Position numbers and translations under genes: made by a program. From a virus, in IMG/VR virus record IMGVR_UViG_3300013014_001174, positions 1 to 64,000 of that record: DNA of 64,000 nucleotides; one strand, written 5' to 3'. Below, one piece after another: positions 1-64,000 of the stretch. Position 1 is the first letter of the stretch, and the number at the start of each line of letters is the position of its first letter. A model generated the notes under the pieces. The model saw only the letters and a program-made list of their open reading frames with translations, was not told the origin of the DNA and ran no database searches.

Positions 1-285
1 AAAAACGCTTGGGAACACGTAGAACATACCTATCAAGCAATTAAAAATAAATTTCACCCTCCTTTCTGGTATTTTGCCGATATTGAAAATAGTTGGGATT
101 ATTTGACTGATATTCCAAACTCAATACAAGAAAGTACAATTGCTAGAACACCAGAATGGAATGAAAATTTTAGAATTGGTACCGAACATTATAAGAAAAA
201 ACACGGTATGGCACCAACAGAAACACCTATTGTACACCCACAAGCTGTACAAAACACAATAAATTATTTATACTCAACAAGATAA
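1..285 (+). CDS. C-terminal end of a glycosyltransferase-operon protein (5' partial)
   Basis: The reading frame is open from the first base of the window to the TAA at 283-285, giving the last 94 residues of a protein that starts outside. An ATG at 103 exists, but the frame upstream of it is fully open and protein-like (aromatic-rich, including FHPPFWYFADIE), so I do not use it as the start. The gene ends 1 bp before the next start, in the same orientation as the sugar operon, so a role in glycan synthesis is likely by context. No catalytic motif is visible in this fragment. Confidence 0.6.
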   Translation, partial: KNAWEHVEHTYQAIKNKFHPPFWYFADIENSWDYLTDIPNSIQESTIARTPEWNENFRIGTEHYKKKHGMAPTETPIVHPQAVQNTINYLYSTR

Positions 286-286
286 T

Positions 287-1048
287 ATGATAGATTTTAA
301 AGACGTAACTTTCATTATCCCGGTAAGGTTTGATAGTGAGGATAGAAAAAGAAATTTTAGAATTACAATTGCATTTTTAGAAAACCATTTTGATACCAAC
401 ATAATCGTTATGGAATCAGACAAGACTTCAAACGAAGAATTTGTTAAATCAATATCAGAAAAATTAACTTACGTTTTTGAAAAAAATGACAGTCATTTAT
501 TTCATAGAACAAAAATGTTAAATGATATGACCAAGATGTCTAAAACAAACTTTGTTGTAAACTACGACATTGATGTTTTATTCAAACCAGAACAGTATGT
601 TGCTTCTAGATTTGCTTTAGGTACCGGTGCCGATTTTGTTTTCCCGTATGCTGGTAAATTCTATGATATACCACCGACATATTTTGATAATATATCAAAT
701 AACGAATTTGATAAGATTAATTTAGACACTTGTACTTTATTTAATCCAAATTCATTGGGTGGTGCAATATTTTTTAAAAAGGATTCTTACACTAAAATTG
801 GTTTAGAAAATGAAAACTTTGTTTCCTGGGGACACGAAGACTGGGAAAGAATTGGAAGAATAGAAAAAATGGGTCATAAAATTTATCGAATAGACGGTGT
901 ACTATATCATTTAACACACCAAAGAACACATAACAGTTCTGATGCAAACCCTATGTATAATCATAATGGAAATGAATATAGGAAAGTTATGTCAATGAAT
1001 AAAGAACAATTAGTGGAACACATAAAAACTTGGAATTGGGTTAAATGA
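287..1048 (+). CDS. GT-A glycosyltransferase, galactosyltransferase-like
   Basis: 253 residues. The N-terminus (VTFIIPVRFDSEDR) is the first strand of a GT-A nucleotide-sugar binding fold. A DID triad at residues 94-96 fits the metal-binding DxD motif. Near residue 185 is WGHEDWE, the motif that in beta-1,4-galactosyltransferase and chondroitin-polymerase-like enzymes carries the catalytic base. It is therefore expected to transfer a hexose from a nucleotide sugar onto a glycan, acting in the host cytoplasm. It overlaps the next gene by 4 bp (ATGA), showing translational coupling. The family call is from motifs; sugar donor and acceptor are unknown. Confidence 0.75.
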   Translation: MIDFKDVTFIIPVRFDSEDRKRNFRITIAFLENHFDTNIIVMESDKTSNEEFVKSISEKLTYVFEKNDSHLFHRTKMLNDMTKMSKTNFVVNYDIDVLFKPEQYVASRFALGTGADFVFPYAGKFYDIPPTYFDNISNNEFDKINLDTCTLFNPNSLGGAIFFKKDSYTKIGLENENFVSWGHEDWERIGRIEKMGHKIYRIDGVLYHLTHQRTHNSSDANPMYNHNGNEYRKVMSMNKEQLVEHIKTWNWVK

Positions 1049-1812
1049 TTGGTATTAGTTTAGCCGGAGGTTTAGGAAACTATATGTTTCAGATATCGGC
1101 AGCGTATAGTTTTGCTCTTGAGAACAATGACAGTTTTATAATTGACGAAAGTAAAATTGTAACTGTTCATAAACATATGTCAACTTATAAAACTAATATT
1201 TTTAGAAATCTAAATTATGGTTTAGTTTTTTATGAAAATCAATATCAAGAACCGTTTTTTCACTATAAAGAGATTCCATCTTTAAAAAATTTATTTATGA
1301 ACGGGTATTTTCAAAGTGAAAAATATTTTTTAAAACACCGGGAAGAATTGTTAAAATTATTTTCAATCGATGATTTCAATAAAAGTTTACTTGAAAAAAA
1401 ATATAGTCATATTGATTTTGAAAATTCTTGTTCTATTCACGTTCGTAGAGGTGACTATTTAAATTACGAAAATATCCACCCAACTTTAAATCTTGAATAT
1501 TATCAAAAATGTGTTAATGAAACTTTATCTAAAAACATATTAATTTTTTCGGACGATATTTTATGGTGTAAAGAAAATTTAATTATCCAAGATAAAAACG
1601 TAATCTTTATTGAAGGAAATACTGATTACAATGATTTATGGTTAATGTCTATGTGTCGTGAAAATATTATCGCTAACTCGACATTTTCTTGGTGGGGTGC
1701 TTGGTTAAATAATAACAAAAACAAAAAAGTGTTTGCACCAAAAATTTGGTTTGGTACACATTCAAAACACATTACAGATGATCTAATACCAACAGAATGG
1801 AAAAAAATATAA
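1045..1812 (+). CDS. GT11-family alpha-1,2-fucosyl/colitosyltransferase
   Basis: 255 residues, close to the usual GT11 length. Three GT11 landmarks are visible: GGLGNYMFQ at residues 8-16, HVRRGDYL near residue 132 (GDP-fucose binding) and TFSWWGAWL near residue 211. GT11 enzymes add L-fucose from GDP-fucose in alpha-1,2 linkage; one E. coli O55 member is a colitosyltransferase. Because a GDP-fucose/GDP-colitose pathway lies downstream in the same operon (6036-9840), either sugar could be its donor. It overlaps both neighbours, consistent with one polycistronic message. Confidence 0.85.
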   Translation: MIGISLAGGLGNYMFQISAAYSFALENNDSFIIDESKIVTVHKHMSTYKTNIFRNLNYGLVFYENQYQEPFFHYKEIPSLKNLFMNGYFQSEKYFLKHREELLKLFSIDDFNKSLLEKKYSHIDFENSCSIHVRRGDYLNYENIHPTLNLEYYQKCVNETLSKNILIFSDDILWCKENLIIQDKNVIFIEGNTDYNDLWLMSMCRENIIANSTFSWWGAWLNNNKNKKVFAPKIWFGTHSKHITDDLIPTEWKKI

Positions 1813-2555
1813 AAGCAAAAACATTGGGCACTTTACACAAAGAACTTTTTTTTAATAAAAAAGTCTCAATATCTTTCGATTTACCAACAACTGTAATCGA
1901 TGCCGACTTTAAGGTTCTGGTACAGATAGAACCACCATCAATTCAAGACATAGTACAAATGATTATATATAGTCAAAATAAATTTGATATAATTTTTGCT
2001 TGGAATAATGACATACTTAATAAATGTACGAATAGTGTTTTATTCCCTTTTGGATCTTGTTGGATTAATGAAGAAGATCAAAAAATACATAAAAAAACAA
2101 AAGAAATCTCAATTATAGCTTCGCCCGCAAATAAAACGGTTGGTCATAGATTAAGACACGAAATCATACAAAGTAATATTATGGAATTAGATTTATTTGG
2201 TAGTGGTTATAATCCGATTGAAAATAAAATTACAGCTCTTAAAGATTACAGGTTCTCAATCGTTGTTGAAAATGAAAAAATAGACAACTGGTTTACAGAA
2301 AAACTTATAGATTGCCTTATTACCGGAACAATCCCTATTTATTGGGGGTGCCCAAATATAGGTGATTATTTTGACACTAGGGGGTTTATAATTGTAGATT
2401 CCATTGAAGACTTAATAATTAAGAAAAATATACTAAACGAAACTACATATTCTGAAATGTTACCCTATATTAAAATTAACTTTGAATTAGCAAAAAAATA
2501 TACCGATTTTTGGTTGAGGCTTGAAAGTGAAATAAATAAAAAATTAAACGCATGA
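1797..2555 (+). CDS. GT10-like alpha-1,3-fucosyltransferase
   Basis: 252 residues. The middle of the protein carries the GT10 signature: FSIVVENE followed by WFTEKLIDC and then GTIPIYWGCPNI, matching the conserved FxxxxENSxxxDYxTEKL...PVxxG region of bacterial and animal alpha-1,3/4-fucosyltransferases. It should use GDP-fucose or a related GDP-6-deoxy sugar. The start at 1797 overlaps the GT11 stop by 16 bp; no better downstream start is obvious. The N-terminal half is poorly conserved, as is usual for the acceptor-binding domain. Confidence 0.8.
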   Translation: MEKNIKAKTLGTLHKELFFNKKVSISFDLPTTVIDADFKVLVQIEPPSIQDIVQMIIYSQNKFDIIFAWNNDILNKCTNSVLFPFGSCWINEEDQKIHKKTKEISIIASPANKTVGHRLRHEIIQSNIMELDLFGSGYNPIENKITALKDYRFSIVVENEKIDNWFTEKLIDCLITGTIPIYWGCPNIGDYFDTRGFIIVDSIEDLIIKKNILNETTYSEMLPYIKINFELAKKYTDFWLRLESEINKKLNA

Positions 2556-3241
2556 AGTTTTCAATTGTAATACCGACATACGAATATAATGGGTTAGCAA
2601 CTAAATTGTTAGATAAATTACTAGAAAGTATTAATCAACAAACTTTTAATGACTTTGAAATTATTATCGTGGATCATAGTTTAGATGATGTTATAGAAAA
2701 GTATTTAGAAAGTTACCCAAACTTAAAAATAAAATATATAAAAAACAACATTGGTAGAGGTAACTCATCTATTAATATGAATGTTGGAATTAAAAATTCT
2801 ATTGGTGAGTTTATCAAAATAATGCATATGGATGATTGGTTTTGTAATCCTAAAACTTTAGAGTTAATAAATAATGCAATTAATGAAAACACATTAAAAA
2901 AATGGGGTGGTGTTGGCTTTAATCATTTTTATGAAAACTTACAGACAACTGATAGACCAATTTTACCGTACATTGATTCAAACATTAGAACATTAATTGG
3001 GTGTCCAAGCGTTTCTTTCTTTATAAACGATAAAGAATCATTAAATCTTTTTGATGAAAACCTAATCATAATTAATGATTCAGATATGCACATAAGATTA
3101 GGTAAAAAATATGGTGAACCAATTTTTATTAACGAATATTGTGTGACGGTAAGAATGTCAGATAATCAAGTTTCTAATTTGGTTTCACACGAAAAACACA
3201 CAAATGAAATAAACTATTATAAAACAAAAAACTTCTTATGA
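2552..3241 (+). CDS. GT2 glycosyltransferase
   Basis: 229 residues with a classical GT2 start (MKFSIVIPTYEYNG), the IIIVDHS strand that binds the nucleotide, and a MDD motif near residue 92 in place of DxD. The second half is shorter than in large GT2 enzymes, and the acceptor domain is compact. It overlaps its neighbours by 4 bp at each end. Function in glycan assembly follows from fold and context; substrate is unknown. Confidence 0.8.
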   Translation: MKFSIVIPTYEYNGLATKLLDKLLESINQQTFNDFEIIIVDHSLDDVIEKYLESYPNLKIKYIKNNIGRGNSSINMNVGIKNSIGEFIKIMHMDDWFCNPKTLELINNAINENTLKKWGGVGFNHFYENLQTTDRPILPYIDSNIRTLIGCPSVSFFINDKESLNLFDENLIIINDSDMHIRLGKKYGEPIFINEYCVTVRMSDNQVSNLVSHEKHTNEINYYKTKNFL

Positions 3242-3918
3242 ATTTACTATCAGAAATTGCAAATAAATATGCGTCAGATAAAGGTACTATTGCGCCATCG
3301 GTTGGGCATCACGGACCAAGACTCCATTTCACCTCCGTTTATGGTGAATATATGGAAAAAATTAGATTTGAAAAACTTAACATTTTAGAAATTGGCATTG
3401 GTTCAGGACCATCATTAAGAATGTGGTATGACTATTTTCCAAATTCAACAATTCACGCAATTGATATTGTAAATCAAAATGATAAAAATAATGAAAGAGT
3501 AACAACTTACGTTTGTGATCAGTCAAGTAGAGTTGAATTAGACGAACTAGCCTCAAGAATTGGTGGTTTTGATATAATAATTGATGATGGTTCACACGTT
3601 ATTTCACATCAACAAATTTCACTTGGCACTTTGTTTAAATACCTTAAAGAAAATGGTCAATATTGGGTTGAGGATTTGCATACTTCTGATTCTGAAGCAT
3701 GGCAAGGAAAAAGTTTATATGGTTATGATATGTCTTTTAATGAAGGTGAAGATAGTGTTTCAGTACTTGAGTCTTATATTAATACAAAAAAATTTAATAG
3801 TCCATTTTTAACTGTGTCAGAAAATATGTTTTTAACTGACAATGTAAAAGAATGTAAAATGTTTGAACTACCAAAAACTATGTGGGGTATAAATAAATTA
3901 TGTTTATTAACAAAATGA
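3238..3918 (+). CDS. MycE/CmcI-like SAM-dependent sugar O-methyltransferase
   Basis: 226 residues. Motif I (ILEIGIGSGPSL) and the acidic strand (IHAIDI) form the SAM site; IIIDDGSH matches the metal-binding DDGSH segment of macrolide sugar methyltransferases of the MycE type. The opening ANKYASDKGT is also typical of this group. It likely methylates a hydroxyl on a sugar made or transferred by its operon neighbours. Its 3' end overlaps the next methyltransferase by 19 bp. Confidence 0.75.
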   Translation: MNLLSEIANKYASDKGTIAPSVGHHGPRLHFTSVYGEYMEKIRFEKLNILEIGIGSGPSLRMWYDYFPNSTIHAIDIVNQNDKNNERVTTYVCDQSSRVELDELASRIGGFDIIIDDGSHVISHQQISLGTLFKYLKENGQYWVEDLHTSDSEAWQGKSLYGYDMSFNEGEDSVSVLESYINTKKFNSPFLTVSENMFLTDNVKECKMFELPKTMWGINKLCLLTK

Positions 3919-4577
3919 AAAAATATTGTGGTGATTTGATTTGCACTGACGCAAACACTGATTTTATGGTCAAGGATGATTTTATAATTTCATATAATGA
4001 AGTTGTAAACACAGATACTAAAGGTTATTTGGGTAATTACGATATTAGATGGAGAATACACACAATTCTTTGGGCTGCTCACACCGTTAAAGATTTAGAA
4101 GGTGATTTTGTTGATTGTGGTGGTGGATTTGGATTTTTTATGTCGTCAATATATAAGTACTTGGATTTTGAGAATATAAGTAAACAGTATTTTATGTTTG
4201 ATAGTTTTAAAGGAACAAGTCCTGAATACGATAACACTAATCATTTTTCTAAGTATGGAAGTTGGTATGATGATGTTGTTAGAAATCATGGTAATAAAAA
4301 AAATCTATCAATTATTGAGGGATATTTACCAAGCACACTTAAAACGGTAGACATTAAAAAGATTTGTTTTTTGAGTATTGATTTAAATTCGTATAAACCG
4401 GAGATTGAGTGTATGGAAGTACTTTGGGATAAAATAGTACCCGGTGGTATTATTGTTTTGGATGACTATGGGTTTCCAGGTTGTGAATCACAACTTTATC
4501 ACCATAATGAATTTATAGAGAAAAAAAATAAAAAAATATTAACATTACCTACGGGTCAAGGTTTAATTATTAAATAA
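3900..4577 (+). CDS. TylF/MycF-like SAM-dependent O-methyltransferase
   Basis: 225 residues. The segments GDFVDCGGGFGFFM (SAM site), YFMFDSFKG, LSIDLNSYKPEIE and PGGIIVLDDYGFPG are the hallmarks of the TylF/macrocin O-methyltransferase family, which methylates sugar hydroxyls in a metal-dependent way. It follows a MycE-like enzyme; in antibiotic clusters the same pair acts in sequence on one sugar. Here the pair more likely caps a phage- or host-borne glycan. The start at 3900 lies inside the previous gene; an ATG at 3915 is an alternative. Confidence 0.75.
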   Translation: MFINKMKKYCGDLICTDANTDFMVKDDFIISYNEVVNTDTKGYLGNYDIRWRIHTILWAAHTVKDLEGDFVDCGGGFGFFMSSIYKYLDFENISKQYFMFDSFKGTSPEYDNTNHFSKYGSWYDDVVRNHGNKKNLSIIEGYLPSTLKTVDIKKICFLSIDLNSYKPEIECMEVLWDKIVPGGIIVLDDYGFPGCESQLYHHNEFIEKKNKKILTLPTGQGLIIK

Positions 4578-4579
4578 AA

Positions 4580-5107
4580 ATGATAGTGGGAGAGTACACA
4601 TACGGACAACAAAATATTAAAAAAATTTTTGTAAATGAGTTTCCTAACGTAAATTTAATAATTGGTAAATTTTGTAGTATTGCTTCAAATGTTAGTGTGT
4701 ATTACGGACATGGTTACCACGATTCAAATAATGTATCAACATACCCTTTTGGTTATGTTCATAATCATATTTTTTTATCTGACAAATTAAACAATGGTAA
4801 AACAAATGGTGATATAATTATCGGCAATGATGTGTGGATAGGAGATAACGTTACCATAATGAGTGGTTGTAAGATTGGGGACGGTTCAGTTTTAGCAACT
4901 AATTCTCACGTTGTTAATAATGTTCCACCTTATTCTATATATGGTGGCAATCCCGCTAAATTAATTAAATATCGTTTTGATGAGGATACTATTGAAAAAC
5001 TAATGTTAATAAAATGGTGGAATTGGGATTTGGAAAAAATTAAACAAAATCTTTATTTATTAAATAATAATAATAATATAAATAAATTTATTGAGTTGCA
5101 TTTATGA
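4580..5107 (+). CDS. Left-handed beta-helix (XAT/CatB-like) O-acetyltransferase
   Basis: 175 residues containing hexapeptide repeats (IIIGNDVWIGDNVTIMSGCKIG and nearby) and the family tail NVPPYSIYGGNPAKLIKYRF. A histidine-rich loop (YYGHGYHDSNN) is placed where xenobiotic acetyltransferases carry the catalytic His. Expected reaction: acetyl-CoA-dependent O-acetylation of a sugar. Coupled to the next gene by a 4-bp overlap. Confidence 0.8.
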   Translation: MIVGEYTYGQQNIKKIFVNEFPNVNLIIGKFCSIASNVSVYYGHGYHDSNNVSTYPFGYVHNHIFLSDKLNNGKTNGDIIIGNDVWIGDNVTIMSGCKIGDGSVLATNSHVVNNVPPYSIYGGNPAKLIKYRFDEDTIEKLMLIKWWNWDLEKIKQNLYLLNNNNNINKFIELHL

Positions 5108-6039
5108 AAATATTAATAACTGGTGGTGCTGGTTTTATTGGTACCAAAATTTGTAATAAATTAAAGGAGGATTTTGAAGTAATTATTTTAGATAATTTTT
5201 CACAACAGATTCACGGTGAAGAAACCCCAAAATTAATTGAGGGTGTGGATTACGTTTTTGGTGATGTTACAAGTACCGAAGACTGGAAAAAGGTTATGTT
5301 AAAAAACCCAGACTATATTATTCATTTGGCGGCAGAAACTGGAACTGGACAATCTATGGATGAAATTACTAGATATGTTAACACAAATGTTGTGGGGACT
5401 TCAGTTATGTTAGAATTTTTAAATAAAAATAAAACTAATGTAAAAAAAATAATTCTATCATCAACAAGGGCTGTTTATGGTGATTTAGAAAATAACTCTG
5501 AAACGCTAATAGTCGACCCAAAATCGGTTTATGCTGTAACAAAACTTGCTCAAGAAAATTTAATAAAAACATCAAGTAAAGTTCCTTATACAATTTTAAG
5601 ATACCAAAATGTTTTTGGTGATGGACAAAGTTTAAATAACCCGTACACTGGTATCATAAGTATTTTTAGTAATTTATTTTTAGAAAATAAATCGGTTACG
5701 ATATTTGATAACGGAACCCCAACAAGGGATTTTATCTATGTTGAAGATGTTGTTGACGCCACAATAAAATGTCTAGAAAATGTCTCAACTAATTATAAAA
5801 CATATGACGTTGGTACTGGTACTGAAATAAAAATTTTAGATGTTACGCATAAACTAAAAAAATTGTCTAATAGTACATCTGAAATTATAATAACTGATTA
5901 CCATAGAGATGGTGATATAATGTTTGCTAAAGCTAACACAACAAAAATAAAAACTGATTTAAATTGGGAACCAAAATTTACAATTGAGGATGGGTTAAAT
6001 TTTTTTTATAATTGGTTTAAAGCGGAAAAAAATTTATGA
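5104..6039 (+). CDS. NAD-dependent nucleotide-sugar epimerase/dehydratase (extended SDR)
   Basis: 311 residues. GGAGFIG at residues 7-13 is the Rossmann NAD(P) site; LSSTRAVYG and VYAVTK supply the Ser/Thr and Tyr-x3-Lys catalytic residues; the C-terminal TRDFIYVEDVVDA is typical of GalE/rhamnose-epimerase-like enzymes. It probably epimerises a nucleotide sugar for the transferases upstream. Sequence alone does not fix the substrate. Overlaps both neighbours by 4 bp. Confidence 0.8.
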   Translation: MKILITGGAGFIGTKICNKLKEDFEVIILDNFSQQIHGEETPKLIEGVDYVFGDVTSTEDWKKVMLKNPDYIIHLAAETGTGQSMDEITRYVNTNVVGTSVMLEFLNKNKTNVKKIILSSTRAVYGDLENNSETLIVDPKSVYAVTKLAQENLIKTSSKVPYTILRYQNVFGDGQSLNNPYTGIISIFSNLFLENKSVTIFDNGTPTRDFIYVEDVVDATIKCLENVSTNYKTYDVGTGTEIKILDVTHKLKKLSNSTSEIIITDYHRDGDIMFAKANTTKIKTDLNWEPKFTIEDGLNFFYNWFKAEKNL

Positions 6040-6944
6040 AAATAGTAATAACTGGTGGTAGTGGTTTAGTTGGTCAAAATTTAAAAAAATATCTCCCAGA
6101 TGGCATTTACCTTTCCTCAAAAGATTATGATTTAACAAAAGAATCGGATGTAATTAGTATGTATGAAAATCATAAACCAAATGTTGTAATTCATTTAGCG
6201 GCAAAGGTTGGTGGTATTTTAGACAACATAAACAAACCAGCAGAATATTTTACAGAAAATGTTTTAATGAATACTTTATTAATTGAGTACGCAAGAAAAT
6301 ACAATGTAAAAAGATTTATTGGTGTTTTAAGCACTTGTATTTTCCCAGATGTGATGGAATCATACCCAATGAAAGAAACCGACTTACATTTTGGTCCACC
6401 AACAAGTACTAATTTTTCATATGGGTATGCAAAAAGAAGTATGGCTGTACAGATAGACGCTTACAACAAGCAGTACGGTACAAAATACCAATATCTAATT
6501 CCTTGTAACTTATATGGATTAGGTGATAAAGATCACGAATCTAATAGTCATTTCATAACAGCATTAGTTAAAAAAATTTTTATTGCAAAAAAAAATAATG
6601 AAAAGAATATAACTTTATTTGGTGATGGTACACCATTAAGACAATTTATGTTTGCGGATGATTTTGCAAAAATAATATATGAAGTTATTACCAAAAATAT
6701 TTATGAAAGTTTTAATATTGCGGGTAATGAAAATTTAACAATAAAACAAATGGCCAAAATTGCTTTAGAGTCTTGTGACGCTAAAGATTTAGAAATAAAT
6801 TGGGATTTAACAAAACCAAATGGTCAATATAGAAAAGATGTTTGTACGGATAAATTAAAATCTTTACTACCAGAATTTGAACCGTTATCCTTATCTAAAG
6901 GAATAAAATTAGTTTATAAAAGTTATTATGATAAAATTAGTTAA
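6036..6944 (+). CDS. GDP-L-colitose/GDP-L-fucose synthase (epimerase-reductase, ColC/Fcl-like)
   Basis: 302 residues, the length of bacterial GDP-fucose synthase. Visible: GGSGLVG (NADPH site), LSTCIFP (Ser and Cys of the active site), YGYAKR (Tyr-x3-Lys) and NLYGLGDKDHESNSHFI, which includes the catalytic His region. Fcl converts GDP-4-keto-6-deoxymannose to GDP-fucose; its relative ColC carries out the equivalent step on the 3-deoxy intermediate to give GDP-colitose. The directly following ColD-like gene (16-bp overlap) favours the ColC role, but the two cannot be told apart by eye. Confidence 0.8.
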   Translation: MKIVITGGSGLVGQNLKKYLPDGIYLSSKDYDLTKESDVISMYENHKPNVVIHLAAKVGGILDNINKPAEYFTENVLMNTLLIEYARKYNVKRFIGVLSTCIFPDVMESYPMKETDLHFGPPTSTNFSYGYAKRSMAVQIDAYNKQYGTKYQYLIPCNLYGLGDKDHESNSHFITALVKKIFIAKKNNEKNITLFGDGTPLRQFMFADDFAKIIYEVITKNIYESFNIAGNENLTIKQMAKIALESCDAKDLEINWDLTKPNGQYRKDVCTDKLKSLLPEFEPLSLSKGIKLVYKSYYDKIS

Positions 6945-8079
6945 CGACACAATAAATAAGGAAGATATTAAAGCCTTAATTGAATGGTTGTCTCAAGATG
7001 AAATCCCTAGATTAACTAAAGGGGATTTAACTTTAAAACTGGAAAATTTGTGGGCAAAAAAAATTGGTACAAAATATTCAGTATTTGTTAATTCTGGTTC
7101 ATCCTCAATTTTACTTACTCTTGCGGCACTCAAGTACTCAAATAAATTAAGGAATGAAAAAGTTGTTGTTCCAGGTTTAAGTTGGGCGACAGATGTTAGT
7201 TCACCAATGTTACTTGGTATGCAGCCAATTATGTGTGATTGTAATTTAGATGATTTATCTTGTGATTTAGAAAGTCTAGAACAAATCTTTAAAACCGAAT
7301 CACCATCAACTTTAATTTTAGTATCACCATTAGGATTAGTTCCAGATATGGAAAAAATAGTCTCAATGTGTGAAAAATATGATGTTATACTATTGGAAGA
7401 TGTTTGTGAAAGTATGGGGTCTAAACACAAAGAAAAATACTTAGGTTCTTTTGGTTTTGCGTCATTTTTTTCAATGTATTTTGGACATCACTTAAGTACG
7501 ATTGAAGGTGGGTTTATCAATACAAACGATGAAGATTTTTACCATACACTACTAATGATGAGAAGTCACGGTTGGGATAGAGATTTACCAAAAGAAAAAC
7601 AAATTGAATTAAGACAAAAATATAATGTAGATGATTTTGAATCTTTATATAATTTTTATTTACCGGGGTTTAATTTAAGATCTACAGACTTACAAGCATT
7701 TATTGGGCTAAGAGCAATTGAAAAATTGGATAAATATTCAAAGAGAAGAAACAAAAACTTTTTTGAATATCGAAATAACATTAAAATAAACGAACTTATG
7801 ATGCCAATTAATGAAAACAATTTCATATCAAATTTTGCGTATCCAATCGTTTCATTAAATAAAAAAGAAATTGTTAATAGGTTAATTGAAAACGGTATTG
7901 AGGTACGTCCATTAATTGCCGGTAATATGTCAAATAAACCTATGTGGTATGAAAATTACGGATTTGTTAGTTTACCTAACTGTGAAAAAGTAAACGAATA
8001 CGGGTTTTATATTCCAAACAATCAAAATCTTACGTCAGAAGAAATAAACTTTATTTGTAAAATAATTAATAATGCATAG
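6928..8079 (+). CDS. colD: GDP-4-keto-6-deoxy-D-mannose 3-dehydratase (ColD-like, PLP-dependent)
   Basis: 383 residues of the DegT/DnrJ/EryC1/StrS aminotransferase fold. Ordinary members bind PLP through a lysine; here the position reads YFGHHLSTIEGG, with a histidine (residue 188) instead of lysine. That substitution is the defining feature of ColD, which removes the 3-hydroxyl of GDP-4-keto-6-deoxymannose. Other ColD-like stretches are LLEDVCESMG (cofactor Asp), RSHGWDRDLP and EVRPLIAGN. The gene sits between the ColC/Fcl-like gene and gmd, so all three enzymes of GDP-colitose synthesis from GDP-mannose are present. Confidence 0.85.
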   Translation: MIKLVNDTINKEDIKALIEWLSQDEIPRLTKGDLTLKLENLWAKKIGTKYSVFVNSGSSSILLTLAALKYSNKLRNEKVVVPGLSWATDVSSPMLLGMQPIMCDCNLDDLSCDLESLEQIFKTESPSTLILVSPLGLVPDMEKIVSMCEKYDVILLEDVCESMGSKHKEKYLGSFGFASFFSMYFGHHLSTIEGGFINTNDEDFYHTLLMMRSHGWDRDLPKEKQIELRQKYNVDDFESLYNFYLPGFNLRSTDLQAFIGLRAIEKLDKYSKRRNKNFFEYRNNIKINELMMPINENNFISNFAYPIVSLNKKEIVNRLIENGIEVRPLIAGNMSNKPMWYENYGFVSLPNCEKVNEYGFYIPNNQNLTSEEINFICKIINNA

Positions 8080-8851
8080 ACTATACAAACCCGCCAGATC
8101 TAAAGAGGTAAACAGAGGTTTATTTTCATATCTAACAGAATCTGTGTTAAATATGGTAAACTTCATTACGTTAAATGGAGACGTTGATATAAAATATTAT
8201 CACGATTTGTTTGATATACCAGGTTATGGAAATGAAAATATGTTTGACATATCTTTAATTCAAGATAAAAATGATTTTAAAATAAATAATCATCTTTATA
8301 CAAACATAGAATTGTTTCCAAGTGATTTAAACCTTGATTGTTATAATGTAGAAAGTCTTAATCAGGATATTAGATTAATAAGCGAAAAAATAATCAAAGA
8401 TTTTTTTATACCTAATGAAACTTTAAATGATTTACTTAATAAAAGACATAGTCAAATTAACTTTAATACAACCGTTGGGGTTCATAGGAGATCAACAGAT
8501 ATTAGTAGTCACCATAAAATTGTAAACATAGAAAACATTTTTAATGAGGTTGAGTCTAATGAGTTTGATAATGTTTTTTTAATGTGTGATAACATCTATG
8601 ACACCAATAAATTTAAACTAAGGTATGGGAATAGGTTAATAACCTATGATATGTTTACTTCCAAAAATATGATTTTACCATTTTTTAAAATGAATAACTC
8701 AATTGAAGATATACATAATCATATTGTAGAGTTACTATTCGGAGTTTTTACATTATCTAAAACAAAAAAATTTATATGTACAAAATCTAACATATCTTCT
8801 TTTTGTATTTTATCTAATTCTAAATTAAACTATAAATTACTTACTAAATGA
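8072..8851 (+). CDS. Putative GT-B fucosyltransferase (NodZ/alpha-1,6-FucT-like)
   Basis: 259 residues, not strongly conserved. The segment VGVHRRSTD near residue 138 resembles the GDP-fucose-binding motif VHxRRTD of alpha-1,6- and O-fucosyltransferases, and FLMCDNIYD after it fits the following strand of a GT-B fold. Being embedded between colD and gmd supports a GDP-6-deoxy-sugar transferase. It overlaps colD by 8 bp and gmd by 4 bp. The call is tentative. Confidence 0.5.
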   Translation: MHRLYKPARSKEVNRGLFSYLTESVLNMVNFITLNGDVDIKYYHDLFDIPGYGNENMFDISLIQDKNDFKINNHLYTNIELFPSDLNLDCYNVESLNQDIRLISEKIIKDFFIPNETLNDLLNKRHSQINFNTTVGVHRRSTDISSHHKIVNIENIFNEVESNEFDNVFLMCDNIYDTNKFKLRYGNRLITYDMFTSKNMILPFFKMNNSIEDIHNHIVELLFGVFTLSKTKKFICTKSNISSFCILSNSKLNYKLLTK

Positions 8852-9840
8852 AAATAGCACTAATAACCGGTATAAACGGTCAAGATGGGTCGTATTTAGC
8901 CGAATTTTTATTAGAAAAAGGTTACGAAGTTCACGGAACATTAAAAAGAAATTCAGTTTCTGAAAACCAAACATCAAGACTTGATGATATTTATGACCAA
9001 CTAAAATTACATTATTCAGATTTAACAGATTTGTCATCACTAATTAGTGTGATACAAAAAATCAAACCAAACGAAATCTATAATTTGGCAGCACAATCTC
9101 ATGTTAGAATCTCTTTTGATCAACCAATTTATACCGCGAATGTTACTGGTTTAGGGACATTGAATATGTTAGAAGCAATTAAACTTATTGACCCAACAAT
9201 TAAGCTATACCAAGCGTCTTCTTCTGAAATGTTTGGAAACAATATTGATGAAGACGGATACCAAAGAGAATCAACACCGATGTCCCCAGTATCACCTTAC
9301 GGATGTGCAAAAGTATTTTCATATAACATTTGTAGAAACTATAGAAATTCTTATAATATGTTTATATCAAATGGAATTTTATTTAATCACGAATCACCAA
9401 GACGCGGAACAAACTTTGTAACAAATAAGGTTTGTAAAGAAGCGGTAAAAATTAAACTAGGCTTATCAAACCAATTAAAACTTGGTAATTTAGATGCCAC
9501 AAGAGATTGGGGGCACGCAAAAGACTATGTTGAGGCAATGTGGATGATATTACAACAAGACGCTCCAGACGACTTTGTTTGCTCAACAGGGATCTCCCAT
9601 TCAGTAAAAGAACTTGTGGAATACGTTTTTAACAAACTAGAATTAGACTGGAAAAAATATTTAAAAATTGATGAAAAATTTTATAGACCTGAAGAACTCT
9701 CAGACTTAAAAGGAGACTCAAAAAAACTAAGGGACCTAACTGAGTGGAAACCAAAATACACTTTTGAATCTATGTTAGATGAAATGGTGGAATATTGGTT
9801 AGGATTCTTTGATAAACAAATAAAAATAAATAATGACTAG
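8848..9840 (+). CDS. gmd: GDP-mannose 4,6-dehydratase
   Basis: 330 residues, normal for GMD. GINGQDGSYLAE is the NADP-binding loop specific to GMD; SSSEMFG and the Tyr-x3-Lys in YGCAK give the catalytic residues; HESPRRGTNFVTNK and LGNLDATRDWGHAKDYVEAMW are near-invariant GMD stretches. It makes GDP-4-keto-6-deoxymannose from host GDP-mannose, the common precursor of GDP-fucose, GDP-colitose and related sugars. Last gene of the sugar operon; overlaps phoH by 8 bp. Confidence 0.93.
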   Translation: MKIALITGINGQDGSYLAEFLLEKGYEVHGTLKRNSVSENQTSRLDDIYDQLKLHYSDLTDLSSLISVIQKIKPNEIYNLAAQSHVRISFDQPIYTANVTGLGTLNMLEAIKLIDPTIKLYQASSSEMFGNNIDEDGYQRESTPMSPVSPYGCAKVFSYNICRNYRNSYNMFISNGILFNHESPRRGTNFVTNKVCKEAVKIKLGLSNQLKLGNLDATRDWGHAKDYVEAMWMILQQDAPDDFVCSTGISHSVKELVEYVFNKLELDWKKYLKIDEKFYRPEELSDLKGDSKKLRDLTEWKPKYTFESMLDEMVEYWLGFFDKQIKINND

Positions 9841-10570
9841 AAAAAAACCAGTAACAGCAACAAAAGAAGAAACGACGCAACAACCATTGTCAAGAAAAGA
9901 CTTTATTAATTCGATAGTCAAGAAAAGACAAAAAAATAAATTTTTAACAGAACATCAAGAAGAGTATTATAACATTTTAAAAAATAATGAAATAACAGTT
10001 GCATCTGGTGCCGCTGGCGTTGGTAAGTCATATATCGCTATGAAGGCCGCAGTGGATTTATTACTCGATCCTGATAATTCATATGAAAAAATTATAATTG
10101 TTAGGCCGGCTGTTGAAGCTGAAGAAAAACTTGGTGCTCTTCCTGGTAATTTAGAAGAAAAATTGGATCCTTATATTTTTCCGTCGTATTACCTTTTAAA
10201 TAAAATTATTGGTAAAGAAGCTAGAGAAAAATTAAAGGACGCTGAAATAATTGAAGTGTTTGCCCTTGCTTATATGAGAGGTATGAATATAGACAACTCT
10301 ATCCTTATATTTGAAGAAGCCCAAAACTCAACACCAAATCAAATGAAGTTACTATTGACAAGAATAGGTTTCAATAGTAAATTCTTTATATCTGGGGACT
10401 TAGAACAAACTGATAGATATAAAGACAAAAGACAATCTGGACTTTATGATGCTATACAAAGATTTAACGATATCCCAAATATTGGTGTTTATGATTTTAG
10501 AAACGCTAAAAATGTTCGTAACCCATTAATTAGTAAAATTTTGGCAAAATATGAAGAAAATAGGGATTGA
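9833..10570 (+). CDS. phoH: PhoH-like ATPase
   Basis: 245 residues. After a Lys/Thr/Gln-rich N-terminus, GAAGVGKS (about 59-66) is the Walker A motif, IIIVRPAV and LGALPGNLEEKLDPY are PhoH signatures, and ILIFEEAQN is Walker B. PhoH proteins are P-loop ATPases, often fused to RNA-binding or nuclease domains and common in large phages; the exact role is unsettled (RNA metabolism is likely). Overlaps the next gene by 20 bp. Confidence 0.9.
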   Translation: MTRKKPVTATKEETTQQPLSRKDFINSIVKKRQKNKFLTEHQEEYYNILKNNEITVASGAAGVGKSYIAMKAAVDLLLDPDNSYEKIIIVRPAVEAEEKLGALPGNLEEKLDPYIFPSYYLLNKIIGKEAREKLKDAEIIEVFALAYMRGMNIDNSILIFEEAQNSTPNQMKLLLTRIGFNSKFFISGDLEQTDRYKDKRQSGLYDAIQRFNDIPNIGVYDFRNAKNVRNPLISKILAKYEENRD

Positions 10571-11231
10571 GATTAATGGTGTGTTAAGAGACACAATAGA
10601 AAAGTTTAAACAAGTTTACGAAAAACATCTAATCGATTCTAACGAATTTGAATCTACAGATAAAAAATATGAATTAACTTTTTCTGGTGAAACAAACGAA
10701 GTCCTTGAAATTAATGAGGAATTGACGGTTAATTCTTTTGAGTATAAAATTTTAAACCCCATCACGTCATTAAATTTATTGGATCATTTTACTTTTCCAT
10801 CAAAAGATGAACTATATAATTTTATGTATAAAGAATATACTATGGAATTATTTGGTCATGCGCCGTCTTCAGAAATGAACACATTTAATATTCTTAATGA
10901 ATTATATTATGATTTAAGAGATGAATATGATTTACTTATAGTTTCTGACGAAATTGGTAAATCAAAACCAGCATCACTCTTCTTTCTTTCAAAATTTGGG
11001 TGTCTTTTAGAAAAAGTCGTTTTTTATAGTGAAACAACAAAGAATGATATGTGGGATAATGTGGATATTCTAATTACATCAAATCCAGATTTAATTCTTA
11101 ACAAACCAAAAGATAAAATTGTTGTAAAATTTTTACGTGATTACAATAAAAACATTAAGTCTGAGTTGGAAATATCTACTTTATCCGATTTTAACTTATT
11201 ATTAAAAAAAATAAAAGAGGAATATGTTTAA
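10551..11231 (+). CDS. HAD-superfamily-like protein with altered motif I
   Basis: 226 residues. The opening IGIEINGVLRDT sits like HAD motif I (DxDxxx), but Glu and Asn replace the two aspartates; further on, LLIVSDEIGKSKPASLFFLSKFG resembles motifs II/III and the DILITSNPDLI segment resembles motif IV. If the fold call is right, phosphatase activity may be lost. Coupled to phoH (20-bp overlap) and to the next gene (8-bp overlap). The assignment is from short motif similarity only. Confidence 0.5.
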   Translation: MKKIGIEINGVLRDTIEKFKQVYEKHLIDSNEFESTDKKYELTFSGETNEVLEINEELTVNSFEYKILNPITSLNLLDHFTFPSKDELYNFMYKEYTMELFGHAPSSEMNTFNILNELYYDLRDEYDLLIVSDEIGKSKPASLFFLSKFGCLLEKVVFYSETTKNDMWDNVDILITSNPDLILNKPKDKIVVKFLRDYNKNIKSELEISTLSDFNLLLKKIKEEYV

Positions 11232-11523
11232 AATATTTAACGAAATCTATTACGTAGACATTGATGCAATTGATGAATATGTACAATTTACCGCCGAAGT
11301 TGAAGAGGAATTAGGTGATGCGCCGGATATGACGGCAGAAATAAAAGAGGAAAAACAAATTCATTTAGTAAAATATGAATTAGTTAAAAATTTTTTAGAA
11401 ACAGTGTTAACAGAATCCAATGAAGTTGACGAAGATTTGGGTATGAAATCAAGCGAAGTTTCCATACCATTTAAAATTGCGTTTAATTCGTTATTAATTA
11501 AGAAAATAATAAATAAAATATAA
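11224..11523 (+). CDS. Hypothetical small acidic protein
   Basis: 99 residues, acidic in the middle (EVEEELGDAPDM), with a mixed beta/helix composition. No family recognised. It overlaps the upstream HAD-like gene by 8 bp, has the same AT-rich codon use, and ends 6 bp before the next start, so it is a genuine member of the co-directional run of genes between the sugar operon and the late sigma factor. Confidence 0.65.
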   Translation: MFKIFNEIYYVDIDAIDEYVQFTAEVEEELGDAPDMTAEIKEEKQIHLVKYELVKNFLETVLTESNEVDEDLGMKSSEVSIPFKIAFNSLLIKKIINKI

Positions 11524-11529
11524 AAAAGT

Positions 11530-12591
11530 ATGAATACCGAACAGATAAAAAAATTAGAAAAAGCGGTTCAAAACATGAAGGACAAAAAATCTAGATTGTA
11601 TTTTGTTACCCAAGACACCAAAGGAAACGCAAAAGGTTCAGTTAGACTGACTTATCAGATTGCAATGACGTTAAAAAAGAACGGTTACAACCCAATTATC
11701 CTTCACGAGAACAAAGAATACATTGGTGTTGGTGAATGGTTAGGAGAAAACTATATGTCAGAGCTACAACACAAATCAATAGATGAGGGTAATTTAGAAA
11801 TTTCACCAGATGACATTATCATCATTCCTGAAATTTTTGGTTACATTATGGATCAAGTTAAAAAATTACCTTGTGGTAAAGTTGTTTTAGCACAAGCTTA
11901 TGATCATATTTTTGAAACTTTACAACCGGGTGAAAACTGGCAACAACTTGGATTTTTTAAATGTATTACAACTTCTGAAACTCAAAAAAAATATATTGAG
12001 CAATTTATGCGAAAAGTTTCATTTGAAATTATAGAACCTGTAATTAGTGAGTGTTTTGTAAAAAATGAAAAACCAGCAAAAACAATCATTTCTATCCATT
12101 CAAGAGATCAAAGAGATACTGTAAATTTAATTAAACAATTTTATGTTAAATTTCCACAATATAGATGGATTACTTTTAGAGATTTAAGAGGTCTTACAGA
12201 AAATGAATTTGCTAATGCATTAAAAGAAAGTTTTGTTTCTGTTTGGATTGATCAAACTAGTGGTTTTGGCACATTTCCGTTAGAGTCTATGAAATCTGGT
12301 GTCCCAGTAATTGGTATGTTACCACACTTACAACCAGAATGGTTAAACGAAGATAATGGAATTTGGTTAGCAAATAAAAATTCATTGGTTGAGGTTATTG
12401 CTGATTTCACACAAAATTGGTTAGAGGATAATTTAAACCCAGAACTTTTTGATGCTATGGATAAAACAGTTAGTAAACATTCTGATTTAGATAAATTTAA
12501 ACATAATGTTTTAAGTGTTTTTTCTGAAATGATTAACACAAGAATGGCAACATTCGAAGAACAACTAAATAAATTTGAAACAATTGATTAA
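11530..12591 (+). CDS. GT-B (GT4-like) glycosyltransferase
   Basis: 353 residues. The first half (RLYFVTQDTKGNAKGSVRLTYQIAMTLKKNG) matches the acceptor domain of GT4 enzymes; the second half holds a segment typical of the donor domain: GFGTFPLESMKSGVPVIG, where the family's E-x7-E motif lies, is close to the GT4 pattern. A second, separate pair of glycosyltransferase genes (this one and the next) lies well after the sugar operon, suggesting a different glycan target, possibly glycosylation of a phage component. Confidence 0.75.
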   Translation: MNTEQIKKLEKAVQNMKDKKSRLYFVTQDTKGNAKGSVRLTYQIAMTLKKNGYNPIILHENKEYIGVGEWLGENYMSELQHKSIDEGNLEISPDDIIIIPEIFGYIMDQVKKLPCGKVVLAQAYDHIFETLQPGENWQQLGFFKCITTSETQKKYIEQFMRKVSFEIIEPVISECFVKNEKPAKTIISIHSRDQRDTVNLIKQFYVKFPQYRWITFRDLRGLTENEFANALKESFVSVWIDQTSGFGTFPLESMKSGVPVIGMLPHLQPEWLNEDNGIWLANKNSLVEVIADFTQNWLEDNLNPELFDAMDKTVSKHSDLDKFKHNVLSVFSEMINTRMATFEEQLNKFETID

Positions 12592-13399
12592 TATGGAAAG
12601 TAAAAACACAATATCGGTTATATTACCAATCAAGTCTGGTAAGGCAATAGACTTTGAAGAATTTTTTGAAAAGGCAATAACTTCAGTAAAAAACCAAGAA
12701 GGTTTGGTTAGTGAATTAATAATTGTTCACGTAGGTGAAGATTATTTTAAAAACTATGTCTCAACTTTTGATTTTGGGGACATAAATGTAATAATTGAAG
12801 AGTATGATGGTACTCCTAGTTTTGCAAACCAGGTTAATTATGGTGTAAATAAAGCTACTTCTGAATGGGTTTCTATTTTAGAATTTGATGATGAGTATTC
12901 AAATATATGGTTTAAAAACGCAAAAAACTATATGGATATCTACGGTGATGTTGACACTTTTTTACCAATTGTTGTTGATGTAGATTATAAAGGTGTTTTT
13001 GTTGGTTTTACTAATGAAGCAACCTTTGCCGCAAACTTTTCAACTGAAATGGGATATTTAGATAACGAAACCTTACTTACATACCAAAACTTCCAAATAT
13101 CCGGTATGGTAATAAGAAAAAAATCTTTTGTTGATTTTGGAATGTTAAAAGATTCGTTTAAATTAACCTTTGGTTATGAGTTCTTATTAAGAATGACTAA
13201 TAATAATGTTAAAATTATGACAATCCCAAAGATTGGTTATAAACATATGAATTTAAGAGAAGGCTCAATTTTCTGGAATTATAAAAATAGCGATGATAGA
13301 TTGTCTGAAGATGAAGTAAAATTTTGGATTGATTCGGCTAAAAAAGAATATCTATTCATCAAAGAAAGGGAAATAAAATATGAACCACAAGAAGTTTAA
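12575..13399 (+). CDS. GT2 glycosyltransferase
   Basis: 274 residues from the first ATG; an internal ATG at 12593 (MESKNTISVILP) gives a cleaner GT2 start and may be the real one. Motifs: ISVILPIKSGKAIDFEEFFEKA, the SILEFDDEYS acidic cluster at the DxD position, and an aromatic C-terminal half that may bind the acceptor. It overlaps the GT4-like gene and abuts the sigma gene (1-bp stop/start overlap). Confidence 0.72.
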   Translation: MKQLINMESKNTISVILPIKSGKAIDFEEFFEKAITSVKNQEGLVSELIIVHVGEDYFKNYVSTFDFGDINVIIEEYDGTPSFANQVNYGVNKATSEWVSILEFDDEYSNIWFKNAKNYMDIYGDVDTFLPIVVDVDYKGVFVGFTNEATFAANFSTEMGYLDNETLLTYQNFQISGMVIRKKSFVDFGMLKDSFKLTFGYEFLLRMTNNNVKIMTIPKIGYKHMNLREGSIFWNYKNSDDRLSEDEVKFWIDSAKKEYLFIKEREIKYEPQEV

Positions 13400-14151
13400 T
13401 GTTGAGTAATGAAGAAAACTGTGAACAATGTGATGATAAGAAAAAGAAAGGAAGAAAACCAAAAGTAAAAAATTATTTTGCTGAAACAGAAGAAAATGCT
13501 GTAAGAGAGTATCTTACAGCAACAACTTTTGAAGAGAAAAATAAAATTTATAATGATTTTTTAAAACATCCTTTAGATAAAATGATATCGTCAATTATAA
13601 GACGATACAAATTATATAGAAAAGATATGGATTACGAAGAAGTTCATATTGATACACATTCTTTTTTGATGACTAAAATTGATAAATTTAAACCGTCAAA
13701 AGAAAAAAAAGCGTATTCATATTTTGGTACTATTTGTAAAAATTATTTGATGGGTCAAATAATGAAAGATCAAAAAGAAATGAACAGAAAAATTTCATAT
13801 GAAGACATTTCTAGTGATTTACAAAATAATCCGGATATGGTTTATTATATTGATAACGAAGAAATCACTAGTGAAGAAATTATGAAAAAGTTTCTTGAGA
13901 AATTAAAAATTTCATTAGATGATAAAAAAATAACAGAGCAGGAACATAAACTTGGTCAGTCGTTATTTGATCTTTTTGAAAACTACAAAAACCTTTTTAT
14001 TGAAACAAATAACAACAATAAATTCAATAAAAATATAATTTTATTTGAATTAAGGGAGATGACAAATCTCACAACAAAAGAAATTAGGTCTTCAATGAAA
14101 AGATATAAAAAATTATATTCTGAATTATTACAGGATATTTTGAAAGATTAG
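13399..14151 (+). CDS. Late-gene RNA polymerase sigma factor (T4 gp55-like)
   Basis: 250 residues. After a Lys-rich head, residues about 60-135 look like a minimal sigma region 2: IIRRYKLYRKDMDYEEVHIDTHSFLMTKI, then FKPSKEKKAYSYFGTICKNYL, which resembles the sequence recognised in phage late sigma factors, followed by a helical C-terminus (LTTKEIRSSMKRYKKLYSEL). In T4, gp55 directs host RNA polymerase to late promoters. It lies just before the tail genes, and its likely target is the TATTTAT(A/T) box found before structural genes here. Confidence 0.75.
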   Translation: MLSNEENCEQCDDKKKKGRKPKVKNYFAETEENAVREYLTATTFEEKNKIYNDFLKHPLDKMISSIIRRYKLYRKDMDYEEVHIDTHSFLMTKIDKFKPSKEKKAYSYFGTICKNYLMGQIMKDQKEMNRKISYEDISSDLQNNPDMVYYIDNEEITSEEIMKKFLEKLKISLDDKKITEQEHKLGQSLFDLFENYKNLFIETNNNNKFNKNIILFELREMTNLTTKEIRSSMKRYKKLYSELLQDILKD

Positions 14152-14162
14152 TATTTATTATT

Positions 14163-14531
14163 ATGCCAAGACCTCAAAAAAAACAAATTAATCTAACAAA
14201 GGAATCAATGTTATCTTTGATGCAAGAAATATATAATGAACTTGTAGAACAAAGAAATACCGCAATTAGAATCCAAAATAAAATGTTAACTATGATGAAA
14301 GAACCAGAAGATATGACTCTTATTGGTCCGGTAATCGAAAAACAACAAAAAATAATAAATGATTGTGTGGAAAAAAAACTTTCACTTTCAAAACTCCAAG
14401 CGCAAATCTGGCAAAAATCAAATGATAGGAATGAAGAATTTACTTTATCTGATTTAGATTTAGATGATGATGTTATGAAATCATTAATAGAAAAAGACAC
14501 ATCTGATAAAAGTTACAAAATGAAAAAATAA
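14163..14531 (+). CDS. Conserved small helical phage protein
   Basis: 122 residues, strongly helical and charged, ending in an Asp-rich stretch (LSDLDLDDDVM). No domain recognised. It is preceded by a TATTTATT box at 14152-14159, only 4 bp before the ATG, and overlaps the next large structural gene by 1 bp, so it is probably a late gene, possibly a tail-assembly or chaperone-like protein. Confidence 0.6.
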   Translation: MPRPQKKQINLTKESMLSLMQEIYNELVEQRNTAIRIQNKMLTMMKEPEDMTLIGPVIEKQQKIINDCVEKKLSLSKLQAQIWQKSNDRNEEFTLSDLDLDDDVMKSLIEKDTSDKSYKMKK

Positions 14532-16498
14532 TGGCAATAGATATTCAGGAAGGATATGAAGCTATTGGTGGTTCGATACAAAAAAATCAAACTTACAAAC
14601 AACTTTCTAGAGACTATAAAAAGTTAAAGAAGAAAGTAGGTAGTTCTTTTGAGAAAAAAAAATCAAAAGTTACAAAACGTTTTGAAAAAGGAAAATCTAA
14701 ATTTAACAAATGGCAAAAAAAACAAAATAGTCAGTTAGATGAATTATTAAAAATAAAATTCCTTTCAGCTAATGACCAATTTACAGACGGTTTAAAAGAC
14801 GGTTTAAAAGGTCTTGACCCAAACAAGTTAGAAAAATTCAAAAAAGGTGGTGATGTAAAAAAATATATTATTGGTAAATTTATCACAGCATTAAACGAAT
14901 TAAAACCAAAAATATTAGACTTATTACAACAAGAAATTTTTAACACAACTGGTTGTTCTGACGACCAAGAATACCAACCAAATCAAGACTTATATATTAA
15001 CGTAAAATCAATAGATTTTTTAGGGTTATTAAAAGTTGACCCAACAAGTAATATTGGTAAAATTTCATATGAAGAGGCTAATTTAAATTTTCCTAATTAC
15101 CCATTTTCAATGAACAAGGAGTTGTATCAAAGAATACAAAATATTAACCAACAATTTTCTGTTCAGTACTCGTCAAATTACCAAGGTAAGTCATTACAAG
15201 ATTTATTTGATATTGAATATACTGAATTGGACAATAACGGTGTTTCTGGAAATTACTTTAAAGTAACACCAAAACAAAGGGTTAGTGGTCAAAAAATAAA
15301 AGAATTTGTTAAAGATTATTACCAATCAATAGAAATTATAGATTTCAAAAATATTTTTGCAAATTTAATGAATATCCTTACTGGAGCAATTTCTATTGAG
15401 AAGGGTGACGGAAAAAATGATTTGGGTGATTTTTATAAAGTTTCATTGGTAATACAACGAATATTAGGTTTATGTTTTGATGGTACAAAAGAAATTGATG
15501 TTTCTGGTTCTGCTAAAATTTCAGAAAACGATAACATTGACGATTCTTTTTTTGAATTTGACGAACTTGAGACTTTATTTATTGACCAGTCTGTTTCTGA
15601 CGTATTAAATGGTGTTGTTGAATTTGAGGAATGTTTAACAATTAAATTACCAGTTGATACTACGGCTATAGTTACAGCTGTATCAAATTTAATTTTTGTT
15701 CCGGGATCAAATAATTCAAACACAATCGAAGACGCAACTAATATCACAAATTCATTAACTCAAAATCCAGATTGGTTACCGTTACAAATAAATATTGACG
15801 AATCAATGATTAAAGAGTTTCCAAAGGCAGTTGTGTTTGCATTATTAACACCAAAAGTAATATTACCTTTAGCAATAGTACTTTTAGCTTTAGGTAATCA
15901 AGGACTTAATTTGGTAAAATCATATGTGGATTTTTTCAAAAAATTTAAAGATTTGGTTGTTAATTTAGTTTCAAAAATTTATGGAATTTTTATAAAAATT
16001 ATTTTTGATTTAGTTGTTCAGGACATTAAACAATTAATTTCAACAATAACTGTTGATATAAAATTAGAAAAAAATAAAAAATCTTTATCAATAATATTTG
16101 CATTAACACAAATACTATTAAAAATTGCGGACATTATTGTTGATGTTCGTGAATGTAAAAGTGTTATAGATAATTTATTAAAATTATTAAAGTTGGCATC
16201 TAGAGGTTTTGGTAATCAAATACCACTTCCTTTATTATTAGCAACAAGATTTTTAAGTGGATTTTCTTCGACTAGAGCTTATCTTAATGTTATAGAAGAA
16301 TTTGAAAAACTTGGTATACCAACTGGACCACTTCCTGATGGTACACCTAATAAATTTGTAATAGCAATGAAGGCTGTTATTGATGGTATGGATAAAGAAG
16401 AAGCAGAAAATGGTCAAGTACAAATTGCTATTGATCCATTATCAATAACACCAATTGGTACCACATTGCCAAGTATTGCGTTTGGAAAAAAAGTATAA
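14531..16498 (+). CDS. Large virion structural protein (baseplate/tail region), function unknown
   Basis: 655 residues. The first 70 residues are Lys/Gln-rich and probably coiled; the middle is a mixed-fold region; residues about 430-590 contain several hydrophobic stretches (VVFALLTPKVILPLAIVLLAL and following) that may be membrane-active or packed helices; the end is Pro/Thr-rich. No family recognised. Position between the late sigma gene and a gp5-like OB-fold protein points to the baseplate or tail. Confidence 0.55.
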   Translation: MAIDIQEGYEAIGGSIQKNQTYKQLSRDYKKLKKKVGSSFEKKKSKVTKRFEKGKSKFNKWQKKQNSQLDELLKIKFLSANDQFTDGLKDGLKGLDPNKLEKFKKGGDVKKYIIGKFITALNELKPKILDLLQQEIFNTTGCSDDQEYQPNQDLYINVKSIDFLGLLKVDPTSNIGKISYEEANLNFPNYPFSMNKELYQRIQNINQQFSVQYSSNYQGKSLQDLFDIEYTELDNNGVSGNYFKVTPKQRVSGQKIKEFVKDYYQSIEIIDFKNIFANLMNILTGAISIEKGDGKNDLGDFYKVSLVIQRILGLCFDGTKEIDVSGSAKISENDNIDDSFFEFDELETLFIDQSVSDVLNGVVEFEECLTIKLPVDTTAIVTAVSNLIFVPGSNNSNTIEDATNITNSLTQNPDWLPLQINIDESMIKEFPKAVVFALLTPKVILPLAIVLLALGNQGLNLVKSYVDFFKKFKDLVVNLVSKIYGIFIKIIFDLVVQDIKQLISTITVDIKLEKNKKSLSIIFALTQILLKIADIIVDVRECKSVIDNLLKLLKLASRGFGNQIPLPLLLATRFLSGFSSTRAYLNVIEEFEKLGIPTGPLPDGTPNKFVIAMKAVIDGMDKEEAENGQVQIAIDPLSITPIGTTLPSIAFGKKV

Positions 16499-16500
16499 AT

Positions 16501-16710
16501 ATGGAAAAGGTAACAAAAGAACAAATTTTAGATACTGTGTCAAAATATAAGGAAAAATCTAATAAAGAATTAGAAATTGCTCTTGAGTTTATAAACACAG
16601 AATTTGAAAAGACAAAGGAAAATCTTATTAAGTTAACCGACCATTTAGATAAGTTAGAAATTACATATAATACAATATTAAAAGAATATAAAAATAGAAA
16701 TGCAAGATAA
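16501..16710 (+). CDS. Small coiled-coil protein
   Basis: 69 residues, almost entirely predicted helix with heptad-like hydrophobic spacing (KELEIALEFINTEFEKTKENLIKL). It starts 3 bp after the preceding stop and overlaps the following baseplate gene by 11 bp. A small structural or assembly partner for its neighbours is likely; no family recognised. Confidence 0.6.
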   Translation: MEKVTKEQILDTVSKYKEKSNKELEIALEFINTEFEKTKENLIKLTDHLDKLEITYNTILKEYKNRNAR

Positions 16711-18256
16711 AAGAATAATTCTTCCTGGTAAGGTTTTAGATAATGTTGATCCGTTAATGTTGGGTAGAGTAAGAATTGAACCACAAACAAAACTTGAAAA
16801 TCAGTCAGTACCAACAAAACCAGATGGTTCACCGAAATCAGTTGGTGATTATGCTTGGACTTCAGAAGACCCATTTATCTTTATTCCGTTATTACCTTAT
16901 TATGTTAATCAAGTTCCAGAAGTTGGTGAATACGTTAATATTATTTATTCAACAAGAGTTGAACCTTTATCAAATAATAAATTTTATGTTCAGGGCCCTT
17001 TAAGTAGACCTTGGAACAACGAAAGAGAAACATTCTTAAACGCCCAATCAGTTTTAGATAATGGGACATCAATTCAAAAAAGTTACGAACCTAGAAATAG
17101 TAGTACTGGTGTTGTACAAGAGATTGTAAAAGATATATACCCATTGCCTGGTGATAACGCACTTTTAAGTCGAGGCACTACTGATGTTGTTTTAAAGAAA
17201 AATGATGTTTTACTAAGGGCTGGTAAATATAGAAAAATAGTTGTAGAACAATCAAGTGGTGTTGGTGAAATTACACAACCAGATGTAACACCATACGATA
17301 AAAGATCTTTCTTACAATTATCAATATTTGACCAAGAATTGGTAGATGTTGGTACCGAAACTTATGATATAACAAAGTTTGTTGATAAAGATGTAAAAAA
17401 CTTTGTTGAATGGGATATTTCAAATGTTAACCTTACTGCAGATACTGTTGATGGTTACGTACAAGTAAGTACTGTAAAAAATGTTACAACATCTAATTTT
17501 GGGTTTAATACTGGCACTACCGTAAATTGCAATTTAATCCCTAATTCAAAATATGTGTTTACTGGATTAAGTGTTGAGGATTCCATTATTTTTATTAATA
17601 CGTATATTAGAGGTTTTAATAAAGGTTTTATCAATATTGATGGTTATAACAAATACCCAAATTCTGGAAATTTAATAGGACAATTTCCTTTTGTTTTTGG
17701 TCCAAGTATTTCAACCAACACAAAAATATTAAACACAAGTCCAAGTCTAACAATAGATTTTGTGGAAAATAATGTGGTAATTAACATTTATAACAAAATA
17801 AAACTTTTTGACTCAAGTGACCAACCAGGTTTTGCCGTTATTTGGGATTATAATAGGGTTGGTCCACAGACAATCAAAAGCTCAACAGATATTGAAAGAG
17901 CAGAATATAAAGATAATCCAGTTACTTATGCAACAATGGGTGGTGACTTCCTTTATCTCCTTACTCACCAAACAACTGATGATAAATTTACAATCGATTT
18001 AAAAAACACTTTATATGGTATTGACCAACCAACATTTACAGATTATTTAAAAGATAGAACAAATTCTATGGTTAGAGGTGAAGAGTTATATAATCTATTA
18101 GATAAACTAATAAGATGGATATCAGGACATGTTCATAACCCAGTTGACGCACCTTGTTATCTATCTGGTGAAGGTGAAAATAGTGTTAGTCTAGACGACA
18201 TAAAAAAAGAATTAAACTCAAAAAGATTTTTAAATCCAAATATTCGAATTAATTGA
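16700..18256 (+). CDS. Baseplate hub/spike protein with N-terminal OB-fold (T4 gp5/gpV-like)
   Basis: 518 residues. Residues about 5-100 read like the OB-fold domain of T4 gp5, gpV and VgrG proteins: GKVLDNVDPLMLGRVRIEP, YAWTSEDPFIFIPLLPYYVN, VPEVGEYVNIIY. The middle is beta-rich; the end (ELYNLLDKLIRWISGHVHNP) resembles segments seen in phage baseplate hub proteins. There is no lysozyme domain, unlike T4 gp5. Followed after 20 bp by the next structural gene, with a TATTTATA box at 18257-18264 directly after its stop. Confidence 0.7.
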   Translation: MQDKRIILPGKVLDNVDPLMLGRVRIEPQTKLENQSVPTKPDGSPKSVGDYAWTSEDPFIFIPLLPYYVNQVPEVGEYVNIIYSTRVEPLSNNKFYVQGPLSRPWNNERETFLNAQSVLDNGTSIQKSYEPRNSSTGVVQEIVKDIYPLPGDNALLSRGTTDVVLKKNDVLLRAGKYRKIVVEQSSGVGEITQPDVTPYDKRSFLQLSIFDQELVDVGTETYDITKFVDKDVKNFVEWDISNVNLTADTVDGYVQVSTVKNVTTSNFGFNTGTTVNCNLIPNSKYVFTGLSVEDSIIFINTYIRGFNKGFINIDGYNKYPNSGNLIGQFPFVFGPSISTNTKILNTSPSLTIDFVENNVVINIYNKIKLFDSSDQPGFAVIWDYNRVGPQTIKSSTDIERAEYKDNPVTYATMGGDFLYLLTHQTTDDKFTIDLKNTLYGIDQPTFTDYLKDRTNSMVRGEELYNLLDKLIRWISGHVHNPVDAPCYLSGEGENSVSLDDIKKELNSKRFLNPNIRIN

Positions 18257-18276
18257 TATTTATATTAAAAAAGTAA

Positions 18277-19734
18277 ATGTCGATTCATAATTCATATTTC
18301 AGTAGAAATAATACTATTGTTTATAGTGGTGAAACAAACACGGGTAGAAACCCTATTATTGAATTATATTACGCCGACGGCGGTGTAAAAGTACCTATTG
18401 GGTTTTCTAGATGTATATTTGATATCGATTTAACGGAACTTCAAGAAAAGTATAACCAAAAAATCATTTCAACCGGATGCACAACAAATATAAGACACGT
18501 ATTACGTATGATTAATACGTCTTCATTTAGTAGAGATTTTTTAAATACAAAAACATCAGAAGAAAAAGAAAGGGCAACATCATTTGATTTAATTGTCTGG
18601 AGAATACCATATGAAGATTTTAATGAAACTTTACCTCAATATTGGGACGAAGGTGTTGGTTATGATTTTTCCGATTTAGATTCCGTACCTGGTGATAGAA
18701 ATTATTCAACAAGACCATCAAATTGGTATTTAAGACAAACTCTTACACCTTGGCAACAAGATGGTGTTTATAACAATGAGAACTACGGAACATTTCCATT
18801 TTCAGCATTAACAATTGTTGGTGTACAACATTTTGAATTTGGTAATGAAGATTTGGAAATTGATATGACAAGTGAGATTGAAGCAATTTTGGATGGTTCA
18901 TTTGTTAATCCAGTTGGTTGGGGAATATCTTTTTTACCTCAACTTGAAAACTTAACCGGAACAACAAAATCATACTATGTTGGTTTCTTTTCTAGACACA
19001 CTCAAACATTTTATGAACCAAGACTTGAAACAATTTATGATGATTTAATACAAGACAATAGAAATAACTTTTCATTAGGTAAAGTTAATAAATTATATCT
19101 TTATACATATGAAGATGGTGATTTTGTAAATTTAGATGAAATACCAAAAGTAACAATTGCAGACCAAACCGGAACTCCAATACCTGGACTTATTAATTTA
19201 GATAGTTGTCAGAGAACAAAAGGTGTTTATGAAATTGCAATACCACCATTATTAAATTATCATTCACCTTGTATTTTTACAGATACTTGGAGTAACATAA
19301 AATTAAATAATTTTTCATTACCAAATGTTGTTAATGAATTTGTAATCAAACCTTTAGAAAGTTCATTACAATTTGGTACAACAACAAATGACCCATCAAT
19401 CTATGGTTTTGACTTTTTTGGTATTAAACAAGATGAAAAAATATTAAATACCGATATTAGAAAAGTTGGTGTGATAATTAAAAAAGCATACACAAAAAAC
19501 CAACAACTACCAAAAGTGGAAGCTTATTATAGAGTTTATGTAAGAGAGGGACAAACAGAAGTTCAAGTACAAGACTGGACAATGTTAAATAGAACACCAA
19601 ATGAGTACTACTTAATTTTTGATACAAGAGATAAAATACCAAATGAATATTATATTGATTTAAAGGTAATCTCTAGTGGTGAAGTAAATACTTATAAAAG
19701 AACAATAAAGTTTCAAATAGTTAATAAAAAATAA
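18277..19734 (+). CDS. Tail/baseplate structural protein
   Basis: 485 residues, rich in beta-strand residues, aromatic residues and Asn. The region GVQHFEFGNEDLEIDMTSEIEAIL... and the following FLPQLE/YYVGFFSRHTQTFYEPRLE stretch look like a jelly-roll (DNRLRE-like) carbohydrate-binding or structural domain; the C-terminal 170 residues look like an Ig-like domain (KVEAYYRVYVRE). Preceded by a late-type box at 18257-18264, 13 bp before the ATG. Role inferred from position between baseplate and adhesin genes. Confidence 0.55.
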   Translation: MSIHNSYFSRNNTIVYSGETNTGRNPIIELYYADGGVKVPIGFSRCIFDIDLTELQEKYNQKIISTGCTTNIRHVLRMINTSSFSRDFLNTKTSEEKERATSFDLIVWRIPYEDFNETLPQYWDEGVGYDFSDLDSVPGDRNYSTRPSNWYLRQTLTPWQQDGVYNNENYGTFPFSALTIVGVQHFEFGNEDLEIDMTSEIEAILDGSFVNPVGWGISFLPQLENLTGTTKSYYVGFFSRHTQTFYEPRLETIYDDLIQDNRNNFSLGKVNKLYLYTYEDGDFVNLDEIPKVTIADQTGTPIPGLINLDSCQRTKGVYEIAIPPLLNYHSPCIFTDTWSNIKLNNFSLPNVVNEFVIKPLESSLQFGTTTNDPSIYGFDFFGIKQDEKILNTDIRKVGVIIKKAYTKNQQLPKVEAYYRVYVREGQTEVQVQDWTMLNRTPNEYYLIFDTRDKIPNEYYIDLKVISSGEVNTYKRTIKFQIVNKK

Positions 19735-21767
19735 TGACAAATATAATAAGATTTAACGTATCTGGTTGTAGTGATGGTCTTACTTATACCTTTGTTGTTG
19801 ATGATACGTTATCGGCAACAACCACTAATGGTACTTACTATTTTAATCAAGTCTTTGGTGGTCGTATACCATCAGGATGTTATACCCGAATAGATGAAAG
19901 TAAACCTGACCAAGGGACTCCAAATATGATATTAGGTGATACATATACCGATTGTTTAGATTGTCTTAATAGTAATTCACAATATGTTTTAGTTGGGTTT
20001 TGTCCACCAAGTGAAAATAGGAATCTATTTCCTTTACCAACATCCGCATTTACTGGGACATTAGATGTTGGGCAAACTTATTACATTTCATTTATATATA
20101 TTGGGGGTAAACCAATAACGTGGTGTTTTAATATTAATTCTTTTTTAGTTGAATATGAAGGAGACGTTGGTCAAGTAATTAGTATATCACCGTTAGAAGA
20201 CAATTGTGAAACCTGTATTGCAGAAAACTCATTTACGTATGAAGTTACGGATTGTCTTGATGGATTTATCAAATACGTCCAATTACCAAGTGATGATTAT
20301 ATTGGTAATCTAATCACCTATTATGACCCATTGTTATTCCAACAATTCTGTGGTGTTGTTGGGGGTGTGACTGAAGGCTCAAGTCCAGACGTAACATTGG
20401 TTGCCGATTTAGGTCCATTTATTGATCCATCTCAATGTGAAGAATGTTTAGGACAAGTTGCGGATAAAAGAATCATTACAAATTGTATAAACGGAACAGA
20501 ACAAGTTGTGTGGGCATCAACATTATTAGGATCAGAAGATTTTAGTAATTTATCATATGAACTTGGTTGTTATGATATTGGAGATTTAACTGAAAGTGGT
20601 ATAACAATATCATCATTTTTAAATTTTGAGCCTCAGCCCTCTTGTACGGATTGTATTGAGTGTACAGGTATTCAATATAATTATTCAACTTGTAGTGGTG
20701 CAGGTCCAATAGGGGGATTTAGCTATAGTGACACTACCGCTTCGGTATTAACAGATGGTACGTATTACGTAACGGGCAGCACTGATGGTAGTGGCCAATA
20801 TGCGTTATTTGAAGTTATAGTAGAATTTAATACAATAACTTCAATCGGATTACCTAATCTTGGTATTTTATATGATGTTGGTGATACCATAACGCTTTTA
20901 GGTGGTGAGATTGGCGGTATTAGTCCTGATGATGATATTATTATTACGGTACAGAATGTAGCGAATGAAGGTTCATTAATTTCTTATCAATATATTGAAA
21001 ACCCCATTGGTACCACGTTATATGTTCCGTGGTTAGATGATTGTGTTGAGATTACGTCGTATTCAAACCCAATAGTTAGCACTTCTTATCCAATATATAG
21101 TTTTAATTTATTAATAGATTGTGAAACTTGTAATCTTTCTGATAATTTTGTTTGGTTAGGCGAAAGTTGTAGTACAGGATCACAAGCAATAATTACAACT
21201 ACAAATGGGTTTATTACTGGAGACAGAGTTAAAGTAAAATGGGGATCAGTTGATTTTGATTGTTACACTTTACTAAGCCCTTATGACCCATCTATGGGTC
21301 CTTATCCAATATACAACTCATTAACAAGTGACGCTTACCAAATTTGTGACGACTGTTTATTAAGTTCAAGAGTTAATATTTCAATCTCCGAATGTGATGG
21401 TTCAAATCAACAATATGTTAGTGTTTCGTTAAGTGATTATTTTATGTTTTATAATTTTGGGTATACCACATTTAATATTATACAATATAGTAAATGTTAT
21501 GTTATTAATGGTACTTGCCTTGTAAACGGAGATTATCCAGAAATTAATATTCTTAATTTTTACTTTAATTGTATTGAGTGTAATATTGATAACATTAGAC
21601 CACCAAGAAGTGCAAATACAGAAAACTTTATTTGTGTACCGGATTGTGAATTTACCGGATCAACGGCGGTAACGCCACCACATCCAGTATGGACTGATGG
21701 TTATGGAACTGAAGTAACACAATTAAATATGATTACATTGGGTGGAATAAATGGATTAAACGGATAA
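19734..21767 (+). CDS. Cys-rich modular adhesin-like tail protein
   Basis: 677 residues built of about seven diverged repeats of 70-110 residues, each ending in a C-x2-C pair (DCLDCLNS, NCETCIAE, QCEECLGQ, CTDCIECT, DCETCNLS, ICDDCLLS, NCIECNID). The last 50 residues are nearly identical to those of the following gene. The architecture fits an extended receptor-binding or fibre protein stabilised by disulfides or metal. It begins on the ATG overlapping the previous stop (TAATG). No known family recognised. Confidence 0.6.
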   Translation: MTNIIRFNVSGCSDGLTYTFVVDDTLSATTTNGTYYFNQVFGGRIPSGCYTRIDESKPDQGTPNMILGDTYTDCLDCLNSNSQYVLVGFCPPSENRNLFPLPTSAFTGTLDVGQTYYISFIYIGGKPITWCFNINSFLVEYEGDVGQVISISPLEDNCETCIAENSFTYEVTDCLDGFIKYVQLPSDDYIGNLITYYDPLLFQQFCGVVGGVTEGSSPDVTLVADLGPFIDPSQCEECLGQVADKRIITNCINGTEQVVWASTLLGSEDFSNLSYELGCYDIGDLTESGITISSFLNFEPQPSCTDCIECTGIQYNYSTCSGAGPIGGFSYSDTTASVLTDGTYYVTGSTDGSGQYALFEVIVEFNTITSIGLPNLGILYDVGDTITLLGGEIGGISPDDDIIITVQNVANEGSLISYQYIENPIGTTLYVPWLDDCVEITSYSNPIVSTSYPIYSFNLLIDCETCNLSDNFVWLGESCSTGSQAIITTTNGFITGDRVKVKWGSVDFDCYTLLSPYDPSMGPYPIYNSLTSDAYQICDDCLLSSRVNISISECDGSNQQYVSVSLSDYFMFYNFGYTTFNIIQYSKCYVINGTCLVNGDYPEINILNFYFNCIECNIDNIRPPRSANTENFICVPDCEFTGSTAVTPPHPVWTDGYGTEVTQLNMITLGGINGLNG

Positions 21768-22404
21768 TTAATATATTTATATAAAAAAAGATATTATGAC
21801 AAATTATATTATAAATGAATGTTTAACTAACGATGTATATATTATTTCAGCGGTAACGTTAACGTTGGGAGAATCGATAAGGTTTGGTGTTGGTGAGGAT
21901 CTATTTTGTGGTAATGTTGTGACCGTAACTGAGGAATCTATAACACCTCTTTCTTACTTGAATGCTCAATATCCAAATTGTTGTGAGTGTTTAGCCGATA
22001 ATGTAGAATCTTTAAATTTTAAATTTATACAATGTGGTACAGAAAATGAAATTAATATAGAAGCACTTAATTTTTGTGATCAATTTGGATCACCCACTAC
22101 AGGTCTTACTTATGAAATACAATTTGCTTCTGAAACACCATTTTGTGCTACTTTTGGAGGGTTAAGTGAATCAGGTCAAACAGATTATTCATACGTTTCA
22201 GGGCCCTTTTCGGTTTGTGAAGATTGTGGAGAAGAACTACCAAGAAGCGCAAATACAGAAAACTTTATTTGTATTCCAGATTGTGAATTTACTGGATCAA
22301 CGGCGGTAACGCCACCACACCCAGTATGGACTGATGGTTATGGAACTGAAGTAACTCAATTAAATATGATAGTTTTAGGAGGACCTAACGGATTAAACGC
22401 TTAA
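21613..22404 (+). repeat. Duplicated ~155-bp module at the 3' ends of two adhesin-like genes
   Basis: Copy 1 covers 21613-21767 and copy 2 covers 22250-22404. They encode the same C-terminal domain with only a few substitutions, while sequence upstream of each copy has diverged. The high identity suggests recent duplication, or gene conversion keeping the anchor domain constant. Confidence 0.8.
21796..22404 (+). CDS. Short Cys-rich adhesin-like protein sharing the C-terminal module
   Basis: 202 residues: about one and a half repeat units of the preceding protein (CCECLADN, VCEDCGEE) followed by the same terminal module beginning PRSANTENFIC and ending LGGPNGLNA. The DNA of the module is also nearly identical (21613-21767 and 22250-22404). 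A late-type TATTTATA box at 21774-21781 precedes it. It may be an alternative tip, a cap, or a degenerate copy of the larger gene. Confidence 0.6.
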   Translation: MTNYIINECLTNDVYIISAVTLTLGESIRFGVGEDLFCGNVVTVTEESITPLSYLNAQYPNCCECLADNVESLNFKFIQCGTENEINIEALNFCDQFGSPTTGLTYEIQFASETPFCATFGGLSESGQTDYSYVSGPFSVCEDCGEELPRSANTENFICIPDCEFTGSTAVTPPHPVWTDGYGTEVTQLNMIVLGGPNGLNA

Positions 22405-22408
22405 TAAT

Positions 22409-22864
22409 ATGAGAAATTTAGATAGAATTATAAAAAAAGTTTTAAGAGAAGAAGAGGAACATAGGTCTGGAAGATATATGTTTTTTTCTAACTTAGAACA
22501 AATGAGAAGACAATGTGATTTATTACTTGATTTAGATGAAGAAATGGTTGAGTCTATTTTAGAAAATGGTCACGATTGGGCTCAAGATCACATCTCTGAA
22601 GCAAAAAATAATATGGATCAAGTTTTTGATTTTATTATGAATGAATCAAAAAAAGATGGTATGGAAATGTCTATGAATATTGACGATAAGGATATGGTTA
22701 TGTCAGAAGGTAAGAAAAAAAAGAATGTTGCAACTAATAAAAAATTATGGCAACAATCTTTATCTTGGGCTAGAGCAAGATACGACGTTTGTCCGAGCGC
22801 ATATTGTAATGGCGCTGCCGTTAAGAGGTACAACTCTAAAGGTGGTAAGTGGATAAAAAAATAA
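22409..22864 (+). CDS. Probable head-associated protein with targeting peptide and CxxC-type C-terminal domain
   Basis: 151 residues. The N-terminus (MRNLDRIIKKVLREEEE) matches the short basic helix plus L-x-E site that recurs in this phage. The C-terminal 45 residues (SLSWARARYDVCPSAYCNGAAVKRY) are a domain I have seen in many phage hypotheticals, with two conserved cysteines. It is placed right after the adhesins, 4 bp after the stop. I infer packaging in the head from the N-terminal peptide. Confidence 0.6.
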   Translation: MRNLDRIIKKVLREEEEHRSGRYMFFSNLEQMRRQCDLLLDLDEEMVESILENGHDWAQDHISEAKNNMDQVFDFIMNESKKDGMEMSMNIDDKDMVMSEGKKKKNVATNKKLWQQSLSWARARYDVCPSAYCNGAAVKRYNSKGGKWIKK

Positions 22865-22909
22865 TTTACAGATTTAGACACTTTACCCAAATTCCATATA
22901 TTTATATAT

Positions 22910-23815
22910 ATGGAAACAAAGTATTGTAAAGAATGTAATGAATTAAAACCATTAAGTGAGTTTTATACTTCACAAAAAGGTTTATTATGTAAACATCACC
23001 ACAAATTACGAGGCAGAACCAACAAAAAAAAGTATAGACAAGATCCAAAAAATATTGAAAAAGAAAAATTAAAATCACAAGAAAGAAAATTGAGATTATG
23101 GGTCAATAATTTATTACACTCAACAAAAAGAAGGAATTGTGAAAATACATTAACTATTGACGAAATTCTTGAAATTTATAAAAACCAACGCGGTCTATGC
23201 TATTGGTTTAATATACCTTTAATTCCAACACTAACGAATAAACACCCACAACAACCTTCAATTGATAGACTAGATAGGTTTAAAGGTTATACAAAGGATA
23301 ATGTTGTTTTAACTTGTTATGTTGCTAATATTGGAAGAAATGAAACAAGCGTTGATGTTTGGCAAAATTTTATTTCTTTATTATTTAGTGGTAAATCACA
23401 AGAATCCAATTTAGGTTCTGAAATTATTAATTTAAAAAATAAAATTCAAGAATTAGAAACTAAAGATGAATTTGTAATATACGATGAAAATTTAAATGAA
23501 ACGGTTGTTACAAATTTATATGAATATGGTAGACAAAATAATATTAATCAAAATACTTTAAGTTCTATCAGAAAGAAAAGAAAAAGAAACACCCAAAAAG
23601 GTTTAATAATTTTAAACAGAAGTAAAAATGAAACAATTGAAAAAAGAGTTTATAAATTAATATCACCAGATGGTGTTGAATTTAATTTAACTTCCTTGAG
23701 AAATTTTTGTTTAGAGTACGGTTTGAACGACAGTGCTTTACATAGGGTTGGTAAAGGTGATTTACAACATTATAAAGGTTGGAAATGTGAATATAATAAA
23801 ATACTATTAAAATAG
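22910..23815 (+). CDS. HNH homing endonuclease
   Basis: 301 residues. An N-terminal zinc knuckle (KYCKECNELKPLSEFY), then an HNH-like core (CYWFNIPL, PSIDRLDRFKGYTKDNVVLTCY), then DNA-reading repeats of the NUMOD type (VVTNLYEYGRQNNINQNTLSSIRK and NLTSLRNFCLEYGLNDSALHRVGKG). Stand-alone endonucleases of this kind spread into phage intergenic regions by double-strand-break repair. A TATTTATA box overlaps its start (22899-22906). Confidence 0.85.
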   Translation: METKYCKECNELKPLSEFYTSQKGLLCKHHHKLRGRTNKKKYRQDPKNIEKEKLKSQERKLRLWVNNLLHSTKRRNCENTLTIDEILEIYKNQRGLCYWFNIPLIPTLTNKHPQQPSIDRLDRFKGYTKDNVVLTCYVANIGRNETSVDVWQNFISLLFSGKSQESNLGSEIINLKNKIQELETKDEFVIYDENLNETVVTNLYEYGRQNNINQNTLSSIRKKRKRNTQKGLIILNRSKNETIEKRVYKLISPDGVEFNLTSLRNFCLEYGLNDSALHRVGKGDLQHYKGWKCEYNKILLK

Positions 23816-23848
23816 TTTGTTTATTTCAAATAAAATTCACTATCTTTG
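23816..23848 (+). promoter_or_regulatory. Host-type (Bacteroidetes) promoter for 23869 gene
   Basis: TTTG at 23816-23819 and TATCTTTG at 23841-23848 match the Bacteroidetes -33 (TTTG) and -7 (TAnnTTTG) elements, with a 21-bp gap. It lies 21 bp upstream of the next ATG. Confidence 0.75.
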
Positions 23849-23868
23849 TAGAACAATAAACAAAAGAT

Positions 23869-24300
23869 ATGAAAAAAAGAATTAAGAGATTTTTTAAAAG
23901 GTTAAAATTAAAAACGTATTTGTATTTTAAAAAGATTGGTTTTGCACCAACACATCAGGATGACCCAGCAACTTATGAAAAAACTTGTTTTCTGATTTGT
24001 CTTAAAGTAATACAACATCCAGATACAAAGTTTATGATTGCACCAATGTCAAATAAAAGGTATCTTGAAAATAAAGAAATTGATATTTTTATAACAATGG
24101 ATTATGGTCGTGTCGATTTAACAAATCACGTATATCATTATAGTGTTAAATTAAGTAACAGAGATTGGGAAAGAATGTCTAAAATATTTGACGTAGAAAC
24201 AGAAAAAAGACGTTTAAAATATGAGGACATAATAAACTCTCAAATAAAAAATTCGTTACATAACGTATTAGAAAAAGTATCAAAAAGTGTTAACCAATAA
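23869..24300 (+). CDS. Hypothetical basic protein
   Basis: 143 residues. A very basic N-terminus (KKRIKRFFKRLKLKTYLYFKK) is followed by a compact domain (CFLICLKVIQHPDTKFMIAPMS). No family recognised. It has a textbook host promoter 21 bp upstream, so it is probably transcribed early by the host polymerase with the lipoprotein gene that follows. Confidence 0.65.
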   Translation: MKKRIKRFFKRLKLKTYLYFKKIGFAPTHQDDPATYEKTCFLICLKVIQHPDTKFMIAPMSNKRYLENKEIDIFITMDYGRVDLTNHVYHYSVKLSNRDWERMSKIFDVETEKRRLKYEDIINSQIKNSLHNVLEKVSKSVNQ

Positions 24301-24310
24301 TTTATATAAG

Positions 24311-24583
24311 ATGAAAAATTTAATTTTAGTTTTAGTAGTCATATCAACTTTATTTAGTTGTAAAAATTCGTCAAAATTGACGTATAACACTTACAATGAT
24401 AATACACCATATACGTACAAAATGGGTAATACAAAAAATAATGAAATTGATTTAATGAAATTAACTCCATTTGAGCGAGCTCTTATAAATACTTGGTCAG
24501 AAATGAGTGAAGAAGAACAAAATAAAATTAAGAGTTGTTTTATTTCATCTTCAAAAATTGACTCTTTATTTATTAAAAATTAA
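24311..24583 (+). CDS. Small lipoprotein
   Basis: 90 residues from the ATG at 24311. The start MKNLILVLVVISTLFSC is a lipoprotein signal peptide with lipobox LFSC and Cys at residue 17. A longer in-frame start at 24287 would put extra residues before the signal peptide and overlap the previous gene, so I reject it. The mature part is hydrophilic. It is expected in the cell envelope; a superinfection-exclusion role is possible but not shown. It converges with the following minus-strand gene, overlapping its stop by 4 bp. Confidence 0.72.
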   Translation: MKNLILVLVVISTLFSCKNSSKLTYNTYNDNTPYTYKMGNTKNNEIDLMKLTPFERALINTWSEMSEEEQNKIKSCFISSSKIDSLFIKN

Positions 24584-26193
24584 ATATCGTTATTTAAATC
24601 CCAGTTATCTTTTAATTCTGTTAAAAATTCACCATTAGGTGTATTACTAATAATACGACAAAAAGAATTTCTTCCGGTACTTGATGTGTCAAAAATAATG
24701 TGTTTTTTATCATTTTGACCAATATTTAAAATACTACTAAGGATTTCATCAATTGGCTTTAGAGTAAATTCATAACTTGGTGTGTTATACATATCTGGAA
24801 ATCCTGATCCAGATCCTGGTGGTGTATATGGTTTTTTATTTTGGTTAACATTAAAAACTAAACCGTATTTGTCAGTTTCAGTATATTCAAAACCACTACC
24901 CCAAGGTTCACCAATTTTATGTCCTCTATCTTGGAAACTACCACCTGCTAATACTCGTGATTCAGTATCTAAAATACCAGAAATAGTTTCGGTACCACCA
25001 ATTTGTATCTTTTCATTTGGCGAAGTCCCAACTAATTTATAACTTGTACATTCTAATTTTATTTCTTGATTTGGTGATATTATAGGTTTTTCTTTTTCTT
25101 CGTTTAAAACTCTTTTAACAATTCTTGTTAAATCATCTTCCGTAAGTGTAATAATTCTTCTTTTCATATTTTCATTTGTTTTTTTCCTATTTGAAACCAT
25201 TACTGGTTTTTGCCCTTTTCCGGATTGAGGGTCGTTTTTTTCGGCTTTTCTTTTTTGACTACAAGCATTTCTTTTTTGTGAATCTGACATTTTTCCTGCA
25301 ACACCTGCTGCTCTACATTTTGGATAGGAACCTTCACTAGCATCTGATCTTCCACAAGGTGGATGTTTACCATCAACTTTTCTACATATATCAACCCAAG
25401 GACCTTTTGGTTGTGAAGAACCCTTTGGTTTTTTCTTTTTACCAAACCAAACAGCCAAATCTTCGTTCATTTTTTGTCTTTTAAGAATATCTTTTTTTGT
25501 TACCACTTTTCTTTTTAAAGGTCTATACCATTCAATAGGGTCATTTGTTAGTTGTCCTTTTGATAATTGTGATTCGTGTTCACCATCAACATCATATGTT
25601 GTAACTTCAAATTTACCTTGTTGTGGTTCCCAACCTCCAACAACTTTATAAACATTTTTTTTCGTTGTTCTTTTTTTAAAAAAATTATTTACCGGACTAT
25701 CGCTTTCGATATCAAAAGCCCCAAGTTCTGATTTTTTCCATTTTCTCATTCCAAGCTCTTGCGGACCAGAATATTCACCAGCAGTTGTTGTTGTGGTTAT
25801 TTCGTTAATTTTTAGTTTCTTTTTTTGGTGTTTTACCGGTACAATTTCTAATTTTTTTGAGTTTTCTTTACCACTTGGTGTTCTATTTAAAACATTACCA
25901 TCTTCATCACTATTTGTTGACCCTGGGTGTTTCTTTATAAAATTTGATATTTTTCTTGCAACTTTTTCGAGTTCTCGTATTTGATTACTTCTTAAATCCC
26001 AATCGTGATCATAACTATCATAGGCAACTAAAGGACTTTTATAGTTTGATACTGAATCTGTAAATGGGGCTAATTTTGGTTTATCAAAATCACGCATTCC
26101 AGGTTGTAATGGAGCCACGTATGAACCTCTACCACCAGTTGAATCTCCAGTTGCTTCTTTTAATATTTTCTTTATTAAATCCTTAATTATCAT
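24580..26193 (-). CDS. Multi-domain head-type protein with two targeting-like peptides
   Basis: 537 residues when started at the ATG at 26193. The longer frame to 26211 runs through a late-type TATTTATT box (26200-26207), so it is rejected. The protein opens MIIKDLIKKILKE-AT, matching the recurring head peptide. A Lys-rich middle contains CRKVDGKHPPCGRSD and YPKCRA, a small Cys domain common in large phages. At codon 343 (25167) a second full peptide starts: MKRRIITLTEDDLTRIVK then RVLNE. Either the product is cut internally by the prohead protease, or the ATG at 25167 begins a separate 195-residue protein in the same frame. Confidence 0.6.
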   Translation of the reverse strand: MIIKDLIKKILKEATGDSTGGRGSYVAPLQPGMRDFDKPKLAPFTDSVSNYKSPLVAYDSYDHDWDLRSNQIRELEKVARKISNFIKKHPGSTNSDEDGNVLNRTPSGKENSKKLEIVPVKHQKKKLKINEITTTTTAGEYSGPQELGMRKWKKSELGAFDIESDSPVNNFFKKRTTKKNVYKVVGGWEPQQGKFEVTTYDVDGEHESQLSKGQLTNDPIEWYRPLKRKVVTKKDILKRQKMNEDLAVWFGKKKKPKGSSQPKGPWVDICRKVDGKHPPCGRSDASEGSYPKCRAAGVAGKMSDSQKRNACSQKRKAEKNDPQSGKGQKPVMVSNRKKTNENMKRRIITLTEDDLTRIVKRVLNEEKEKPIISPNQEIKLECTSYKLVGTSPNEKIQIGGTETISGILDTESRVLAGGSFQDRGHKIGEPWGSGFEYTETDKYGLVFNVNQNKKPYTPPGSGSGFPDMYNTPSYEFTLKPIDEILSSILNIGQNDKKHIIFDTSSTGRNSFCRIISNTPNGEFLTELKDNWDLNNDI

Positions 26194-26216
26194 TACTATA
26201 ATAAATATCATAATAT

Positions 26217-26429
26217 ATGGAAAACGAAAATAAACTATTTGGTACTTTATTTGGTTCTATAGACTTAAAAACTGAAGAACATTTGGATATTATCCTTACT
26301 ACTATGGATAAAGACCACTCCATATATTATCTAGTTGAGGCCATAAAATCAGCCCATAGAAAGGGTGCGTTTACAATTGGTGAAACTGAAGTCGTATCAA
26401 AGGCTATTAGAACTATGTCTAGACAGTAA
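26217..26429 (+). CDS. Small conserved-looking helical protein
   Basis: 70 residues, with amphipathic helices and normal codon use (DLKTEEHLDIILTTMDKDHSIYYLVEAIK). It is divergent from the preceding gene and its 3' end overlaps the membrane protein gene on the other strand by 33 bp. No family recognised. Confidence 0.5.
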   Translation: MENENKLFGTLFGSIDLKTEEHLDIILTTMDKDHSIYYLVEAIKSAHRKGAFTIGETEVVSKAIRTMSRQ

Positions 26430-26876
26430 ATGTACTTTGTATAGCATAATATGTAGGTGATAAACACATAATGTTATTATTCCCCAAGTCTCCATCCAAA
26501 AAAACCCATTAAATATCCAGAAAAAAATTGATATTAAATAGATATAAAAATAGTATTTTAATCTTTTTGTAAGGTATAGTGGAATCAAACAAGAAAGAAA
26601 AAAAAGTATTGCAAATAGGTTATGTAACCAAAAATGACTGGGAACTGAAAATGCGGTTAATAATAGTAAAAACATTGACGGTATTTTCCATTCATCTAAC
26701 TCAAAAAAAAAATAACTCACAAGGGCATTTGTTAATATAAATAAAAATTGTAACTCCGTTTCCCAGGCTTGGGATACTGAATCTAGTTCCCCACAGTAAA
26801 AATAAATAATAAAAGGTTGTAGGATAGCAAGTACTATAACAAACAACCTTCTAATAAAATCAAAACTTTTTATCAT
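26397..26876 (-). CDS. Polytopic membrane protein
   Basis: 159 residues with about five hydrophobic segments (around 10-26, 44-58, 66-82, 87-103 and 108-140), so an integral membrane protein. It starts within the stop of the T9SS-type gene (4-bp overlap), so the two are co-expressed. No family recognised; an accessory role for export or anchoring of its secreted neighbour is possible. Confidence 0.6.
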   Translation of the reverse strand: MIKSFDFIRRLFVIVLAILQPFIIYFYCGELDSVSQAWETELQFLFILTNALVSYFFFELDEWKIPSMFLLLLTAFSVPSHFWLHNLFAILFFLSCLIPLYLTKRLKYYFYIYLISIFFWIFNGFFWMETWGIITLCVYHLHIMLYKVHLLSRHSSNSL

Positions 26877-29305
26877 CGTATAATTTTTCTCATTGTACCA
26901 TCATCATATATTTCAATAATAACACCTTTTGATTCTGAACCAACCTCTTGACCTAATAAATTAACGTATTTTACAATCTTTTTATCTGTCTGATAGTTTG
27001 TTATAACTATAGGTCCGTAAGTCTTGTATTGACCATCAAAATCATATTGTTGTAATCTGTAGTACACCACCGAGTTGTTTGAAAATTGATCAACGTATGA
27101 ATATTCAATCAGTTCGTTTGAATTACCTGCAGATCCTTTTTGACCAACACTTCTCCATTCATAACCATCAATACTTCTTTGTATTAAAAAGTAATTAGAG
27201 TTATATTCACTTGATGTTGCCCATTTTAAAAGATTTGTTGTTTCATACCCAACACCCTCAAAATACAACATCTCAACTGGTAATGGTTGTGGTGATGTAA
27301 CTGAAATACCAAACGTACCGGTTGTCCCACCATTATATTCCCATATTCTAATATAAATTGTTTCATATTCAGTAAAATCGCTTCTTGATATAAACGACAT
27401 TGCCCCATTTAATGAATTATCATCATCACATTGTATTTCTACTAATGATCCTGGCGTACCTCTATAAATTGCCATACCACCATCAGTTATCACACCGGTT
27501 TGTGTGTCAAAATCTAATGATGTTACATATTGTGGAAGTGTAACTTTAAACCAAACATCTTCACCAACATATGCAGCACAACTAGGTGTTAATTCAGTAG
27601 TTGTGTTAGTTGCGTTTGTATTAGTATAAGTGACATATGTTACTGTATTTGATATTGTTAAATCAATAGCTCCACTTGGGTTATCATTGATTGGTGGTAC
27701 AGGAGGTGCGGTACAAGTTCTAGATATCGTAAACGTTCCTGTTGAAGTACTACTGGTTAAATAATGAGCAACATAAATATAATACTGAACACCTACCGTT
27801 GTTGTAAATGTATATGTTTCAGTAGAAAATGAATTATCAATGTTAGTTATGTAAGTTAATCCACTACAAGATCCTGACATAAATAATAAACTATGGTCAA
27901 ATGTTGTTGTTGATGTGATGGTTGTTTGTTGACCGTCACCCGCAAATGTATACCAAACACCATAATTAGATGATAATGAAAATGGTGCAGTTTCAACAAC
28001 CGTACCTACTGTCGTACCTGCTAATGAGCTAGTACCACAAGAAACATTTACAGCTCCAGAACAATAATCATTTGCTGGTGGTGGTAATGGAGAGGTTGAA
28101 CTTGCGGACGCATTCCAAGAACTATACGTTCCTCCACAATTACTTCTAACATATAATATATAGGTTGTATTTTGAGTTAATGATGAGGTAGATGCCGATG
28201 TAACTCCCGCACCAACACTACCACTAGCAGTTAATCCTGTTGCACCACTACCCCCTAAACCTGAAGTTCTAATTTCCCATTCATACCCATTTGTCGGTAA
28301 TGATGGTGATGCCGACCAAGATAAATTAGCCGAGGTTGGGGATGTGTAAGTTACTAATAATGGTGATGGTGCCGCGCAAGACGGTGGCGTCCAAGTGTAT
28401 GTTAAACCAGAAGCTGGTTTAACTGTACTTGAAAGTGTTACAGTTGATGTATTTAATGTCCCTGCGGTTGTTGATGCCCAATTTGTTGTGGTTGTTCTGT
28501 TATTAAACGCAGTTGCCCCTCGTATTCCCACTTGAAATGTTGTTGCAGTAGCACTACCAGTCCCTAAATCAGGGCCTAATATATTATAAACAAATTGTAT
28601 TGTGTTTGTTGTTTCGTTTAATTTTATTTGGAAATTATATAATTCACCAAAAAATCCTGATGTGGTATATCTTTGAAATCCTGTAAATTGTACTGTACAC
28701 GTTCTATTAGGTGCGGTACCTGAAGTTAAATATCTAATACCAAAAGTATTTCTACTAAATCTAAAATGGCGAAGAGTTCCTGTGGATGTCGCATTTGCTG
28801 ACATAGTAATTGTAGTTGCCGTTTTAGATGATACCGTAGCACCTGCAGGAATACCTGTACCACTAACTTTATCACCAACTAAAATTTGACTAATGTCTCC
28901 TGAAGTTACAGTAACCGTAGGGTTAGCATTTGTAGTACTAACTCGTAAATTACCACGACCTATAAGATCATTCCCCATTGGAGAAATAGAATTTGCTGAT
29001 GATGATATTGGCGTGTAATTAGTACCTGTAGGTGTAGCACCTAATATGATAAACCCATTTTGACTAATACCGAATGTTGTAAAAACACTACCTTCGTATG
29101 TAAAATTAAATCCAATTGGTTGGGGGGCATACACACCGTCATCAAAAAAGACCGTATTTGTCCAAGTCGTGAAATTATCGGCATTAGTACCACCGGCAAT
29201 AGGTGTATAAGTTCCTGTTGATGACCCAAATGTATAAGAACTAACTTGTGAATTAACAAAAAAACTTGTTAAAATTGTGAATAAAATTATTATATAGTTT
29301 TTCAT
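26873..29305 (-). CDS. Secreted surface protein with fibronectin-type domain and T9SS C-terminal sorting domain
   Basis: 810 residues. Residues 1-20 are a signal peptide (hydrophobic, ending FFVNSQ). Then come a beta-rich N-terminal domain, a fibronectin type III-like domain (SPTSANLSWSASPS), two beta-sandwich regions opening with NDYCSGAVNVSCG and NDNPSGAIDLT, and a C-terminal half-domain starting LPVEMLYFEG with LLKWATSSEYNSNYFLIQRS and VVYYRLQQYDFDGQ. It ends VNLLGQEV...IEIYDDGTMRKIIR. The last two parts are the usual ending of proteins exported by the Bacteroidetes type IX secretion system. Genes like this are normally bacterial; the product should reach the host cell surface or medium. 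Confidence 0.8.
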   Translation of the reverse strand: MKNYIIILFTILTSFFVNSQVSSYTFGSSTGTYTPIAGGTNADNFTTWTNTVFFDDGVYAPQPIGFNFTYEGSVFTTFGISQNGFIILGATPTGTNYTPISSSANSISPMGNDLIGRGNLRVSTTNANPTVTVTSGDISQILVGDKVSGTGIPAGATVSSKTATTITMSANATSTGTLRHFRFSRNTFGIRYLTSGTAPNRTCTVQFTGFQRYTTSGFFGELYNFQIKLNETTNTIQFVYNILGPDLGTGSATATTFQVGIRGATAFNNRTTTTNWASTTAGTLNTSTVTLSSTVKPASGLTYTWTPPSCAAPSPLLVTYTSPTSANLSWSASPSLPTNGYEWEIRTSGLGGSGATGLTASGSVGAGVTSASTSSLTQNTTYILYVRSNCGGTYSSWNASASSTSPLPPPANDYCSGAVNVSCGTSSLAGTTVGTVVETAPFSLSSNYGVWYTFAGDGQQTTITSTTTFDHSLLFMSGSCSGLTYITNIDNSFSTETYTFTTTVGVQYYIYVAHYLTSSTSTGTFTISRTCTAPPVPPINDNPSGAIDLTISNTVTYVTYTNTNATNTTTELTPSCAAYVGEDVWFKVTLPQYVTSLDFDTQTGVITDGGMAIYRGTPGSLVEIQCDDDNSLNGAMSFISRSDFTEYETIYIRIWEYNGGTTGTFGISVTSPQPLPVEMLYFEGVGYETTNLLKWATSSEYNSNYFLIQRSIDGYEWRSVGQKGSAGNSNELIEYSYVDQFSNNSVVYYRLQQYDFDGQYKTYGPIVITNYQTDKKIVKYVNLLGQEVGSESKGVIIEIYDDGTMRKIIR

Positions 29306-29405
29306 AATTAAATATTTTTACTTAATAAATAGTTTAAAAAACAATTTAAAACAAGTGTAAAACTTAATAAATGAACATTAACCGGCGTTAAATTATTATA
29401 TAACA

Positions 29406-29434
29406 AAAAAAGGAGACAATTTCTTGTCTCCTTT
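29406..29434 (-). terminator. Terminator after the capsid gene
   Basis: On the minus strand GGAGACAA-GAAA-TTGTCTCC forms an 8-bp stem with a GNRA loop, followed by seven T. It closes the head operon 23 bp after the capsid stop. Confidence 0.9.
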
Positions 29435-29456
29435 GTAGGTTATTTTAAGGGTTTGA

Positions 29457-31313
29457 TTATCTCAATTCTCTTAAATCAAACGTACGAACACCGTCAACTG
29501 TAACTCTAGCGTAGAAACGGTTATTAACCATTTTCTTAGCATAACGAGTCATTATACCTTTAATAGGTGTAAAGTTGAATGGGTTATACATTGTAGGTGT
29601 CAATTGTAGAGGTACATACGGTGCGTAGATGTAACCTGTGTCAAGTAAAGACGTTCCTTTGTGACCAATCAAAATTGTGTTTGGTGGGAAGTAAGGATCT
29701 CTATACACTTGGTAACGACCAGCTAAAGTACCAACTCTTTCAATACCCATATTGTATTGGTCTTGCTCAGGAGACGCGTTAGATACGTGGAAGTATTCTA
29801 AATCATCAAAGATCGCAGAAACTTCAGAAGAAACAACAATCCAGTTAGCACCACCTCTCAAAGTTGATTTGTGAATTTGTGCAGACAATTGGTTGATTGC
29901 AGTAATCAAAGTTTGATTCCAATCTTTTTGAGTGTAAGAAGTTGTTAAACTTAATCTTCTCCATCCGTTGTAATCCCAACGTAAATTCCAAGCAGCACCT
30001 TTTCTAAGGTCTCTAAGGATTTCACGGTCGATTTCAGCAGCAACTTGTTCAGACAATAAAGCTGTCAATTCTGCTTCAGCATCGATATTATGGAATGCAG
30101 CAACGTCTTGAGCAAGCTCTGGAGACCATTGTGCTCTTAATTTTCTTTCAGTTACAGAAACTGTTACAGACTCAAGGTCAAAAGAAACCTCACCGATTTT
30201 TTCTTCAAACTCCAATTCTTCATATCTTCTCCATACAGCAGTAAATGATGTACCAGAAGTAATTGCAGATAAAGTAGAACCTGTATATCCGTCTAATGAT
30301 GTATCACCACAAGTAGCACAAGCTGGACAAGAAAGATCAACTTCAAGAATAATACATCCATTTGCGTTACAGATGTCATAGAATGAACCACCATTTCCAG
30401 TGGTTGGGAAAGTAGTTTGTGTTGTTTCACCATACTGAACAATTCCTTTACCATATTTTTGAGTAACAACTCTAAATAAAAGTGGTTGAGCTGCTGTAGG
30501 AAGTGGACATGTGTTACCAGATGAAAAACCTAAACCAACATAATTTGGAATAATTTTAAGGTCAGAAAGGAAAGATTCTGTATCGATTTCGTTTCCGTCT
30601 GGTCCGATTAATTTTCCAGCACCAGCGATATTACTCCAACCACAAAGTTGAATTAAAACTTTTCTTGTGTTACCAACATACGCAGCATCATTATTAGATG
30701 CGGTAACTAAATTACCACCAGACCATTTAACAACTGTTGATGGAGCTGTAACAGCTGACCAACGACCTTTTGAATAGTCAAATAGACCACCTGGATCTAA
30801 TCCTGGTTCTGCACCTTCGTAGAATAAATCATAAAGATTTTTTGCGTAAGGAAAGTTTGTTGCAGACGCATCACCATAACCTTGTCCTGGATTGTTTTCA
30901 TTAGAGTTAACTGCTTCTGGAGAACCAACTGGTGGATAATGAACACCTGATGTTCCGTTATCATAACCACTTGAATATCCTTGGATTTTAGGTACGAAGT
31001 AGAACAATTTACCAATTGGTAAGTTCATAGCTTGTACAGATACGATATCGTTAGCTAATAATTTAGAGAATACTCTTCTAACGATTGGAAATACAACAGT
31101 TTCAAAAGCTCCGTTTGAGCCTTCAGAAGTCGCTTCGTTAATTAGGTGAGATGCTTGGTTTTCATATAACTGTGCAACGTTCTCTTTTAAATGTCCTTTA
31201 AGACCTTCTAGGAATCCTAATCTATCCCATTTGTTAATTGTATCTTCTTTGATAACTTTAAGGTGTTTTAAACCGATGTTACCAACAAGACCTGATTCTA
31301 ATAATGCTCCCAT
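29457..31313 (-). CDS. Major capsid protein (T4 gp23-like)
   Basis: 618 residues. The segment FETVVFPIVRRVFSKLLANDIVSVQAMNLPIGKLFYF is the conserved opening of gp23-type capsids; the C-terminus has the family's FFPPN/ILIGHKG and YAPYVPL segments. Residues 58-60 (INE) followed by AT form an I-x-E site matching the T4 prohead-protease consensus, so the first 60 residues are probably removed, as in T4 (cut after residue 65). Last gene of the head operon; strong terminator after it and late-type box at 31354-31361. Confidence 0.93.
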   Translation of the reverse strand: MGALLESGLVGNIGLKHLKVIKEDTINKWDRLGFLEGLKGHLKENVAQLYENQASHLINEATSEGSNGAFETVVFPIVRRVFSKLLANDIVSVQAMNLPIGKLFYFVPKIQGYSSGYDNGTSGVHYPPVGSPEAVNSNENNPGQGYGDASATNFPYAKNLYDLFYEGAEPGLDPGGLFDYSKGRWSAVTAPSTVVKWSGGNLVTASNNDAAYVGNTRKVLIQLCGWSNIAGAGKLIGPDGNEIDTESFLSDLKIIPNYVGLGFSSGNTCPLPTAAQPLLFRVVTQKYGKGIVQYGETTQTTFPTTGNGGSFYDICNANGCIILEVDLSCPACATCGDTSLDGYTGSTLSAITSGTSFTAVWRRYEELEFEEKIGEVSFDLESVTVSVTERKLRAQWSPELAQDVAAFHNIDAEAELTALLSEQVAAEIDREILRDLRKGAAWNLRWDYNGWRRLSLTTSYTQKDWNQTLITAINQLSAQIHKSTLRGGANWIVVSSEVSAIFDDLEYFHVSNASPEQDQYNMGIERVGTLAGRYQVYRDPYFPPNTILIGHKGTSLLDTGYIYAPYVPLQLTPTMYNPFNFTPIKGIMTRYAKKMVNNRFYARVTVDGVRTFDLRELR

Positions 31314-31353
31314 TTTTATTGGTTTTTTTGTTTTATTTTTTATTTATGTATAT

Positions 31354-31361
31354 TATAAATA
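31354..31361 (-). promoter_or_regulatory. Late-type promoter box of the capsid gene
   Basis: TATTTATA in the direction of transcription, 41 bp before the capsid ATG and downstream of the scaffold gene's start of the intergenic gap. It is one of more than 20 copies at the same relative place before late genes. Confidence 0.6.
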
Positions 31362-31381
31362 TACTTTACTTTTAAAAAAGT

Positions 31382-33001
31382 TTATTTTATTTTAGTCATT
31401 AAGTCTTTCATTCGTAAAAACTGTGGATTTTCATACGTTTTTGATTCAATCAAATTTGCAGCAGATCCAGTAGATGGAGTAATTTCTACTCTTCTTTGTA
31501 CTGATTCTGTGATTGTATTTTCACTAGCTTTTGGCGAGTCTAACTCTGACTTAAGTGTTCTGTAAAGATTTTTAGATTCTTTTAAAGTTTCAGCGTTGTC
31601 AAATCTTCTAAGAATATTAATCTTTTCTTGTTTAGTTGTTGAATGCTCCGTGAATAACCTAGTAGCGTACGCAAGGTTTGAATTAAATACTGCAACTTCA
31701 TTTAATTTAGTTCTAAACAAATCAAGTGCTTTTCTGTATTCATCATTTTTACCTCTTAGTAATTCAAGTTCTCTTTTATTTTCCAATGTAAGATTTCGAT
31801 TAGGTGTAATACCTTTTCTTAATCCTCTTCCAGATTTTGAACCATTACCATAAGTTCTTGAAGCTTCTTTTGTTTCCATTTTAGAAGGTTTTACATTAAA
31901 ATCCCCCTTTAAATTTTCACCCTCTTTATATTCAAATTTTGGTCTACCAGTACCCATAGTTTTGTTGGCAGTTTTCTTAACTGTTTTAAATCCACCATCC
32001 ATGTTTGGTTTTTTACTCATTCGATATTTTGAAGCGTTGCCCATTCCAACACCTTTTGCTTTGAATCCTTTAGCTTCCATCATTGAGTGATATTTTTCTT
32101 CATTAGAAAAATCCTCTTCATCAAATTCAAACTTATGTGTTTTACTTCCATCAAACATACCGTCTTCCTCATCTAATTCTAATTCATAGATGTTTTCTTC
32201 TACTGGTCTAGAAAATTCTTCACCATTATCCATAGTGATTTTATCTTCTTCTTCACCCAAAGACATATAGTCAAATTCATCATCAAAACCTTCTTCATCA
32301 TCAAATTCATTAGATTTAAATTTACTGGCCATCGGATCTTGATTAAGCATTCCTTTTTCTCTAATACCCATATCCAATTTGTTCATAGGCATATAGTCAC
32401 CAAATTCGTCTTCTTCTTCATCATCCTCGTCTTCAAAATCAAAAGATAAATTTTCAAAATCATCTTCATCTTCATCATCATCAAAATGATGTGAATACAT
32501 ATCAAATTCAGATTTACCAAATTCTTTTAATTCACTATCATCCATCATTGATTCAGAAAGTTGGATAATGTATTCTGCGTTGTTTTCGTTATCGGATAAA
32601 TGTATCATATTATCATCTCTTTTTACTATAACACCATCGTTATCACCCATCGCTCTAAATACTCTTAATACTTCAGAGTCAGATGCTTGGGTTAAATCAA
32701 CTGTGTCATCATCGGAAGGCATTACTTCTTGACCCATCATTTCTTCATCACCCATATTATCTATGGCGTATTCATCGTCATCAGTAAATTCTTCATTATC
32801 AGTATCCGTGTCCTCAATGTCCACCTCAACTTCTTCTTCATCCTCAACCTCATCTTGTTCTTTTAGAGATTCTTTTACTAATGAATTGATTTCTTCCCTC
32901 ATTGTTGATGAAAGTATTCCTTGTGCGTTTCTTTGTAAAGACTCTTCCAAATTCTTAATCTGGAATAATGCGTCTTCTACTTCTCTTTGATTTTTTGCCA
33001 T
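31382..33001 (-). CDS. Acidic scaffold/prohead core protein (T4 gp22 position)
   Basis: 539 residues from the ATG at 33001 (MAKNQREVEDALFQIKNLEESL); a frame extension upstream uses TTG and is rejected. Residues about 50-260 are extremely acidic (long D/E runs), followed by a basic Gly/Lys region and a helical C-terminus. Such charge and the location between protease and capsid genes are those of the T4 core scaffold gp22. Several I/L-x-E sites could let the prohead protease degrade it. Late-type box at 33025-33032. Confidence 0.7.
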   Translation of the reverse strand: MAKNQREVEDALFQIKNLEESLQRNAQGILSSTMREEINSLVKESLKEQDEVEDEEEVEVDIEDTDTDNEEFTDDDEYAIDNMGDEEMMGQEVMPSDDDTVDLTQASDSEVLRVFRAMGDNDGVIVKRDDNMIHLSDNENNAEYIIQLSESMMDDSELKEFGKSEFDMYSHHFDDDEDEDDFENLSFDFEDEDDEEEDEFGDYMPMNKLDMGIREKGMLNQDPMASKFKSNEFDDEEGFDDEFDYMSLGEEEDKITMDNGEEFSRPVEENIYELELDEEDGMFDGSKTHKFEFDEEDFSNEEKYHSMMEAKGFKAKGVGMGNASKYRMSKKPNMDGGFKTVKKTANKTMGTGRPKFEYKEGENLKGDFNVKPSKMETKEASRTYGNGSKSGRGLRKGITPNRNLTLENKRELELLRGKNDEYRKALDLFRTKLNEVAVFNSNLAYATRLFTEHSTTKQEKINILRRFDNAETLKESKNLYRTLKSELDSPKASENTITESVQRRVEITPSTGSAANLIESKTYENPQFLRMKDLMTKIK

Positions 33002-33067
33002 TTTTATTTTTTTGACTTTATTCAAATAAATACACAGGTTTTTGAAAAAGTTTAATTTTAGACAATA

Positions 33068-33100
33068 AAAAAAGGGAACAACTAATGTTATTCCCTTTTT
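33068..33100 (-). terminator. Terminator between small protein gene and scaffold gene
   Basis: On the minus strand GGGAATAAC-ATTA-GTTGTTCCC is followed by seven T. It separates the protease transcript from the scaffold promoter. Confidence 0.85.
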
Positions 33101-33122
33101 ATGAAAAAATATTTTTTAAATT

Positions 33123-33338
33123 TTACTCTATTACTTCATCAATTTTACTTTCTGTTATTGAGGTAATCCTCCAGTCCATTGTGTAGTTTTCATAGATTTT
33201 TGTCACTTTTGCCTCAACATCCGTTGGTGTGTACCCTAAAACTAATTTTTCTTCTTTTACTTTTTTTACTCTCCCAGATTCTGAATCTAACAAATCTGAT
33301 GTAATCTTTGCTACAAAATATTTTTCTCCTTGTTCCAT
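33123..33338 (-). CDS. DUF4494-like small protein
   Basis: 71 residues: KYFVAKITSDLLDSESGRVKKVKEEKLVLGYTPTDVEAKVTKIY resembles the DUF4494 pattern (short beta-strands, then 'LVxAxSxTEAEAxI') common in Bacteroidetes and their phages. Function unknown. It lies 8 bp after the protease gene and before a terminator, so it is co-transcribed with the protease. Confidence 0.6.
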   Translation of the reverse strand: MEQGEKYFVAKITSDLLDSESGRVKKVKEEKLVLGYTPTDVEAKVTKIYENYTMDWRITSITESKIDEVIE

Positions 33339-33346
33339 AATTTTTT

Positions 33347-34063
33347 TTATTTACTCAAATAATCGGATAATCTTTTCATTAAGTCAAGAGATTTGTTTCC
33401 GGATTCACCAACATTTCTTTCTACAGTCATTCTTTTTTCTTCTTCTAAATTTTCATCAAACTTAAATCTATCATTTTTATCTAAAAATAAATAAGCTCCC
33501 GGTGTTGATGGAGAAGATACAAGATCAAAACAAATTAATTCAAAATCATCTTGTACTTCATTTTGTTCGCCAACTTTTTTTAACGACCCAACACCGCGAG
33601 AAGATATACCTAATGTTACACCTTGACGTAAGTAATTTGCTGCCATATCACCTTTTGTTGATACAATACCTCTTTCGTGAAAACCTGGTGATGTTAATAG
33701 TTTTAGTTTGCCTAATAATATCGGACCATCCCACCAAACTTCAGTTATCATATGGGATACACGATCAAGATCAATAAGTGAAGATTCTGGGTGATTAAGT
33801 TCTGAAAGAGATGTTCCTTTCTCAATCATTTTTTTATAATTTTCCGCTTCTCTTTTTAATATCTTTTCTGGGTAAACTCTACCATTTCTATTTGGGGTGT
33901 CATATTTTTGTAATACAGCATAAAACTCAAAAGGTTTTGAATGGTCCAAAAAGTTTTGAGATTCCATAATGTAATGATTGTTTTGTGATTTTGGATTTAT
34001 ATATCCAGCATCGTATTCGATAAGGATTCCTTTACCAGTTTCGTTTGGTCCTAAAATTTTCAT
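33347..34063 (-). CDS. Prohead maturation protease (T4 gp21-like)
   Basis: 238 residues. NRNGRVYPEKILKREAENY, GTSLSELNHPESSLIDLDRVSHMITEVWWDG and YLRQGVTLGISSRGVGS are typical of gp21-type serine proteases; SELNHPE supplies the catalytic His and GISSRG the Ser. It should cleave scaffold, capsid and head-internal proteins at I/L-x-E sites once the prohead is assembled. Late-type box at 34078-34085, 15 bp before the ATG. Synteny with portal, scaffold and capsid agrees. Confidence 0.9.
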   Translation of the reverse strand: MKILGPNETGKGILIEYDAGYINPKSQNNHYIMESQNFLDHSKPFEFYAVLQKYDTPNRNGRVYPEKILKREAENYKKMIEKGTSLSELNHPESSLIDLDRVSHMITEVWWDGPILLGKLKLLTSPGFHERGIVSTKGDMAANYLRQGVTLGISSRGVGSLKKVGEQNEVQDDFELICFDLVSSPSTPGAYLFLDKNDRFKFDENLEEEKRMTVERNVGESGNKSLDLMKRLSDYLSK

Positions 34064-34085
34064 ATTTAAATTTTTATTATAAATA

Positions 34086-34553
34086 TTAAACTTTTTCGGT
34101 TTTTACTTTTAAAGGTTTGGTATTTCCGTTTTTTGTTAGATAAAATTTGAAATTATCATTCTTGCTAAATACGTCTAAATAAATTTCTTTGGTAATATTT
34201 TTTAAGTATTTTTTTAATTTAGTGGATTTAAAATCAATCTCTTGTGTTAAATATAAATTTATTTCTAAATTCATAAAAGATTTTTTTTTCATCTGTAAAC
34301 CACTTGTTCTTAAATCCAAATCCACTATAAATTTATCATCAAAAAGTTCTTTGTTTATGTTATTGAAAACTGAATGTTTTACACTTCTATTCATATTCAG
34401 AACAACTCTTGCCCAGTTTTCTGATTCTTTTTTGGGCTCTACCCAGGATTGTATGTTCAAATAAAGTGATTTGAATTCTTTGGAATCTACTGTTCCGTAA
34501 CTTACTTTGGATGTTCTAAATCCGTTAATTTTTGAGGTTTTTCCCTTTTTCAT
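34086..34553 (-). CDS. Hypothetical protein of the head operon
   Basis: 155 residues, basic, with alternating strand/helix character (SWVEPKKESENWARVVLNMNRSVKHSVFNN). No family recognised. Lies between the protease and the bS21 insertion, on the head-operon strand; may be a head or neck assembly factor. Confidence 0.6.
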   Translation of the reverse strand: MKKGKTSKINGFRTSKVSYGTVDSKEFKSLYLNIQSWVEPKKESENWARVVLNMNRSVKHSVFNNINKELFDDKFIVDLDLRTSGLQMKKKSFMNLEINLYLTQEIDFKSTKLKKYLKNITKEIYLDVFSKNDNFKFYLTKNGNTKPLKVKTEKV

Positions 34554-34635
34554 AAAAATTTTTCATAATCTCAATGTTTATTTTAGTAAAGTTTACGTAA
34601 TTTTGTAATATATATCAAATATAATAAAATCATTT

Positions 34636-34821
34636 ATGTTAATAGTACAAGTAAAAAAAAACGATATTGAAAAAGCCTTAAAGGAATTAAAAAGTAAGGT
34701 AATTAGAACTAGACAAAATTCACATCTTAATTATAGAAAAGAATATACAAAAAAGTCTGTCGAAAAAAGACAGACTTTACAAAAGGCTATTTATATACAA
34801 AGACTTAAGAATTTAGATTAA
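34636..34821 (+). CDS. rpsU: Ribosomal protein bS21 homologue
   Basis: 61 residues, normal bS21 length. MLIVQVKKNDIEKALKELK, the RKEYTKKSVEKRQ centre and the KAIYIQRLK end match bacterial bS21 closely. In Bacteroidetes, bS21 with bS6 and bS18 helps sequester the 16S anti-Shine-Dalgarno end, so a phage copy could alter initiation on infected-cell ribosomes. It is the only plus-strand gene within the head operon and has a TAATTTTG -7-like element at 34598-34605. A 10-bp inverted repeat (34752-34778) lies inside its coding sequence. Confidence 0.88.
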   Translation: MLIVQVKKNDIEKALKELKSKVIRTRQNSHLNYRKEYTKKSVEKRQTLQKAIYIQRLKNLD

Positions 34822-35534
34822 ATACTTCTATTTAGTTCTTGCAGTTTAAAAAATGAAATTCTATCAAAATTTTCATTTTGTAGTCTATTTAATGTTTCCT
34901 CAATTGTTTTAAGAACTTCAGTGTCAGCTTCATTTTTTTTGATGTTTTCCAATTTATCAACAACATCTTCTTTTAATAGTTCATATTTTAACTTTAATTT
35001 ATTTTCATCTTCTGATAAAATTTTTGTTAAAGTTTTTTTACTTTCTTCATTTAATGAATTAATAAAATTATTTAATGTTTTATTAGCGACATTTACTAAT
35101 TTTTCTATAGGTAAACTTTTTATAGTTTTTATTTGTTCCGGAGATTGTTTTAAATTTTCAAGAATAATTTTTTTACTTTTAACTTTATTTTCTAGTGTTA
35201 AAACACTTGTTGAAAACAAGTTATCTAAATTTTCATAATTATTTTTAGATTTAATGTGTCCGACCCATAAATTTAATTCATCCAAGTTTTTCTTGGTAAT
35301 TTTATTAATTGTATTTTCATATACAACCATAGATTGATTTATTAGCTCTGTTGCAATAGATTCATTTAAACCTTTATTACTTGATAATTCATCGTATAAA
35401 TAATAAAGTTTACTAATATTTTTATTCTCTAAAACTAATTCGTTAAAAACAAATAATGTGTTTTTAAAAGAATTTTTCTTGTATGACTCTGTAAGTAGTT
35501 TTTCAATCTTACTTTTTATTAAACCAAATTTCAT
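34818..35534 (-). CDS. Helical head-internal/core protein with targeting-type N-terminus
   Basis: 238 residues, nearly all helix and rich in Lys, Glu, Asn and Leu. The N-terminus MKFGLIKSKIEKLLTE fits the recurring short basic helix ending in L-x-E. It follows the portal gene, where T4 has the core proteins gp67/gp68. Late-type box at 35548-35555, 14 bp before the ATG. Its stop overlaps the bS21 stop on the other strand by 4 bp. Confidence 0.6.
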   Translation of the reverse strand: MKFGLIKSKIEKLLTESYKKNSFKNTLFVFNELVLENKNISKLYYLYDELSSNKGLNESIATELINQSMVVYENTINKITKKNLDELNLWVGHIKSKNNYENLDNLFSTSVLTLENKVKSKKIILENLKQSPEQIKTIKSLPIEKLVNVANKTLNNFINSLNEESKKTLTKILSEDENKLKLKYELLKEDVVDKLENIKKNEADTEVLKTIEETLNRLQNENFDRISFFKLQELNRSI

Positions 35535-35557
35535 AATTATTTTTAATTATAAATATA

Positions 35558-37336
35558 TCAATCTTTAAGTATTTTTAATAATTCATCTTCGATAGCACCA
35601 AGAGAACTATTTTTTATTATAAAATCATCATCATTTGATTCTAATAATAGATTCTCCAATTTAGCTCTACTTTCTGGCAAACCACCTAAATCACCTCCCG
35701 CTGGTGGTGATGGTGGCCCTGAAGGTGGTGCTCCTCCTGCAGGTGGTGCTCCTCCTGCGGCTTCACCACCTTCGGTTGTTCCGCTTATAGTTTTATATAA
35801 TCTATCAATATTATCAAATAATCCGGTGTGAGTAATGATTGTTGCGGTATTTGCAAGTTCTGCAGCAACAGCTCTTTCCATTCTTTGTCTTTGAGTGTCA
35901 AGTTTAATATCTTCATCTGAAAAACCAAAAATATGTTTTTTTGCCCACGTTGCTGAAGTTGGTGCCAATGTATTTGGAATTTCTGTAACCATATCTTTAT
36001 ACAATGTTACTTTTTCTTTCCACACATCAACCATTAAAAGATCGGCTTGTTTTGACGGATTATTTAAACCTAATGTAAAGTTCTGTAACTCATCTTCAAA
36101 ACCTAATAAGAATAAATGAATTATTGCAACTTTATTTAATTCTGATAAAATATTTTTTTGTATTCTATTAATTGTTCTTGCAAAACGGATATCAAGTAAC
36201 GATAAGTTTTTACCATCACCAACAACCTCTTCAAAACCAAGGTATGCTTTAGGTATTCTTAATGCTGTTACCAATTTCTTTTGGATGTACTCAATATCGG
36301 CGATTTCAGATAGATTTGTTCCACCTGGTAAAGTTTCAATTGGCATTGTTTGTGTTGCATCTCTTACTGGAATAAAATAATCTTGGTCAACAGCCATTTG
36401 GTTAAATCTTAAATCGACATTACCTGTTTTATGGTCAACAACTTGATCTCTTTTAAATTTATTGGCAACACGTTGTACATATGGTTCAACGTCTTTATCA
36501 TCCATATTTCCAACAAATACCTTAAATACCCTTCTTTCTGGTGCTCTTGATGTACGATAAATTAACATCGCATCTTCAGCCAAAACCAATTGTTTCCAAA
36601 TTCTTCTTGCTTTTTCAAGCATAGATGTACCATAAGGAAGTTTTCTATCATCACCAAGTAATCTAAAGTGTGCGATTTCAAAAGTATTAAAAGACATATT
36701 CTTTTCTTTCCAATTAAATCTTAAACCTTTTTCTGCTGGGTTATTTTCAGAATTTGCCGTTTTTGGGGTCATTCCCCTTTCTAATCTTTCAATCTCAATG
36801 TTTGGTAATTGTACACCACCAATAATTCCTTTTTCTGGGTCTAATTTTAGATATACAAAGTTATCACCATACTTACAAGTGTTTCTAATCCACATTTGTA
36901 AGTTTGTGTTAATATCTAATGTGTTATTAAATAAATCTGCAAGAATTCCTTTTATTCTTTTTGATTCAGAATATATTTGTAAAATATGTCCGTCTTCATT
37001 TGGGGTTGTAGATTCTTCAGCGTATATATCAAGTGCTGTTGAAATCTCTGGTGTAAACTCCATAGATTCGTAATCATAAAATGCCGCTAGTCTTGTTGGT
37101 TCATAATAAATTGCCTGAGTATATAGGTTACTTTCTATTTTTTGCCATTGATTTGATAAATATAGTGTTTGTTGAGCTTGGAGTTTTTCCTTCTCAAATT
37201 CATTTTTATCTCTTGTTTTTAACAGGTCTTGTTTACTAAACTTATGTGTTGGTACATCTTGCCCTAATAATGAATTAGGACCAAATGCTTTATTAAGTCT
37301 TTGCCAAACTGTAAGTTGATTTGTATTTTGTTCCAT
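35558..37336 (-). CDS. Portal protein (T4 gp20-like)
   Basis: 592 residues. ALDIYAEESTTPNEDG, LPNIEIERLERG, LGDDRKLPYGTSMLEKARRIWKQLVLAEDAMLIYRTSRAPERRVFKV and ALRIPKAYLGFEE are core portal sequences of T4-type phages. A Gly/Pro-rich stretch (about 525-560) precedes the C-terminus, which ends in charged helices. It forms the dodecameric vertex through which DNA is packaged. Late-type box at 37365-37372. Confidence 0.92.
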   Translation of the reverse strand: MEQNTNQLTVWQRLNKAFGPNSLLGQDVPTHKFSKQDLLKTRDKNEFEKEKLQAQQTLYLSNQWQKIESNLYTQAIYYEPTRLAAFYDYESMEFTPEISTALDIYAEESTTPNEDGHILQIYSESKRIKGILADLFNNTLDINTNLQMWIRNTCKYGDNFVYLKLDPEKGIIGGVQLPNIEIERLERGMTPKTANSENNPAEKGLRFNWKEKNMSFNTFEIAHFRLLGDDRKLPYGTSMLEKARRIWKQLVLAEDAMLIYRTSRAPERRVFKVFVGNMDDKDVEPYVQRVANKFKRDQVVDHKTGNVDLRFNQMAVDQDYFIPVRDATQTMPIETLPGGTNLSEIADIEYIQKKLVTALRIPKAYLGFEEVVGDGKNLSLLDIRFARTINRIQKNILSELNKVAIIHLFLLGFEDELQNFTLGLNNPSKQADLLMVDVWKEKVTLYKDMVTEIPNTLAPTSATWAKKHIFGFSDEDIKLDTQRQRMERAVAAELANTATIITHTGLFDNIDRLYKTISGTTEGGEAAGGAPPAGGAPPSGPPSPPAGGDLGGLPESRAKLENLLLESNDDDFIIKNSSLGAIEDELLKILKD

Positions 37337-37376
37337 AATAGAAGTTTAATTTATAATTATCAAATATAAATATTCA

Positions 37377-37646
37377 TTAGTATATAATGTTTTCACCACT
37401 TTCTGTTAGTATTACTTCTTGTAGTTCTGTTAGAATATAAAAAGTATCAACTACTGGTGTTGGGGTTGGTGTCGGCGCTGGGGGTTGACTTGGTTGTGGG
37501 ATTTCTCTAAAAGTGTCTTTTGGTGTTCCTCTTTTATATTGAAAAGTTGGGGGAAAATTTTTTACAGAATATATTGGTTGGTCAGGTACTATTAAATTAG
37601 CACCACCAAATATTCTACCCGAAGTTTTTCTTCTATCTAAACCCAT
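37377..37646 (-). CDS. Small proline-rich structural protein
   Basis: 89 residues; basic N-terminus (GLDRRKTSGRIFGGANLIVPDQPIYS), then a Pro-rich linker (PQPSQPPAPTPTPTPV) and a short acidic tail. Lies between terminase and portal with 8 bp to terminase. No family recognised; head decoration or neck function possible. Confidence 0.55.
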   Translation of the reverse strand: MGLDRRKTSGRIFGGANLIVPDQPIYSVKNFPPTFQYKRGTPKDTFREIPQPSQPPAPTPTPTPVVDTFYILTELQEVILTESGENIIY

Positions 37647-37654
37647 AATAATAA

Positions 37655-39427
37655 TTATCTTTTACCACCAAATAACCAACCGTATTTCATATAATCATCT
37701 TTTGATGGTCCAGAATTCATTTTCATTCTTTCATTAAGCATATTACCATTTGGTATCATTGGGTCAAAATGAATTTGTTTACCAACAGAATCATTGTTTG
37801 CAACCGTCCAAGAGTCTATCATTACTTTTGTTTTTTCAACAACCTTTTCAAGTTTTGAGAATGAAGATTCGCCAACATAGATTGCAATTGAAATCCCCAT
37901 AATAAGGTCATCGTGTTGACCCCTTTGATGATCCGGTCTTCCATTTACATAAACAAAAGTGTTCATCTCGTTGTATAACCGAACACTTTTAATTTTAAAT
38001 TTATGTCTAACATACTCTTCAAACGCCGCAATAATTTGAACACGTTTATTATTAAAATTTATTCCAGGAATTTTATCTTGATTTTTTGGGTTATAAGACC
38101 AAATATTTGTAGAATCAACACCATCAATATATAAATTTTTATATCCAAGTTCCTGCATTTTTCTAACAGTTGTAATACCCATACCACCGGTGATATCAAC
38201 AACACAAAATGCATTATACATTAATCCCCATTTAAAGGCTATTTCAGCTAATGCGTCTGGGGGTATCTTCCCAACATATTCTAAAACTTGTTCTCTTTCA
38301 TCAAAATCAATTATTTGTATAGTTGAGAAGTCTTCACTATCCCCACGAGATACGTCAACACCCATAATGTATTTATGACCTTGCTCTGGTTCTTTCCACA
38401 TCCACAAAGAATTTCCCATCATTTTATTTGGAGCGTCTTGTACTGTATTTGTTTTTATCCATTCAAGTTCTTTAGAATCAAATACGTTATCACCCGATCC
38501 TAGAAATTCACAGTTAAGCTCTTGGTTAATTTTACGTTTATCGTATTTTAACTTTTTAACCATTTTTTCATACCAAGTAGAGCAAGGTTTGTATCCTTGT
38601 GAGAAATATTCTTTTATTTTATCATAGTCTCTTTCGTATGGGTCAGTATCGGCAAATGATATATTTTTAGAATGGTCTTTTTCATCTTTATTTAGTAGAT
38701 AATCAACCATATCATCAGTTGGTACCAAATATAGGTCTTTTGAATATCTTGGGTCTTTCCACCAAAACATTTCAGAAATTTTAAAGTTGTTAATTCCTTT
38801 AACAGCTTGACTATAAACATCATGATAAATTGGGTCATATCCGTTTGGTGTGGAAACAACAATTACTTTACCCCCCGTAGAAAGGGATGCCATACAAGCA
38901 GCCCAGAAATCACCATCAGCTTCTATAAACGCGGCCTCATCAAATACAAGTACCGTAGGTGTGTAACCCCTCAAGGCATCGCGTGATGTTGCAACCGCTT
39001 TTACTTCACAACCATTTGTTAATTTATAATGTCTTTGCGAGTTTTTATCTACGGAAAATCCAGAACCAACCCATTTAGGCCATTGATCAACAAAAGCCCT
39101 AATCTTATTTGCCATCTCCATTGACGTATCAAGTTTGTTGGCAATAATCAATATTTTTTCTGGTTGTTCTTTTTTTGCAAATACAAGTCTTTTTGATATC
39201 CAAGCGGCTGTTACCGTTGACACACCAGCTTGACGGTATTTTAATGCGATATTTTCTTCGTAATCTTCATAATCTTTAAGAAGTGAAACTTGATCTGGGA
39301 ATAATTCCAAAGGGACATATCTTGATACGGTATTATCATATGTCTGTAAGTAGGTTCTTAATGCGTATGGCGTATCTTTCATACATCTTACATACTCAAG
39401 CATTATTTGTTCTTTTGATAAACTCAT
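37655..39427 (-). CDS. terL: Large terminase subunit (T4 gp17-like)
   Basis: 590 residues. ATPase half: NIALKYRQAGVSTVTAAW near residue 65 (a deviant Walker A lacking the usual GK[ST]) and VLVFDEAAF as Walker B, then VVSTPNGYDPIY (coupling motif). Nuclease half: IMGVDVSRGDSEDFS, FCVVDITGGMG and HDDLIMGISIA supply the acidic metal ligands. It drives ATP-dependent packaging and cuts concatemers. Late-type box at 39441-39448, 14 bp before the ATG. No small terminase is obvious next to it. Confidence 0.93.
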   Translation of the reverse strand: MSLSKEQIMLEYVRCMKDTPYALRTYLQTYDNTVSRYVPLELFPDQVSLLKDYEDYEENIALKYRQAGVSTVTAAWISKRLVFAKKEQPEKILIIANKLDTSMEMANKIRAFVDQWPKWVGSGFSVDKNSQRHYKLTNGCEVKAVATSRDALRGYTPTVLVFDEAAFIEADGDFWAACMASLSTGGKVIVVSTPNGYDPIYHDVYSQAVKGINNFKISEMFWWKDPRYSKDLYLVPTDDMVDYLLNKDEKDHSKNISFADTDPYERDYDKIKEYFSQGYKPCSTWYEKMVKKLKYDKRKINQELNCEFLGSGDNVFDSKELEWIKTNTVQDAPNKMMGNSLWMWKEPEQGHKYIMGVDVSRGDSEDFSTIQIIDFDEREQVLEYVGKIPPDALAEIAFKWGLMYNAFCVVDITGGMGITTVRKMQELGYKNLYIDGVDSTNIWSYNPKNQDKIPGINFNNKRVQIIAAFEEYVRHKFKIKSVRLYNEMNTFVYVNGRPDHQRGQHDDLIMGISIAIYVGESSFSKLEKVVEKTKVMIDSWTVANNDSVGKQIHFDPMIPNGNMLNERMKMNSGPSKDDYMKYGWLFGGKR

Positions 39428-39449
39428 AAAGATATTTTAATATAAATAT

Positions 39450-39486
39450 CAAAACCCCCAGTTATTTTCATAAAAGGGGGTTTTGT
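39450..39486 (-). terminator. Terminator upstream of terminase
   Basis: On the minus strand ACCCCC...GGGGGT stem with T-rich tail after the 39506 gene. The late-type box of terL (39441-39448) follows directly. Confidence 0.75.
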
Positions 39487-39505
39487 AGTACAATATATTA
39501 TTTAA

Positions 39506-40888
39506 TTATAAACCTAGTCTTGTTAAAATATCATCATCTTCTTCATCATCGTCGTAGTCGTCATCATCGTCATCATCACCTTCTTTATATTTTTTGTAGT
39601 TAGCTTTTGCTTGTTGTAATAATTCATTAAATTTTTTAGTTGCTTTATCGTTATCCGACTTATCATCAGAAACAACATTTGCAATTACATCTTTTAAAAA
39701 TTCTTCAGCTGGAATACTATAAAGTAGCTGCTCAAAAAACGGAATATATTTTTTTCCTTCATTATCTAAAGTTAATTCGTCCGGAAGTAATGTCCTTAAT
39801 TTTCTTACAAGTTCACCACCAACACGGAAATTCATTGGTTCATTTTGCATTGTATCTGTTTGTGAAATAACTTGTGTTGCCATTTCTGGATCCATATCTT
39901 TCCATTGTGCTCTTGATTGTACCATTGAAAATGATTTAAACAATTCGTGAAGTAAGATTGGAAATATTACTCCGTTTGCGTAATATGTGTCATTATCATC
40001 TTGTTCTTCGCCACCTTCGTCGTCATCTTCATCTTCATCACTATTCGGTTCTGACATCTTACCCGCGGCACCAGCGGCATTTCCACCCAAAGCTTCAATT
40101 AAGTCCTCATCGGTAAAATACATTAAATCATTCGCACCCATAATCTTATTGTATAATGGATATAATCCTGGATCAATAGCATCTAACCTATCTTTAAACA
40201 TTTGATATGCAAATTGTCCACGTTTTCCTTTACCCATTATAATTGCATTGATAATGTTTCTTTTTTCAATCTCCAATTGTTTTTGTTCTTCTGGTGTTAA
40301 TTCATCAATATCAAAAGAAAAATTTGGAGGTAACGGTAGTTTTTGTTCTTTTTGTGATTTCATTTGGAATATACTTGGGTCAATTCTTTGTTCACCTAAA
40401 AACGTTAACATATTGACAAAGTCAAATTCATAAACAATCCCACCTTCTTTTCTATTTTTAACAACAAGACCTTCCTCAACAGCTTCTTCCATAGTTTTAT
40501 TATACGGCATCCACCCTTCTTCTTTTGCGGCAATCTCAACGGCTAAATCTCTTAATTGTTCACGGTAACGAGGTTCAATCTGCATAGCTTGTCTAACGGA
40601 TAATATTTGTTCCATTTGAATCGCTCTTTTTACTGTAGGCTCTGTTATATTCCTTTCAGTACTATAATACCTTTTGACGTAGTCAACAATCTCTTTAAAT
40701 CTTTTACCGGTAATTTTTTCAACATCTGAAACACCACCACGAAACCCTCTATTTTTTGCATAAAGCCCCTCTGGATCCTCAATTCTTTGTTGAGTCTTTG
40801 GGTCCATTCTTTCTGGATAATCACCATAATCAACTGGCGCTTCGTTAACTATTTTTCTTATAAGTCTTTCTATGTCTCTATTTCCCAT
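39506..40888 (-). CDS. Large head-type protein with targeting peptide and acidic tail
   Basis: 460 residues. N-terminus MGNRDIERLIRKIVNE-AP fits the recurring peptide with an I-x-E cleavage site. The centre is helical (RAIQMEQILSVRQAMQIEPRYREQL), followed by a strongly acidic linker (SDEDEDDDEGGEEQDD) and an acidic C-terminus. Position directly before terminase in the head operon supports a head-internal or assembly role. No known family recognised. Confidence 0.6.
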   Translation of the reverse strand: MGNRDIERLIRKIVNEAPVDYGDYPERMDPKTQQRIEDPEGLYAKNRGFRGGVSDVEKITGKRFKEIVDYVKRYYSTERNITEPTVKRAIQMEQILSVRQAMQIEPRYREQLRDLAVEIAAKEEGWMPYNKTMEEAVEEGLVVKNRKEGGIVYEFDFVNMLTFLGEQRIDPSIFQMKSQKEQKLPLPPNFSFDIDELTPEEQKQLEIEKRNIINAIIMGKGKRGQFAYQMFKDRLDAIDPGLYPLYNKIMGANDLMYFTDEDLIEALGGNAAGAAGKMSEPNSDEDEDDDEGGEEQDDNDTYYANGVIFPILLHELFKSFSMVQSRAQWKDMDPEMATQVISQTDTMQNEPMNFRVGGELVRKLRTLLPDELTLDNEGKKYIPFFEQLLYSIPAEEFLKDVIANVVSDDKSDNDKATKKFNELLQQAKANYKKYKEGDDDDDDDYDDDEEDDDILTRLGL

Positions 40889-40891
40889 TTT

Positions 40892-42115
40892 TTATTTATT
40901 TAAAATTGATTCTATTGCTGACATAAAGTCATTTTTTTGTTCTTCAGCTTTTGGTTGTTCTTTAACACCAGGATTTGGATCTCTGAATGGATTTTTTCTT
41001 GTTGGCGTTTTAGTTTTTTCCCTTTCCTTTGTTCTTTCTTTTTCCCTTGTGTTTGCTTTTGGTTGTTCCTTAACCCCTGGATTAGGATCTTTAAAAGGAT
41101 TTTTTCTTGTCGGTGTTTTAGTTCCCGGTTTAGTTTTAGTTTTTTCCTTTTCTTTTGTGTCTTCTTTCATTTCTTTAGATATACTAGTTAATCTCCCAAT
41201 TGGTAACTTCATTTTACCGTTTGGTTGAAACATAGTATTTTTTTTTGGATTGCTCAACATAAATTTTTCTGACTTATCAACTTTTTCTTGGATTGTTCTT
41301 AATAATTCACCTTTTGTCATACTAGGTTCAATATGTTTTTCAATCATATTGAATATTTGTTCTTCTAAATACTTTTCATAGTTTTCGTCTGTATTTTTTC
41401 TTTTTACAGTTTTTTCTGGGTGTTTTTTTTCTGGCATATCTTTATATTGTTTTTTTGATGTACTATCGGAAAATTCTTTAGCCATTTCACACCATTTCTT
41501 TTTCTTAACACCTTTACTTGTATTACATTTAGCCCAAAAGAATCCTTGTTGTGCTTTTGATTCAAATTTTTCTTTAATCTCTTCCTTAATAGCGGGACCC
41601 TTAGCGCCCGTAACAACCTGTACTTTATTTGTCCCTGGTTGTTTTCTAATCTCAACTCCACCAGTGGCAGGGTCGTTAGGTACTGCCATACCTTTACTTA
41701 AATCAGTATCATCTAAAGTTGTAATAGTTTGAGATACTTCTTGTGTTGTTGCTTCTTTAGTTTCTTTTGATTTTCCTTTAAATAAAGGTTTTGCTATTCT
41801 GTATAATTCCCCAGCCATTTTATTAAGTTTAGAACCATTTGGTGATTTTGCCCAATAAGCAAGTCCTTTAATTTTATCTAATACTTGTTCGTCAGAAAAA
41901 TCATCTGGATTGTCACCTAAACCTAAATCTATTTTATTATTTTTAATAAAAGCTTTCATAGCTTTTATAGAGTCTTTTTTTGCCTGCTCGACATCACCCA
42001 TAGGTTTAAAAAATTTTTCAGCTAATAATTTAACTTCGTTTGGTTTCATTTTAGAAATTGTACTGAAATGGATTCCATTTTCTAATAATATACTGACGTT
42101 TCTGTTAGTTTTCAT
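40892..42115 (-). CDS. Lys-rich head-type protein with C-terminal tandem repeats
   Basis: 407 residues from the ATG at 42115; the longer frame to 42145 would overlap the preceding gene more and is less likely. A middle domain SKAQQGFFWAKCNTSKG...KKWCEMAKEFSD is a small Cys domain seen in many large phages. The C-terminus has two copies of a basic repeat (KTPTRKNPF-K/R-DPNPGVKEQPKA). Overlaps the previous gene by 11 bp, and a 3-bp gap separates it from the next one. Confidence 0.6.
   Translation of the reverse strand: MKTNRNVSILLENGIHFSTISKMKPNEVKLLAEKFFKPMGDVEQAKKDSIKAMKAFIKNNKIDLGLGDNPDDFSDEQVLDKIKGLAYWAKSPNGSKLNKMAGELYRIAKPLFKGKSKETKEATTQEVSQTITTLDDTDLSKGMAVPNDPATGGVEIRKQPGTNKVQVVTGAKGPAIKEEIKEKFESKAQQGFFWAKCNTSKGVKKKKWCEMAKEFSDSTSKKQYKDMPEKKHPEKTVKRKNTDENYEKYLEEQIFNMIEKHIEPSMTKGELLRTIQEKVDKSEKFMLSNPKKNTMFQPNGKMKLPIGRLTSISKEMKEDTKEKEKTKTKPGTKTPTRKNPFKDPNPGVKEQPKANTREKERTKEREKTKTPTRKNPFRDPNPGVKEQPKAEEQKNDFMSAIESILNK
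40957..41135 (-). repeat. Two tandem ~100-bp coding repeats
   Basis: Two copies (roughly 40957-41033 and 41063-41135) encode the unit TPTRKNPFxDPNPGVKEQPKA separated by Lys/Glu/Arg/Thr-rich linkers. The copies differ at several silent sites, so the duplication is not very recent. Confidence 0.75.
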
Positions 42116-42512
42116 AAACAACTTTTTTTTCAAATTGTAACACAAGATCTCTCTCGTATAATTTATCTTTTACATCCTGTTCTTGGTCCCCATATTTGAA
42201 AACCAATCTTTTAACCAATGAAAAATCAATTTCATCTTCTTTTTCCCAACCTAGGGCAATAACACCGTCAATTGAATCTTGAACCGAAAAAACATCTGAA
42301 TTTTGTACCAATTCCAATGTGATTTCATTGTGTGTTAATGTCCCAACTTTTTTTATATGTTCAACATCTGGTGGACTTGGGTATCCATTTGCTGGTCTTG
42401 CTTCCCAATTTTCACCCCAAACATCTTCCAAAGAGTCACTAAAAATAAATTCATAAATGTTTTCACCCTTATAGTTGGGTCCCAAACCATTTATGTATAA
42501 TAAGTAACTCAT
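42105..42512 (-). CDS. Conserved hypothetical phage protein of the head operon
   Basis: 135 residues. MSYLLYINGLGPNYKGENIYEFIFSD and ARPANGYPSPPDVEHIKKVGTL look conserved and globular, with no signal or membrane segment. Family not recognised. Overlaps both neighbours (4 bp upstream, 11 bp downstream), so translation is coupled. Confidence 0.65.
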   Translation of the reverse strand: MSYLLYINGLGPNYKGENIYEFIFSDSLEDVWGENWEARPANGYPSPPDVEHIKKVGTLTHNEITLELVQNSDVFSVQDSIDGVIALGWEKEDEIDFSLVKRLVFKYGDQEQDVKDKLYERDLVLQFEKKVVYEN

Positions 42513-44029
42513 ATCACTAGTCCGTTGATTGTAACTTTTGTGTTAATAACCCCTTCTTTAAATACCAAACTTCCTTTATTAGTTTTTCCAATAAGAACCG
42601 AAACTGGATTTTTTTCCATATATTTTAATGCCATTCTTTCTTGTCTGATACTTTCAGAAAGATTTTTAACATTCATATAATTTGTTTCTTTTAATTTTTC
42701 GTATTTTTCTATTTTTTGTATTTTTTTCTTTTCTTCAGAAATAATTTCTTTTTTCTGTGTTGTAAAATATTGTGAAATAATTTTATCAACCTTTGATTCA
42801 CTAAAAGTACCATGTGTTAAATGGTCATAGTTATGTCTTGGTTCTCTAGCGCCACGTCTAGTATATTCTTCGCCCCATTCACGGGTCGTATCTTTTAAGG
42901 CTTCTGCTGTTTGACCTTTTACACTAGAATATATTGCGTCGCCAAGTGTTGCCATTTCACCTAAATCATATTCTGTCATTTCACCACCAGCAGGGGGCGG
43001 TGGGGGTAAAGCTCCTTCTTCTTCTTCGTCAAATGCTGGTTCTGGCAATTCTTCATCATTCATTTCTTCATCATCCATTTCTTCATCTTCGTCTTCATTG
43101 CCTTTTTCATCAAAATCACCTTCTAATCTTGAAATAATTTCTTCTAAATCGTCATCATCTAACAAATCAACGTCAAGAGCTGATAATATAGAATTTATGA
43201 TGTATTTAACATCATTAGGATCCATATCGTCTTCACTATTATATTTTCTAATTCTTTGCGCTAATTTACCTGTAAGTTTTTGAATTACTTTAAATGTGGT
43301 ACCACCTTCTTTTTTTGATTTTCCTTCACCTTCTGGATCTTCTTCATCATCCATATCGTCCATTGGTGGCGGGGGTAATTCTTCATCACCCATATCGTCC
43401 ATTGGTGGTGGCAGCCCTTCTTCACCTCCAGTCGCAGTATCTGGTGGTGGCATACCTTCTCCACCCATATCATCTATTGGTGGTGGTAACCCTTCTTCAC
43501 CCCCTGTCGCACTAGCGTCTGGTGGTGTCATACCCATACCTCCCATATCATCCATAGGCGGTCCAGCTGGTGCTGGTGGTGTTACTGGAGCTGCCGCTGG
43601 TGGAGGTAAAGCTCCTTCAGGTTCGGTTGGTTCAGCTTTTTTTTTACCAGGAAGTTTTAGTTTGAACTTTTTTTTTTGCTCGGTAAATAAAGACATACCC
43701 TCTTCATTTCCGTACATTTGATTAAAGTCTTTAGCCATAAGGTTTAACTTTTTCAATGCTTGTGAGTAAGAAGGAAAATATTTTCTATTTTGGATAGGTT
43801 CAATATAATCAGAATTAATATCATCATAACTTTCTTTGATTATATATCCCAATCTTTCTCTTACGATTGTATATGTTTTACCGTCAGCTAATTCAGCTGT
43901 ATATTCTGTTTTTTTATCTTCATTTACTGGTTGTGGAATAGATTCATTGTATCTAGCAATTTCCATAATTCTACGAATTTTATCCATGCCTTCCAATTTT
44001 TCACTTCCGATTGGTCTTAATCCTCCCAT
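42509..44029 (-). CDS. Acidic, Pro/Gly-repeat head-type protein
   Basis: 506 residues. The N-terminal 110 residues are helical with KIRRIMEIARYNES and PVNE-DKK, reminiscent of the targeting peptides. Residues about 140-245 hold repeats of GGEEGLPPPxDDMGG; the next 110 are strongly acidic; the C-terminus is globular and ends in strands. Late-type box at 44062-44069. Likely a core or scaffold-like head protein; no family recognised. Confidence 0.6.
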   Translation of the reverse strand: MGGLRPIGSEKLEGMDKIRRIMEIARYNESIPQPVNEDKKTEYTAELADGKTYTIVRERLGYIIKESYDDINSDYIEPIQNRKYFPSYSQALKKLNLMAKDFNQMYGNEEGMSLFTEQKKKFKLKLPGKKKAEPTEPEGALPPPAAAPVTPPAPAGPPMDDMGGMGMTPPDASATGGEEGLPPPIDDMGGEGMPPPDTATGGEEGLPPPMDDMGDEELPPPPMDDMDDEEDPEGEGKSKKEGGTTFKVIQKLTGKLAQRIRKYNSEDDMDPNDVKYIINSILSALDVDLLDDDDLEEIISRLEGDFDEKGNEDEDEEMDDEEMNDEELPEPAFDEEEEGALPPPPPAGGEMTEYDLGEMATLGDAIYSSVKGQTAEALKDTTREWGEEYTRRGAREPRHNYDHLTHGTFSESKVDKIISQYFTTQKKEIISEEKKKIQKIEKYEKLKETNYMNVKNLSESIRQERMALKYMEKNPVSVLIGKTNKGSLVFKEGVINTKVTINGLVI

Positions 44030-44104
44030 AGTATGTTTTTTTGAATAAATTATTTTTTCTTAATAAATATATCAATCATTAAGATTATTTTGTTTTTTAT
44101 TAAA

Positions 44105-44836
44105 TTATTGGTTCATAGATAATTTATTATCTAAAATTTTTGTTGTAGAATCGTGTAATTTTTCTATATAACCATTTCTTCTTAAAATTTTAAAAACAAG
44201 GTTTTCTGTCGAATACTCACCACCCTTTTCAAGCCCACAAGTTCTATATTTTTTTAACTTATCTTTATATTTCTGAACCATTTTTTTTGCCGTACTTGCG
44301 TCATCATCTTTTATTGTATCCAATAAGTCATCTATTATGTTCATCCATTGTTTCGCCTTTTCTTTAATCAATTCTTTATCAATTGTAACATCTTCTTTTT
44401 TTGGCGTGCTTGCCCATTCATCAAATAATATAGAATAAACCCCACTTGAAAAGTGTGATTCTGTTTCGTTTTGAACGTATAATTCAACTTCATAACCCTT
44501 TATTGTAATGTCGTGTTTTTGGTTAAATAACATTTTTTTTAATGTAAAAAGTTTTTCGTATAGTTCAATTTGATTTTCTTGGTATTGTTGGAAATTTGCA
44601 ACAATGTGTAAATCAAAATCAGAATACTTTGACCAATTATAATTAGATAATGAACCAGTAAGGATTATGTCAGTAACAACAATTTCGACATCTAAAAATT
44701 CGATAAATTCGTAAGCAATTTCAAGTAGCCTTTCCCTTATTTCAGGTTTTAAATTTGGTTCTTTTTTATTACCCTCCCAAACTTTTGGGTTTAATTCATC
44801 TTGAGGTTCAAAACTTTTTAATAATTCGGTTTCCAT
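44105..44836 (-). CDS. Nucleotidyltransferase-fold protein
   Basis: 243 residues. ILTGSLSNYNWSKYSDFDLHI matches the GS-x(n)-SDxDL motif of polymerase-beta-like nucleotidyltransferases, followed by YEVELYVQ supplying a third acidic residue. Such enzymes add nucleotides to proteins, RNA or antibiotics; the substrate here is unknown. Late-type box at 44841-44848, 5 bp before the ATG. Confidence 0.75.
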   Translation of the reverse strand: METELLKSFEPQDELNPKVWEGNKKEPNLKPEIRERLLEIAYEFIEFLDVEIVVTDIILTGSLSNYNWSKYSDFDLHIVANFQQYQENQIELYEKLFTLKKMLFNQKHDITIKGYEVELYVQNETESHFSSGVYSILFDEWASTPKKEDVTIDKELIKEKAKQWMNIIDDLLDTIKDDDASTAKKMVQKYKDKLKKYRTCGLEKGGEYSTENLVFKILRRNGYIEKLHDSTTKILDNKLSMNQ

Positions 44837-44861
44837 TAAATATAAATATTATGAAAATGGA

Positions 44862-45107
44862 TTAACTCAATTTCTTATACTTAAAAGTTTTTGAAATGTT
44901 TGTATTAAAAAATGAACCTTGTGATTTTGCAGTTCTAAATGATGTATAAGTCTGATGTGGAACATCTTCATATTCATATTTTATACCATTTTTAAATTCT
45001 GTAATCATTTTTTTTGTTTCGGTATCGTATTCAGTTCTAACGATATTTGAAGATTCGACTTCATTTATGATTTTAGTTCCTTTGATTTCTTCTTTAGTAA
45101 TTGCCAT
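44862..45107 (-). CDS. KTSC-domain protein
   Basis: 81 residues. VESSNIVRTEYDTETKKMITEFKNGIKYEYEDVP and FRTAKSQGSFFNTNI match the KTSC domain (named after the lysine-tRNA synthetases to which it is fused in some bacteria), common alone in phages. Function unknown. Late-type box at 45123-45130. Confidence 0.8.
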   Translation of the reverse strand: MAITKEEIKGTKIINEVESSNIVRTEYDTETKKMITEFKNGIKYEYEDVPHQTYTSFRTAKSQGSFFNTNISKTFKYKKLS

Positions 45108-45177
45108 ATTGTAAAATTTTATAATAAATATTATAGTAACACAAAATCAATTGTATATGATAGCCAGCGTTAAATTA

Positions 45178-45209
45178 TTGACATACCATAATTTTATGTC
45201 TAAATTTTG
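45178..45209 (+). promoter_or_regulatory. Possible host-type promoter of the ClpC-like gene
   Basis: TTGACA at 45178-45183 and TAAATTTTG at 45201-45209; the -7 element has a 3-nt instead of 2-nt spacer, so it is an imperfect match. It lies 13 bp before the ATG. Confidence 0.45.
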
Positions 45210-45222
45210 AAGAAAAAAGATT

Positions 45223-47283
45223 ATGGCAATAGAATTTGTGGATGATGGCGATAAAGGTAAAAAGAAAGATGGTAACACACCAGTATTAGATAACTTCAGT
45301 AAAGATTTAATTAAATTAGCAGAACAAGGAAAACTAGACCCTGTAATTGGTCGACAAAAAGAAATCCTACGTATTGCACAAGTATTATCTAGAAGAAAGA
45401 AAAATAACCCCATTATTATTGGTGAACCTGGTGCTGGTAAAACAGCGATTGTTGAGGGTCTTGCAATGATGATTCACGCTGGTGAATGTCCTAAAAACTT
45501 AGCAGATAAAAGAATTGTATCGTTAGATATAAATTCAGTTGTGGCCGGTACAAAATACCGTGGACAATTTGAAGAAAGAATGAAGGTTATTATTGAGGAG
45601 TTACAAGCAAGTCCGAATATTATAATTTTTATAGATGAAATACATACAATGGTTGGTGCAGGAAATAGTTCTGGGTCACTCGATGCCTCAAATATTTTTA
45701 AACCAGCATTATCAAGAGGTGAAATTCAATGCGTTGGTGCGACAACACTGGATGAATACAGAAAACATTTTGAAAAAGATGGCGCGTTAGAAAGAAGATT
45801 TCAAAAAATAATTGTTGACCCATCAACAAAAGAAGAGACGTTTGAAATTCTAAAACAAAGTAAAGAAAAATATGAAGAGCATCACAAAGTAAATTACACA
45901 GACGAGTCACTTTGGTTATGTGTTGAGTTAGCTGATAGATATATTACCGATCGTGAATTTCCAGATAAAGCTTTTGATATTTTAGATGAGGTTGGTTCTC
46001 GTATGCAAATTGATATTAAATTACCAGAGCATATTGAAAAACTAAAACAAGAAGCTGTAGATATTAAACAAGAAAAAGCGGATGTAATTAAAAAACAAAA
46101 ATATGAAATGGCCGCAGAATTACGTGATCGTGAAAAAAATATTCTACTTAAACTTGATGACGCAAAAAAGAAATTTGAAGAGGAATTAAAAAACAGTAAA
46201 AGAGGTATTCCAGAAGATTTAATTTATGAAGTGGTTTCAAATATGACCAAAATCCCAGTTAATAAAATTAATATCGATGAAAAAAACTCACTTGTTAATT
46301 TAGAAGAATCGCTTAATGGTTATGTAATTGGACAAGAGGAAGCGGTTAAAAAAATATCAAAGGCAATTAGAAGAAATAGAGTTGGTATTAAGGACCCAAA
46401 TAGACCAATTGGTTCATTTATATTTTTAGGATCTACCGGTGTTGGTAAAACGTTTTTAGCTAAAAAGTTAGCAAAAGAAATTTTTGGTAGTGAAGATAGT
46501 TTAATTCGTGTTGATATGTCAGAATATCAAGAAAAACACACAATCTCAAGACTTATTGGGTCACCTCCAGGATATGTTGGTCACGAAGAAGGGGGACAAT
46601 TAACCGAACAAGTGAAAAACAAACCTTATTCTGTGATTTTATTTGATGAAATAGAAAAAGCAAATAAAGACATTTTCTCAACACTACTCCAGATGTTAGA
46701 TGATGGTCATATGACTGATGGTCTTGGTAGAAAAATTAATTTCAAAAACTGTTTAATTATTATGACATCAAACATTGGTGTTAGAAAAGTGCAAGATTTT
46801 GGTTCTGGTGTTGGGTTTAAAACTAATAACAATAGTGATGCGGTACAAGAAGAATATAAAAGAGACGTTTTGAAAAAAGAATTACGTAAGTTTTTTGCCC
46901 CAGAATTTTTAAATAGAATTGATGATGTTGTTATTTTTAATTCTTTAGTAAAAGAACATATTGATAAAATAGTAAAACTTGAAATAGAAAAATTGATTGG
47001 TAGACTTAATTCTATGCGATATACGGTCTCTTATGAGGCGTCTGTAATCGATTTAATTGCAAAAGTTGGTTTTGATGAACAATATGGTGCAAGACCAATT
47101 AAACGTGCAATCCAGGATAAAATAGAAGATTTAATTTCTGAAAAGATTTTAACAAATGATGTTGTAGAAGGAAAAGAATATATGTTGTTTGTTAAAGGTG
47201 AGGGTGATGATCAAACAATAGAAATAGAGGATAGGTCAAAACCAGAACCAAAAAAACGTGGTAGAAAGAAAAAGGAGGATTAA
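45223..47283 (+). CDS. ClpC/ClpA-type AAA+ unfoldase lacking the N-domain
   Basis: 686 residues. Two AAA+ modules: first with GEPGAGKT (67-74) and IIIFIDEIH, second with GSTGVGKT and VILFDEIEK. A short middle insert (MAAELRDREKNI) resembles the UVR motif region of ClpC. The N-terminal adaptor-binding domain is absent. In the second module, VGF (in DFGSGVGFKTNN) sits where ClpC carries its ClpP-docking loop, so it may work with host ClpP. Isolated on the plus strand, with a tmRNA gene 2 kb downstream: tagging plus degradation is a natural pairing. Confidence 0.88.
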   Translation: MAIEFVDDGDKGKKKDGNTPVLDNFSKDLIKLAEQGKLDPVIGRQKEILRIAQVLSRRKKNNPIIIGEPGAGKTAIVEGLAMMIHAGECPKNLADKRIVSLDINSVVAGTKYRGQFEERMKVIIEELQASPNIIIFIDEIHTMVGAGNSSGSLDASNIFKPALSRGEIQCVGATTLDEYRKHFEKDGALERRFQKIIVDPSTKEETFEILKQSKEKYEEHHKVNYTDESLWLCVELADRYITDREFPDKAFDILDEVGSRMQIDIKLPEHIEKLKQEAVDIKQEKADVIKKQKYEMAAELRDREKNILLKLDDAKKKFEEELKNSKRGIPEDLIYEVVSNMTKIPVNKINIDEKNSLVNLEESLNGYVIGQEEAVKKISKAIRRNRVGIKDPNRPIGSFIFLGSTGVGKTFLAKKLAKEIFGSEDSLIRVDMSEYQEKHTISRLIGSPPGYVGHEEGGQLTEQVKNKPYSVILFDEIEKANKDIFSTLLQMLDDGHMTDGLGRKINFKNCLIIMTSNIGVRKVQDFGSGVGFKTNNNSDAVQEEYKRDVLKKELRKFFAPEFLNRIDDVVIFNSLVKEHIDKIVKLEIEKLIGRLNSMRYTVSYEASVIDLIAKVGFDEQYGARPIKRAIQDKIEDLISEKILTNDVVEGKEYMLFVKGEGDDQTIEIEDRSKPEPKKRGRKKKED

Positions 47284-47300
47284 AAACCCTCCTTTTTTAT
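47272..47300 (+). terminator. Terminator of the ClpC-like gene
   Basis: AAGGAGG and CCTCCTT pair across the stop codon, followed by a run of T. It also lies at the end of the convergent peptidase gene. Confidence 0.75.
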
Positions 47301-48085
47301 TAGTGTTTAGAATAACCAAGTTCCTCAATCATCAACTTACCGACTTTAATTCCGTTGTATGTGTCATCCACAACAACATATTCATTTCTTGTGTGGTAAT
47401 TATAATAACCAATTGATATATTAAAACAAGATAAACCAAAATTTTGATTTAATGGGAAAATATCCGTATAAGGATGTCTATGGTATTTGGTATCACCTGG
47501 GAAATGTTCAGTGATAAGACGACCACCAACATTAAAAAATTCCGAGTCTCTATTAAACATAGGTTTTGACATAAGATACTCGGAAATCATATTATTTTCC
47601 GGAGCATCAAATTGTATTGCGTAACCAACGTTTTCAAAAAATTTAGGATCCGCATTAAAAGACCCTTTACATCCGGTTTCTTCTGCAACAAAAAAAGCGG
47701 CCTTTAAATTTGGTAATTCTTTTAACAACTCTAAACATCCATATACACCACACTTATCATCACCACCAATACCAGTGGGTTCACCACTGTCATTATAAGC
47801 CTTTAAGGACAGTTTAATTTCTTTTTGAGCATTAGGTAACATCTCTTCTCTAACATTAATAGAATCGATTGTATGTACCGTATCTGTGTGCGCAACGACA
47901 CAGGGAAAATACTCAATATTTTCATCAGTTTGTTTTGTCGCATATATGTTATAAAAACTATCAACATAATATGTGATTTTATTTTCATCTAACCAATTGG
48001 TTATAAAATCAATGATTAAATCTTCCTGATATGTCTTTGTTGGGATTGATAAAACCTCCTTAAGTAACTCAAAATTTCTTTCCAT
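47300..48085 (-). CDS. M20/M28-like zinc metallopeptidase
   Basis: 261 residues. CVVAHTDTV (zinc His and Asp), GIGGDDKCG (bridging Asp), AAFFVAEETGCKG (catalytic Glu pair), QFDAP (Asp) and YYNYHTRNEYV (His) give the full ligand set of the di-zinc aminopeptidase/carboxypeptidase clan. Without a signal peptide, it acts in the cytoplasm, perhaps recycling peptides. Rare in phages; it has a host-type promoter and may have been acquired from a bacterium. Confidence 0.82.
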   Translation of the reverse strand: MERNFELLKEVLSIPTKTYQEDLIIDFITNWLDENKITYYVDSFYNIYATKQTDENIEYFPCVVAHTDTVHTIDSINVREEMLPNAQKEIKLSLKAYNDSGEPTGIGGDDKCGVYGCLELLKELPNLKAAFFVAEETGCKGSFNADPKFFENVGYAIQFDAPENNMISEYLMSKPMFNRDSEFFNVGGRLITEHFPGDTKYHRHPYTDIFPLNQNFGLSCFNISIGYYNYHTRNEYVVVDDTYNGIKVGKLMIEELGYSKH

Positions 48086-48089
48086 ACAA

Positions 48090-48120
48090 CAAATATAGAG
48101 ATATTATTTTGATTTACAAA
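48090..48120 (-). promoter_or_regulatory. Host-type promoter of the peptidase gene
   Basis: On the minus strand TTTG (48117-48120), 19-bp gap, TATATTTG (48090-48097), 5 bp before the ATG. Confidence 0.75.
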
Positions 48121-49172
48121 AGTTTTTTTAATATTTTTCTAATACTTTCAAATAGTTCTGGATGGTGTAACTGAAGGTTTAAGTCTTCAAGATTATCCAC
48201 AGATCTTTCTTCACGTTTATTACCACCATGTTTAAATATGTCAAAAAATAACTTACTATTTGGTTTAAAATTATGAAACATTATATCCATATTTTTTTCT
48301 GGTAATCTTATGTATTTATTAAATCCACCAATACTCATAACTTTTTCATACATTTTATTATATTCTTCATAATCAAAATTTCCAAGTTCCTCTTCAACTT
48401 CTTCCAACATCTTTTCAAGATTTCTGGTTACCTCTTTTTGAAAAGACTCATCCTCATAATCATCACACCAAGAATTATATTCTAGTTCGTTCCAGTCGCC
48501 AACACTATTATTTGAATAGTTTTCTATTAGTAATTTTAACATACCTTTTAAATCCTCGTCTTCAGCATTTAACATTTTATATAAGTTTAATAAAATATTT
48601 ACACTTGTTTGGAATTTGTAACCGTGTCGTATTTGCACAATACCAAAATTTATAAATGGGTTGTTAGTTTCACCTACTAACGTTTTTGAAATCGCCCTTT
48701 CAATACATTCTTCGTTATACCTACCGTATTCGTATATAATGTCATCACATTCGTCATCAAAATTATTTTTTAAAAATTCTGAAATTTTAGCATTATCATT
48801 ATTATCATTATTAGGGACTATTTGTAATGTTGGATTTGTTAGACTTAAAATTTTATTAGCAAGTGTGATATTTTCATCCTTAAACGAATCAATGATATAA
48901 CCCTCTTTCCAATCTTCGTCATACCTCCACCGATCAAAATCGTAACTACCATAACTAGAGTTTACGTACCTACTCCAAACCCAAATATCAGTATCATCAG
49001 TAACACCAAGAATTTCAAGAAAATCATCATCATTATCAAAGGTAATTTCAATTTTTGGCGATCTGCCTTTTGAGTATGAAACATCATATATTAGTTTGTC
49101 AGGATAAGACCATCTATTAACTTCTTCTCCTTTAGCAATTTTTTTTAAAAATTCGTATGTTTCACTTGCCAT
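48114..49172 (-). CDS. Hypothetical acidic protein
   Basis: 352 residues, acidic, Tyr/Trp/Asn-rich, without signal, membrane or nucleotide-binding motif that I can see. EVNRWSYPDKLIYDVSYSKG near the start and ISKTLVGETNNPFINFG in the middle look globular. Its C-terminus (FESIRKILKKLL) resembles the recurrent head helix, but without the E-site. Late-type box at 49177-49184, 5 bp before the ATG. Function unknown. Confidence 0.55.
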   Translation of the reverse strand: MASETYEFLKKIAKGEEVNRWSYPDKLIYDVSYSKGRSPKIEITFDNDDDFLEILGVTDDTDIWVWSRYVNSSYGSYDFDRWRYDEDWKEGYIIDSFKDENITLANKILSLTNPTLQIVPNNDNNDNAKISEFLKNNFDDECDDIIYEYGRYNEECIERAISKTLVGETNNPFINFGIVQIRHGYKFQTSVNILLNLYKMLNAEDEDLKGMLKLLIENYSNNSVGDWNELEYNSWCDDYEDESFQKEVTRNLEKMLEEVEEELGNFDYEEYNKMYEKVMSIGGFNKYIRLPEKNMDIMFHNFKPNSKLFFDIFKHGGNKREERSVDNLEDLNLQLHHPELFESIRKILKKLL

Positions 49173-49196
49173 ATTAAATAAATATAATTATATTTG

Positions 49197-49204
49197 TATT
49201 TATA
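49197..49204 (+). promoter_or_regulatory. Late-type promoter box before the tmRNA gene
   Basis: TATTTATA 33 bp upstream of the predicted tmRNA 5' end; the similar box for the divergent 48114 gene is at 49177-49184. Together they form a divergent promoter region. Confidence 0.5.
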
Positions 49205-49237
49205 TATAGTTCTTTGATAATAGTCATTTAGATATAT

Positions 49238-49645
49238 GGGCCTATATCGGATTTGACGGGCGTTGGTTGAATAATAGAAGCATGTCGGGACTGAATTAAT
49301 CTCGTTAAAAACTGATTCACAAAACAACTGGCAATGTGCTAAACAAAATGGAAACTCTTGGTTTACTAAGAGGTTCTGAAGTTACTGTAGCTTAAGAAGT
49401 TTACGGAAACGCGAGCCGGTTCACATACGCTCAGGAACAGAAGTGACTAAGGTGGACCAAGACTGAACCCGAAATCGAGTCTTCCATTGGTTGTTAATTT
49501 ACGATGGTGAAGAACAAATTAACTTTGTTTTTGGTCAAATTAAAACCAAATATTTTGGGGTATTAGAAAATACCAACCTAAACATGTAGTTGTCTCTTAA
49601 ACAAGACGAACCGGACGAGGGAGTCGGAGCCCTCTAGGTCCACCA
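49238..49645 (+). ncRNA. ssrA: Transfer-messenger RNA (tmRNA)
   Basis: 408 nt. The 5' end GGGCCTA pairs with TAGGTCC at 49635-49641, followed by A and encoded CCA. The third pair is G-U, the alanine identity signal of tRNA-Ala and tmRNA. GGATTTGACGGGCG near the 5' end is the conserved tmRNA D-loop stretch. The tag reading frame probably resumes at GGC 49330, the 93rd nucleotide (E. coli: about 90th), encoding 21 residues starting GNVLNKM and ending GSEVTVA before TAA at 49393. The T arm (GAGGG/CCCTC) has an unusual 8-nt loop. It would rescue stalled ribosomes and mark products for proteolysis. Confidence 0.88.
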
Positions 49646-49648
49646 ATT

Positions 49649-49685
49649 AAAAAACCCACTCTTTTGAAGTGGGTTTTCTTTTTTA
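49649..49685. terminator. Bidirectional terminator between tmRNA and lipoprotein gene
   Basis: CCCACT-CTTTTGA-AGTGGG flanked by A-rich sequence on the left and T-rich on the right, so it can end transcription from both sides. Confidence 0.85.
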
Positions 49686-49698
49686 GGAGATATCCTAA

Positions 49699-49872
49699 TT
49701 ACTTAACAGCAGTAGTATCTTTTACTACAACAGTTGCATTAACTGTAGATTCTACAGCGGTTGCTTCTGGTGTTGCGTCAGCAGTTGCGTTTCCTGTTCC
49801 TTTTTCACCACAAGATGTCACAAGAGATAATGTCGTGAAAATTGTTAAAGAAATTAAAAATAATTTTTTCAT
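49699..49872 (-). CDS. Small lipoprotein
   Basis: 57 residues. MKKLFLISLTIFTTLSLVTSC is a lipoprotein signal with lipobox VTSC (Cys 21). The mature part is 36 residues, Ala/Thr/Val-rich (ATADATPEATAVES). The phage product would be anchored in the host envelope. It lies between the tmRNA terminator and the terminator of the large non-coding RNA, the next minus-strand transcript upstream. Confidence 0.75.
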   Translation of the reverse strand: MKKLFLISLTIFTTLSLVTSCGEKGTGNATADATPEATAVESTVNATVVVKDTTAVK

Positions 49873-49932
49873 TTTGAAATGGGTTTAATTAAAGTTTATT
49901 ATAATAATATATACTACATTTTTTATAAAAAG

Positions 49933-49961
49933 AAAAGGACAACCATAAGTTGCCCTCAAAT
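49933..49961 (-). terminator. Terminator of the large non-coding RNA
   Basis: Minus strand GGGCAAC-TTATG-GTTGTCC (one G-U pair) followed by TTTTCTTTTT. Confidence 0.8.
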
Positions 49962-50873
49962 TTTTTTTTAATAAGATCTTAAATTTTAAAAAAAGGTTGA
50001 GATTACACCTGTAATTGAGAATCTTTTGAAGTATTATTGTTTCCCTTCGTATCCACTTTCTTTTGGAAAGTATTTCTCAGTGACGGTCTTTTAGGTTTAC
50101 CACTCCTTGAGGTTTGAATTACTCTCATCTTACTTGACTCTTTCCGAGGTTGCCACCCCAGTTCGTCCTTGCGGGACTAAAGGTTTTTCGGATAATTACA
50201 CTCAGACTTGGGATCCTTGTGTGCAATGAACGGCTCATTACTATGTAGTCACCTTTCATCCAAACCTGACAGACACTTTTCCATTATTATTTTAGGTTTT
50301 ACATCCATATGTAATAAATGTTGTGTTGTGGATTATCAAAGTAGTGGTCTGCCAACCGAGCCAAGTCGTCTTTTGAACAACCCGATACTCAACTACTCTG
50401 TGAAATGTCCCCATCTCCATATTTCTAGACTACTTCGAGATCGAACCCTTGGTAGGGGACGGTCAAGGTTAATAACAGCACCACCTGTACGTTAACATAC
50501 CTTTCGGTTTTAAGTATCCTATGATACTGGAATACGCAATAATAAAATTGGATAACTCTATTTTTTGCATAATTCCTACGGGTTATTCCTATTGGTGTTC
50601 CCACCTCAACTAGACGACCCACATCGCCTATTCACTTAACCACTTTCCCTACAGCGTCGCCCTCGGTACTAAAGATTAAACGGTATCCCGCTTGTGTACT
50701 TGACCTCACTTTCGTAAGACGCAAATAAGTTAACACAACTTACTCACTTTATCCTGGTTTCCCAGTTTATTTTATGGACTATACACGGCCCAATATCTTT
50801 ATCAGTTTCATTACTTACTCCTGAACGGATAATCTATTTTTTCAAAGAACGATTTCGGACGTTTCCGATTTTG
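49933..50873 (-). ncRNA. Large structured non-coding RNA, about 0.94 kb, unidentified
   Basis: This stretch has no credible gene in any frame but is bounded by a host-type promoter (50879-50909) and a terminator (49933-49961). Many local hairpins are visible on the minus strand: CTTAC-GAAA-GTGAG (50705-50718), ACC-GAAA-GGT (50499-50508), AGTATC-ATAG-GATACT (50513-50528), a 6-bp stem at 50726-50742, GTCC-CGCAA-GGAC (50165-50177) and ACTTTC-CAAAA-GAAAGT (50055-50071). GC content is higher than in neighbouring spacers. Size and tRNA/tmRNA neighbourhood recall GOLLD- and ROOL-type giant phage RNAs, but I cannot confirm membership. I see no RNase P, rRNA or intron signature. Confidence 0.75.
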
Positions 50874-50878
50874 TTTTA

Positions 50879-50909
50879 CAAAGTTAAGACTTTTATTTTA
50901 ATTTGTCAA
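50879..50909 (-). promoter_or_regulatory. Strong host-type promoter of the large non-coding RNA
   Basis: TTGACA (50904-50909) and TAACTTTG (50879-50886) on the minus strand with the Bacteroidetes spacing. RNA should start near 50873. Confidence 0.85.
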
Positions 50910-50927
50910 GTACTTTTTAAACTTTTT

Positions 50928-51077
50928 TTATTTTTTTTCTATAAAGACATGTTCTGTACCATATTTAGTCGCCATAATATGGGCAAATTCTAAATTTGGT
51001 GTAAAAACTTTTTGTCCTTCATTATTAACATATCCGTATATTTCAACTTCGATTACTTGTGTTTCTTGTTCTGTCAT
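50928..51077 (-). CDS. Small hypothetical protein
   Basis: 49 residues (MTEQETQVIEVEIYGYV... HVFIEKK), with alternating beta-strand and helix features and good codon use. It has its own host-type promoter (51102-51133) and ends 19 bp before the promoter of the large RNA. No family recognised. Confidence 0.6.
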   Translation of the reverse strand: MTEQETQVIEVEIYGYVNNEGQKVFTPNLEFAHIMATKYGTEHVFIEKK

Positions 51078-51101
51078 TTTTGTTTGTTTTTAAATACATT
51101 A

Positions 51102-51133
51102 CAAACATATAATAAATATTTTGTTCTGTCAAG
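51102..51133 (-). promoter_or_regulatory. Host-type promoter of the 50928 gene
   Basis: Minus strand CTTG (51130-51133), 20-bp gap, TATGTTTG (51102-51109). Confidence 0.65.
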
Positions 51134-51137
51134 GAAG

Positions 51138-52214
51138 TTAAAGAATTTTTTTCATAATATCTTTAATTCGACTAATTTCTTCGTTTAATTTAAAGTCTTT
51201 TTCTTCTAAATTAATTTTAGGTTTCTTAATTTCCGAAATTTCTTTGTCGTTACTAAAAAGTTTTTCAAATTTGTTCATAAACGCTTTAAAATTTTCTAAA
51301 TCAAACTTAGTGTCACCTCCTGTTTTACTCTCAACTTTAACTTCAAATTTTTCGGCAATTGTTTTAATCTCACTTCTATTAAAATCATTTTTACCTAATT
51401 CTTTTTCAAAATAATCTAAACATTCATCTAAAGTGTTAAATGTTTTATCATTTAGTCCATCAATAAAACTTTGCGCTTCGGTGTTTGAAGTTGTTTTATT
51501 TGTGGTTATTAAATCTTTATTCTTGATTACAAGAGCAGCTAAAACAATTTTAGAAAAATTATCTTTAACACCTAATGTTCCCAATTTTTCTAAAACAGAT
51601 TTAATTATTGACTGTTCACCAGAAGAAAATGCTGTGTAAAATATTTTTTTAATTTTTGGTACTGTTTGATTTGGTGTTTGTTGTTGTGAATCTTGAGTTT
51701 CACTATCTTCAGTTGAAGAGTACTTATCGTCCGGTTTTGTATTTCTAACACCAACGTGAATGTGATCATAATGGTTAGTAACATTCCAACCAACTTGGTA
51801 TCTATAATTTCCAACATTAAAATTAATCCACTTACCATTACCTTTTTGAAGTAACTTATCTGGCATTTTATCTTCCGATATCCAACCACGTTTTACAAAC
51901 TCTTCTCTAAGTTTCTTCCAACCGTCGTCTCCTTTTTTACCACGACAAGGTAAATCAATACCATATGAATCCTTTGAGCCATCCCAGTGGTCAGACCTAT
52001 TACCAGATGCTGTTAGTCTTCTACTTCTTTTTTGTGATCCGGCATTGAATCCCAAATCTTTTAACCAGGATGCCATTTGTAACGCCCTTTCTGCAGATCC
52101 CGCCCAGTCACCATTTATCCCACCACCAAGACAAACTTTACCTTGATCAAGACATTTAGGATATGCTGAACCAACAGCAAAACCATATGTATTTGTGTTT
52201 TCAAATAAATTCAT
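51138..52214 (-). CDS. LAS/M15-like cell-wall peptidase with C-terminal targeting-type helix
   Basis: 358 residues. The first 170 hold a zinc-peptidase pattern: NRSDHWDGSKDSYGIDLPC (His, Asp ligands) and NHYDHIHVGV (HxH), as in D-Ala-D-Ala carboxypeptidases and phage peptidoglycan endopeptidases of the LAS group. A Ser/Gln/Thr linker leads to a helical domain, and the protein ends LNEEISRIKDIMKKIL, similar to the recurrent head peptide but at the C-terminus. It may be a lysis enzyme or a virion-carried cell-wall hydrolase. Late-type box at 52220-52227; holin-like gene nearby. Confidence 0.7.
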   Translation of the reverse strand: MNLFENTNTYGFAVGSAYPKCLDQGKVCLGGGINGDWAGSAERALQMASWLKDLGFNAGSQKRSRRLTASGNRSDHWDGSKDSYGIDLPCRGKKGDDGWKKLREEFVKRGWISEDKMPDKLLQKGNGKWINFNVGNYRYQVGWNVTNHYDHIHVGVRNTKPDDKYSSTEDSETQDSQQQTPNQTVPKIKKIFYTAFSSGEQSIIKSVLEKLGTLGVKDNFSKIVLAALVIKNKDLITTNKTTSNTEAQSFIDGLNDKTFNTLDECLDYFEKELGKNDFNRSEIKTIAEKFEVKVESKTGGDTKFDLENFKAFMNKFEKLFSNDKEISEIKKPKINLEEKDFKLNEEISRIKDIMKKIL

Positions 52215-52229
52215 ATGTATATAAATACA

Positions 52230-52697
52230 TCAATGAATCAAAAACCATTCTGGAATACTTCTATTTTTCCAATTAGCAAAAGATTTTTTTGCATCTATAT
52301 AATAATTTCTATATGAGTCAATAACAGATTCCACTTTATATTCGTCTGGCATTGCCTTTGCTGGCTGTGTAAAATCTTTATCTGGTATATTTGGTTTATT
52401 AATTAAACACCATTCTATTATATCCTGGGATTTATGTCTTTTACCATATCTATATGTGTATTCTTTACATAATTCCAAACCTAAATCACATAAATAAAGA
52501 TAATTGGATAATGATTCTCTGGACCAAATAGCACAAGGGTGATTTTTATGTGATAATTTATATGGAGCTTCAGATCCAATAATCCAATGCGCACCACATA
52601 AAAGTTGTGCTGTTTCAAGTATCATCTTAACAACGTGTTTATCACAATGATACTGTGCACATTTTTGGGTATCAAAATCTAAAAAAAATATATTCAT
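52230..52697 (-). CDS. Widespread conserved phage protein (function unknown)
   Basis: 155 residues. The opening NIFFLDFDTQKCAQYHCDKHVVKMILETAQLLC, then SHKNHPCAIWSRESLSNYLYL and AMPDEYK...SYRNYYIDAKK are a pattern I recognise from many phage and giant-virus hypotheticals. Conserved Cys, His and Asp residues suggest a metal site or enzyme, but no function is established to my knowledge. Host-type promoter at 52702-52732. Confidence 0.75.
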   Translation of the reverse strand: MNIFFLDFDTQKCAQYHCDKHVVKMILETAQLLCGAHWIIGSEAPYKLSHKNHPCAIWSRESLSNYLYLCDLGLELCKEYTYRYGKRHKSQDIIEWCLINKPNIPDKDFTQPAKAMPDEYKVESVIDSYRNYYIDAKKSFANWKNRSIPEWFLIH

Positions 52698-52701
52698 AAA
52701 A

Positions 52702-52732
52702 CAAAGATATGAAATATTTTTTAATCAACAAA
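52702..52732 (-). promoter_or_regulatory. Host-type promoter of the 52230 gene
   Basis: Minus strand TTTG (52729-52732), 19-bp gap, TATCTTTG (52702-52709). Confidence 0.75.
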
Positions 52733-52757
52733 AAAACCCCACCTAAAAGATGGGGTC
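52733..52757 (-). terminator. Terminator after the holin-like gene
   Basis: Minus strand CCCCATC-TTTTA-GGTGGGG followed by a T run; it overlaps the -33 region of the next promoter. Confidence 0.8.
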
Positions 52758-52777
52758 AACAAAAAGTTATAATAAAC

Positions 52778-52945
52778 TTATTTTTTAGCAATTACAGACC
52801 AAATAGCACCTGCTAATGTCATAATACCGCCAGTGATTTCAGTAACAACACTTTCGTCTGCCCATCCTTTCATAACAACAATACCACCAACAAATGTTAA
52901 AGCATGTCTAACAATTCCTAATACTTGTTCTTTTGTTAATTTCAT
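52778..52945 (-). CDS. Holin-like small membrane protein (Pam3-gp28 type)
   Basis: 55 residues: MKLTKEQVLGIVRHALTFVGG, a short polar turn (KGWADES), then a second hydrophobic stretch (ITGGIMTLAGAIWSVIA). Two membrane segments and the opening EQVLGIVRHALTFVGG match the small phage holins annotated as Pam3-gp28-like. It should form the membrane lesion timing lysis, working with the peptidase at 51138. Ends 21 bp before a terminator. Confidence 0.75.
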   Translation of the reverse strand: MKLTKEQVLGIVRHALTFVGGIVVMKGWADESVVTEITGGIMTLAGAIWSVIAKK

Positions 52946-53005
52946 AAAATTTTTTTTTATTGTTTATTTTATACTATATAAATATATTTATTTAATAAAA
53001 AAGTT

Positions 53006-54247
53006 ATGAAACAAAATATCAATGAAGAATTAAATTATATAAAATATCTTTTAGGTTATCAAAAAGGTGTTGTAATTTCCGAACAAACAACACCAGCGTC
53101 TGATACACCAATGCAACCACAAGCACAAGGTACACCAGTATCAGAACCAACTCAAGGTGGTGATGGATGTATTCCATTAACAATTAGTGGTAATTTTAAC
53201 CCTAAAAAATCAGATTCCACAGAATATTTAACAAACATAATTAGCCAACTTGACGCTCAAATTAAAAGTAAACCAGAATTTCAAGGTGGATCGGTAACAA
53301 GTATAAGAATTATTGGCGGTGCTAGTAATGTGGATAATGGTATTAAATCTGATTTTACATTAAATAATGATTACACACCAAGTGGTACAACACCGAAACA
53401 AACTAAAGAGTTTCAAAATAATATGAGTTATGCTCAAGCAAGAATTGATGCTTCTAAACAGCCAATATTAGATGAATTAAAAAAAGTTGGTTTAACTGTT
53501 AGTGTTGAACCCACAACCGAAACTCACGTTATTGACACTGGGGGTACAAGTGACTCAAAACGTAATTCAGGCACCTACCCAAATCCTGGTCAAGTTGTTA
53601 TAATCCAGATGACTATTTGTCCGGTAAAAGATGGTGCTGGACGTGAAGATTTTGATAAATTACCATATCTGAAACCGCAATTAATACCAACAACTTCAGG
53701 AGAAATAGTAAACAGAATTGAAAATTTAATAGAATGTTATGAAAATTCTGAAATAAGGATTTTTTATGGTGATCCAAAAAAAGGTCATTGGTGTCGTAAA
53801 GCTTTATATAATGTTTATGCTAACGGTATACAATTGAAAAGGGCTGATGGTAAAGATTATGCTTCTTTAAATAATGTTGGGGATAAGTTTGATAATGCGG
53901 AAATTATTAATGGGGAGAGGAGAAAAGAATGTGGTAGAGGAAATAGATGTGGTAGAAGTAATACATTTACTTTAGATAGAATTACAAATGAATCTTTCTT
54001 TAATAAAGATGTTTTATACAAACATAATGGTGGGTTAGTTATTACTGCAGAATGTACTGATAAAGGTCAAGGATCATATGATGGTAATTCAGACTGTCAT
54101 AATGACGTTGGTAATATTTCTTTCAAAATAAAAGGACTTGGTGAAGAAGTTAAGGAAGCTTCCGATACACCAAATATGTTCAATGTACCAAAAGAAATTG
54201 GAAATTTTGCCGCTTGTAAAACATTTAAACTTCAGGCAGCTAAATAA
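53006..54247 (+). CDS. Probable virion protein with targeting-type N-terminus and OmpA-like segment
   Basis: 413 residues. N-terminus INEELNYIKYLLGY ... VVISE-Q fits a second variant of the recurrent head peptide (NEE-helix then I-x-E). The next part (IRIIGGASNVDNG ... YAQARIDASKQPILDELKKVG) resembles an OmpA/MotB-like peptidoglycan-binding fold. The C-terminal 150 residues contain many Cys and Gly. Late-type box at 52985-52992. Function not established. Confidence 0.55.
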   Translation: MKQNINEELNYIKYLLGYQKGVVISEQTTPASDTPMQPQAQGTPVSEPTQGGDGCIPLTISGNFNPKKSDSTEYLTNIISQLDAQIKSKPEFQGGSVTSIRIIGGASNVDNGIKSDFTLNNDYTPSGTTPKQTKEFQNNMSYAQARIDASKQPILDELKKVGLTVSVEPTTETHVIDTGGTSDSKRNSGTYPNPGQVVIIQMTICPVKDGAGREDFDKLPYLKPQLIPTTSGEIVNRIENLIECYENSEIRIFYGDPKKGHWCRKALYNVYANGIQLKRADGKDYASLNNVGDKFDNAEIINGERRKECGRGNRCGRSNTFTLDRITNESFFNKDVLYKHNGGLVITAECTDKGQGSYDGNSDCHNDVGNISFKIKGLGEEVKEASDTPNMFNVPKEIGNFAACKTFKLQAAK

Positions 54248-54280
54248 TCAAGTTACTTGTTATAATGTAACTTGATTATT
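54243..54280. terminator. Bidirectional terminator between convergent genes
   Basis: Perfect 14-bp inverted repeat (54243-54256 and 54267-54280) with a 10-nt loop, spanning the stops of both convergent genes. Confidence 0.75.
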
Positions 54281-54834
54281 GCTTTATCAATTTCAGAAAA
54301 TTTATTTGTATTACAACCACCTTGGTAAAAAACACTTTCTGGATACTTCCAAGAATCATTCATTAAACCTAGAGATTGTGTAATTTCTTCACGTAATACA
54401 CTTTTTAATTCAATACCACAAAGTCTTTCATTTATGAAAATATGACTTGTGTAGATTCTTGATTGATATACAACTGTCCCAACAAAACCCAAAAATTTAC
54501 CATTTATAGTAATGTTAGCCCTTTTTTTATATTCAGAAAAATCACAAAAATAAATAAAAGTATTAGCCTCTTTTTTATCCTTAGCAATTGAAATTGTAAT
54601 TGGGTCAATAAGATTGTTTAATTCATTAATGATAATTTTTGTATACTCTTTTATTGAATCATTGTCTTCAAAATCAAAAAATATCTTTACATCGTTTTTC
54701 CATTTTACAAAATTATGACTTGAGTCCCCGTATTCAGATTTTCCGGCGATTTCGTTATAATAATGAACCACAGAATCTTGACTAAAAGTTGTGGTTACAA
54801 AAAATAAAAATAGGGTTGTTATAATTGTTTTCAT
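54253..54834 (-). CDS. Secreted DUF2927-like protein
   Basis: 193 residues. Signal peptide MKTIITTLFLFFVTTTFSQ, then a domain ending REEITQSLGLMNDSWKYPESVF, which matches the DUF2927 family (putative zinc peptidase-like, with the conserved EE-x2-Q-x-LGL-x-ND). Likely exported to the periplasm. It has a host-type promoter, so it is probably early. Bacterial relatives are common; phage ones unusual. Confidence 0.72.
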   Translation of the reverse strand: MKTIITTLFLFFVTTTFSQDSVVHYYNEIAGKSEYGDSSHNFVKWKNDVKIFFDFEDNDSIKEYTKIIINELNNLIDPITISIAKDKKEANTFIYFCDFSEYKKRANITINGKFLGFVGTVVYQSRIYTSHIFINERLCGIELKSVLREEITQSLGLMNDSWKYPESVFYQGGCNTNKFSEIDKAIIKLHYNK

Positions 54835-54838
54835 ACAA

Positions 54839-54869
54839 CAAAGATATAAAGTTTTTTTTAATATACAAA
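54839..54869 (-). promoter_or_regulatory. Host-type promoter of the DUF2927-like gene
   Basis: Minus strand TTTG (54866-54869), 19-bp gap, TATCTTTG (54839-54846), 5 bp before the ATG. Confidence 0.8.
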
Positions 54870-54873
54870 ATTA

Positions 54874-55080
54874 TTATTCTTTGATTTTAAACCAACGTTT
54901 GAATAATTTTTCCCAAACATCCATTGCCGGATTAATAGCAACGAAAAAACCAATAGCACCAACAATAAAATTACCAATAGAAGATTCTGACTCCAAATAG
55001 TATTTGAATAGCCACAAGCCAACCCAAACAATGAAGAATGAAAGGATTGAGGACAATAAGAATAAAAGAAACTTTTTCAT
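54874..55080 (-). CDS. Small membrane protein
   Basis: 68 residues with two hydrophobic segments (5-26 and 36-50) and a basic amphipathic tail (EKLFKRWFKIKE). No family recognised. It lies directly downstream of the tRNA cluster and upstream of the DUF2927-like gene promoter. Confidence 0.6.
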   Translation of the reverse strand: MKKFLLFLLSSILSFFIVWVGLWLFKYYLESESSIGNFIVGAIGFFVAINPAMDVWEKLFKRWFKIKE

Positions 55081-55100
55081 AATATAAATTTAAAATTTGA

Positions 55101-55182
55101 TGTCAGGGTGGGAGTCGAACCCACAATGAGCAACCATCTTTAACAGATGGGATTAGCACCGGTGCCTTTTACACTCCTGACA
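55101..55182 (-). tRNA. tRNA-like gene, anticodon uncertain (possibly Asn GTT)
   Basis: 82 nt. Acceptor TGTCAGG/CCTGACA and T arm GTGGG-TTCGACT-CCCAC are perfect. The only strong anticodon-type hairpin is CCATC-TGTTAAA-GATGG, which puts G, not T, at position 33; a slipped CTGTTAA loop would be Asn. The D region is six nucleotides too long and the variable loop is nine. Identity and function are therefore uncertain. Confidence 0.6.
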
Positions 55183-55191
55183 AACACGACT

Positions 55192-55267
55192 CTTCAGCAT
55201 TCTACTCCCAGCTCCGAGGAATTGTATCTAACTTAGCCCGTTACTCACCGCTGTACAGGTACTGAAG
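55192..55267 (-). ncRNA. tRNA-sized structured element A, unknown
   Basis: 76 nt closed by a 7-bp stem, CTTCAGT with GCTGAAG (one G-U), and spaced 9 bp from the tRNA-like gene at 55101-55182 in the same array. It lacks a T arm with TTCNA and a normal anticodon arm. It could be a degenerate tRNA or another small RNA. Confidence 0.45.
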
Positions 55268-55349
55268 TTCATCGTCTTTTTCTTACCGTAAAGATAACTA
55301 AAATAAAGAACATAAACAATAATCCAATCATAATTTTATTTTTTTTGGC

Positions 55350-55420
55350 GGTCCCACCGGGAATCGAACCCGGCATACTGCCGTGACAGGGCAGCGTTAT
55401 AGCCGATTAACTACAGGACC
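55350..55420 (-). tRNA. tRNA-Asp (GTC)
   Basis: 71 nt. Acceptor GGTCCTG with TGGGACC (wobble pairs), anticodon arm GCCCTGTCACGGC with loop CTGTCAC, T arm CCGGG-TTCGATT-CCCGG. Good canonical fold with a slightly short D loop. Confidence 0.9.
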
Positions 55421-55548
55421 AAAGTTTCCCCACCTGAGATTAATGGTGAGTAGATATTCACAGTTTTTCTATTTGAAAACCCAACGTGTCTTACCACTTA
55501 AAAGTCAATCCTTACTTGGGGGAGAGGAGGATTTTCCAAACCGATTCC

Positions 55549-55634
55549 CAATGAGTACCACATTTACGCGATAGTACCAGCTTCGTTAAGTTTTGTATGA
55601 ACTTAAAAACATCTTGAGTATCTCTCACTCATTG
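55549..55634 (-). ncRNA. tRNA-sized structured element D, unknown
   Basis: 86 nt closed by a perfect 8-bp stem CAATGAGT/ACTCATTG, with an inner 7-bp hairpin (TTAAGTT/AACTTAA). It lies 1 bp from tRNA-Glu. No T-loop consensus, so not a normal tRNA. Confidence 0.45.
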
Positions 55635-55635
55635 T

Positions 55636-55706
55636 AGTCCCACCGGGAGTCGAACCCGACTTTTCAGGATGAAAACCTGACGACCTAACCGATAGTCGAT
55701 GGGACC
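55636..55706 (-). tRNA. tRNA-Glu (TTC)
   Basis: 71 nt. Acceptor GGTCCCA/TGGGACT, anticodon arm TCAGG-TTTTCAT-CCTGA with anticodon TTC, T arm TCGGG-TTCGACT-CCCGG. Confidence 0.9.
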
Positions 55707-55717
55707 ATTTTGTTTTA

Positions 55718-55999
55718 TTACAAACCTAACATTTCACCAACTTTTTTGAAATGTTTTTCAATCTTATTCAAAGCAGCCGTAGCCTTTTGTTTGGTCTTGA
55801 AGTACACGTAGAACTGACCACTTTCAGAATCAAACTCACCTTCAATCTTTAAGACATCTTGTACAAAACTTTCAAACTCATACGCATCTTCCCAATTACG
55901 GATTGTGTTTTTGTTTGGGAATCCTGTCAAACAATAATCGGATCCTTCAATTTTTGTAATTTTTAAACCTACGGTTTTAATTGTCTCTGTGTTTGTCAT
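55718..55999 (-). CDS. Hypothetical small protein
   Basis: 93 residues with a beta-alpha-beta pattern (VGLKITKIEGSDYCLTGFPN ... FYVYFKTKQKATAALNKIEKHFKKVG). No family recognised. Carries a host-type promoter 20 bp upstream (56020-56051), which overlaps the end of a small ORF on the same strand. Expressed early by this logic. Confidence 0.65.
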   Translation of the reverse strand: MTNTETIKTVGLKITKIEGSDYCLTGFPNKNTIRNWEDAYEFESFVQDVLKIEGEFDSESGQFYVYFKTKQKATAALNKIEKHFKKVGEMLGL

Positions 56000-56019
56000 A
56001 GTTATTTATTTTTGTTCTA

Positions 56020-56051
56020 CAAAGATATGTAATCTATTTTAATCTACCAAA
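56020..56051 (-). promoter_or_regulatory. Host-type promoter of the 55718 gene
   Basis: Minus strand TTTG (56048-56051), 20-bp gap, TATCTTTG (56020-56027). Confidence 0.75.
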
Positions 56052-56215
56052 TCTTTTTTTAAATTTTTTTTGTGGGACCCGCTCCCCACTCTGAACTTGT
56101 ACTTCGTTCTTTTAAGCGTTTTTTTTAAGTTCTCCAACCAGCCAGTATTCGTGTTAACTCTAATCATTTTAACTTTTGATGACTCTGAAGTACCTGATAA
56201 AATTTCTCTCATCAT
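56039..56215 (-). CDS. Possible small basic protein
   Basis: 58 residues (MMREILSGTSESSKVKMIRV ... HKKNLKKDLVD), basic, with plausible codon use and two adjacent start codons. Its end overlaps the next gene's promoter. Preceded by a palindromic hairpin (GCGGAA/TTCCGC) near 56250. No family recognised and it could be chance; moderately supported. Confidence 0.4.
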   Translation of the reverse strand: MMREILSGTSESSKVKMIRVNTNTGWLENLKKTLKRTKYKFRVGSGSHKKNLKKDLVD

Positions 56216-56266
56216 TTATTCGTATTAATTGTTTATTTTTGAGCGGAAGACTTCCGCAAAATAAAA

Positions 56267-56345
56267 ATCAACATTGCTATCAGGATTTAAACGTCGCTCA
56301 GAATACTTACTGACGCCCACTGGTTGGGTACAGTGACTAGTTGAT
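56267..56345 (-). ncRNA. tRNA-sized structured element B, unknown
   Basis: 79 nt closed by ATCAAC/GTTGAT, with inner hairpins CACTG-TACCCAAC-CAGTG and TCAG-TAAGTATT-CTGA. Spaced 8 bp from the next tRNA-like gene. No T-loop consensus. Confidence 0.45.
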
Positions 56346-56353
56346 CTTTTTGT

Positions 56354-56433
56354 ACTGATGGTTGGATTCGAACCAACGTTTTAAACTTACCGCTACAGGC
56401 ATAGACGATATAAGCGTCCACTGGTACATCAGC
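56354..56433 (-). tRNA. tRNA-like gene with anticodon TAT (Ile), D arm apparently missing
   Basis: 80 nt. Acceptor GCTGATG/CATCAGT and T arm GTTGG-TTCGAAT-CCAAC are canonical. The anticodon arm GGACG-CTTATAT-CGTCT comes only 7 nt after the acceptor, leaving no room for a D arm, and a 25-nt variable region follows with a TGCC/GGTA stem. Its anticodon arm is nearly the same as that of the neighbouring tRNA-Met. Confidence 0.6.
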
Positions 56434-56513
56434 GTAATCGTCAGTCTCTCCTGACCGTCACCCCTAACCCACAGGTATTACCCGTATCGTAGTAAAGCTT
56501 GGTTTGCTATAGT

Positions 56514-56584
56514 AGCGTGTCGTGGATTTGAACCACCCCGTAGACGTTATGAGCGTCCCATGCAACCAATTACACCTTCACGCG
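56514..56584 (-). tRNA. tRNA-Met (CAT)
   Basis: 71 nt. Anticodon arm GGACG-CTCATAA-CGTCT, D arm TGTA-ATTGGT-TGCA, T arm GTGG-TTCAAAT-CCAC; acceptor CGCGTGA/ACACGCT has five good pairs. Whether initiator, elongator or lysidine-Ile type cannot be told. The 3' end of an HNH gene runs into it. Confidence 0.75.
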
Positions 56585-57140
56585 ATATATCTATTTTTCC
56601 GTTATCAAACTCCCAATGATGATTAGGACATAAACCGATTAAATTATCAATTGAGTTTATGTTTCTTATTAATTCATCACCACCAAAAGACGAAACTGAG
56701 TTTATATGACAAACCTCAACATGATTAGAATATCCACATATTAAACATTCTTTTTTTGTTGTGTGTTTATTAAAAACATAATGTGCGTGTTTTCTAACTA
56801 CAGCCCTAAATTTATAATAAACTCCGTGTTTTTCATATAGTTCTTTTTTTGTCATATCTAACAAAAATTCAAACTTTTCTTTTTTTTCTTTTTTAATACC
56901 TTCAACTACTTTTTTTTCTCTTTTCAGTTCTCTAACTTTATTGTTATAAGTCGCAGAACAAGAACTATTACAAAAAGTTTTTTTTCTTACGTGTCTTGGT
57001 TTTTCACTTTCTTTAACCTCAATTATTTTACCACAATTTTTACAAATCTTTGGGTTATCATAATAATTTTTCAAAGAACGCTCTTGTAAAATTTTCTTTG
57101 TTGTTTGTGCTCCTTTCTGATATTTGTTAAGTTTTTCCAT
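56547..57140 (-). CDS. HNH endonuclease reading into the tRNA-Met gene
   Basis: 197 residues. Basic N-terminus with a zinc-type pair (ICKNCGKIIEV ... TFCNSSCSATYNN) and a C-terminal HNH core (ECLICGYSNHVEVCHINSVSSF ... LIGLCPNHHWEFDNGKI). The last dozen codons lie inside tRNA-Met (38-bp overlap), as expected for a homing gene placed beside its target. Late-type box at 57144-57151. Confidence 0.82.
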   Translation of the reverse strand: MEKLNKYQKGAQTTKKILQERSLKNYYDNPKICKNCGKIIEVKESEKPRHVRKKTFCNSSCSATYNNKVRELKREKKVVEGIKKEKKEKFEFLLDMTKKELYEKHGVYYKFRAVVRKHAHYVFNKHTTKKECLICGYSNHVEVCHINSVSSFGGDELIRNINSIDNLIGLCPNHHWEFDNGKIDISREGVIGCMGRS

Positions 57141-57224
57141 ATATATAAATATATATTAAAGCTCAAAAATACCTATCACTACAAACTTTTTTTAGAGAAA
57201 TCAACTTTATCTCCCGCGATATGT

Positions 57225-57329
57225 AGTCAAAGAAGGATTCGAACCTTCACGGAATAAGTGTAATAGTTACCTTATTCCAAGGAGTTTTGAGTATTATCTC
57301 CCAGCGTCTGCCAATTCCGCCACTTGACT
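57225..57329 (-). tRNA. tRNA-Leu (CAA), with enlarged anticodon loop and variable arm
   Basis: 105 nt, about 20 longer than usual. Acceptor AGTCAAG/TTTGACT, Leu-type D arm (GTGGCGGAATTGGCAGAC) and T arm GAAGG-TTCGAAT-CCTTC are normal. Between the anticodon-stem halves GGGAG and CTCCT lie 13 nt: ATAATA plus the standard CTCAAAA loop. The variable arm is a long hairpin with GGAATAAG/CTTATTCC and GTAA/TTAC. Either processed or non-functional. Confidence 0.75.
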
Positions 57330-57350
57330 ATTTAGACTTGTAATTTAGTA

Positions 57351-57387
57351 GTTGACTCAAACTCTCGTTTCACCATCTTGAGTCAAC
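57351..57387 (-). ncRNA. Structured leader element of the tRNA-Leu transcript
   Basis: Perfect 10-bp stem GTTGACTCAA/TTGAGTCAAC with a 17-nt loop, between a host-type promoter (57439-57470) and tRNA-Leu. It may be a stable leader or an independent small RNA. Confidence 0.4.
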
Positions 57388-57438
57388 AGGTTAATGCACT
57401 TTACGAGTTTCCCGTTTCTTACAACCACTTGTCTTTAA

Positions 57439-57470
57439 CAAAGATATGTATTTTATTTCAATCTACCAAA
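57439..57470 (-). promoter_or_regulatory. Host-type promoter for the tRNA-Leu transcript
   Basis: Minus strand TTTG (57467-57470), 20-bp gap, TATCTTTG (57439-57446). Confidence 0.75.
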
Positions 57471-57560
57471 TCTTTTTTAAACTTTTTTTTTCTTGTGTAT
57501 TTCTTTTTATTACGATACACATTTGGCCTTGTTGCCATCATAATCTCCTGGTATGTAATC

Positions 57561-57866
57561 TCAATTGTTTTCATCGTTATACAATCTTTGAACGTGACTA
57601 ATTATTTTATTTATATCTTCTTTTGTTTGGAAACCTAAAACATCATTTGTTAATATTGTATCATAACAAATTTTCCAATTACCCTTCCTTCCTTTAATTA
57701 TTGCAACCTCCCAGGTTTTATCGTCTGTATAAGACGAATATCTGGTACTATAAGGATGTTTATATCTTACAACTGAAAGTCCGTATCCACCAGGAAAAAA
57801 TATCAATCCGTGAACACCATCTCCAGATGTGTGTGGTTTAAATTCTATATCATCAAATGTTATCAT
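57561..57866 (-). CDS. Conserved hypothetical phage protein
   Basis: 101 residues. GYGLSVVRYKHPYSTRYSSYTDDKTWEVAIIKG, then WKICYDTILTNDVLGF, is a pattern I have seen in many phages of several host groups, with no known function. Its host-type promoter at 57871-57901 lies 5 bp before the ATG. Confidence 0.75.
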   Translation of the reverse strand: MITFDDIEFKPHTSGDGVHGLIFFPGGYGLSVVRYKHPYSTRYSSYTDDKTWEVAIIKGRKGNWKICYDTILTNDVLGFQTKEDINKIISHVQRLYNDENN

Positions 57867-57870
57867 AAGA

Positions 57871-57901
57871 CAAAAGTATAAATAATTTTTTAATTATCAA
57901 A
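57871..57901 (-). promoter_or_regulatory. Host-type promoter of the 57561 gene
   Basis: Minus strand TTTG (57898-57901), 19-bp gap, TACTTTTG (57871-57878). Confidence 0.75.
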
Positions 57902-57907
57902 ATTTCA

Positions 57908-57942
57908 AAGAACAAAAAAACCCACCTCTTTTGGAGATGGGT
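57908..57942 (-). terminator. Terminator upstream of the 57561 promoter
   Basis: Minus strand CCCATCTC/GAGGTGGG stem, AAAAG-type loop and a run of seven T; ends the 58581-57969 transcript. Confidence 0.85.
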
Positions 57943-57968
57943 TTCAAAATTTATTATGCATTAATTTA

Positions 57969-58043
57969 TCATACCATCTCCTTATAGGAACAATCCTCAG
58001 CTATCGCCAATCCGCCTAATAATATGATATGTAAATTTTTCAT
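57969..58043 (-). CDS. Possible 24-residue peptide after the 58045 gene
   Basis: ATG at 58043, 1 bp after the previous stop, encodes MKNLHIILLGG and a short polar tail ending at TGA. It is hydrophobic at the start and ends 27 bp before a terminator. Short and unsupported by any family; it may be chance. Confidence 0.3.
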   Translation of the reverse strand: MKNLHIILLGGLAIAEDCSYKEMV

Positions 58044-58044
58044 T

Positions 58045-58581
58045 TTAGTATCTATTATTTCTACTTTTATCGGATTTTCCGTAATGGTGTCCCGATTGGT
58101 ATTTATCATAACCTTTTCTTTTAAACCAAGCGGCGTCTCTAAGAGTATTACTTGCTAAAGCGTAAACCCCTAAAGCTGCAGCAATTCCCCCACTTATAAA
58201 CATTGCTGCTGGAATAACTGCCAATCCAGCACCAACTGAACTATAAGTAATAATTTTATCAAGAATATTTCTTATTTTGTATTCAGTATCACCCATTTCT
58301 TCTTCATCATCTTCCGTTAATACAGACTCCAGAGAATCCTTAATCATAGATTGTAAAGATTTGATACCGTTACTTTCTATAAAATCACGTAACATATCTT
58401 GTTCTTCAGAACTCAATCGTTCTGTCGCTTTTTTACTACTTTGTTCTAATTCCATTTTTGAAACGTCCACATCTGATTCCATATCTTCAGATTGTGAAAT
58501 CCATTCTTCTTCATTTTCTTTAATCACTCGTCTAACAATTCTTGCTAAATCTGATTCTGTTAATCTAATAATTCTTTTCAT
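58045..58581 (-). CDS. Head-type protein with targeting peptide and membrane-like segment
   Basis: 178 residues. Perfect copy of the recurring peptide: MKRIIRLTESDLARIVRRVIKE. Then an acidic helix-rich middle and a hydrophobic segment of about 35 residues (SSVGAGLAVIPAAMFISGGI...), then a basic tail (KSDKSRNNRY). If packaged and freed by cleavage, it could be ejected into the cell or insert in a membrane. Late-type box at 58596-58603. Confidence 0.6.
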   Translation of the reverse strand: MKRIIRLTESDLARIVRRVIKENEEEWISQSEDMESDVDVSKMELEQSSKKATERLSSEEQDMLRDFIESNGIKSLQSMIKDSLESVLTEDDEEEMGDTEYKIRNILDKIITYSSVGAGLAVIPAAMFISGGIAAALGVYALASNTLRDAAWFKRKGYDKYQSGHHYGKSDKSRNNRY

Positions 58582-58636
58582 ATCAACATTTTAATATAAA
58601 TATAACAGTATACAAAAAAAAACAATAAAGTTTTGT

Positions 58637-58715
58637 ACCCCCGGAGAGACTCGAACTCTCACACCCTTCGGCACTGGTGTCTAAAACCAGCATGTCTGCA
58701 TTCCATCACAGGGGC
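58637..58715 (-). tRNA. tRNA-Leu (TAG)
   Basis: 79 nt. Anticodon arm CTGGT-TTTAGAC-ACCAG, T arm GAGAG-TTCGAGT-CTCTC, acceptor GCCCCTG/CGGGGGT, short class II variable arm. Confidence 0.9.
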
Positions 58716-58724
58716 ATTTATTTG

Positions 58725-58797
58725 AGGACCTAATTGGAATCAAACCAATCTAACCGGTTTTGCAGACCGGCACCTAAATCTCTCGGCCATAGGTCCT
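58725..58797 (-). tRNA. tRNA-Cys (GCA)
   Basis: 73 nt. Acceptor AGGACCT/AGGTCCT, anticodon arm CCGGT-CTGCAAA-ACCGG, T arm ATTGG-TTTGATT-CCAAT. Confidence 0.88.
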
Positions 58798-58801
58798 TAT
58801 A

Positions 58802-59257
58802 TTAACGGCAGTGATGATCTGCCGCTTTTGTTGCAATTTGATTGTCAGGTTTAATATTTGTTTTATAACCCAACGACGTTGCCCACCCAACAACAGGTTG
58901 AACCAATTTTGAACTGAAATGTTTTTCTTGACTATTATAATCTAAATCAATCTCAACTATCACCTTCACTTTCTGGGTTAACCATTCGGCAACCTCAATT
59001 GAATAATCGGCCTCATTCCAAAGACGTGTCCATTTGTCTTTAATTTTTTTCACTTTCTGTTTATGTAGTATGTAGTGAACACCACGATTTCCATACCGGT
59101 ATGCAATAACCGTAACATAAATTGTACTTCTTCTGTGATTTTGTGAATCTGTACCAATGTGGACCTCAACCCAGGGACATTCTTTCAGAACATCTAAGGT
59201 ATGTTTTACCACATCAGGAATTGTTTCACCGTTAACCGTTCTAAATACTCTGTTCAT
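58802..59257 (-). CDS. YkuK/DUF458-family RNase H-like protein
   Basis: 151 residues. VEVHIGTDSQNHRRSTIYVTVIAYRYG, ADYSIEVAEWL, VEIDLDYN and HFSSKL...GWATSLGYKTNIKPDNQIATKAADHHCR fit the DUF458 (YkuK) family, with an RNase H-like fold and conserved Asp residues. Its reaction is unknown. Begins 18 bp after tRNA-Phe and ends 4 bp before tRNA-Cys, so it belongs to the tRNA-cluster transcript. Confidence 0.82.
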   Translation of the reverse strand: MNRVFRTVNGETIPDVVKHTLDVLKECPWVEVHIGTDSQNHRRSTIYVTVIAYRYGNRGVHYILHKQKVKKIKDKWTRLWNEADYSIEVAEWLTQKVKVIVEIDLDYNSQEKHFSSKLVQPVVGWATSLGYKTNIKPDNQIATKAADHHCR

Positions 59258-59275
59258 TATTTCTATTTATTTTGT

Positions 59276-59347
59276 GGACAGGGAGGGTGTCGAACCCCCG
59301 ACTCCAGGATCTTCAATCCTGAGCTCTACCAACTGAGCTACCTGTCC
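59276..59347 (-). tRNA. tRNA-Phe (GAA)
   Basis: 72 nt. Acceptor GGACAGG/CCTGTCC, D arm GCTCAGTTGGTAGAGC, anticodon arm CAGGA-TTGAAGA-TCCTG; canonical. Confidence 0.95.
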
Positions 59348-59352
59348 AGTGT

Positions 59353-59432
59353 GGAAGTGGTAGGGGTCGAACCTACACGCCTTTCGGACTTGATTTACAG
59401 TCAAGCGAGCCAGCCAAATGCTCAACACTTCC
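59353..59432 (-). tRNA. tRNA-Tyr (GTA)
   Basis: 80 nt. Acceptor GGAAGTG/CACTTCC, anticodon arm CTTGA-CTGTAAA-TCAAG, class II variable arm, T arm GTAGG-TTCGACC-CCTAC. Confidence 0.93.
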
Positions 59433-59443
59433 TTATTATTTGT

Positions 59444-59516
59444 ACACTCTACAGGGGTCGAACCTGTGACCTTTTGCGTATCAGACAAACGCTACTACCA
59501 TCTGAGCTAAGAGTGT
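59444..59516 (-). tRNA. tRNA-Ile (GAT)
   Basis: 73 nt. Acceptor ACACTCT/AGAGTGT, anticodon arm TTTGT-CTGATAC-GCAAA, T arm ACAGG-TTCGACC-CCTGT. Confidence 0.92.
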
Positions 59517-59587
59517 GTTTTAGTTTCTTGGAACGAAGATAACCATTTTTTGGTAATTATCGTTCTTTTTTACTAAATTTTTTTTGT

Positions 59588-59657
59588 TCCCCCGGACGGT
59601 AACGCTCCGACTTCTTTCCGTTAAAAGCGGAAAGCTTCACTTTAAAGCTTCGAGGGA
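59588..59657 (-). tRNA. tRNA-Lys (TTT) with divergent T arm
   Basis: 70 nt. Acceptor TCCCTCG/CGGGGGA, D stem GCTT/AAGC, anticodon arm TTCCG-CTTTTAA-CGGAA are sound. The T arm is weak and its loop reads GTTACC instead of the usual TTCGA, so it may be a variant or degraded gene. Confidence 0.75.
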
Positions 59658-59718
59658 TTCTGTTTGTCATACTTGTCACTTTCCATAACACTTGTTTTTA
59701 TTTGTTTATTTATTAGTC

Positions 59719-59786
59719 GAATGTGTACGAATCGAACGTCTCCCGAATGTCCCAAACATCCTGTGCAACCATTACACCACACACTC
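59719..59786 (-). tRNA. tRNA-Pro (TGG)
   Basis: 68 nt. Acceptor GAGTGTG/CACATTC, anticodon arm GGATG-TTTGGGA-CATTC; T loop TTCGATT with a stem of only three sure pairs. Confidence 0.8.
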
Positions 59787-59803
59787 GTTATTTTTTTTTT
59801 TGC

Positions 59804-59887
59804 TACGGGGGGAGGGATCGAACCTCCAATGGTAATTTACCTCCAGGGTCAAAACCTGGTGACTTTGCCTAATTCGTCTACCCCGCA
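59804..59887 (-). tRNA. tRNA-Gln (TTG)
   Basis: 84 nt. Acceptor TGCGGGG/CCCCGTA, anticodon arm CCAGG-TTTTGAC-CCTGG, T arm GGAGG-TTCGATC-CCTCC. The 15-nt variable region with a GGTAA/TTACC hairpin is unusual for Gln, which is normally class I. Confidence 0.82.
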
Positions 59888-59896
59888 ATTTACAGA

Positions 59897-59979
59897 GGAG
59901 AGATGAGGTGTCGATCCCCATACCTTTCAGTACCAACCGTTTTCAAGACGGTGTCACAAGCCGTTGTGATTATCTCTCC
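59897..59979 (-). tRNA. tRNA-Ser (TGA)
   Basis: 83 nt. Acceptor GGAGAGA/TCTCTCC, anticodon arm ACCGT-CTTGAAA-ACGGT, class II variable arm; T loop ATCGACA. Confidence 0.88.
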
Positions 59980-60020
59980 TTTTATGAAACCAATATGTCA
60001 AAGAACTTTTTCTTTTTTGA

Positions 60021-60092
60021 GGTTCCTATCAGGGTCGAACTGATGACTCCGGGTTACAAAGCCGGGATATTACCAAACTATACTAAGGAACC
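60021..60092 (-). tRNA. tRNA-Thr (TGT)
   Basis: 72 nt. Acceptor GGTTCCT/AGGAACC, anticodon loop TTTGTAA with one C-C mismatch at the stem top, T arm ATCAG-TTCGACC-CTGAT. Confidence 0.85.
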
Positions 60093-60104
60093 AAATTTTT
60101 GGGT

Positions 60105-60137
60105 ATAAAAAAACCCGAACTGTTTTGAGTCCGGGTC
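60105..60137 (-). terminator. Terminator upstream of the tRNA array
   Basis: Minus strand hairpin ACCCGGACT/AGTTCGGGT with one mismatch, followed by seven T; ends the short transcript from the 60333-60363 promoter. Confidence 0.85.
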
Positions 60138-60168
60138 TTATATTCCTTTTTATTTTTGTTAATCTTTA

Positions 60169-60279
60169 TCAACTCATAAATGAAAACGCCCTAATATGCG
60201 ACTTAAACGTAAGATACACGTTAAACGACCACTGAATGCTCGGATTACAAATGTTCATATGTTTATTAGTTGTTTTCAT
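60169..60279 (-). CDS. Short protein with its own promoter and terminator
   Basis: 36 residues (MKTTNKHMNICNPSIQWSF ... SFMS). The only gene between a host-type promoter (60333-60363) and a terminator (60105-60137), so the roughly 220-nt transcript is either its mRNA or a small RNA. No family recognised. Confidence 0.45.
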   Translation of the reverse strand: MKTTNKHMNICNPSIQWSFNVYLTFKSHIRAFSFMS

Positions 60280-60332
60280 TTTTTGTTTTGTTATAAATAT
60301 ACTGTTATTACTAAAAGTTTTAATTTCTGTTA

Positions 60333-60363
60333 CAAAGATAGGTTATTTTTTTTAATTGACAAG
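60333..60363 (-). promoter_or_regulatory. Host-type promoter of the short 60169 transcript
   Basis: Minus strand CTTG (60360-60363), 19-bp gap, TATCTTTG (60333-60340). Confidence 0.75.
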
Positions 60364-60377
60364 TTTTTTTATTTTAT

Positions 60378-60644
60378 TTATCTTCTTCTTCTTGCTTCTT
60401 GGAATATTTTTTCAAACACATCCCCCATACCGGCACCATTTGCACTCACTCTTTTCCCTAAAATTGACTCAATATCCGAAAACTCCTCACTTGTCATTAT
60501 ATCACTAGTTTTAGATAAAAAATTTCTAAAAAACCTATCTGGAATATCGTCCATAGTTTTTTTCTTACCTTCTTTGTCTTCATTAATAACTTGTCTAACA
60601 ATTCTTGTTAAATCTGATTCTGTTAGTTTAACTACTTTTTTCAT
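60378..60644 (-). CDS. Small head-type protein with targeting peptide
   Basis: 88 residues. Begins MKKVVKLTESDLTRIVRQVINE-D, the recurrent peptide with I-x-E. The rest is short (GKKKTMDDIPDRFFRNFL ... EKIFQEARRRR), basic at the end. It might be an internal head protein that binds DNA. Late-type box at 60656-60663. Confidence 0.65.
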   Translation of the reverse strand: MKKVVKLTESDLTRIVRQVINEDKEGKKKTMDDIPDRFFRNFLSKTSDIMTSEEFSDIESILGKRVSANGAGMGDVFEKIFQEARRRR

Positions 60645-60672
60645 AATCTTTTATTTATAAATATATTATTAT

Positions 60673-61113
60673 TTAGTATTCCCAAGATTTTTTTTTCGGC
60701 CCTTCAGAACTACATATTATTGGTTCGTCAATAATATTCCAACGTCTATGTTCTATTTCTTCCATTAATTCTTCATCAAATTCTTCGTGGTCTAACATTC
60801 CATCCAAAATTTCATAGGTCCTTTCAATATTTCCACAAATAAAATCACTAACATATTCTGGTGTTGGTCCACTTACCGGTAATTCAGCTGTTATCATATA
60901 TTCACCGTCATTATAGTTATCACAAATTAATACAGCACCGAATTTTGAATATTCTCTATTTGTTACTTTATTTTCAGCAACTTTAATTTTACAAGCAACT
61001 CCTGTTCTTGGGTGTGTATATTTAAGGTCTTCTTCGGAATACTTTTCTTCTTTAATAATTCTTTTAATAAGTCTTATTAAATCAGATTCCGTTAGTATTA
61101 CTTTTTTCTTCAT
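60673..61113 (-). CDS. Head-type protein with targeting peptide and globular cargo domain
   Basis: 146 residues. Begins MKKKVILTESDLIRLIKRIIKE-E. The remainder is a compact acidic domain with several Cys (GVACKIKVAENK ... AVLICDNYNDGEYMITAELPV ... CGNIERTYEIL). No family recognised. Late-type box at 61117-61124, 3 bp before the ATG. Confidence 0.65.
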   Translation of the reverse strand: MKKKVILTESDLIRLIKRIIKEEKYSEEDLKYTHPRTGVACKIKVAENKVTNREYSKFGAVLICDNYNDGEYMITAELPVSGPTPEYVSDFICGNIERTYEILDGMLDHEEFDEELMEEIEHRRWNIIDEPIICSSEGPKKKSWEY

Positions 61114-61195
61114 AGATATAAATATCTTGAAGGTATGAAAAATAATCTTCAGAGTTTATAAATTCATTGTGTATTTGTTCAAATATATCTTCCAT
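61082..61195 (-). CDS. Possible 37-residue acidic peptide
   Basis: ATG at 61195, frame runs across the late-type box and 32 bp into the following gene. Sequence MEDIFEQIHNEFINSEDYFSYL is a plausible amphipathic helix. It could be an upstream coupled ORF or chance. Confidence 0.35.
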   Translation of the reverse strand: MEDIFEQIHNEFINSEDYFSYLQDIYIYEEKSNTNGI

Positions 61196-61209
61196 ACTAT
61201 TTTTTTAGT

Positions 61210-61283
61210 GATCCCGGAAGGATTTGAACCTTCAACCCTCGCCTTAGAAGGGCGATGCTCTAATCCAATTGAGCTACGGGACC
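61210..61283 (-). tRNA. tRNA-Arg (TCT)
   Basis: 74 nt. Acceptor GGTCCCG/CGGGATC, D arm GCTCAATTGGATTAGAGC, anticodon arm TCGCC-CTTCTAA-GGCGA, T arm GAAGG-TTCAAAT-CCTTC. Isolated from the main array. Confidence 0.95.
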
Positions 61284-61288
61284 AAGTT

Positions 61289-61468
61289 TTAAATCTCTTT
61301 AACTTCGTATGTGTGTCCAGAATCTGAATTTAATTCAAATATCTCTCTCATTTTTTTAGCTTCCTCAAGTGAATTAAATTCTAAAATTTCAGATTCACTA
61401 TTTAATATGATAACAGGAACTCTTTTTTTGTTATCATTCATTTTAATGTGTTTAATTATTACGTACAT
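61289..61468 (-). CDS. Small conserved phage protein
   Basis: 59 residues from ATG 61468 (MYVIIKHIKMNDNKKRVPVIIL); a later ATG at 61441 would remove the first strand. The pattern VPVIILNSESEILEFNSLEEA and NSDSGHTYEVKEI is one I recognise from other phage hypotheticals. Ends 5 bp before tRNA-Arg. Confidence 0.7.
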   Translation of the reverse strand: MYVIIKHIKMNDNKKRVPVIILNSESEILEFNSLEEAKKMREIFELNSDSGHTYEVKEI

Positions 61469-61506
61469 ATTTTTTTATTAAATTATACCAATAAAAAAAT
61501 GATAAA

Positions 61507-63327
61507 TCAAATTCTTAAAGAGTCTTTTCCAATATTAAAACCACCACCTTTTGGATTTTGTGTTTTTTTATTAACCAAAACACCTTTTGCTTTATTTGCT
61601 AATGAATTTTTATCAATTGGTCTTTCTATTTCATTTTCTTGTTTTACTTGACTAATTGGTGGCCTTTCTTTTATTTGTGATTGTGGTCTATGTTTAATTT
61701 CTTCTCTTGTATAATTCCTAATAGGTTGTGGTTGTGAGTCTTTAGTTTGTAACAGACTTAAAGGAGATATGTTTTTTTCAACTCTTGGTATATTTGGACT
61801 TTTAATTTCTTTTTTTGGTGTTGTTAGTGTTTGTGTATGAAGTATAACATAAGGTTCAATAACCATATTCTGTATTGGTCCAACAGAATTTCTTTGTCTT
61901 GCTAAAGTCCCATAATGTGCTCTTAATTTTGATCCCATCCCTGTGTCTGGTCTACTTGTTAAACCATTTTTGTGTATTCTTCTATAAAAATTAATTTTAT
62001 TTGTAAATTTAAATTTATATTGTTTTGTACCGTATAGTCTACCCATAAAATCTGAATCTGCAGCACACATCCAAGGTTCAAACCCATTCATATATTCAAA
62101 TATATCTTTTTTAATTGCAAATACACCTTCACCAATGTGTTTTTTTGTTTGAGAATTAAATGGTTTTCCATCGATAAAATTTGTATAATATGGTTTTACA
62201 CAGTCGTGAGTCATAAGACCATTAATCGAATCCTCAACCATATTTAAATTCATAATATCATCTGAACCAAAAAATAAAATGTTTTTAGAAAGTGCCAGTT
62301 TAGATAAAGTATTAAACACAATATAAGGACCGTTGTTCTTTTTAAAAAAGAAAAATTCAAAATAACCTGGATAACTATGTGATTCTATATGTTCCTTTGA
62401 TTCAATACAAGAATCAATACCAACTAAAACTTGTACCTTTTTTCCACCAATGGAATTAATAATAGAATCAAAACACTCTTCCAAATATTGTGTGTTTAGA
62501 TATGTTGATATTATTATTGTAAGTTCATATATGGATGTTGAATCTATTGAATTTTTTATATTATTATTCCAACCTAAATCATTAACATTTAAATTTGTTT
62601 TTGAGAAAATATTTGGTTTTGTATCAAAATATGATTCTCTGGCATGACTTATATTATTATGACCGTGTGTGTCAACACTATCATTATAGAGTTCATCATC
62701 AAAGTATCTTCTGAAATTTCTGGAAGATTGTTTACAAGAAATTATTGAGTAATTATATATGTACCCATCAATACCTTTTTTCAAAGGTGAAAACGACAAT
62801 GTTTTTATGTATTCCGTTTTTAATGACATATTAAGATTTGTAAAACCTTTATAGTCATATAAAATAACCCTATCACTTATAAATGAATAAAAATAACCTT
62901 TTGTTTGGTCATACCAATCATAGTCTTCATTTACAATTTTTTCATAACTTATTTTAAGTCTTGTTTTTGGTGAATAACAATCGGCAGCTTGAAGTAAAAA
63001 ACATTTTGATGAGTCACTTACGTTTTTTCCAATTTCAATCCATTTTTCAACTAAAGAAACTTTTTCATTATTTGTTATATATACAATTCTTGAGCAATTA
63101 ACCAATTTTAGTTTTTCGATATACAAATCAAATAGTTCTGGAAATACAGATTGTTCGTGTTTTTCTTCATAAACAATTAATTCCCAATTAAAATCAATAT
63201 TGATTTGTTCACATAAACTTTCTATAGATATCCAAGCAATTTTTTTACTATTGTAAACTGGAAGTGCTACAGTTAATTCCGACACTGTGTCGTTCTCAAA
63301 GATGGTTTGTACTATTGTTTGATTCAT
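61507..63327 (-). CDS. Tandem double-GT2 glycosyltransferase
   Basis: 606 residues from ATG 63327 (MNQTIVQTIFEN); an upstream extension uses TTG and is rejected. Domain 1 (about 18-230) starts LTVALPVYNSKK with QAAD at the DxD place; domain 2 (about 270-480) starts LTIIISTYLNTQYLEECFDSI with FGSDDIMN, the clear DxD-like motif, and GFEPWMCAADSDFMGRL as the acceptor ED-like motif. The final 110 residues are a Pro/Lys-rich low-complexity tail. Domain 1 may be inactive. Late-type box at 63331-63338. Confidence 0.8.
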   Translation of the reverse strand: MNQTIVQTIFENDTVSELTVALPVYNSKKIAWISIESLCEQINIDFNWELIVYEEKHEQSVFPELFDLYIEKLKLVNCSRIVYITNNEKVSLVEKWIEIGKNVSDSSKCFLLQAADCYSPKTRLKISYEKIVNEDYDWYDQTKGYFYSFISDRVILYDYKGFTNLNMSLKTEYIKTLSFSPLKKGIDGYIYNYSIISCKQSSRNFRRYFDDELYNDSVDTHGHNNISHARESYFDTKPNIFSKTNLNVNDLGWNNNIKNSIDSTSIYELTIIISTYLNTQYLEECFDSIINSIGGKKVQVLVGIDSCIESKEHIESHSYPGYFEFFFFKKNNGPYIVFNTLSKLALSKNILFFGSDDIMNLNMVEDSINGLMTHDCVKPYYTNFIDGKPFNSQTKKHIGEGVFAIKKDIFEYMNGFEPWMCAADSDFMGRLYGTKQYKFKFTNKINFYRRIHKNGLTSRPDTGMGSKLRAHYGTLARQRNSVGPIQNMVIEPYVILHTQTLTTPKKEIKSPNIPRVEKNISPLSLLQTKDSQPQPIRNYTREEIKHRPQSQIKERPPISQVKQENEIERPIDKNSLANKAKGVLVNKKTQNPKGGGFNIGKDSLRI

Positions 63328-63378
63328 AGAAATAAATATAAAATAAAAAAACAATAAATGAATAGGGTGAAAAACAAA

Positions 63379-63398
63379 ATAGGAACCGAAGTTCCTAT
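63379..63398 (-). terminator. UUCG-loop terminator after the 63473 gene
   Basis: Minus strand ATAGGAAC-TTCG-GTTCCTAT, an 8-bp stem with a stable UUCG loop followed by TTTGTTTTT. Confidence 0.9.
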
Positions 63399-63405
63399 CT
63401 TGCTA

Positions 63406-63471
63406 GATACTTAAACACCTCCTTCTTTTAGATGGTTTATTCTTATTCGGTAACTACACCAAACAAGTATC
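63406..63471 (-). ncRNA. tRNA-sized structured element C (3' UTR or small RNA)
   Basis: 66 nt closed by a perfect 7-bp stem GATACTT/AAGTATC, 1 bp after the stop of the 63473 gene and 7 bp before a UUCG terminator. Inner hairpins GGT/ACC and ACCATCT/AGGAGGT. No T-loop consensus. Confidence 0.4.
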
Positions 63472-63472
63472 T

Positions 63473-64000
63473 TTAGTATCCATTTCTTTTTATGTTTGTT
63501 AAAATTTTAGTTAAAGTAGATTCTGTAAGTTTTAAATTTTTCTTTTTTGTTATTGCTTCGCTTAAATTTTTCTTAACTGTTTTTCTTACTGATTCGTAAA
63601 CTGCAAAACCTTCTCTATAAAAGTCTTTATCTATAAAATTGTTATTTGTAATTTCAACACCATTAACTTCTTCGCCTCTTAATAGTTTAATTATATCATT
63701 CATATCTAATTTTTTCTTAAACATACCAAAAGGTAATCGATCTTGATCTACATTTAGGAAATCGTCTTCTGTTAAAGGTCCTAATTGTTTTAATTCTCTA
63801 CGAACATCGCCTTTGGCTAAACATCTTTCAAATTCATCTAATTTTTCTCTATTACCTTTAGTTGATCTTGATGCTGCAAATGCAGTATTTAAATACATAA
63901 TTAATTCATCTCTTAATGTTTCTGCATTACATTCAATAGACATAGTACTAGCAGCACTACGACCCATTTGAGTTTGATAAATAGGTAAAGTTGATTTTGT
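63473..64000 (-). CDS. Head-type protein with C-terminal copy of the targeting helix (5' partial)
   Basis: At least 175 residues; the frame is open to the window edge, so the true start probably lies outside, with ATG 63967 as a possible internal start. The body is helical (ETLRDELIMYLNTAFAASRSTKGNREKLDEFERCL). The C-terminus, LKLTESTLTKILTNIKRNGY, is the recurring LTES-helix, here at the end of the protein and without a following I-x-E. Structured element C and a terminator follow. Confidence 0.6.
   Translation of the reverse strand, partial: TKSTLPIYQTQMGRSAASTMSIECNAETLRDELIMYLNTAFAASRSTKGNREKLDEFERCLAKGDVRRELKQLGPLTEDDFLNVDQDRLPFGMFKKKLDMNDIIKLLRGEEVNGVEITNNNFIDKDFYREGFAVYESVRKTVKKNLSEAITKKKNLKLTESTLTKILTNIKRNGY

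Follow-up and report, generated by a model that had tools for sequence, protein, structure and literature searches.

The closest described counterparts of the C-terminal tail considered here are the short C-terminal domains (CTDs) of Prevotella intermedia, which are 40–55 aa long, form one three-stranded sheet and retain motifs B, D and E (PMC11969387). Cleavage and glycosylation have been shown for some of these, models have them binding PorV in the manner of long CTDs, and according to the same study P. intermedia is the only species reported to have them (PMC11969387). In HBP35 the 22 C-terminal residues are enough to export GFP, and the essential signal was placed there (PMC4804311). Cargo of the type IX secretion system (T9SS) is normally bacterial, and a sequence-only reading of the DNA described here was right to say so, although phage cargo had been published before, as type A cargo of Cryophage (PMC7468147) and as BACON/T9SS open reading frames (ORFs) of crAss-like phages (PMC6949934).

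The gene that we describe lies in a window of 64,000 nucleotides (the whole stretch of DNA analysed), taken from a virus record of 78,219 bp. The tail of its product resembles the short CTDs of P. intermedia in length class, in having a single three-stranded sheet without the first half of a CTD, and in the apparent order of B-, D- and E-like motifs at the extreme C-terminus of a protein with a signal peptide. It differs in carrying V, I or F for the Tyr of motifs B and D, in being known here from sequence and models, and in being found in phages and mainly Crocinitomicaceae. With the Cryophage and crAss-like cargo it shares a phage origin, predicted export by the host T9SS and variability among related phages, but those proteins have annotated T9SS sorting domains whereas the putative tag here is a short CTD missed by standard models, and the gene stands beside the capsid gene of T4-like (gp23) phages. 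Like the type A (TIGR04183/PF18962) and type B (TIGR04131/PF13585) domains, it would be a C-terminal address tag behind a linker resembling fibronectin type III (fn3), and it has in common with them the succession [IV][DN]xxG[RQK], G-x-[hydrophobic] and a terminal basic strand; unlike them it gives no profile match, is half as long and has three strands instead of seven.

The 810-aa gene and its surroundings

The features of the locus, in window coordinates, are as follows.

26397–26876, minus strand: 159-aa membrane protein, its start codon sharing ATGA with the stop codon of the main gene
26873–29305, minus strand: 810-aa gene, with signal peptide, exchangeable beta-rich modules, fn3-like linker and short T9SS-type tail
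26876–26986, minus strand: putative short CTD, residues 774–810, with motif B-like VNLLGQ, D-like KGVII and E-like RKIIR and three predicted strands
26996–27292, minus strand: pre-tail linker of fn3-like fold, residues 672–770 (LPVE..F....LLKW.T.SE.NS.YF...S.DG..W)
27326–28093, minus strand: two galactose-binding/PPC-like beta domains, about residues 405–660 (weak assignment)
28106–28372, minus strand: fibronectin type III, residues 312–400 (PF00041, E 1.9e-4, 22 bits; PDB fn3 matches)
28382–29245, minus strand: N-terminal surface domain, about residues 21–308, replaced in some relatives
29246–29305, minus strand: signal peptide MKNYIIILFTILTSFFVNSQ, about residues 1–20 (hydrophobic segment 5–23)
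29325–29331, minus strand: late-promoter-like motif TATTTAT, beginning 26 nt ahead of the start codon
29404–29434, minus strand: hairpin plus T-run, terminator-like, between gp23 and the 810-aa gene (by eye from the sequence)
29457–31313, minus strand: gp23 major capsid protein, upstream neighbour of the 810-aa gene (PF07068, E 6.9e-73)

The record is viral, with homologues of the T4-type head genes gp23, gp20, TerL and gp21 (the protease); within the window the gp20 match has E 3.4e-75 and the terminase match E 1.1e-10. The naming of a host through isolated phages was dropped, the nearest annotated capsid relatives being only ~41% identical. Overlapping plus-strand glycan-synthesis genes occupy positions 287–14151 of the window, among them glycosyltransferases of families 10 and 11 (fucosyltransferases), a GDP-mannose 4,6-dehydratase, an epimerase and a DegT aminotransferase; this phage-coded sugar pathway could serve to modify the virion or the host surface. 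At 45223–47283, just upstream of the late region, lies a 686-aa protein with a match to the PHROG 'ATP-dependent protease' (E 2e-235).

The ORF at 26873–29305 is real and uninterrupted over its 810 aa, and the signal peptide and fibronectin-type domain claimed for it by the sequence-only reading both hold. By sequence and hydropathy the N-terminus reads as a Sec-type signal with a single hydrophobic segment, and Q20 is invariant in an alignment of relatives (A4). The fn3 match falls under the PF00041 gathering score of 25 bits, and a PDB sequence search of the protein returned weak fn3 matches only (E 0.0024), while PHROGs gave no family. The galactose-binding/PPC-like assignment is based on PF23759 (GBD_T9SS_assoc) at E 1.3 only, on sequence pattern and on model strands. 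The beta-rich domains are of a type known from Bacteroidota surface proteins. Residues 139–227 (28625–28891) resemble, with 43% identity (E 1e-3), part of tail tubular protein A of Xanthomonas phage PBR31; a beta insertion of phage type may sit here within a surface domain of bacterial type. The full-length model was poor (pLDDT 59) and was interpreted for the C-terminal third only.

In the window, the 60 bp ahead of gene starts contain 23 same-strand copies of TATTTAT against 1.96 expected (~12-fold); the motif precedes gp21, gp20, the terminase and the 810-aa gene, and its place before the gene is conserved in most relatives compared. It is probably a promoter element of late genes; read on the opposite strand, the T4 late motif TATAAATA becomes TATTTATA. 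As the gene has a TATTTAT of its own and is separated from gp23 by the hairpin and T-run, we infer that it is expressed late from its own promoter.

The C-terminal linker and short tail

The 'characteristic T9SS ending' reported from the sequence proved to be half present: the fn3-like pre-CTD linker is there and the canonical 70-aa sorting domain is absent. An HMM search for such a domain, proposed together with that claim, went against it, as TIGR04183, TIGR04131, PF18962 and PF13585 were all silent in the whole 810-aa protein (for the type A models TIGR04183 and PF18962 there was no match at E ≤ 10, and the type B models TIGR04131 and PF13585 likewise gave none). The NCBIfam sorting-domain models were also silent on C-terminal pieces, and TIGR04183 across the record. 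What ends the protein is the tail KKIVKYVNLLGQEVGSESKGVIIEIYDDGTMRKIIR, of ~37 aa (about 37–42), which lacks the PNP (first) half of a CTD, and it is this reduction that would explain the silence of the standard models. In full the linker pattern is LPVE..F....LLKW.T.SE.NS.YF...S.DG..W...GNS...Y.Y.D....YYRL.Q.D.DG.

When the final 150 residues were modelled with AlphaFold2 from 51 relatives (mean pLDDT 88), the result was a seven-stranded linker followed by exactly three tail strands (117–121, 135–140 and 145–149), with pLDDT of 81–96 in the tail blocks. Foldseek matched the modelled linker to fn3 domains; in the PDB fold search with the C-terminal model, the matches listed were fn3-like or other beta-sandwich folds only, with no solved T9SS CTD among them. 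In the tail the Gly of motifs B and D is invariant and the near-terminal K nearly so, and the Tyr of B and D is replaced by V, I or F. A comparison of the short tail with a canonical CTD profile covered 16 columns with a probability of 1.7% and was not significant (E 0.029). We therefore do not claim sequence homology with long CTDs, and equate tail and CTD by their position, architecture, motif order and context.

The tail and the N-terminal domain in bacteria

When bacterial genomes were scanned with the C-terminal region, most of the proteins found had canonical CTDs, but about nine loci ended in the same short tail, several of them from Crocinitomicaceae or its genera (Brumimicrobium, Fluviicola; the family name is that given by the NCBI taxonomy of the named records) and the others from unclassified Flavobacteriales or Bacteroidetes. 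A tail profile of 42 positions matched bacterial proteins at E 1e-14 to 4e-20 per genome. It was found in 101 of 150 sampled Crocinitomicaceae genomes at E ≤ 1e-3 (87 of 150 at ≤ 1e-6), with up to 24 copies in genomes of this family, and across the class in only 12 of 247 genomes at E ≤ 1e-6, at least three of the 12 being Crocinitomicaceae, so that it is rare outside the family. Of 20 bacterial loci read because of a tail match, every one had the tail at its extreme C-terminus, and nearly all had signal-peptide-like N-termini; these ORFs include Endonuclease I (PF04231) and leucine-rich-repeat (LRR) proteins. The carriers have T9SS components: in the tail-bearing group the PorU sortase scored above cut-off in six of six genomes tested, and TIGR04183 proteins were present in 15 of 15 genomes examined, with about 100 or more matches each.

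Two short-tail subtypes can be told apart in the Crocinitomicaceae loci (L178–L197), one reading VNTLGQEV..YKGIV...YSDGS..K after a linker and the other, immediately behind Endonuclease I or LRR domains, VVDLTGRE..KPNTLLIYIYSDGT.EK. None of the six of these loci that were tested matched the NCBIfam or Pfam sorting-domain models.

Parts of the phage N-terminal domain (within residues 25–310) match surface proteins of 1,000–2,600 aa in 19 of 120 Crocinitomicaceae genomes, and in six of six loci read the match starts directly after the signal peptide of these giant proteins. Since both ends of the protein, tail and N-terminal domain, thus match Crocinitomicaceae, the phage gene would have its origin in that family, and a Crocinitomicaceae bacterium is probably the host of the phage.

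The tail might instead be a beta mini-domain with another role (dimerization, or binding to lipid or peptidoglycan) that is played in host proteins too, the protein being exported by Sec and then remaining in the periplasm or reaching the surface by some other route. The silence of the canonical profiles and the non-significant comparison with canonical CTDs agree with this, as does the fact that tail proteins are a small minority in bacteria (usually 1–7 per genome, where proteins with canonical CTDs number about 100 or more), but the bacterial tail sits behind the very linker that elsewhere precedes the canonical CTD and ends proteins of extracellular type, its architecture and apparent motif order equal those of the proven short CTDs, and some phage relatives have type B or short-CTD neighbours. 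We consider such a role unlikely, and export through the host T9SS remains the better reading of the tail.

Relatives in other viruses

Relatives of the linker and tail are encoded on at least 289 viral contigs. The tail was conserved at the C-terminus in all 87 tailed phage ORFs examined, and taken with the bacterial profile scores this indicates that it is not a chance resemblance. N-terminal modules are replaced wholesale in three loci (L012, L015 and L016), which keep linker and tail. The dN/dS of the tail was 0.12–0.51 in eleven pairs, consistent with a region mostly under purifying selection while the N-terminal modules are exchanged; and between the window and L001 dS was 0.04 in the C-terminal part against 0.62 elsewhere, a sign of recombination between address (tail) and payload. 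Uncultured huge phages carry relatives as well, and a protein of LR745206 itself ends in the short tail. In that 634-kb phage (L200, 3691–5369) the gene for the signal-peptide protein with the short tail seems to be broken in two by a frameshift in the deposited sequence.

In 67 of the 87 tailed loci gp23 lies no more than 2.5 kb ahead of the gene, and several relatives are away from any recognizable capsid gene. In some loci other genes stand between gp23 and the short-tail gene; by their sequence pattern most of these resemble homing endonucleases (HNH or similar), and they were not counted as part of the system. The adjacent membrane protein, taken by the sequence-only reading for a co-expressed partner, does overlap the gene through ATGA in this phage; it follows the gene in only 24 of the 87 loci, which rules out an obligate pairing.

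A subtilase-like gene precedes the short-tail gene in six loci (L026, L039, L041, L042, L049 and L053). Three of the six were tested with Pfam and matched PF00082 at E 1e-28 to 1e-31; L039 and L049 were called subtilase-like by NCBIfam protease models, and L042 by position and length only. The gene in L039 is without the signal-peptide part. The subtilase tail is itself short and CTD-like, with classical motifs at its end (VIDINGR..LPGYYFVV..KKIYKN). The subtilases with signal peptides between gp23 and the short-tail gene are:

L026, 5006–6460: signal-peptide subtilase
L041, 4775–6205: signal-peptide subtilase
L049, 4430–5860: signal-peptide subtilase
L053, 4167–5621: signal-peptide subtilase

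On L088, a contig classed as viral, a gene at 4577–7015, beside the short-tail gene, encodes SprB repeats and a predicted T9SS type B CTD (47 bits, cut-off 35); a chaperonin-like gene is also on this contig, whose viral nature therefore needs checking.

The position of the gene beside gp23 invites comparison with head decoration proteins of the T4 Hoc type, which it resembles in its Ig/fn3-like modules, in being, probably, a late gene and in being accessory among relatives, and from which it differs in having a signal peptide and a bacterial export tail and no recognized capsid-binding domain. The protein could then be a Hoc-like decoration or a fibre of the virion, and its N-terminal hydrophobic stretch incidental. 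Ig/fn3-like proteins are common in virions, an Ig-like protein that lacks a signal peptide is encoded at nearly this position in Flavobacterium phage immuto, and a late-promoter-like motif would have the protein made alongside the capsid to which its gene is so often close. A virion protein would, however, be expected to have no export signal, whereas this one has a signal peptide with an invariant residue; virions are assembled in the cytoplasm, which a Sec-exported protein would leave; the C-terminal tail is common to secreted nucleases and adhesins of bacteria; and neither the relatives far from a capsid gene nor the subtilase neighbours are easily fitted in. Sampling of 80 contigs with capsid proteins 76–95% identical, of which 56 had enough intact downstream sequence, found a short-tail protein within four genes in 16 of these 56 and none in about 40, although the latter had room for it. 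So many close relatives without the gene argue that it is accessory, of the cargo type, and disfavour an essential capsid component. An optional Hoc-like decoration would by itself agree with accessory status, but given the signal peptide, the bacterial tail and the subtilase neighbours a place in the virion seems to us improbable.

Discussion

We conclude that the 810-aa protein is probably T9SS cargo encoded by a phage, recognition by the T9SS being argued by analogy. The earlier claim of T9SS export is thus well supported, by a short CTD common to the presumed host family and not by the canonical profiles: since proteins that the bacteria themselves export end in this tail too, the phage protein probably uses the host type IX exporter. 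On this model the protein would be produced in the late phase of infection, under a late promoter of its own, and carried across the inner membrane by Sec by virtue of its signal peptide. The short CTD, with its three strands and equivalents of motifs B, D and E, would then be recognized by the shuttle and translocon of the host T9SS (PorV and SprA, if known systems are a guide), and the protein would end up on the surface of the infected cell or be released from it. The tail would act as a fixed address tag and the N-terminal domains as exchangeable payload, here perhaps an fn3/galactose-binding-like adhesin or surface-coat module, with a subtilase in the slot in some relatives.

For the function of this payload our first guess within the cargo model, tentative and speculative as it is, would be a coat of adhesin type, masking receptors or attaching to surface glycans. 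By binding or covering the surface glycans or receptors of the dying cell it might reduce superinfection, or re-adsorption of progeny to debris. Dispersal or adhesion, or damage to neighbours or grazers, are other uses that can be speculated upon, and the receptor masking or effect on gliding suggested by the sequence-only reading are both possible.

More broadly, many T4-like phages may have taken over a minimal three-strand T9SS signal specific to Crocinitomicaceae as a universal tag, with interchangeable payloads encoded in a capsid-adjacent slot and displayed late, a proposal that we regard as evenly balanced. As far as the literature searched shows, the putative short CTD specific to this family, its occurrence in a large number of T4-like phages, in which standard models miss it, and the capsid-adjacent slot for exchangeable payloads are new. 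The finding raises the question of why a lytic phage should decorate the exterior of a cell that is soon to be lysed. A constant tail with swapped payloads offers a set of natural minimal signals with which recognition by PorV and SprA could be tested, and the tail suggests that uncultured T4-like phages have Crocinitomicaceae as their hosts. Earlier examples of phage T9SS cargo came from few metagenomic genomes and their detection leaned on canonical CTD models; with several hundred viral contigs encoding relatives with a putative tag that the standard models miss, use of the T9SS by phages may be much commoner than has been recorded.
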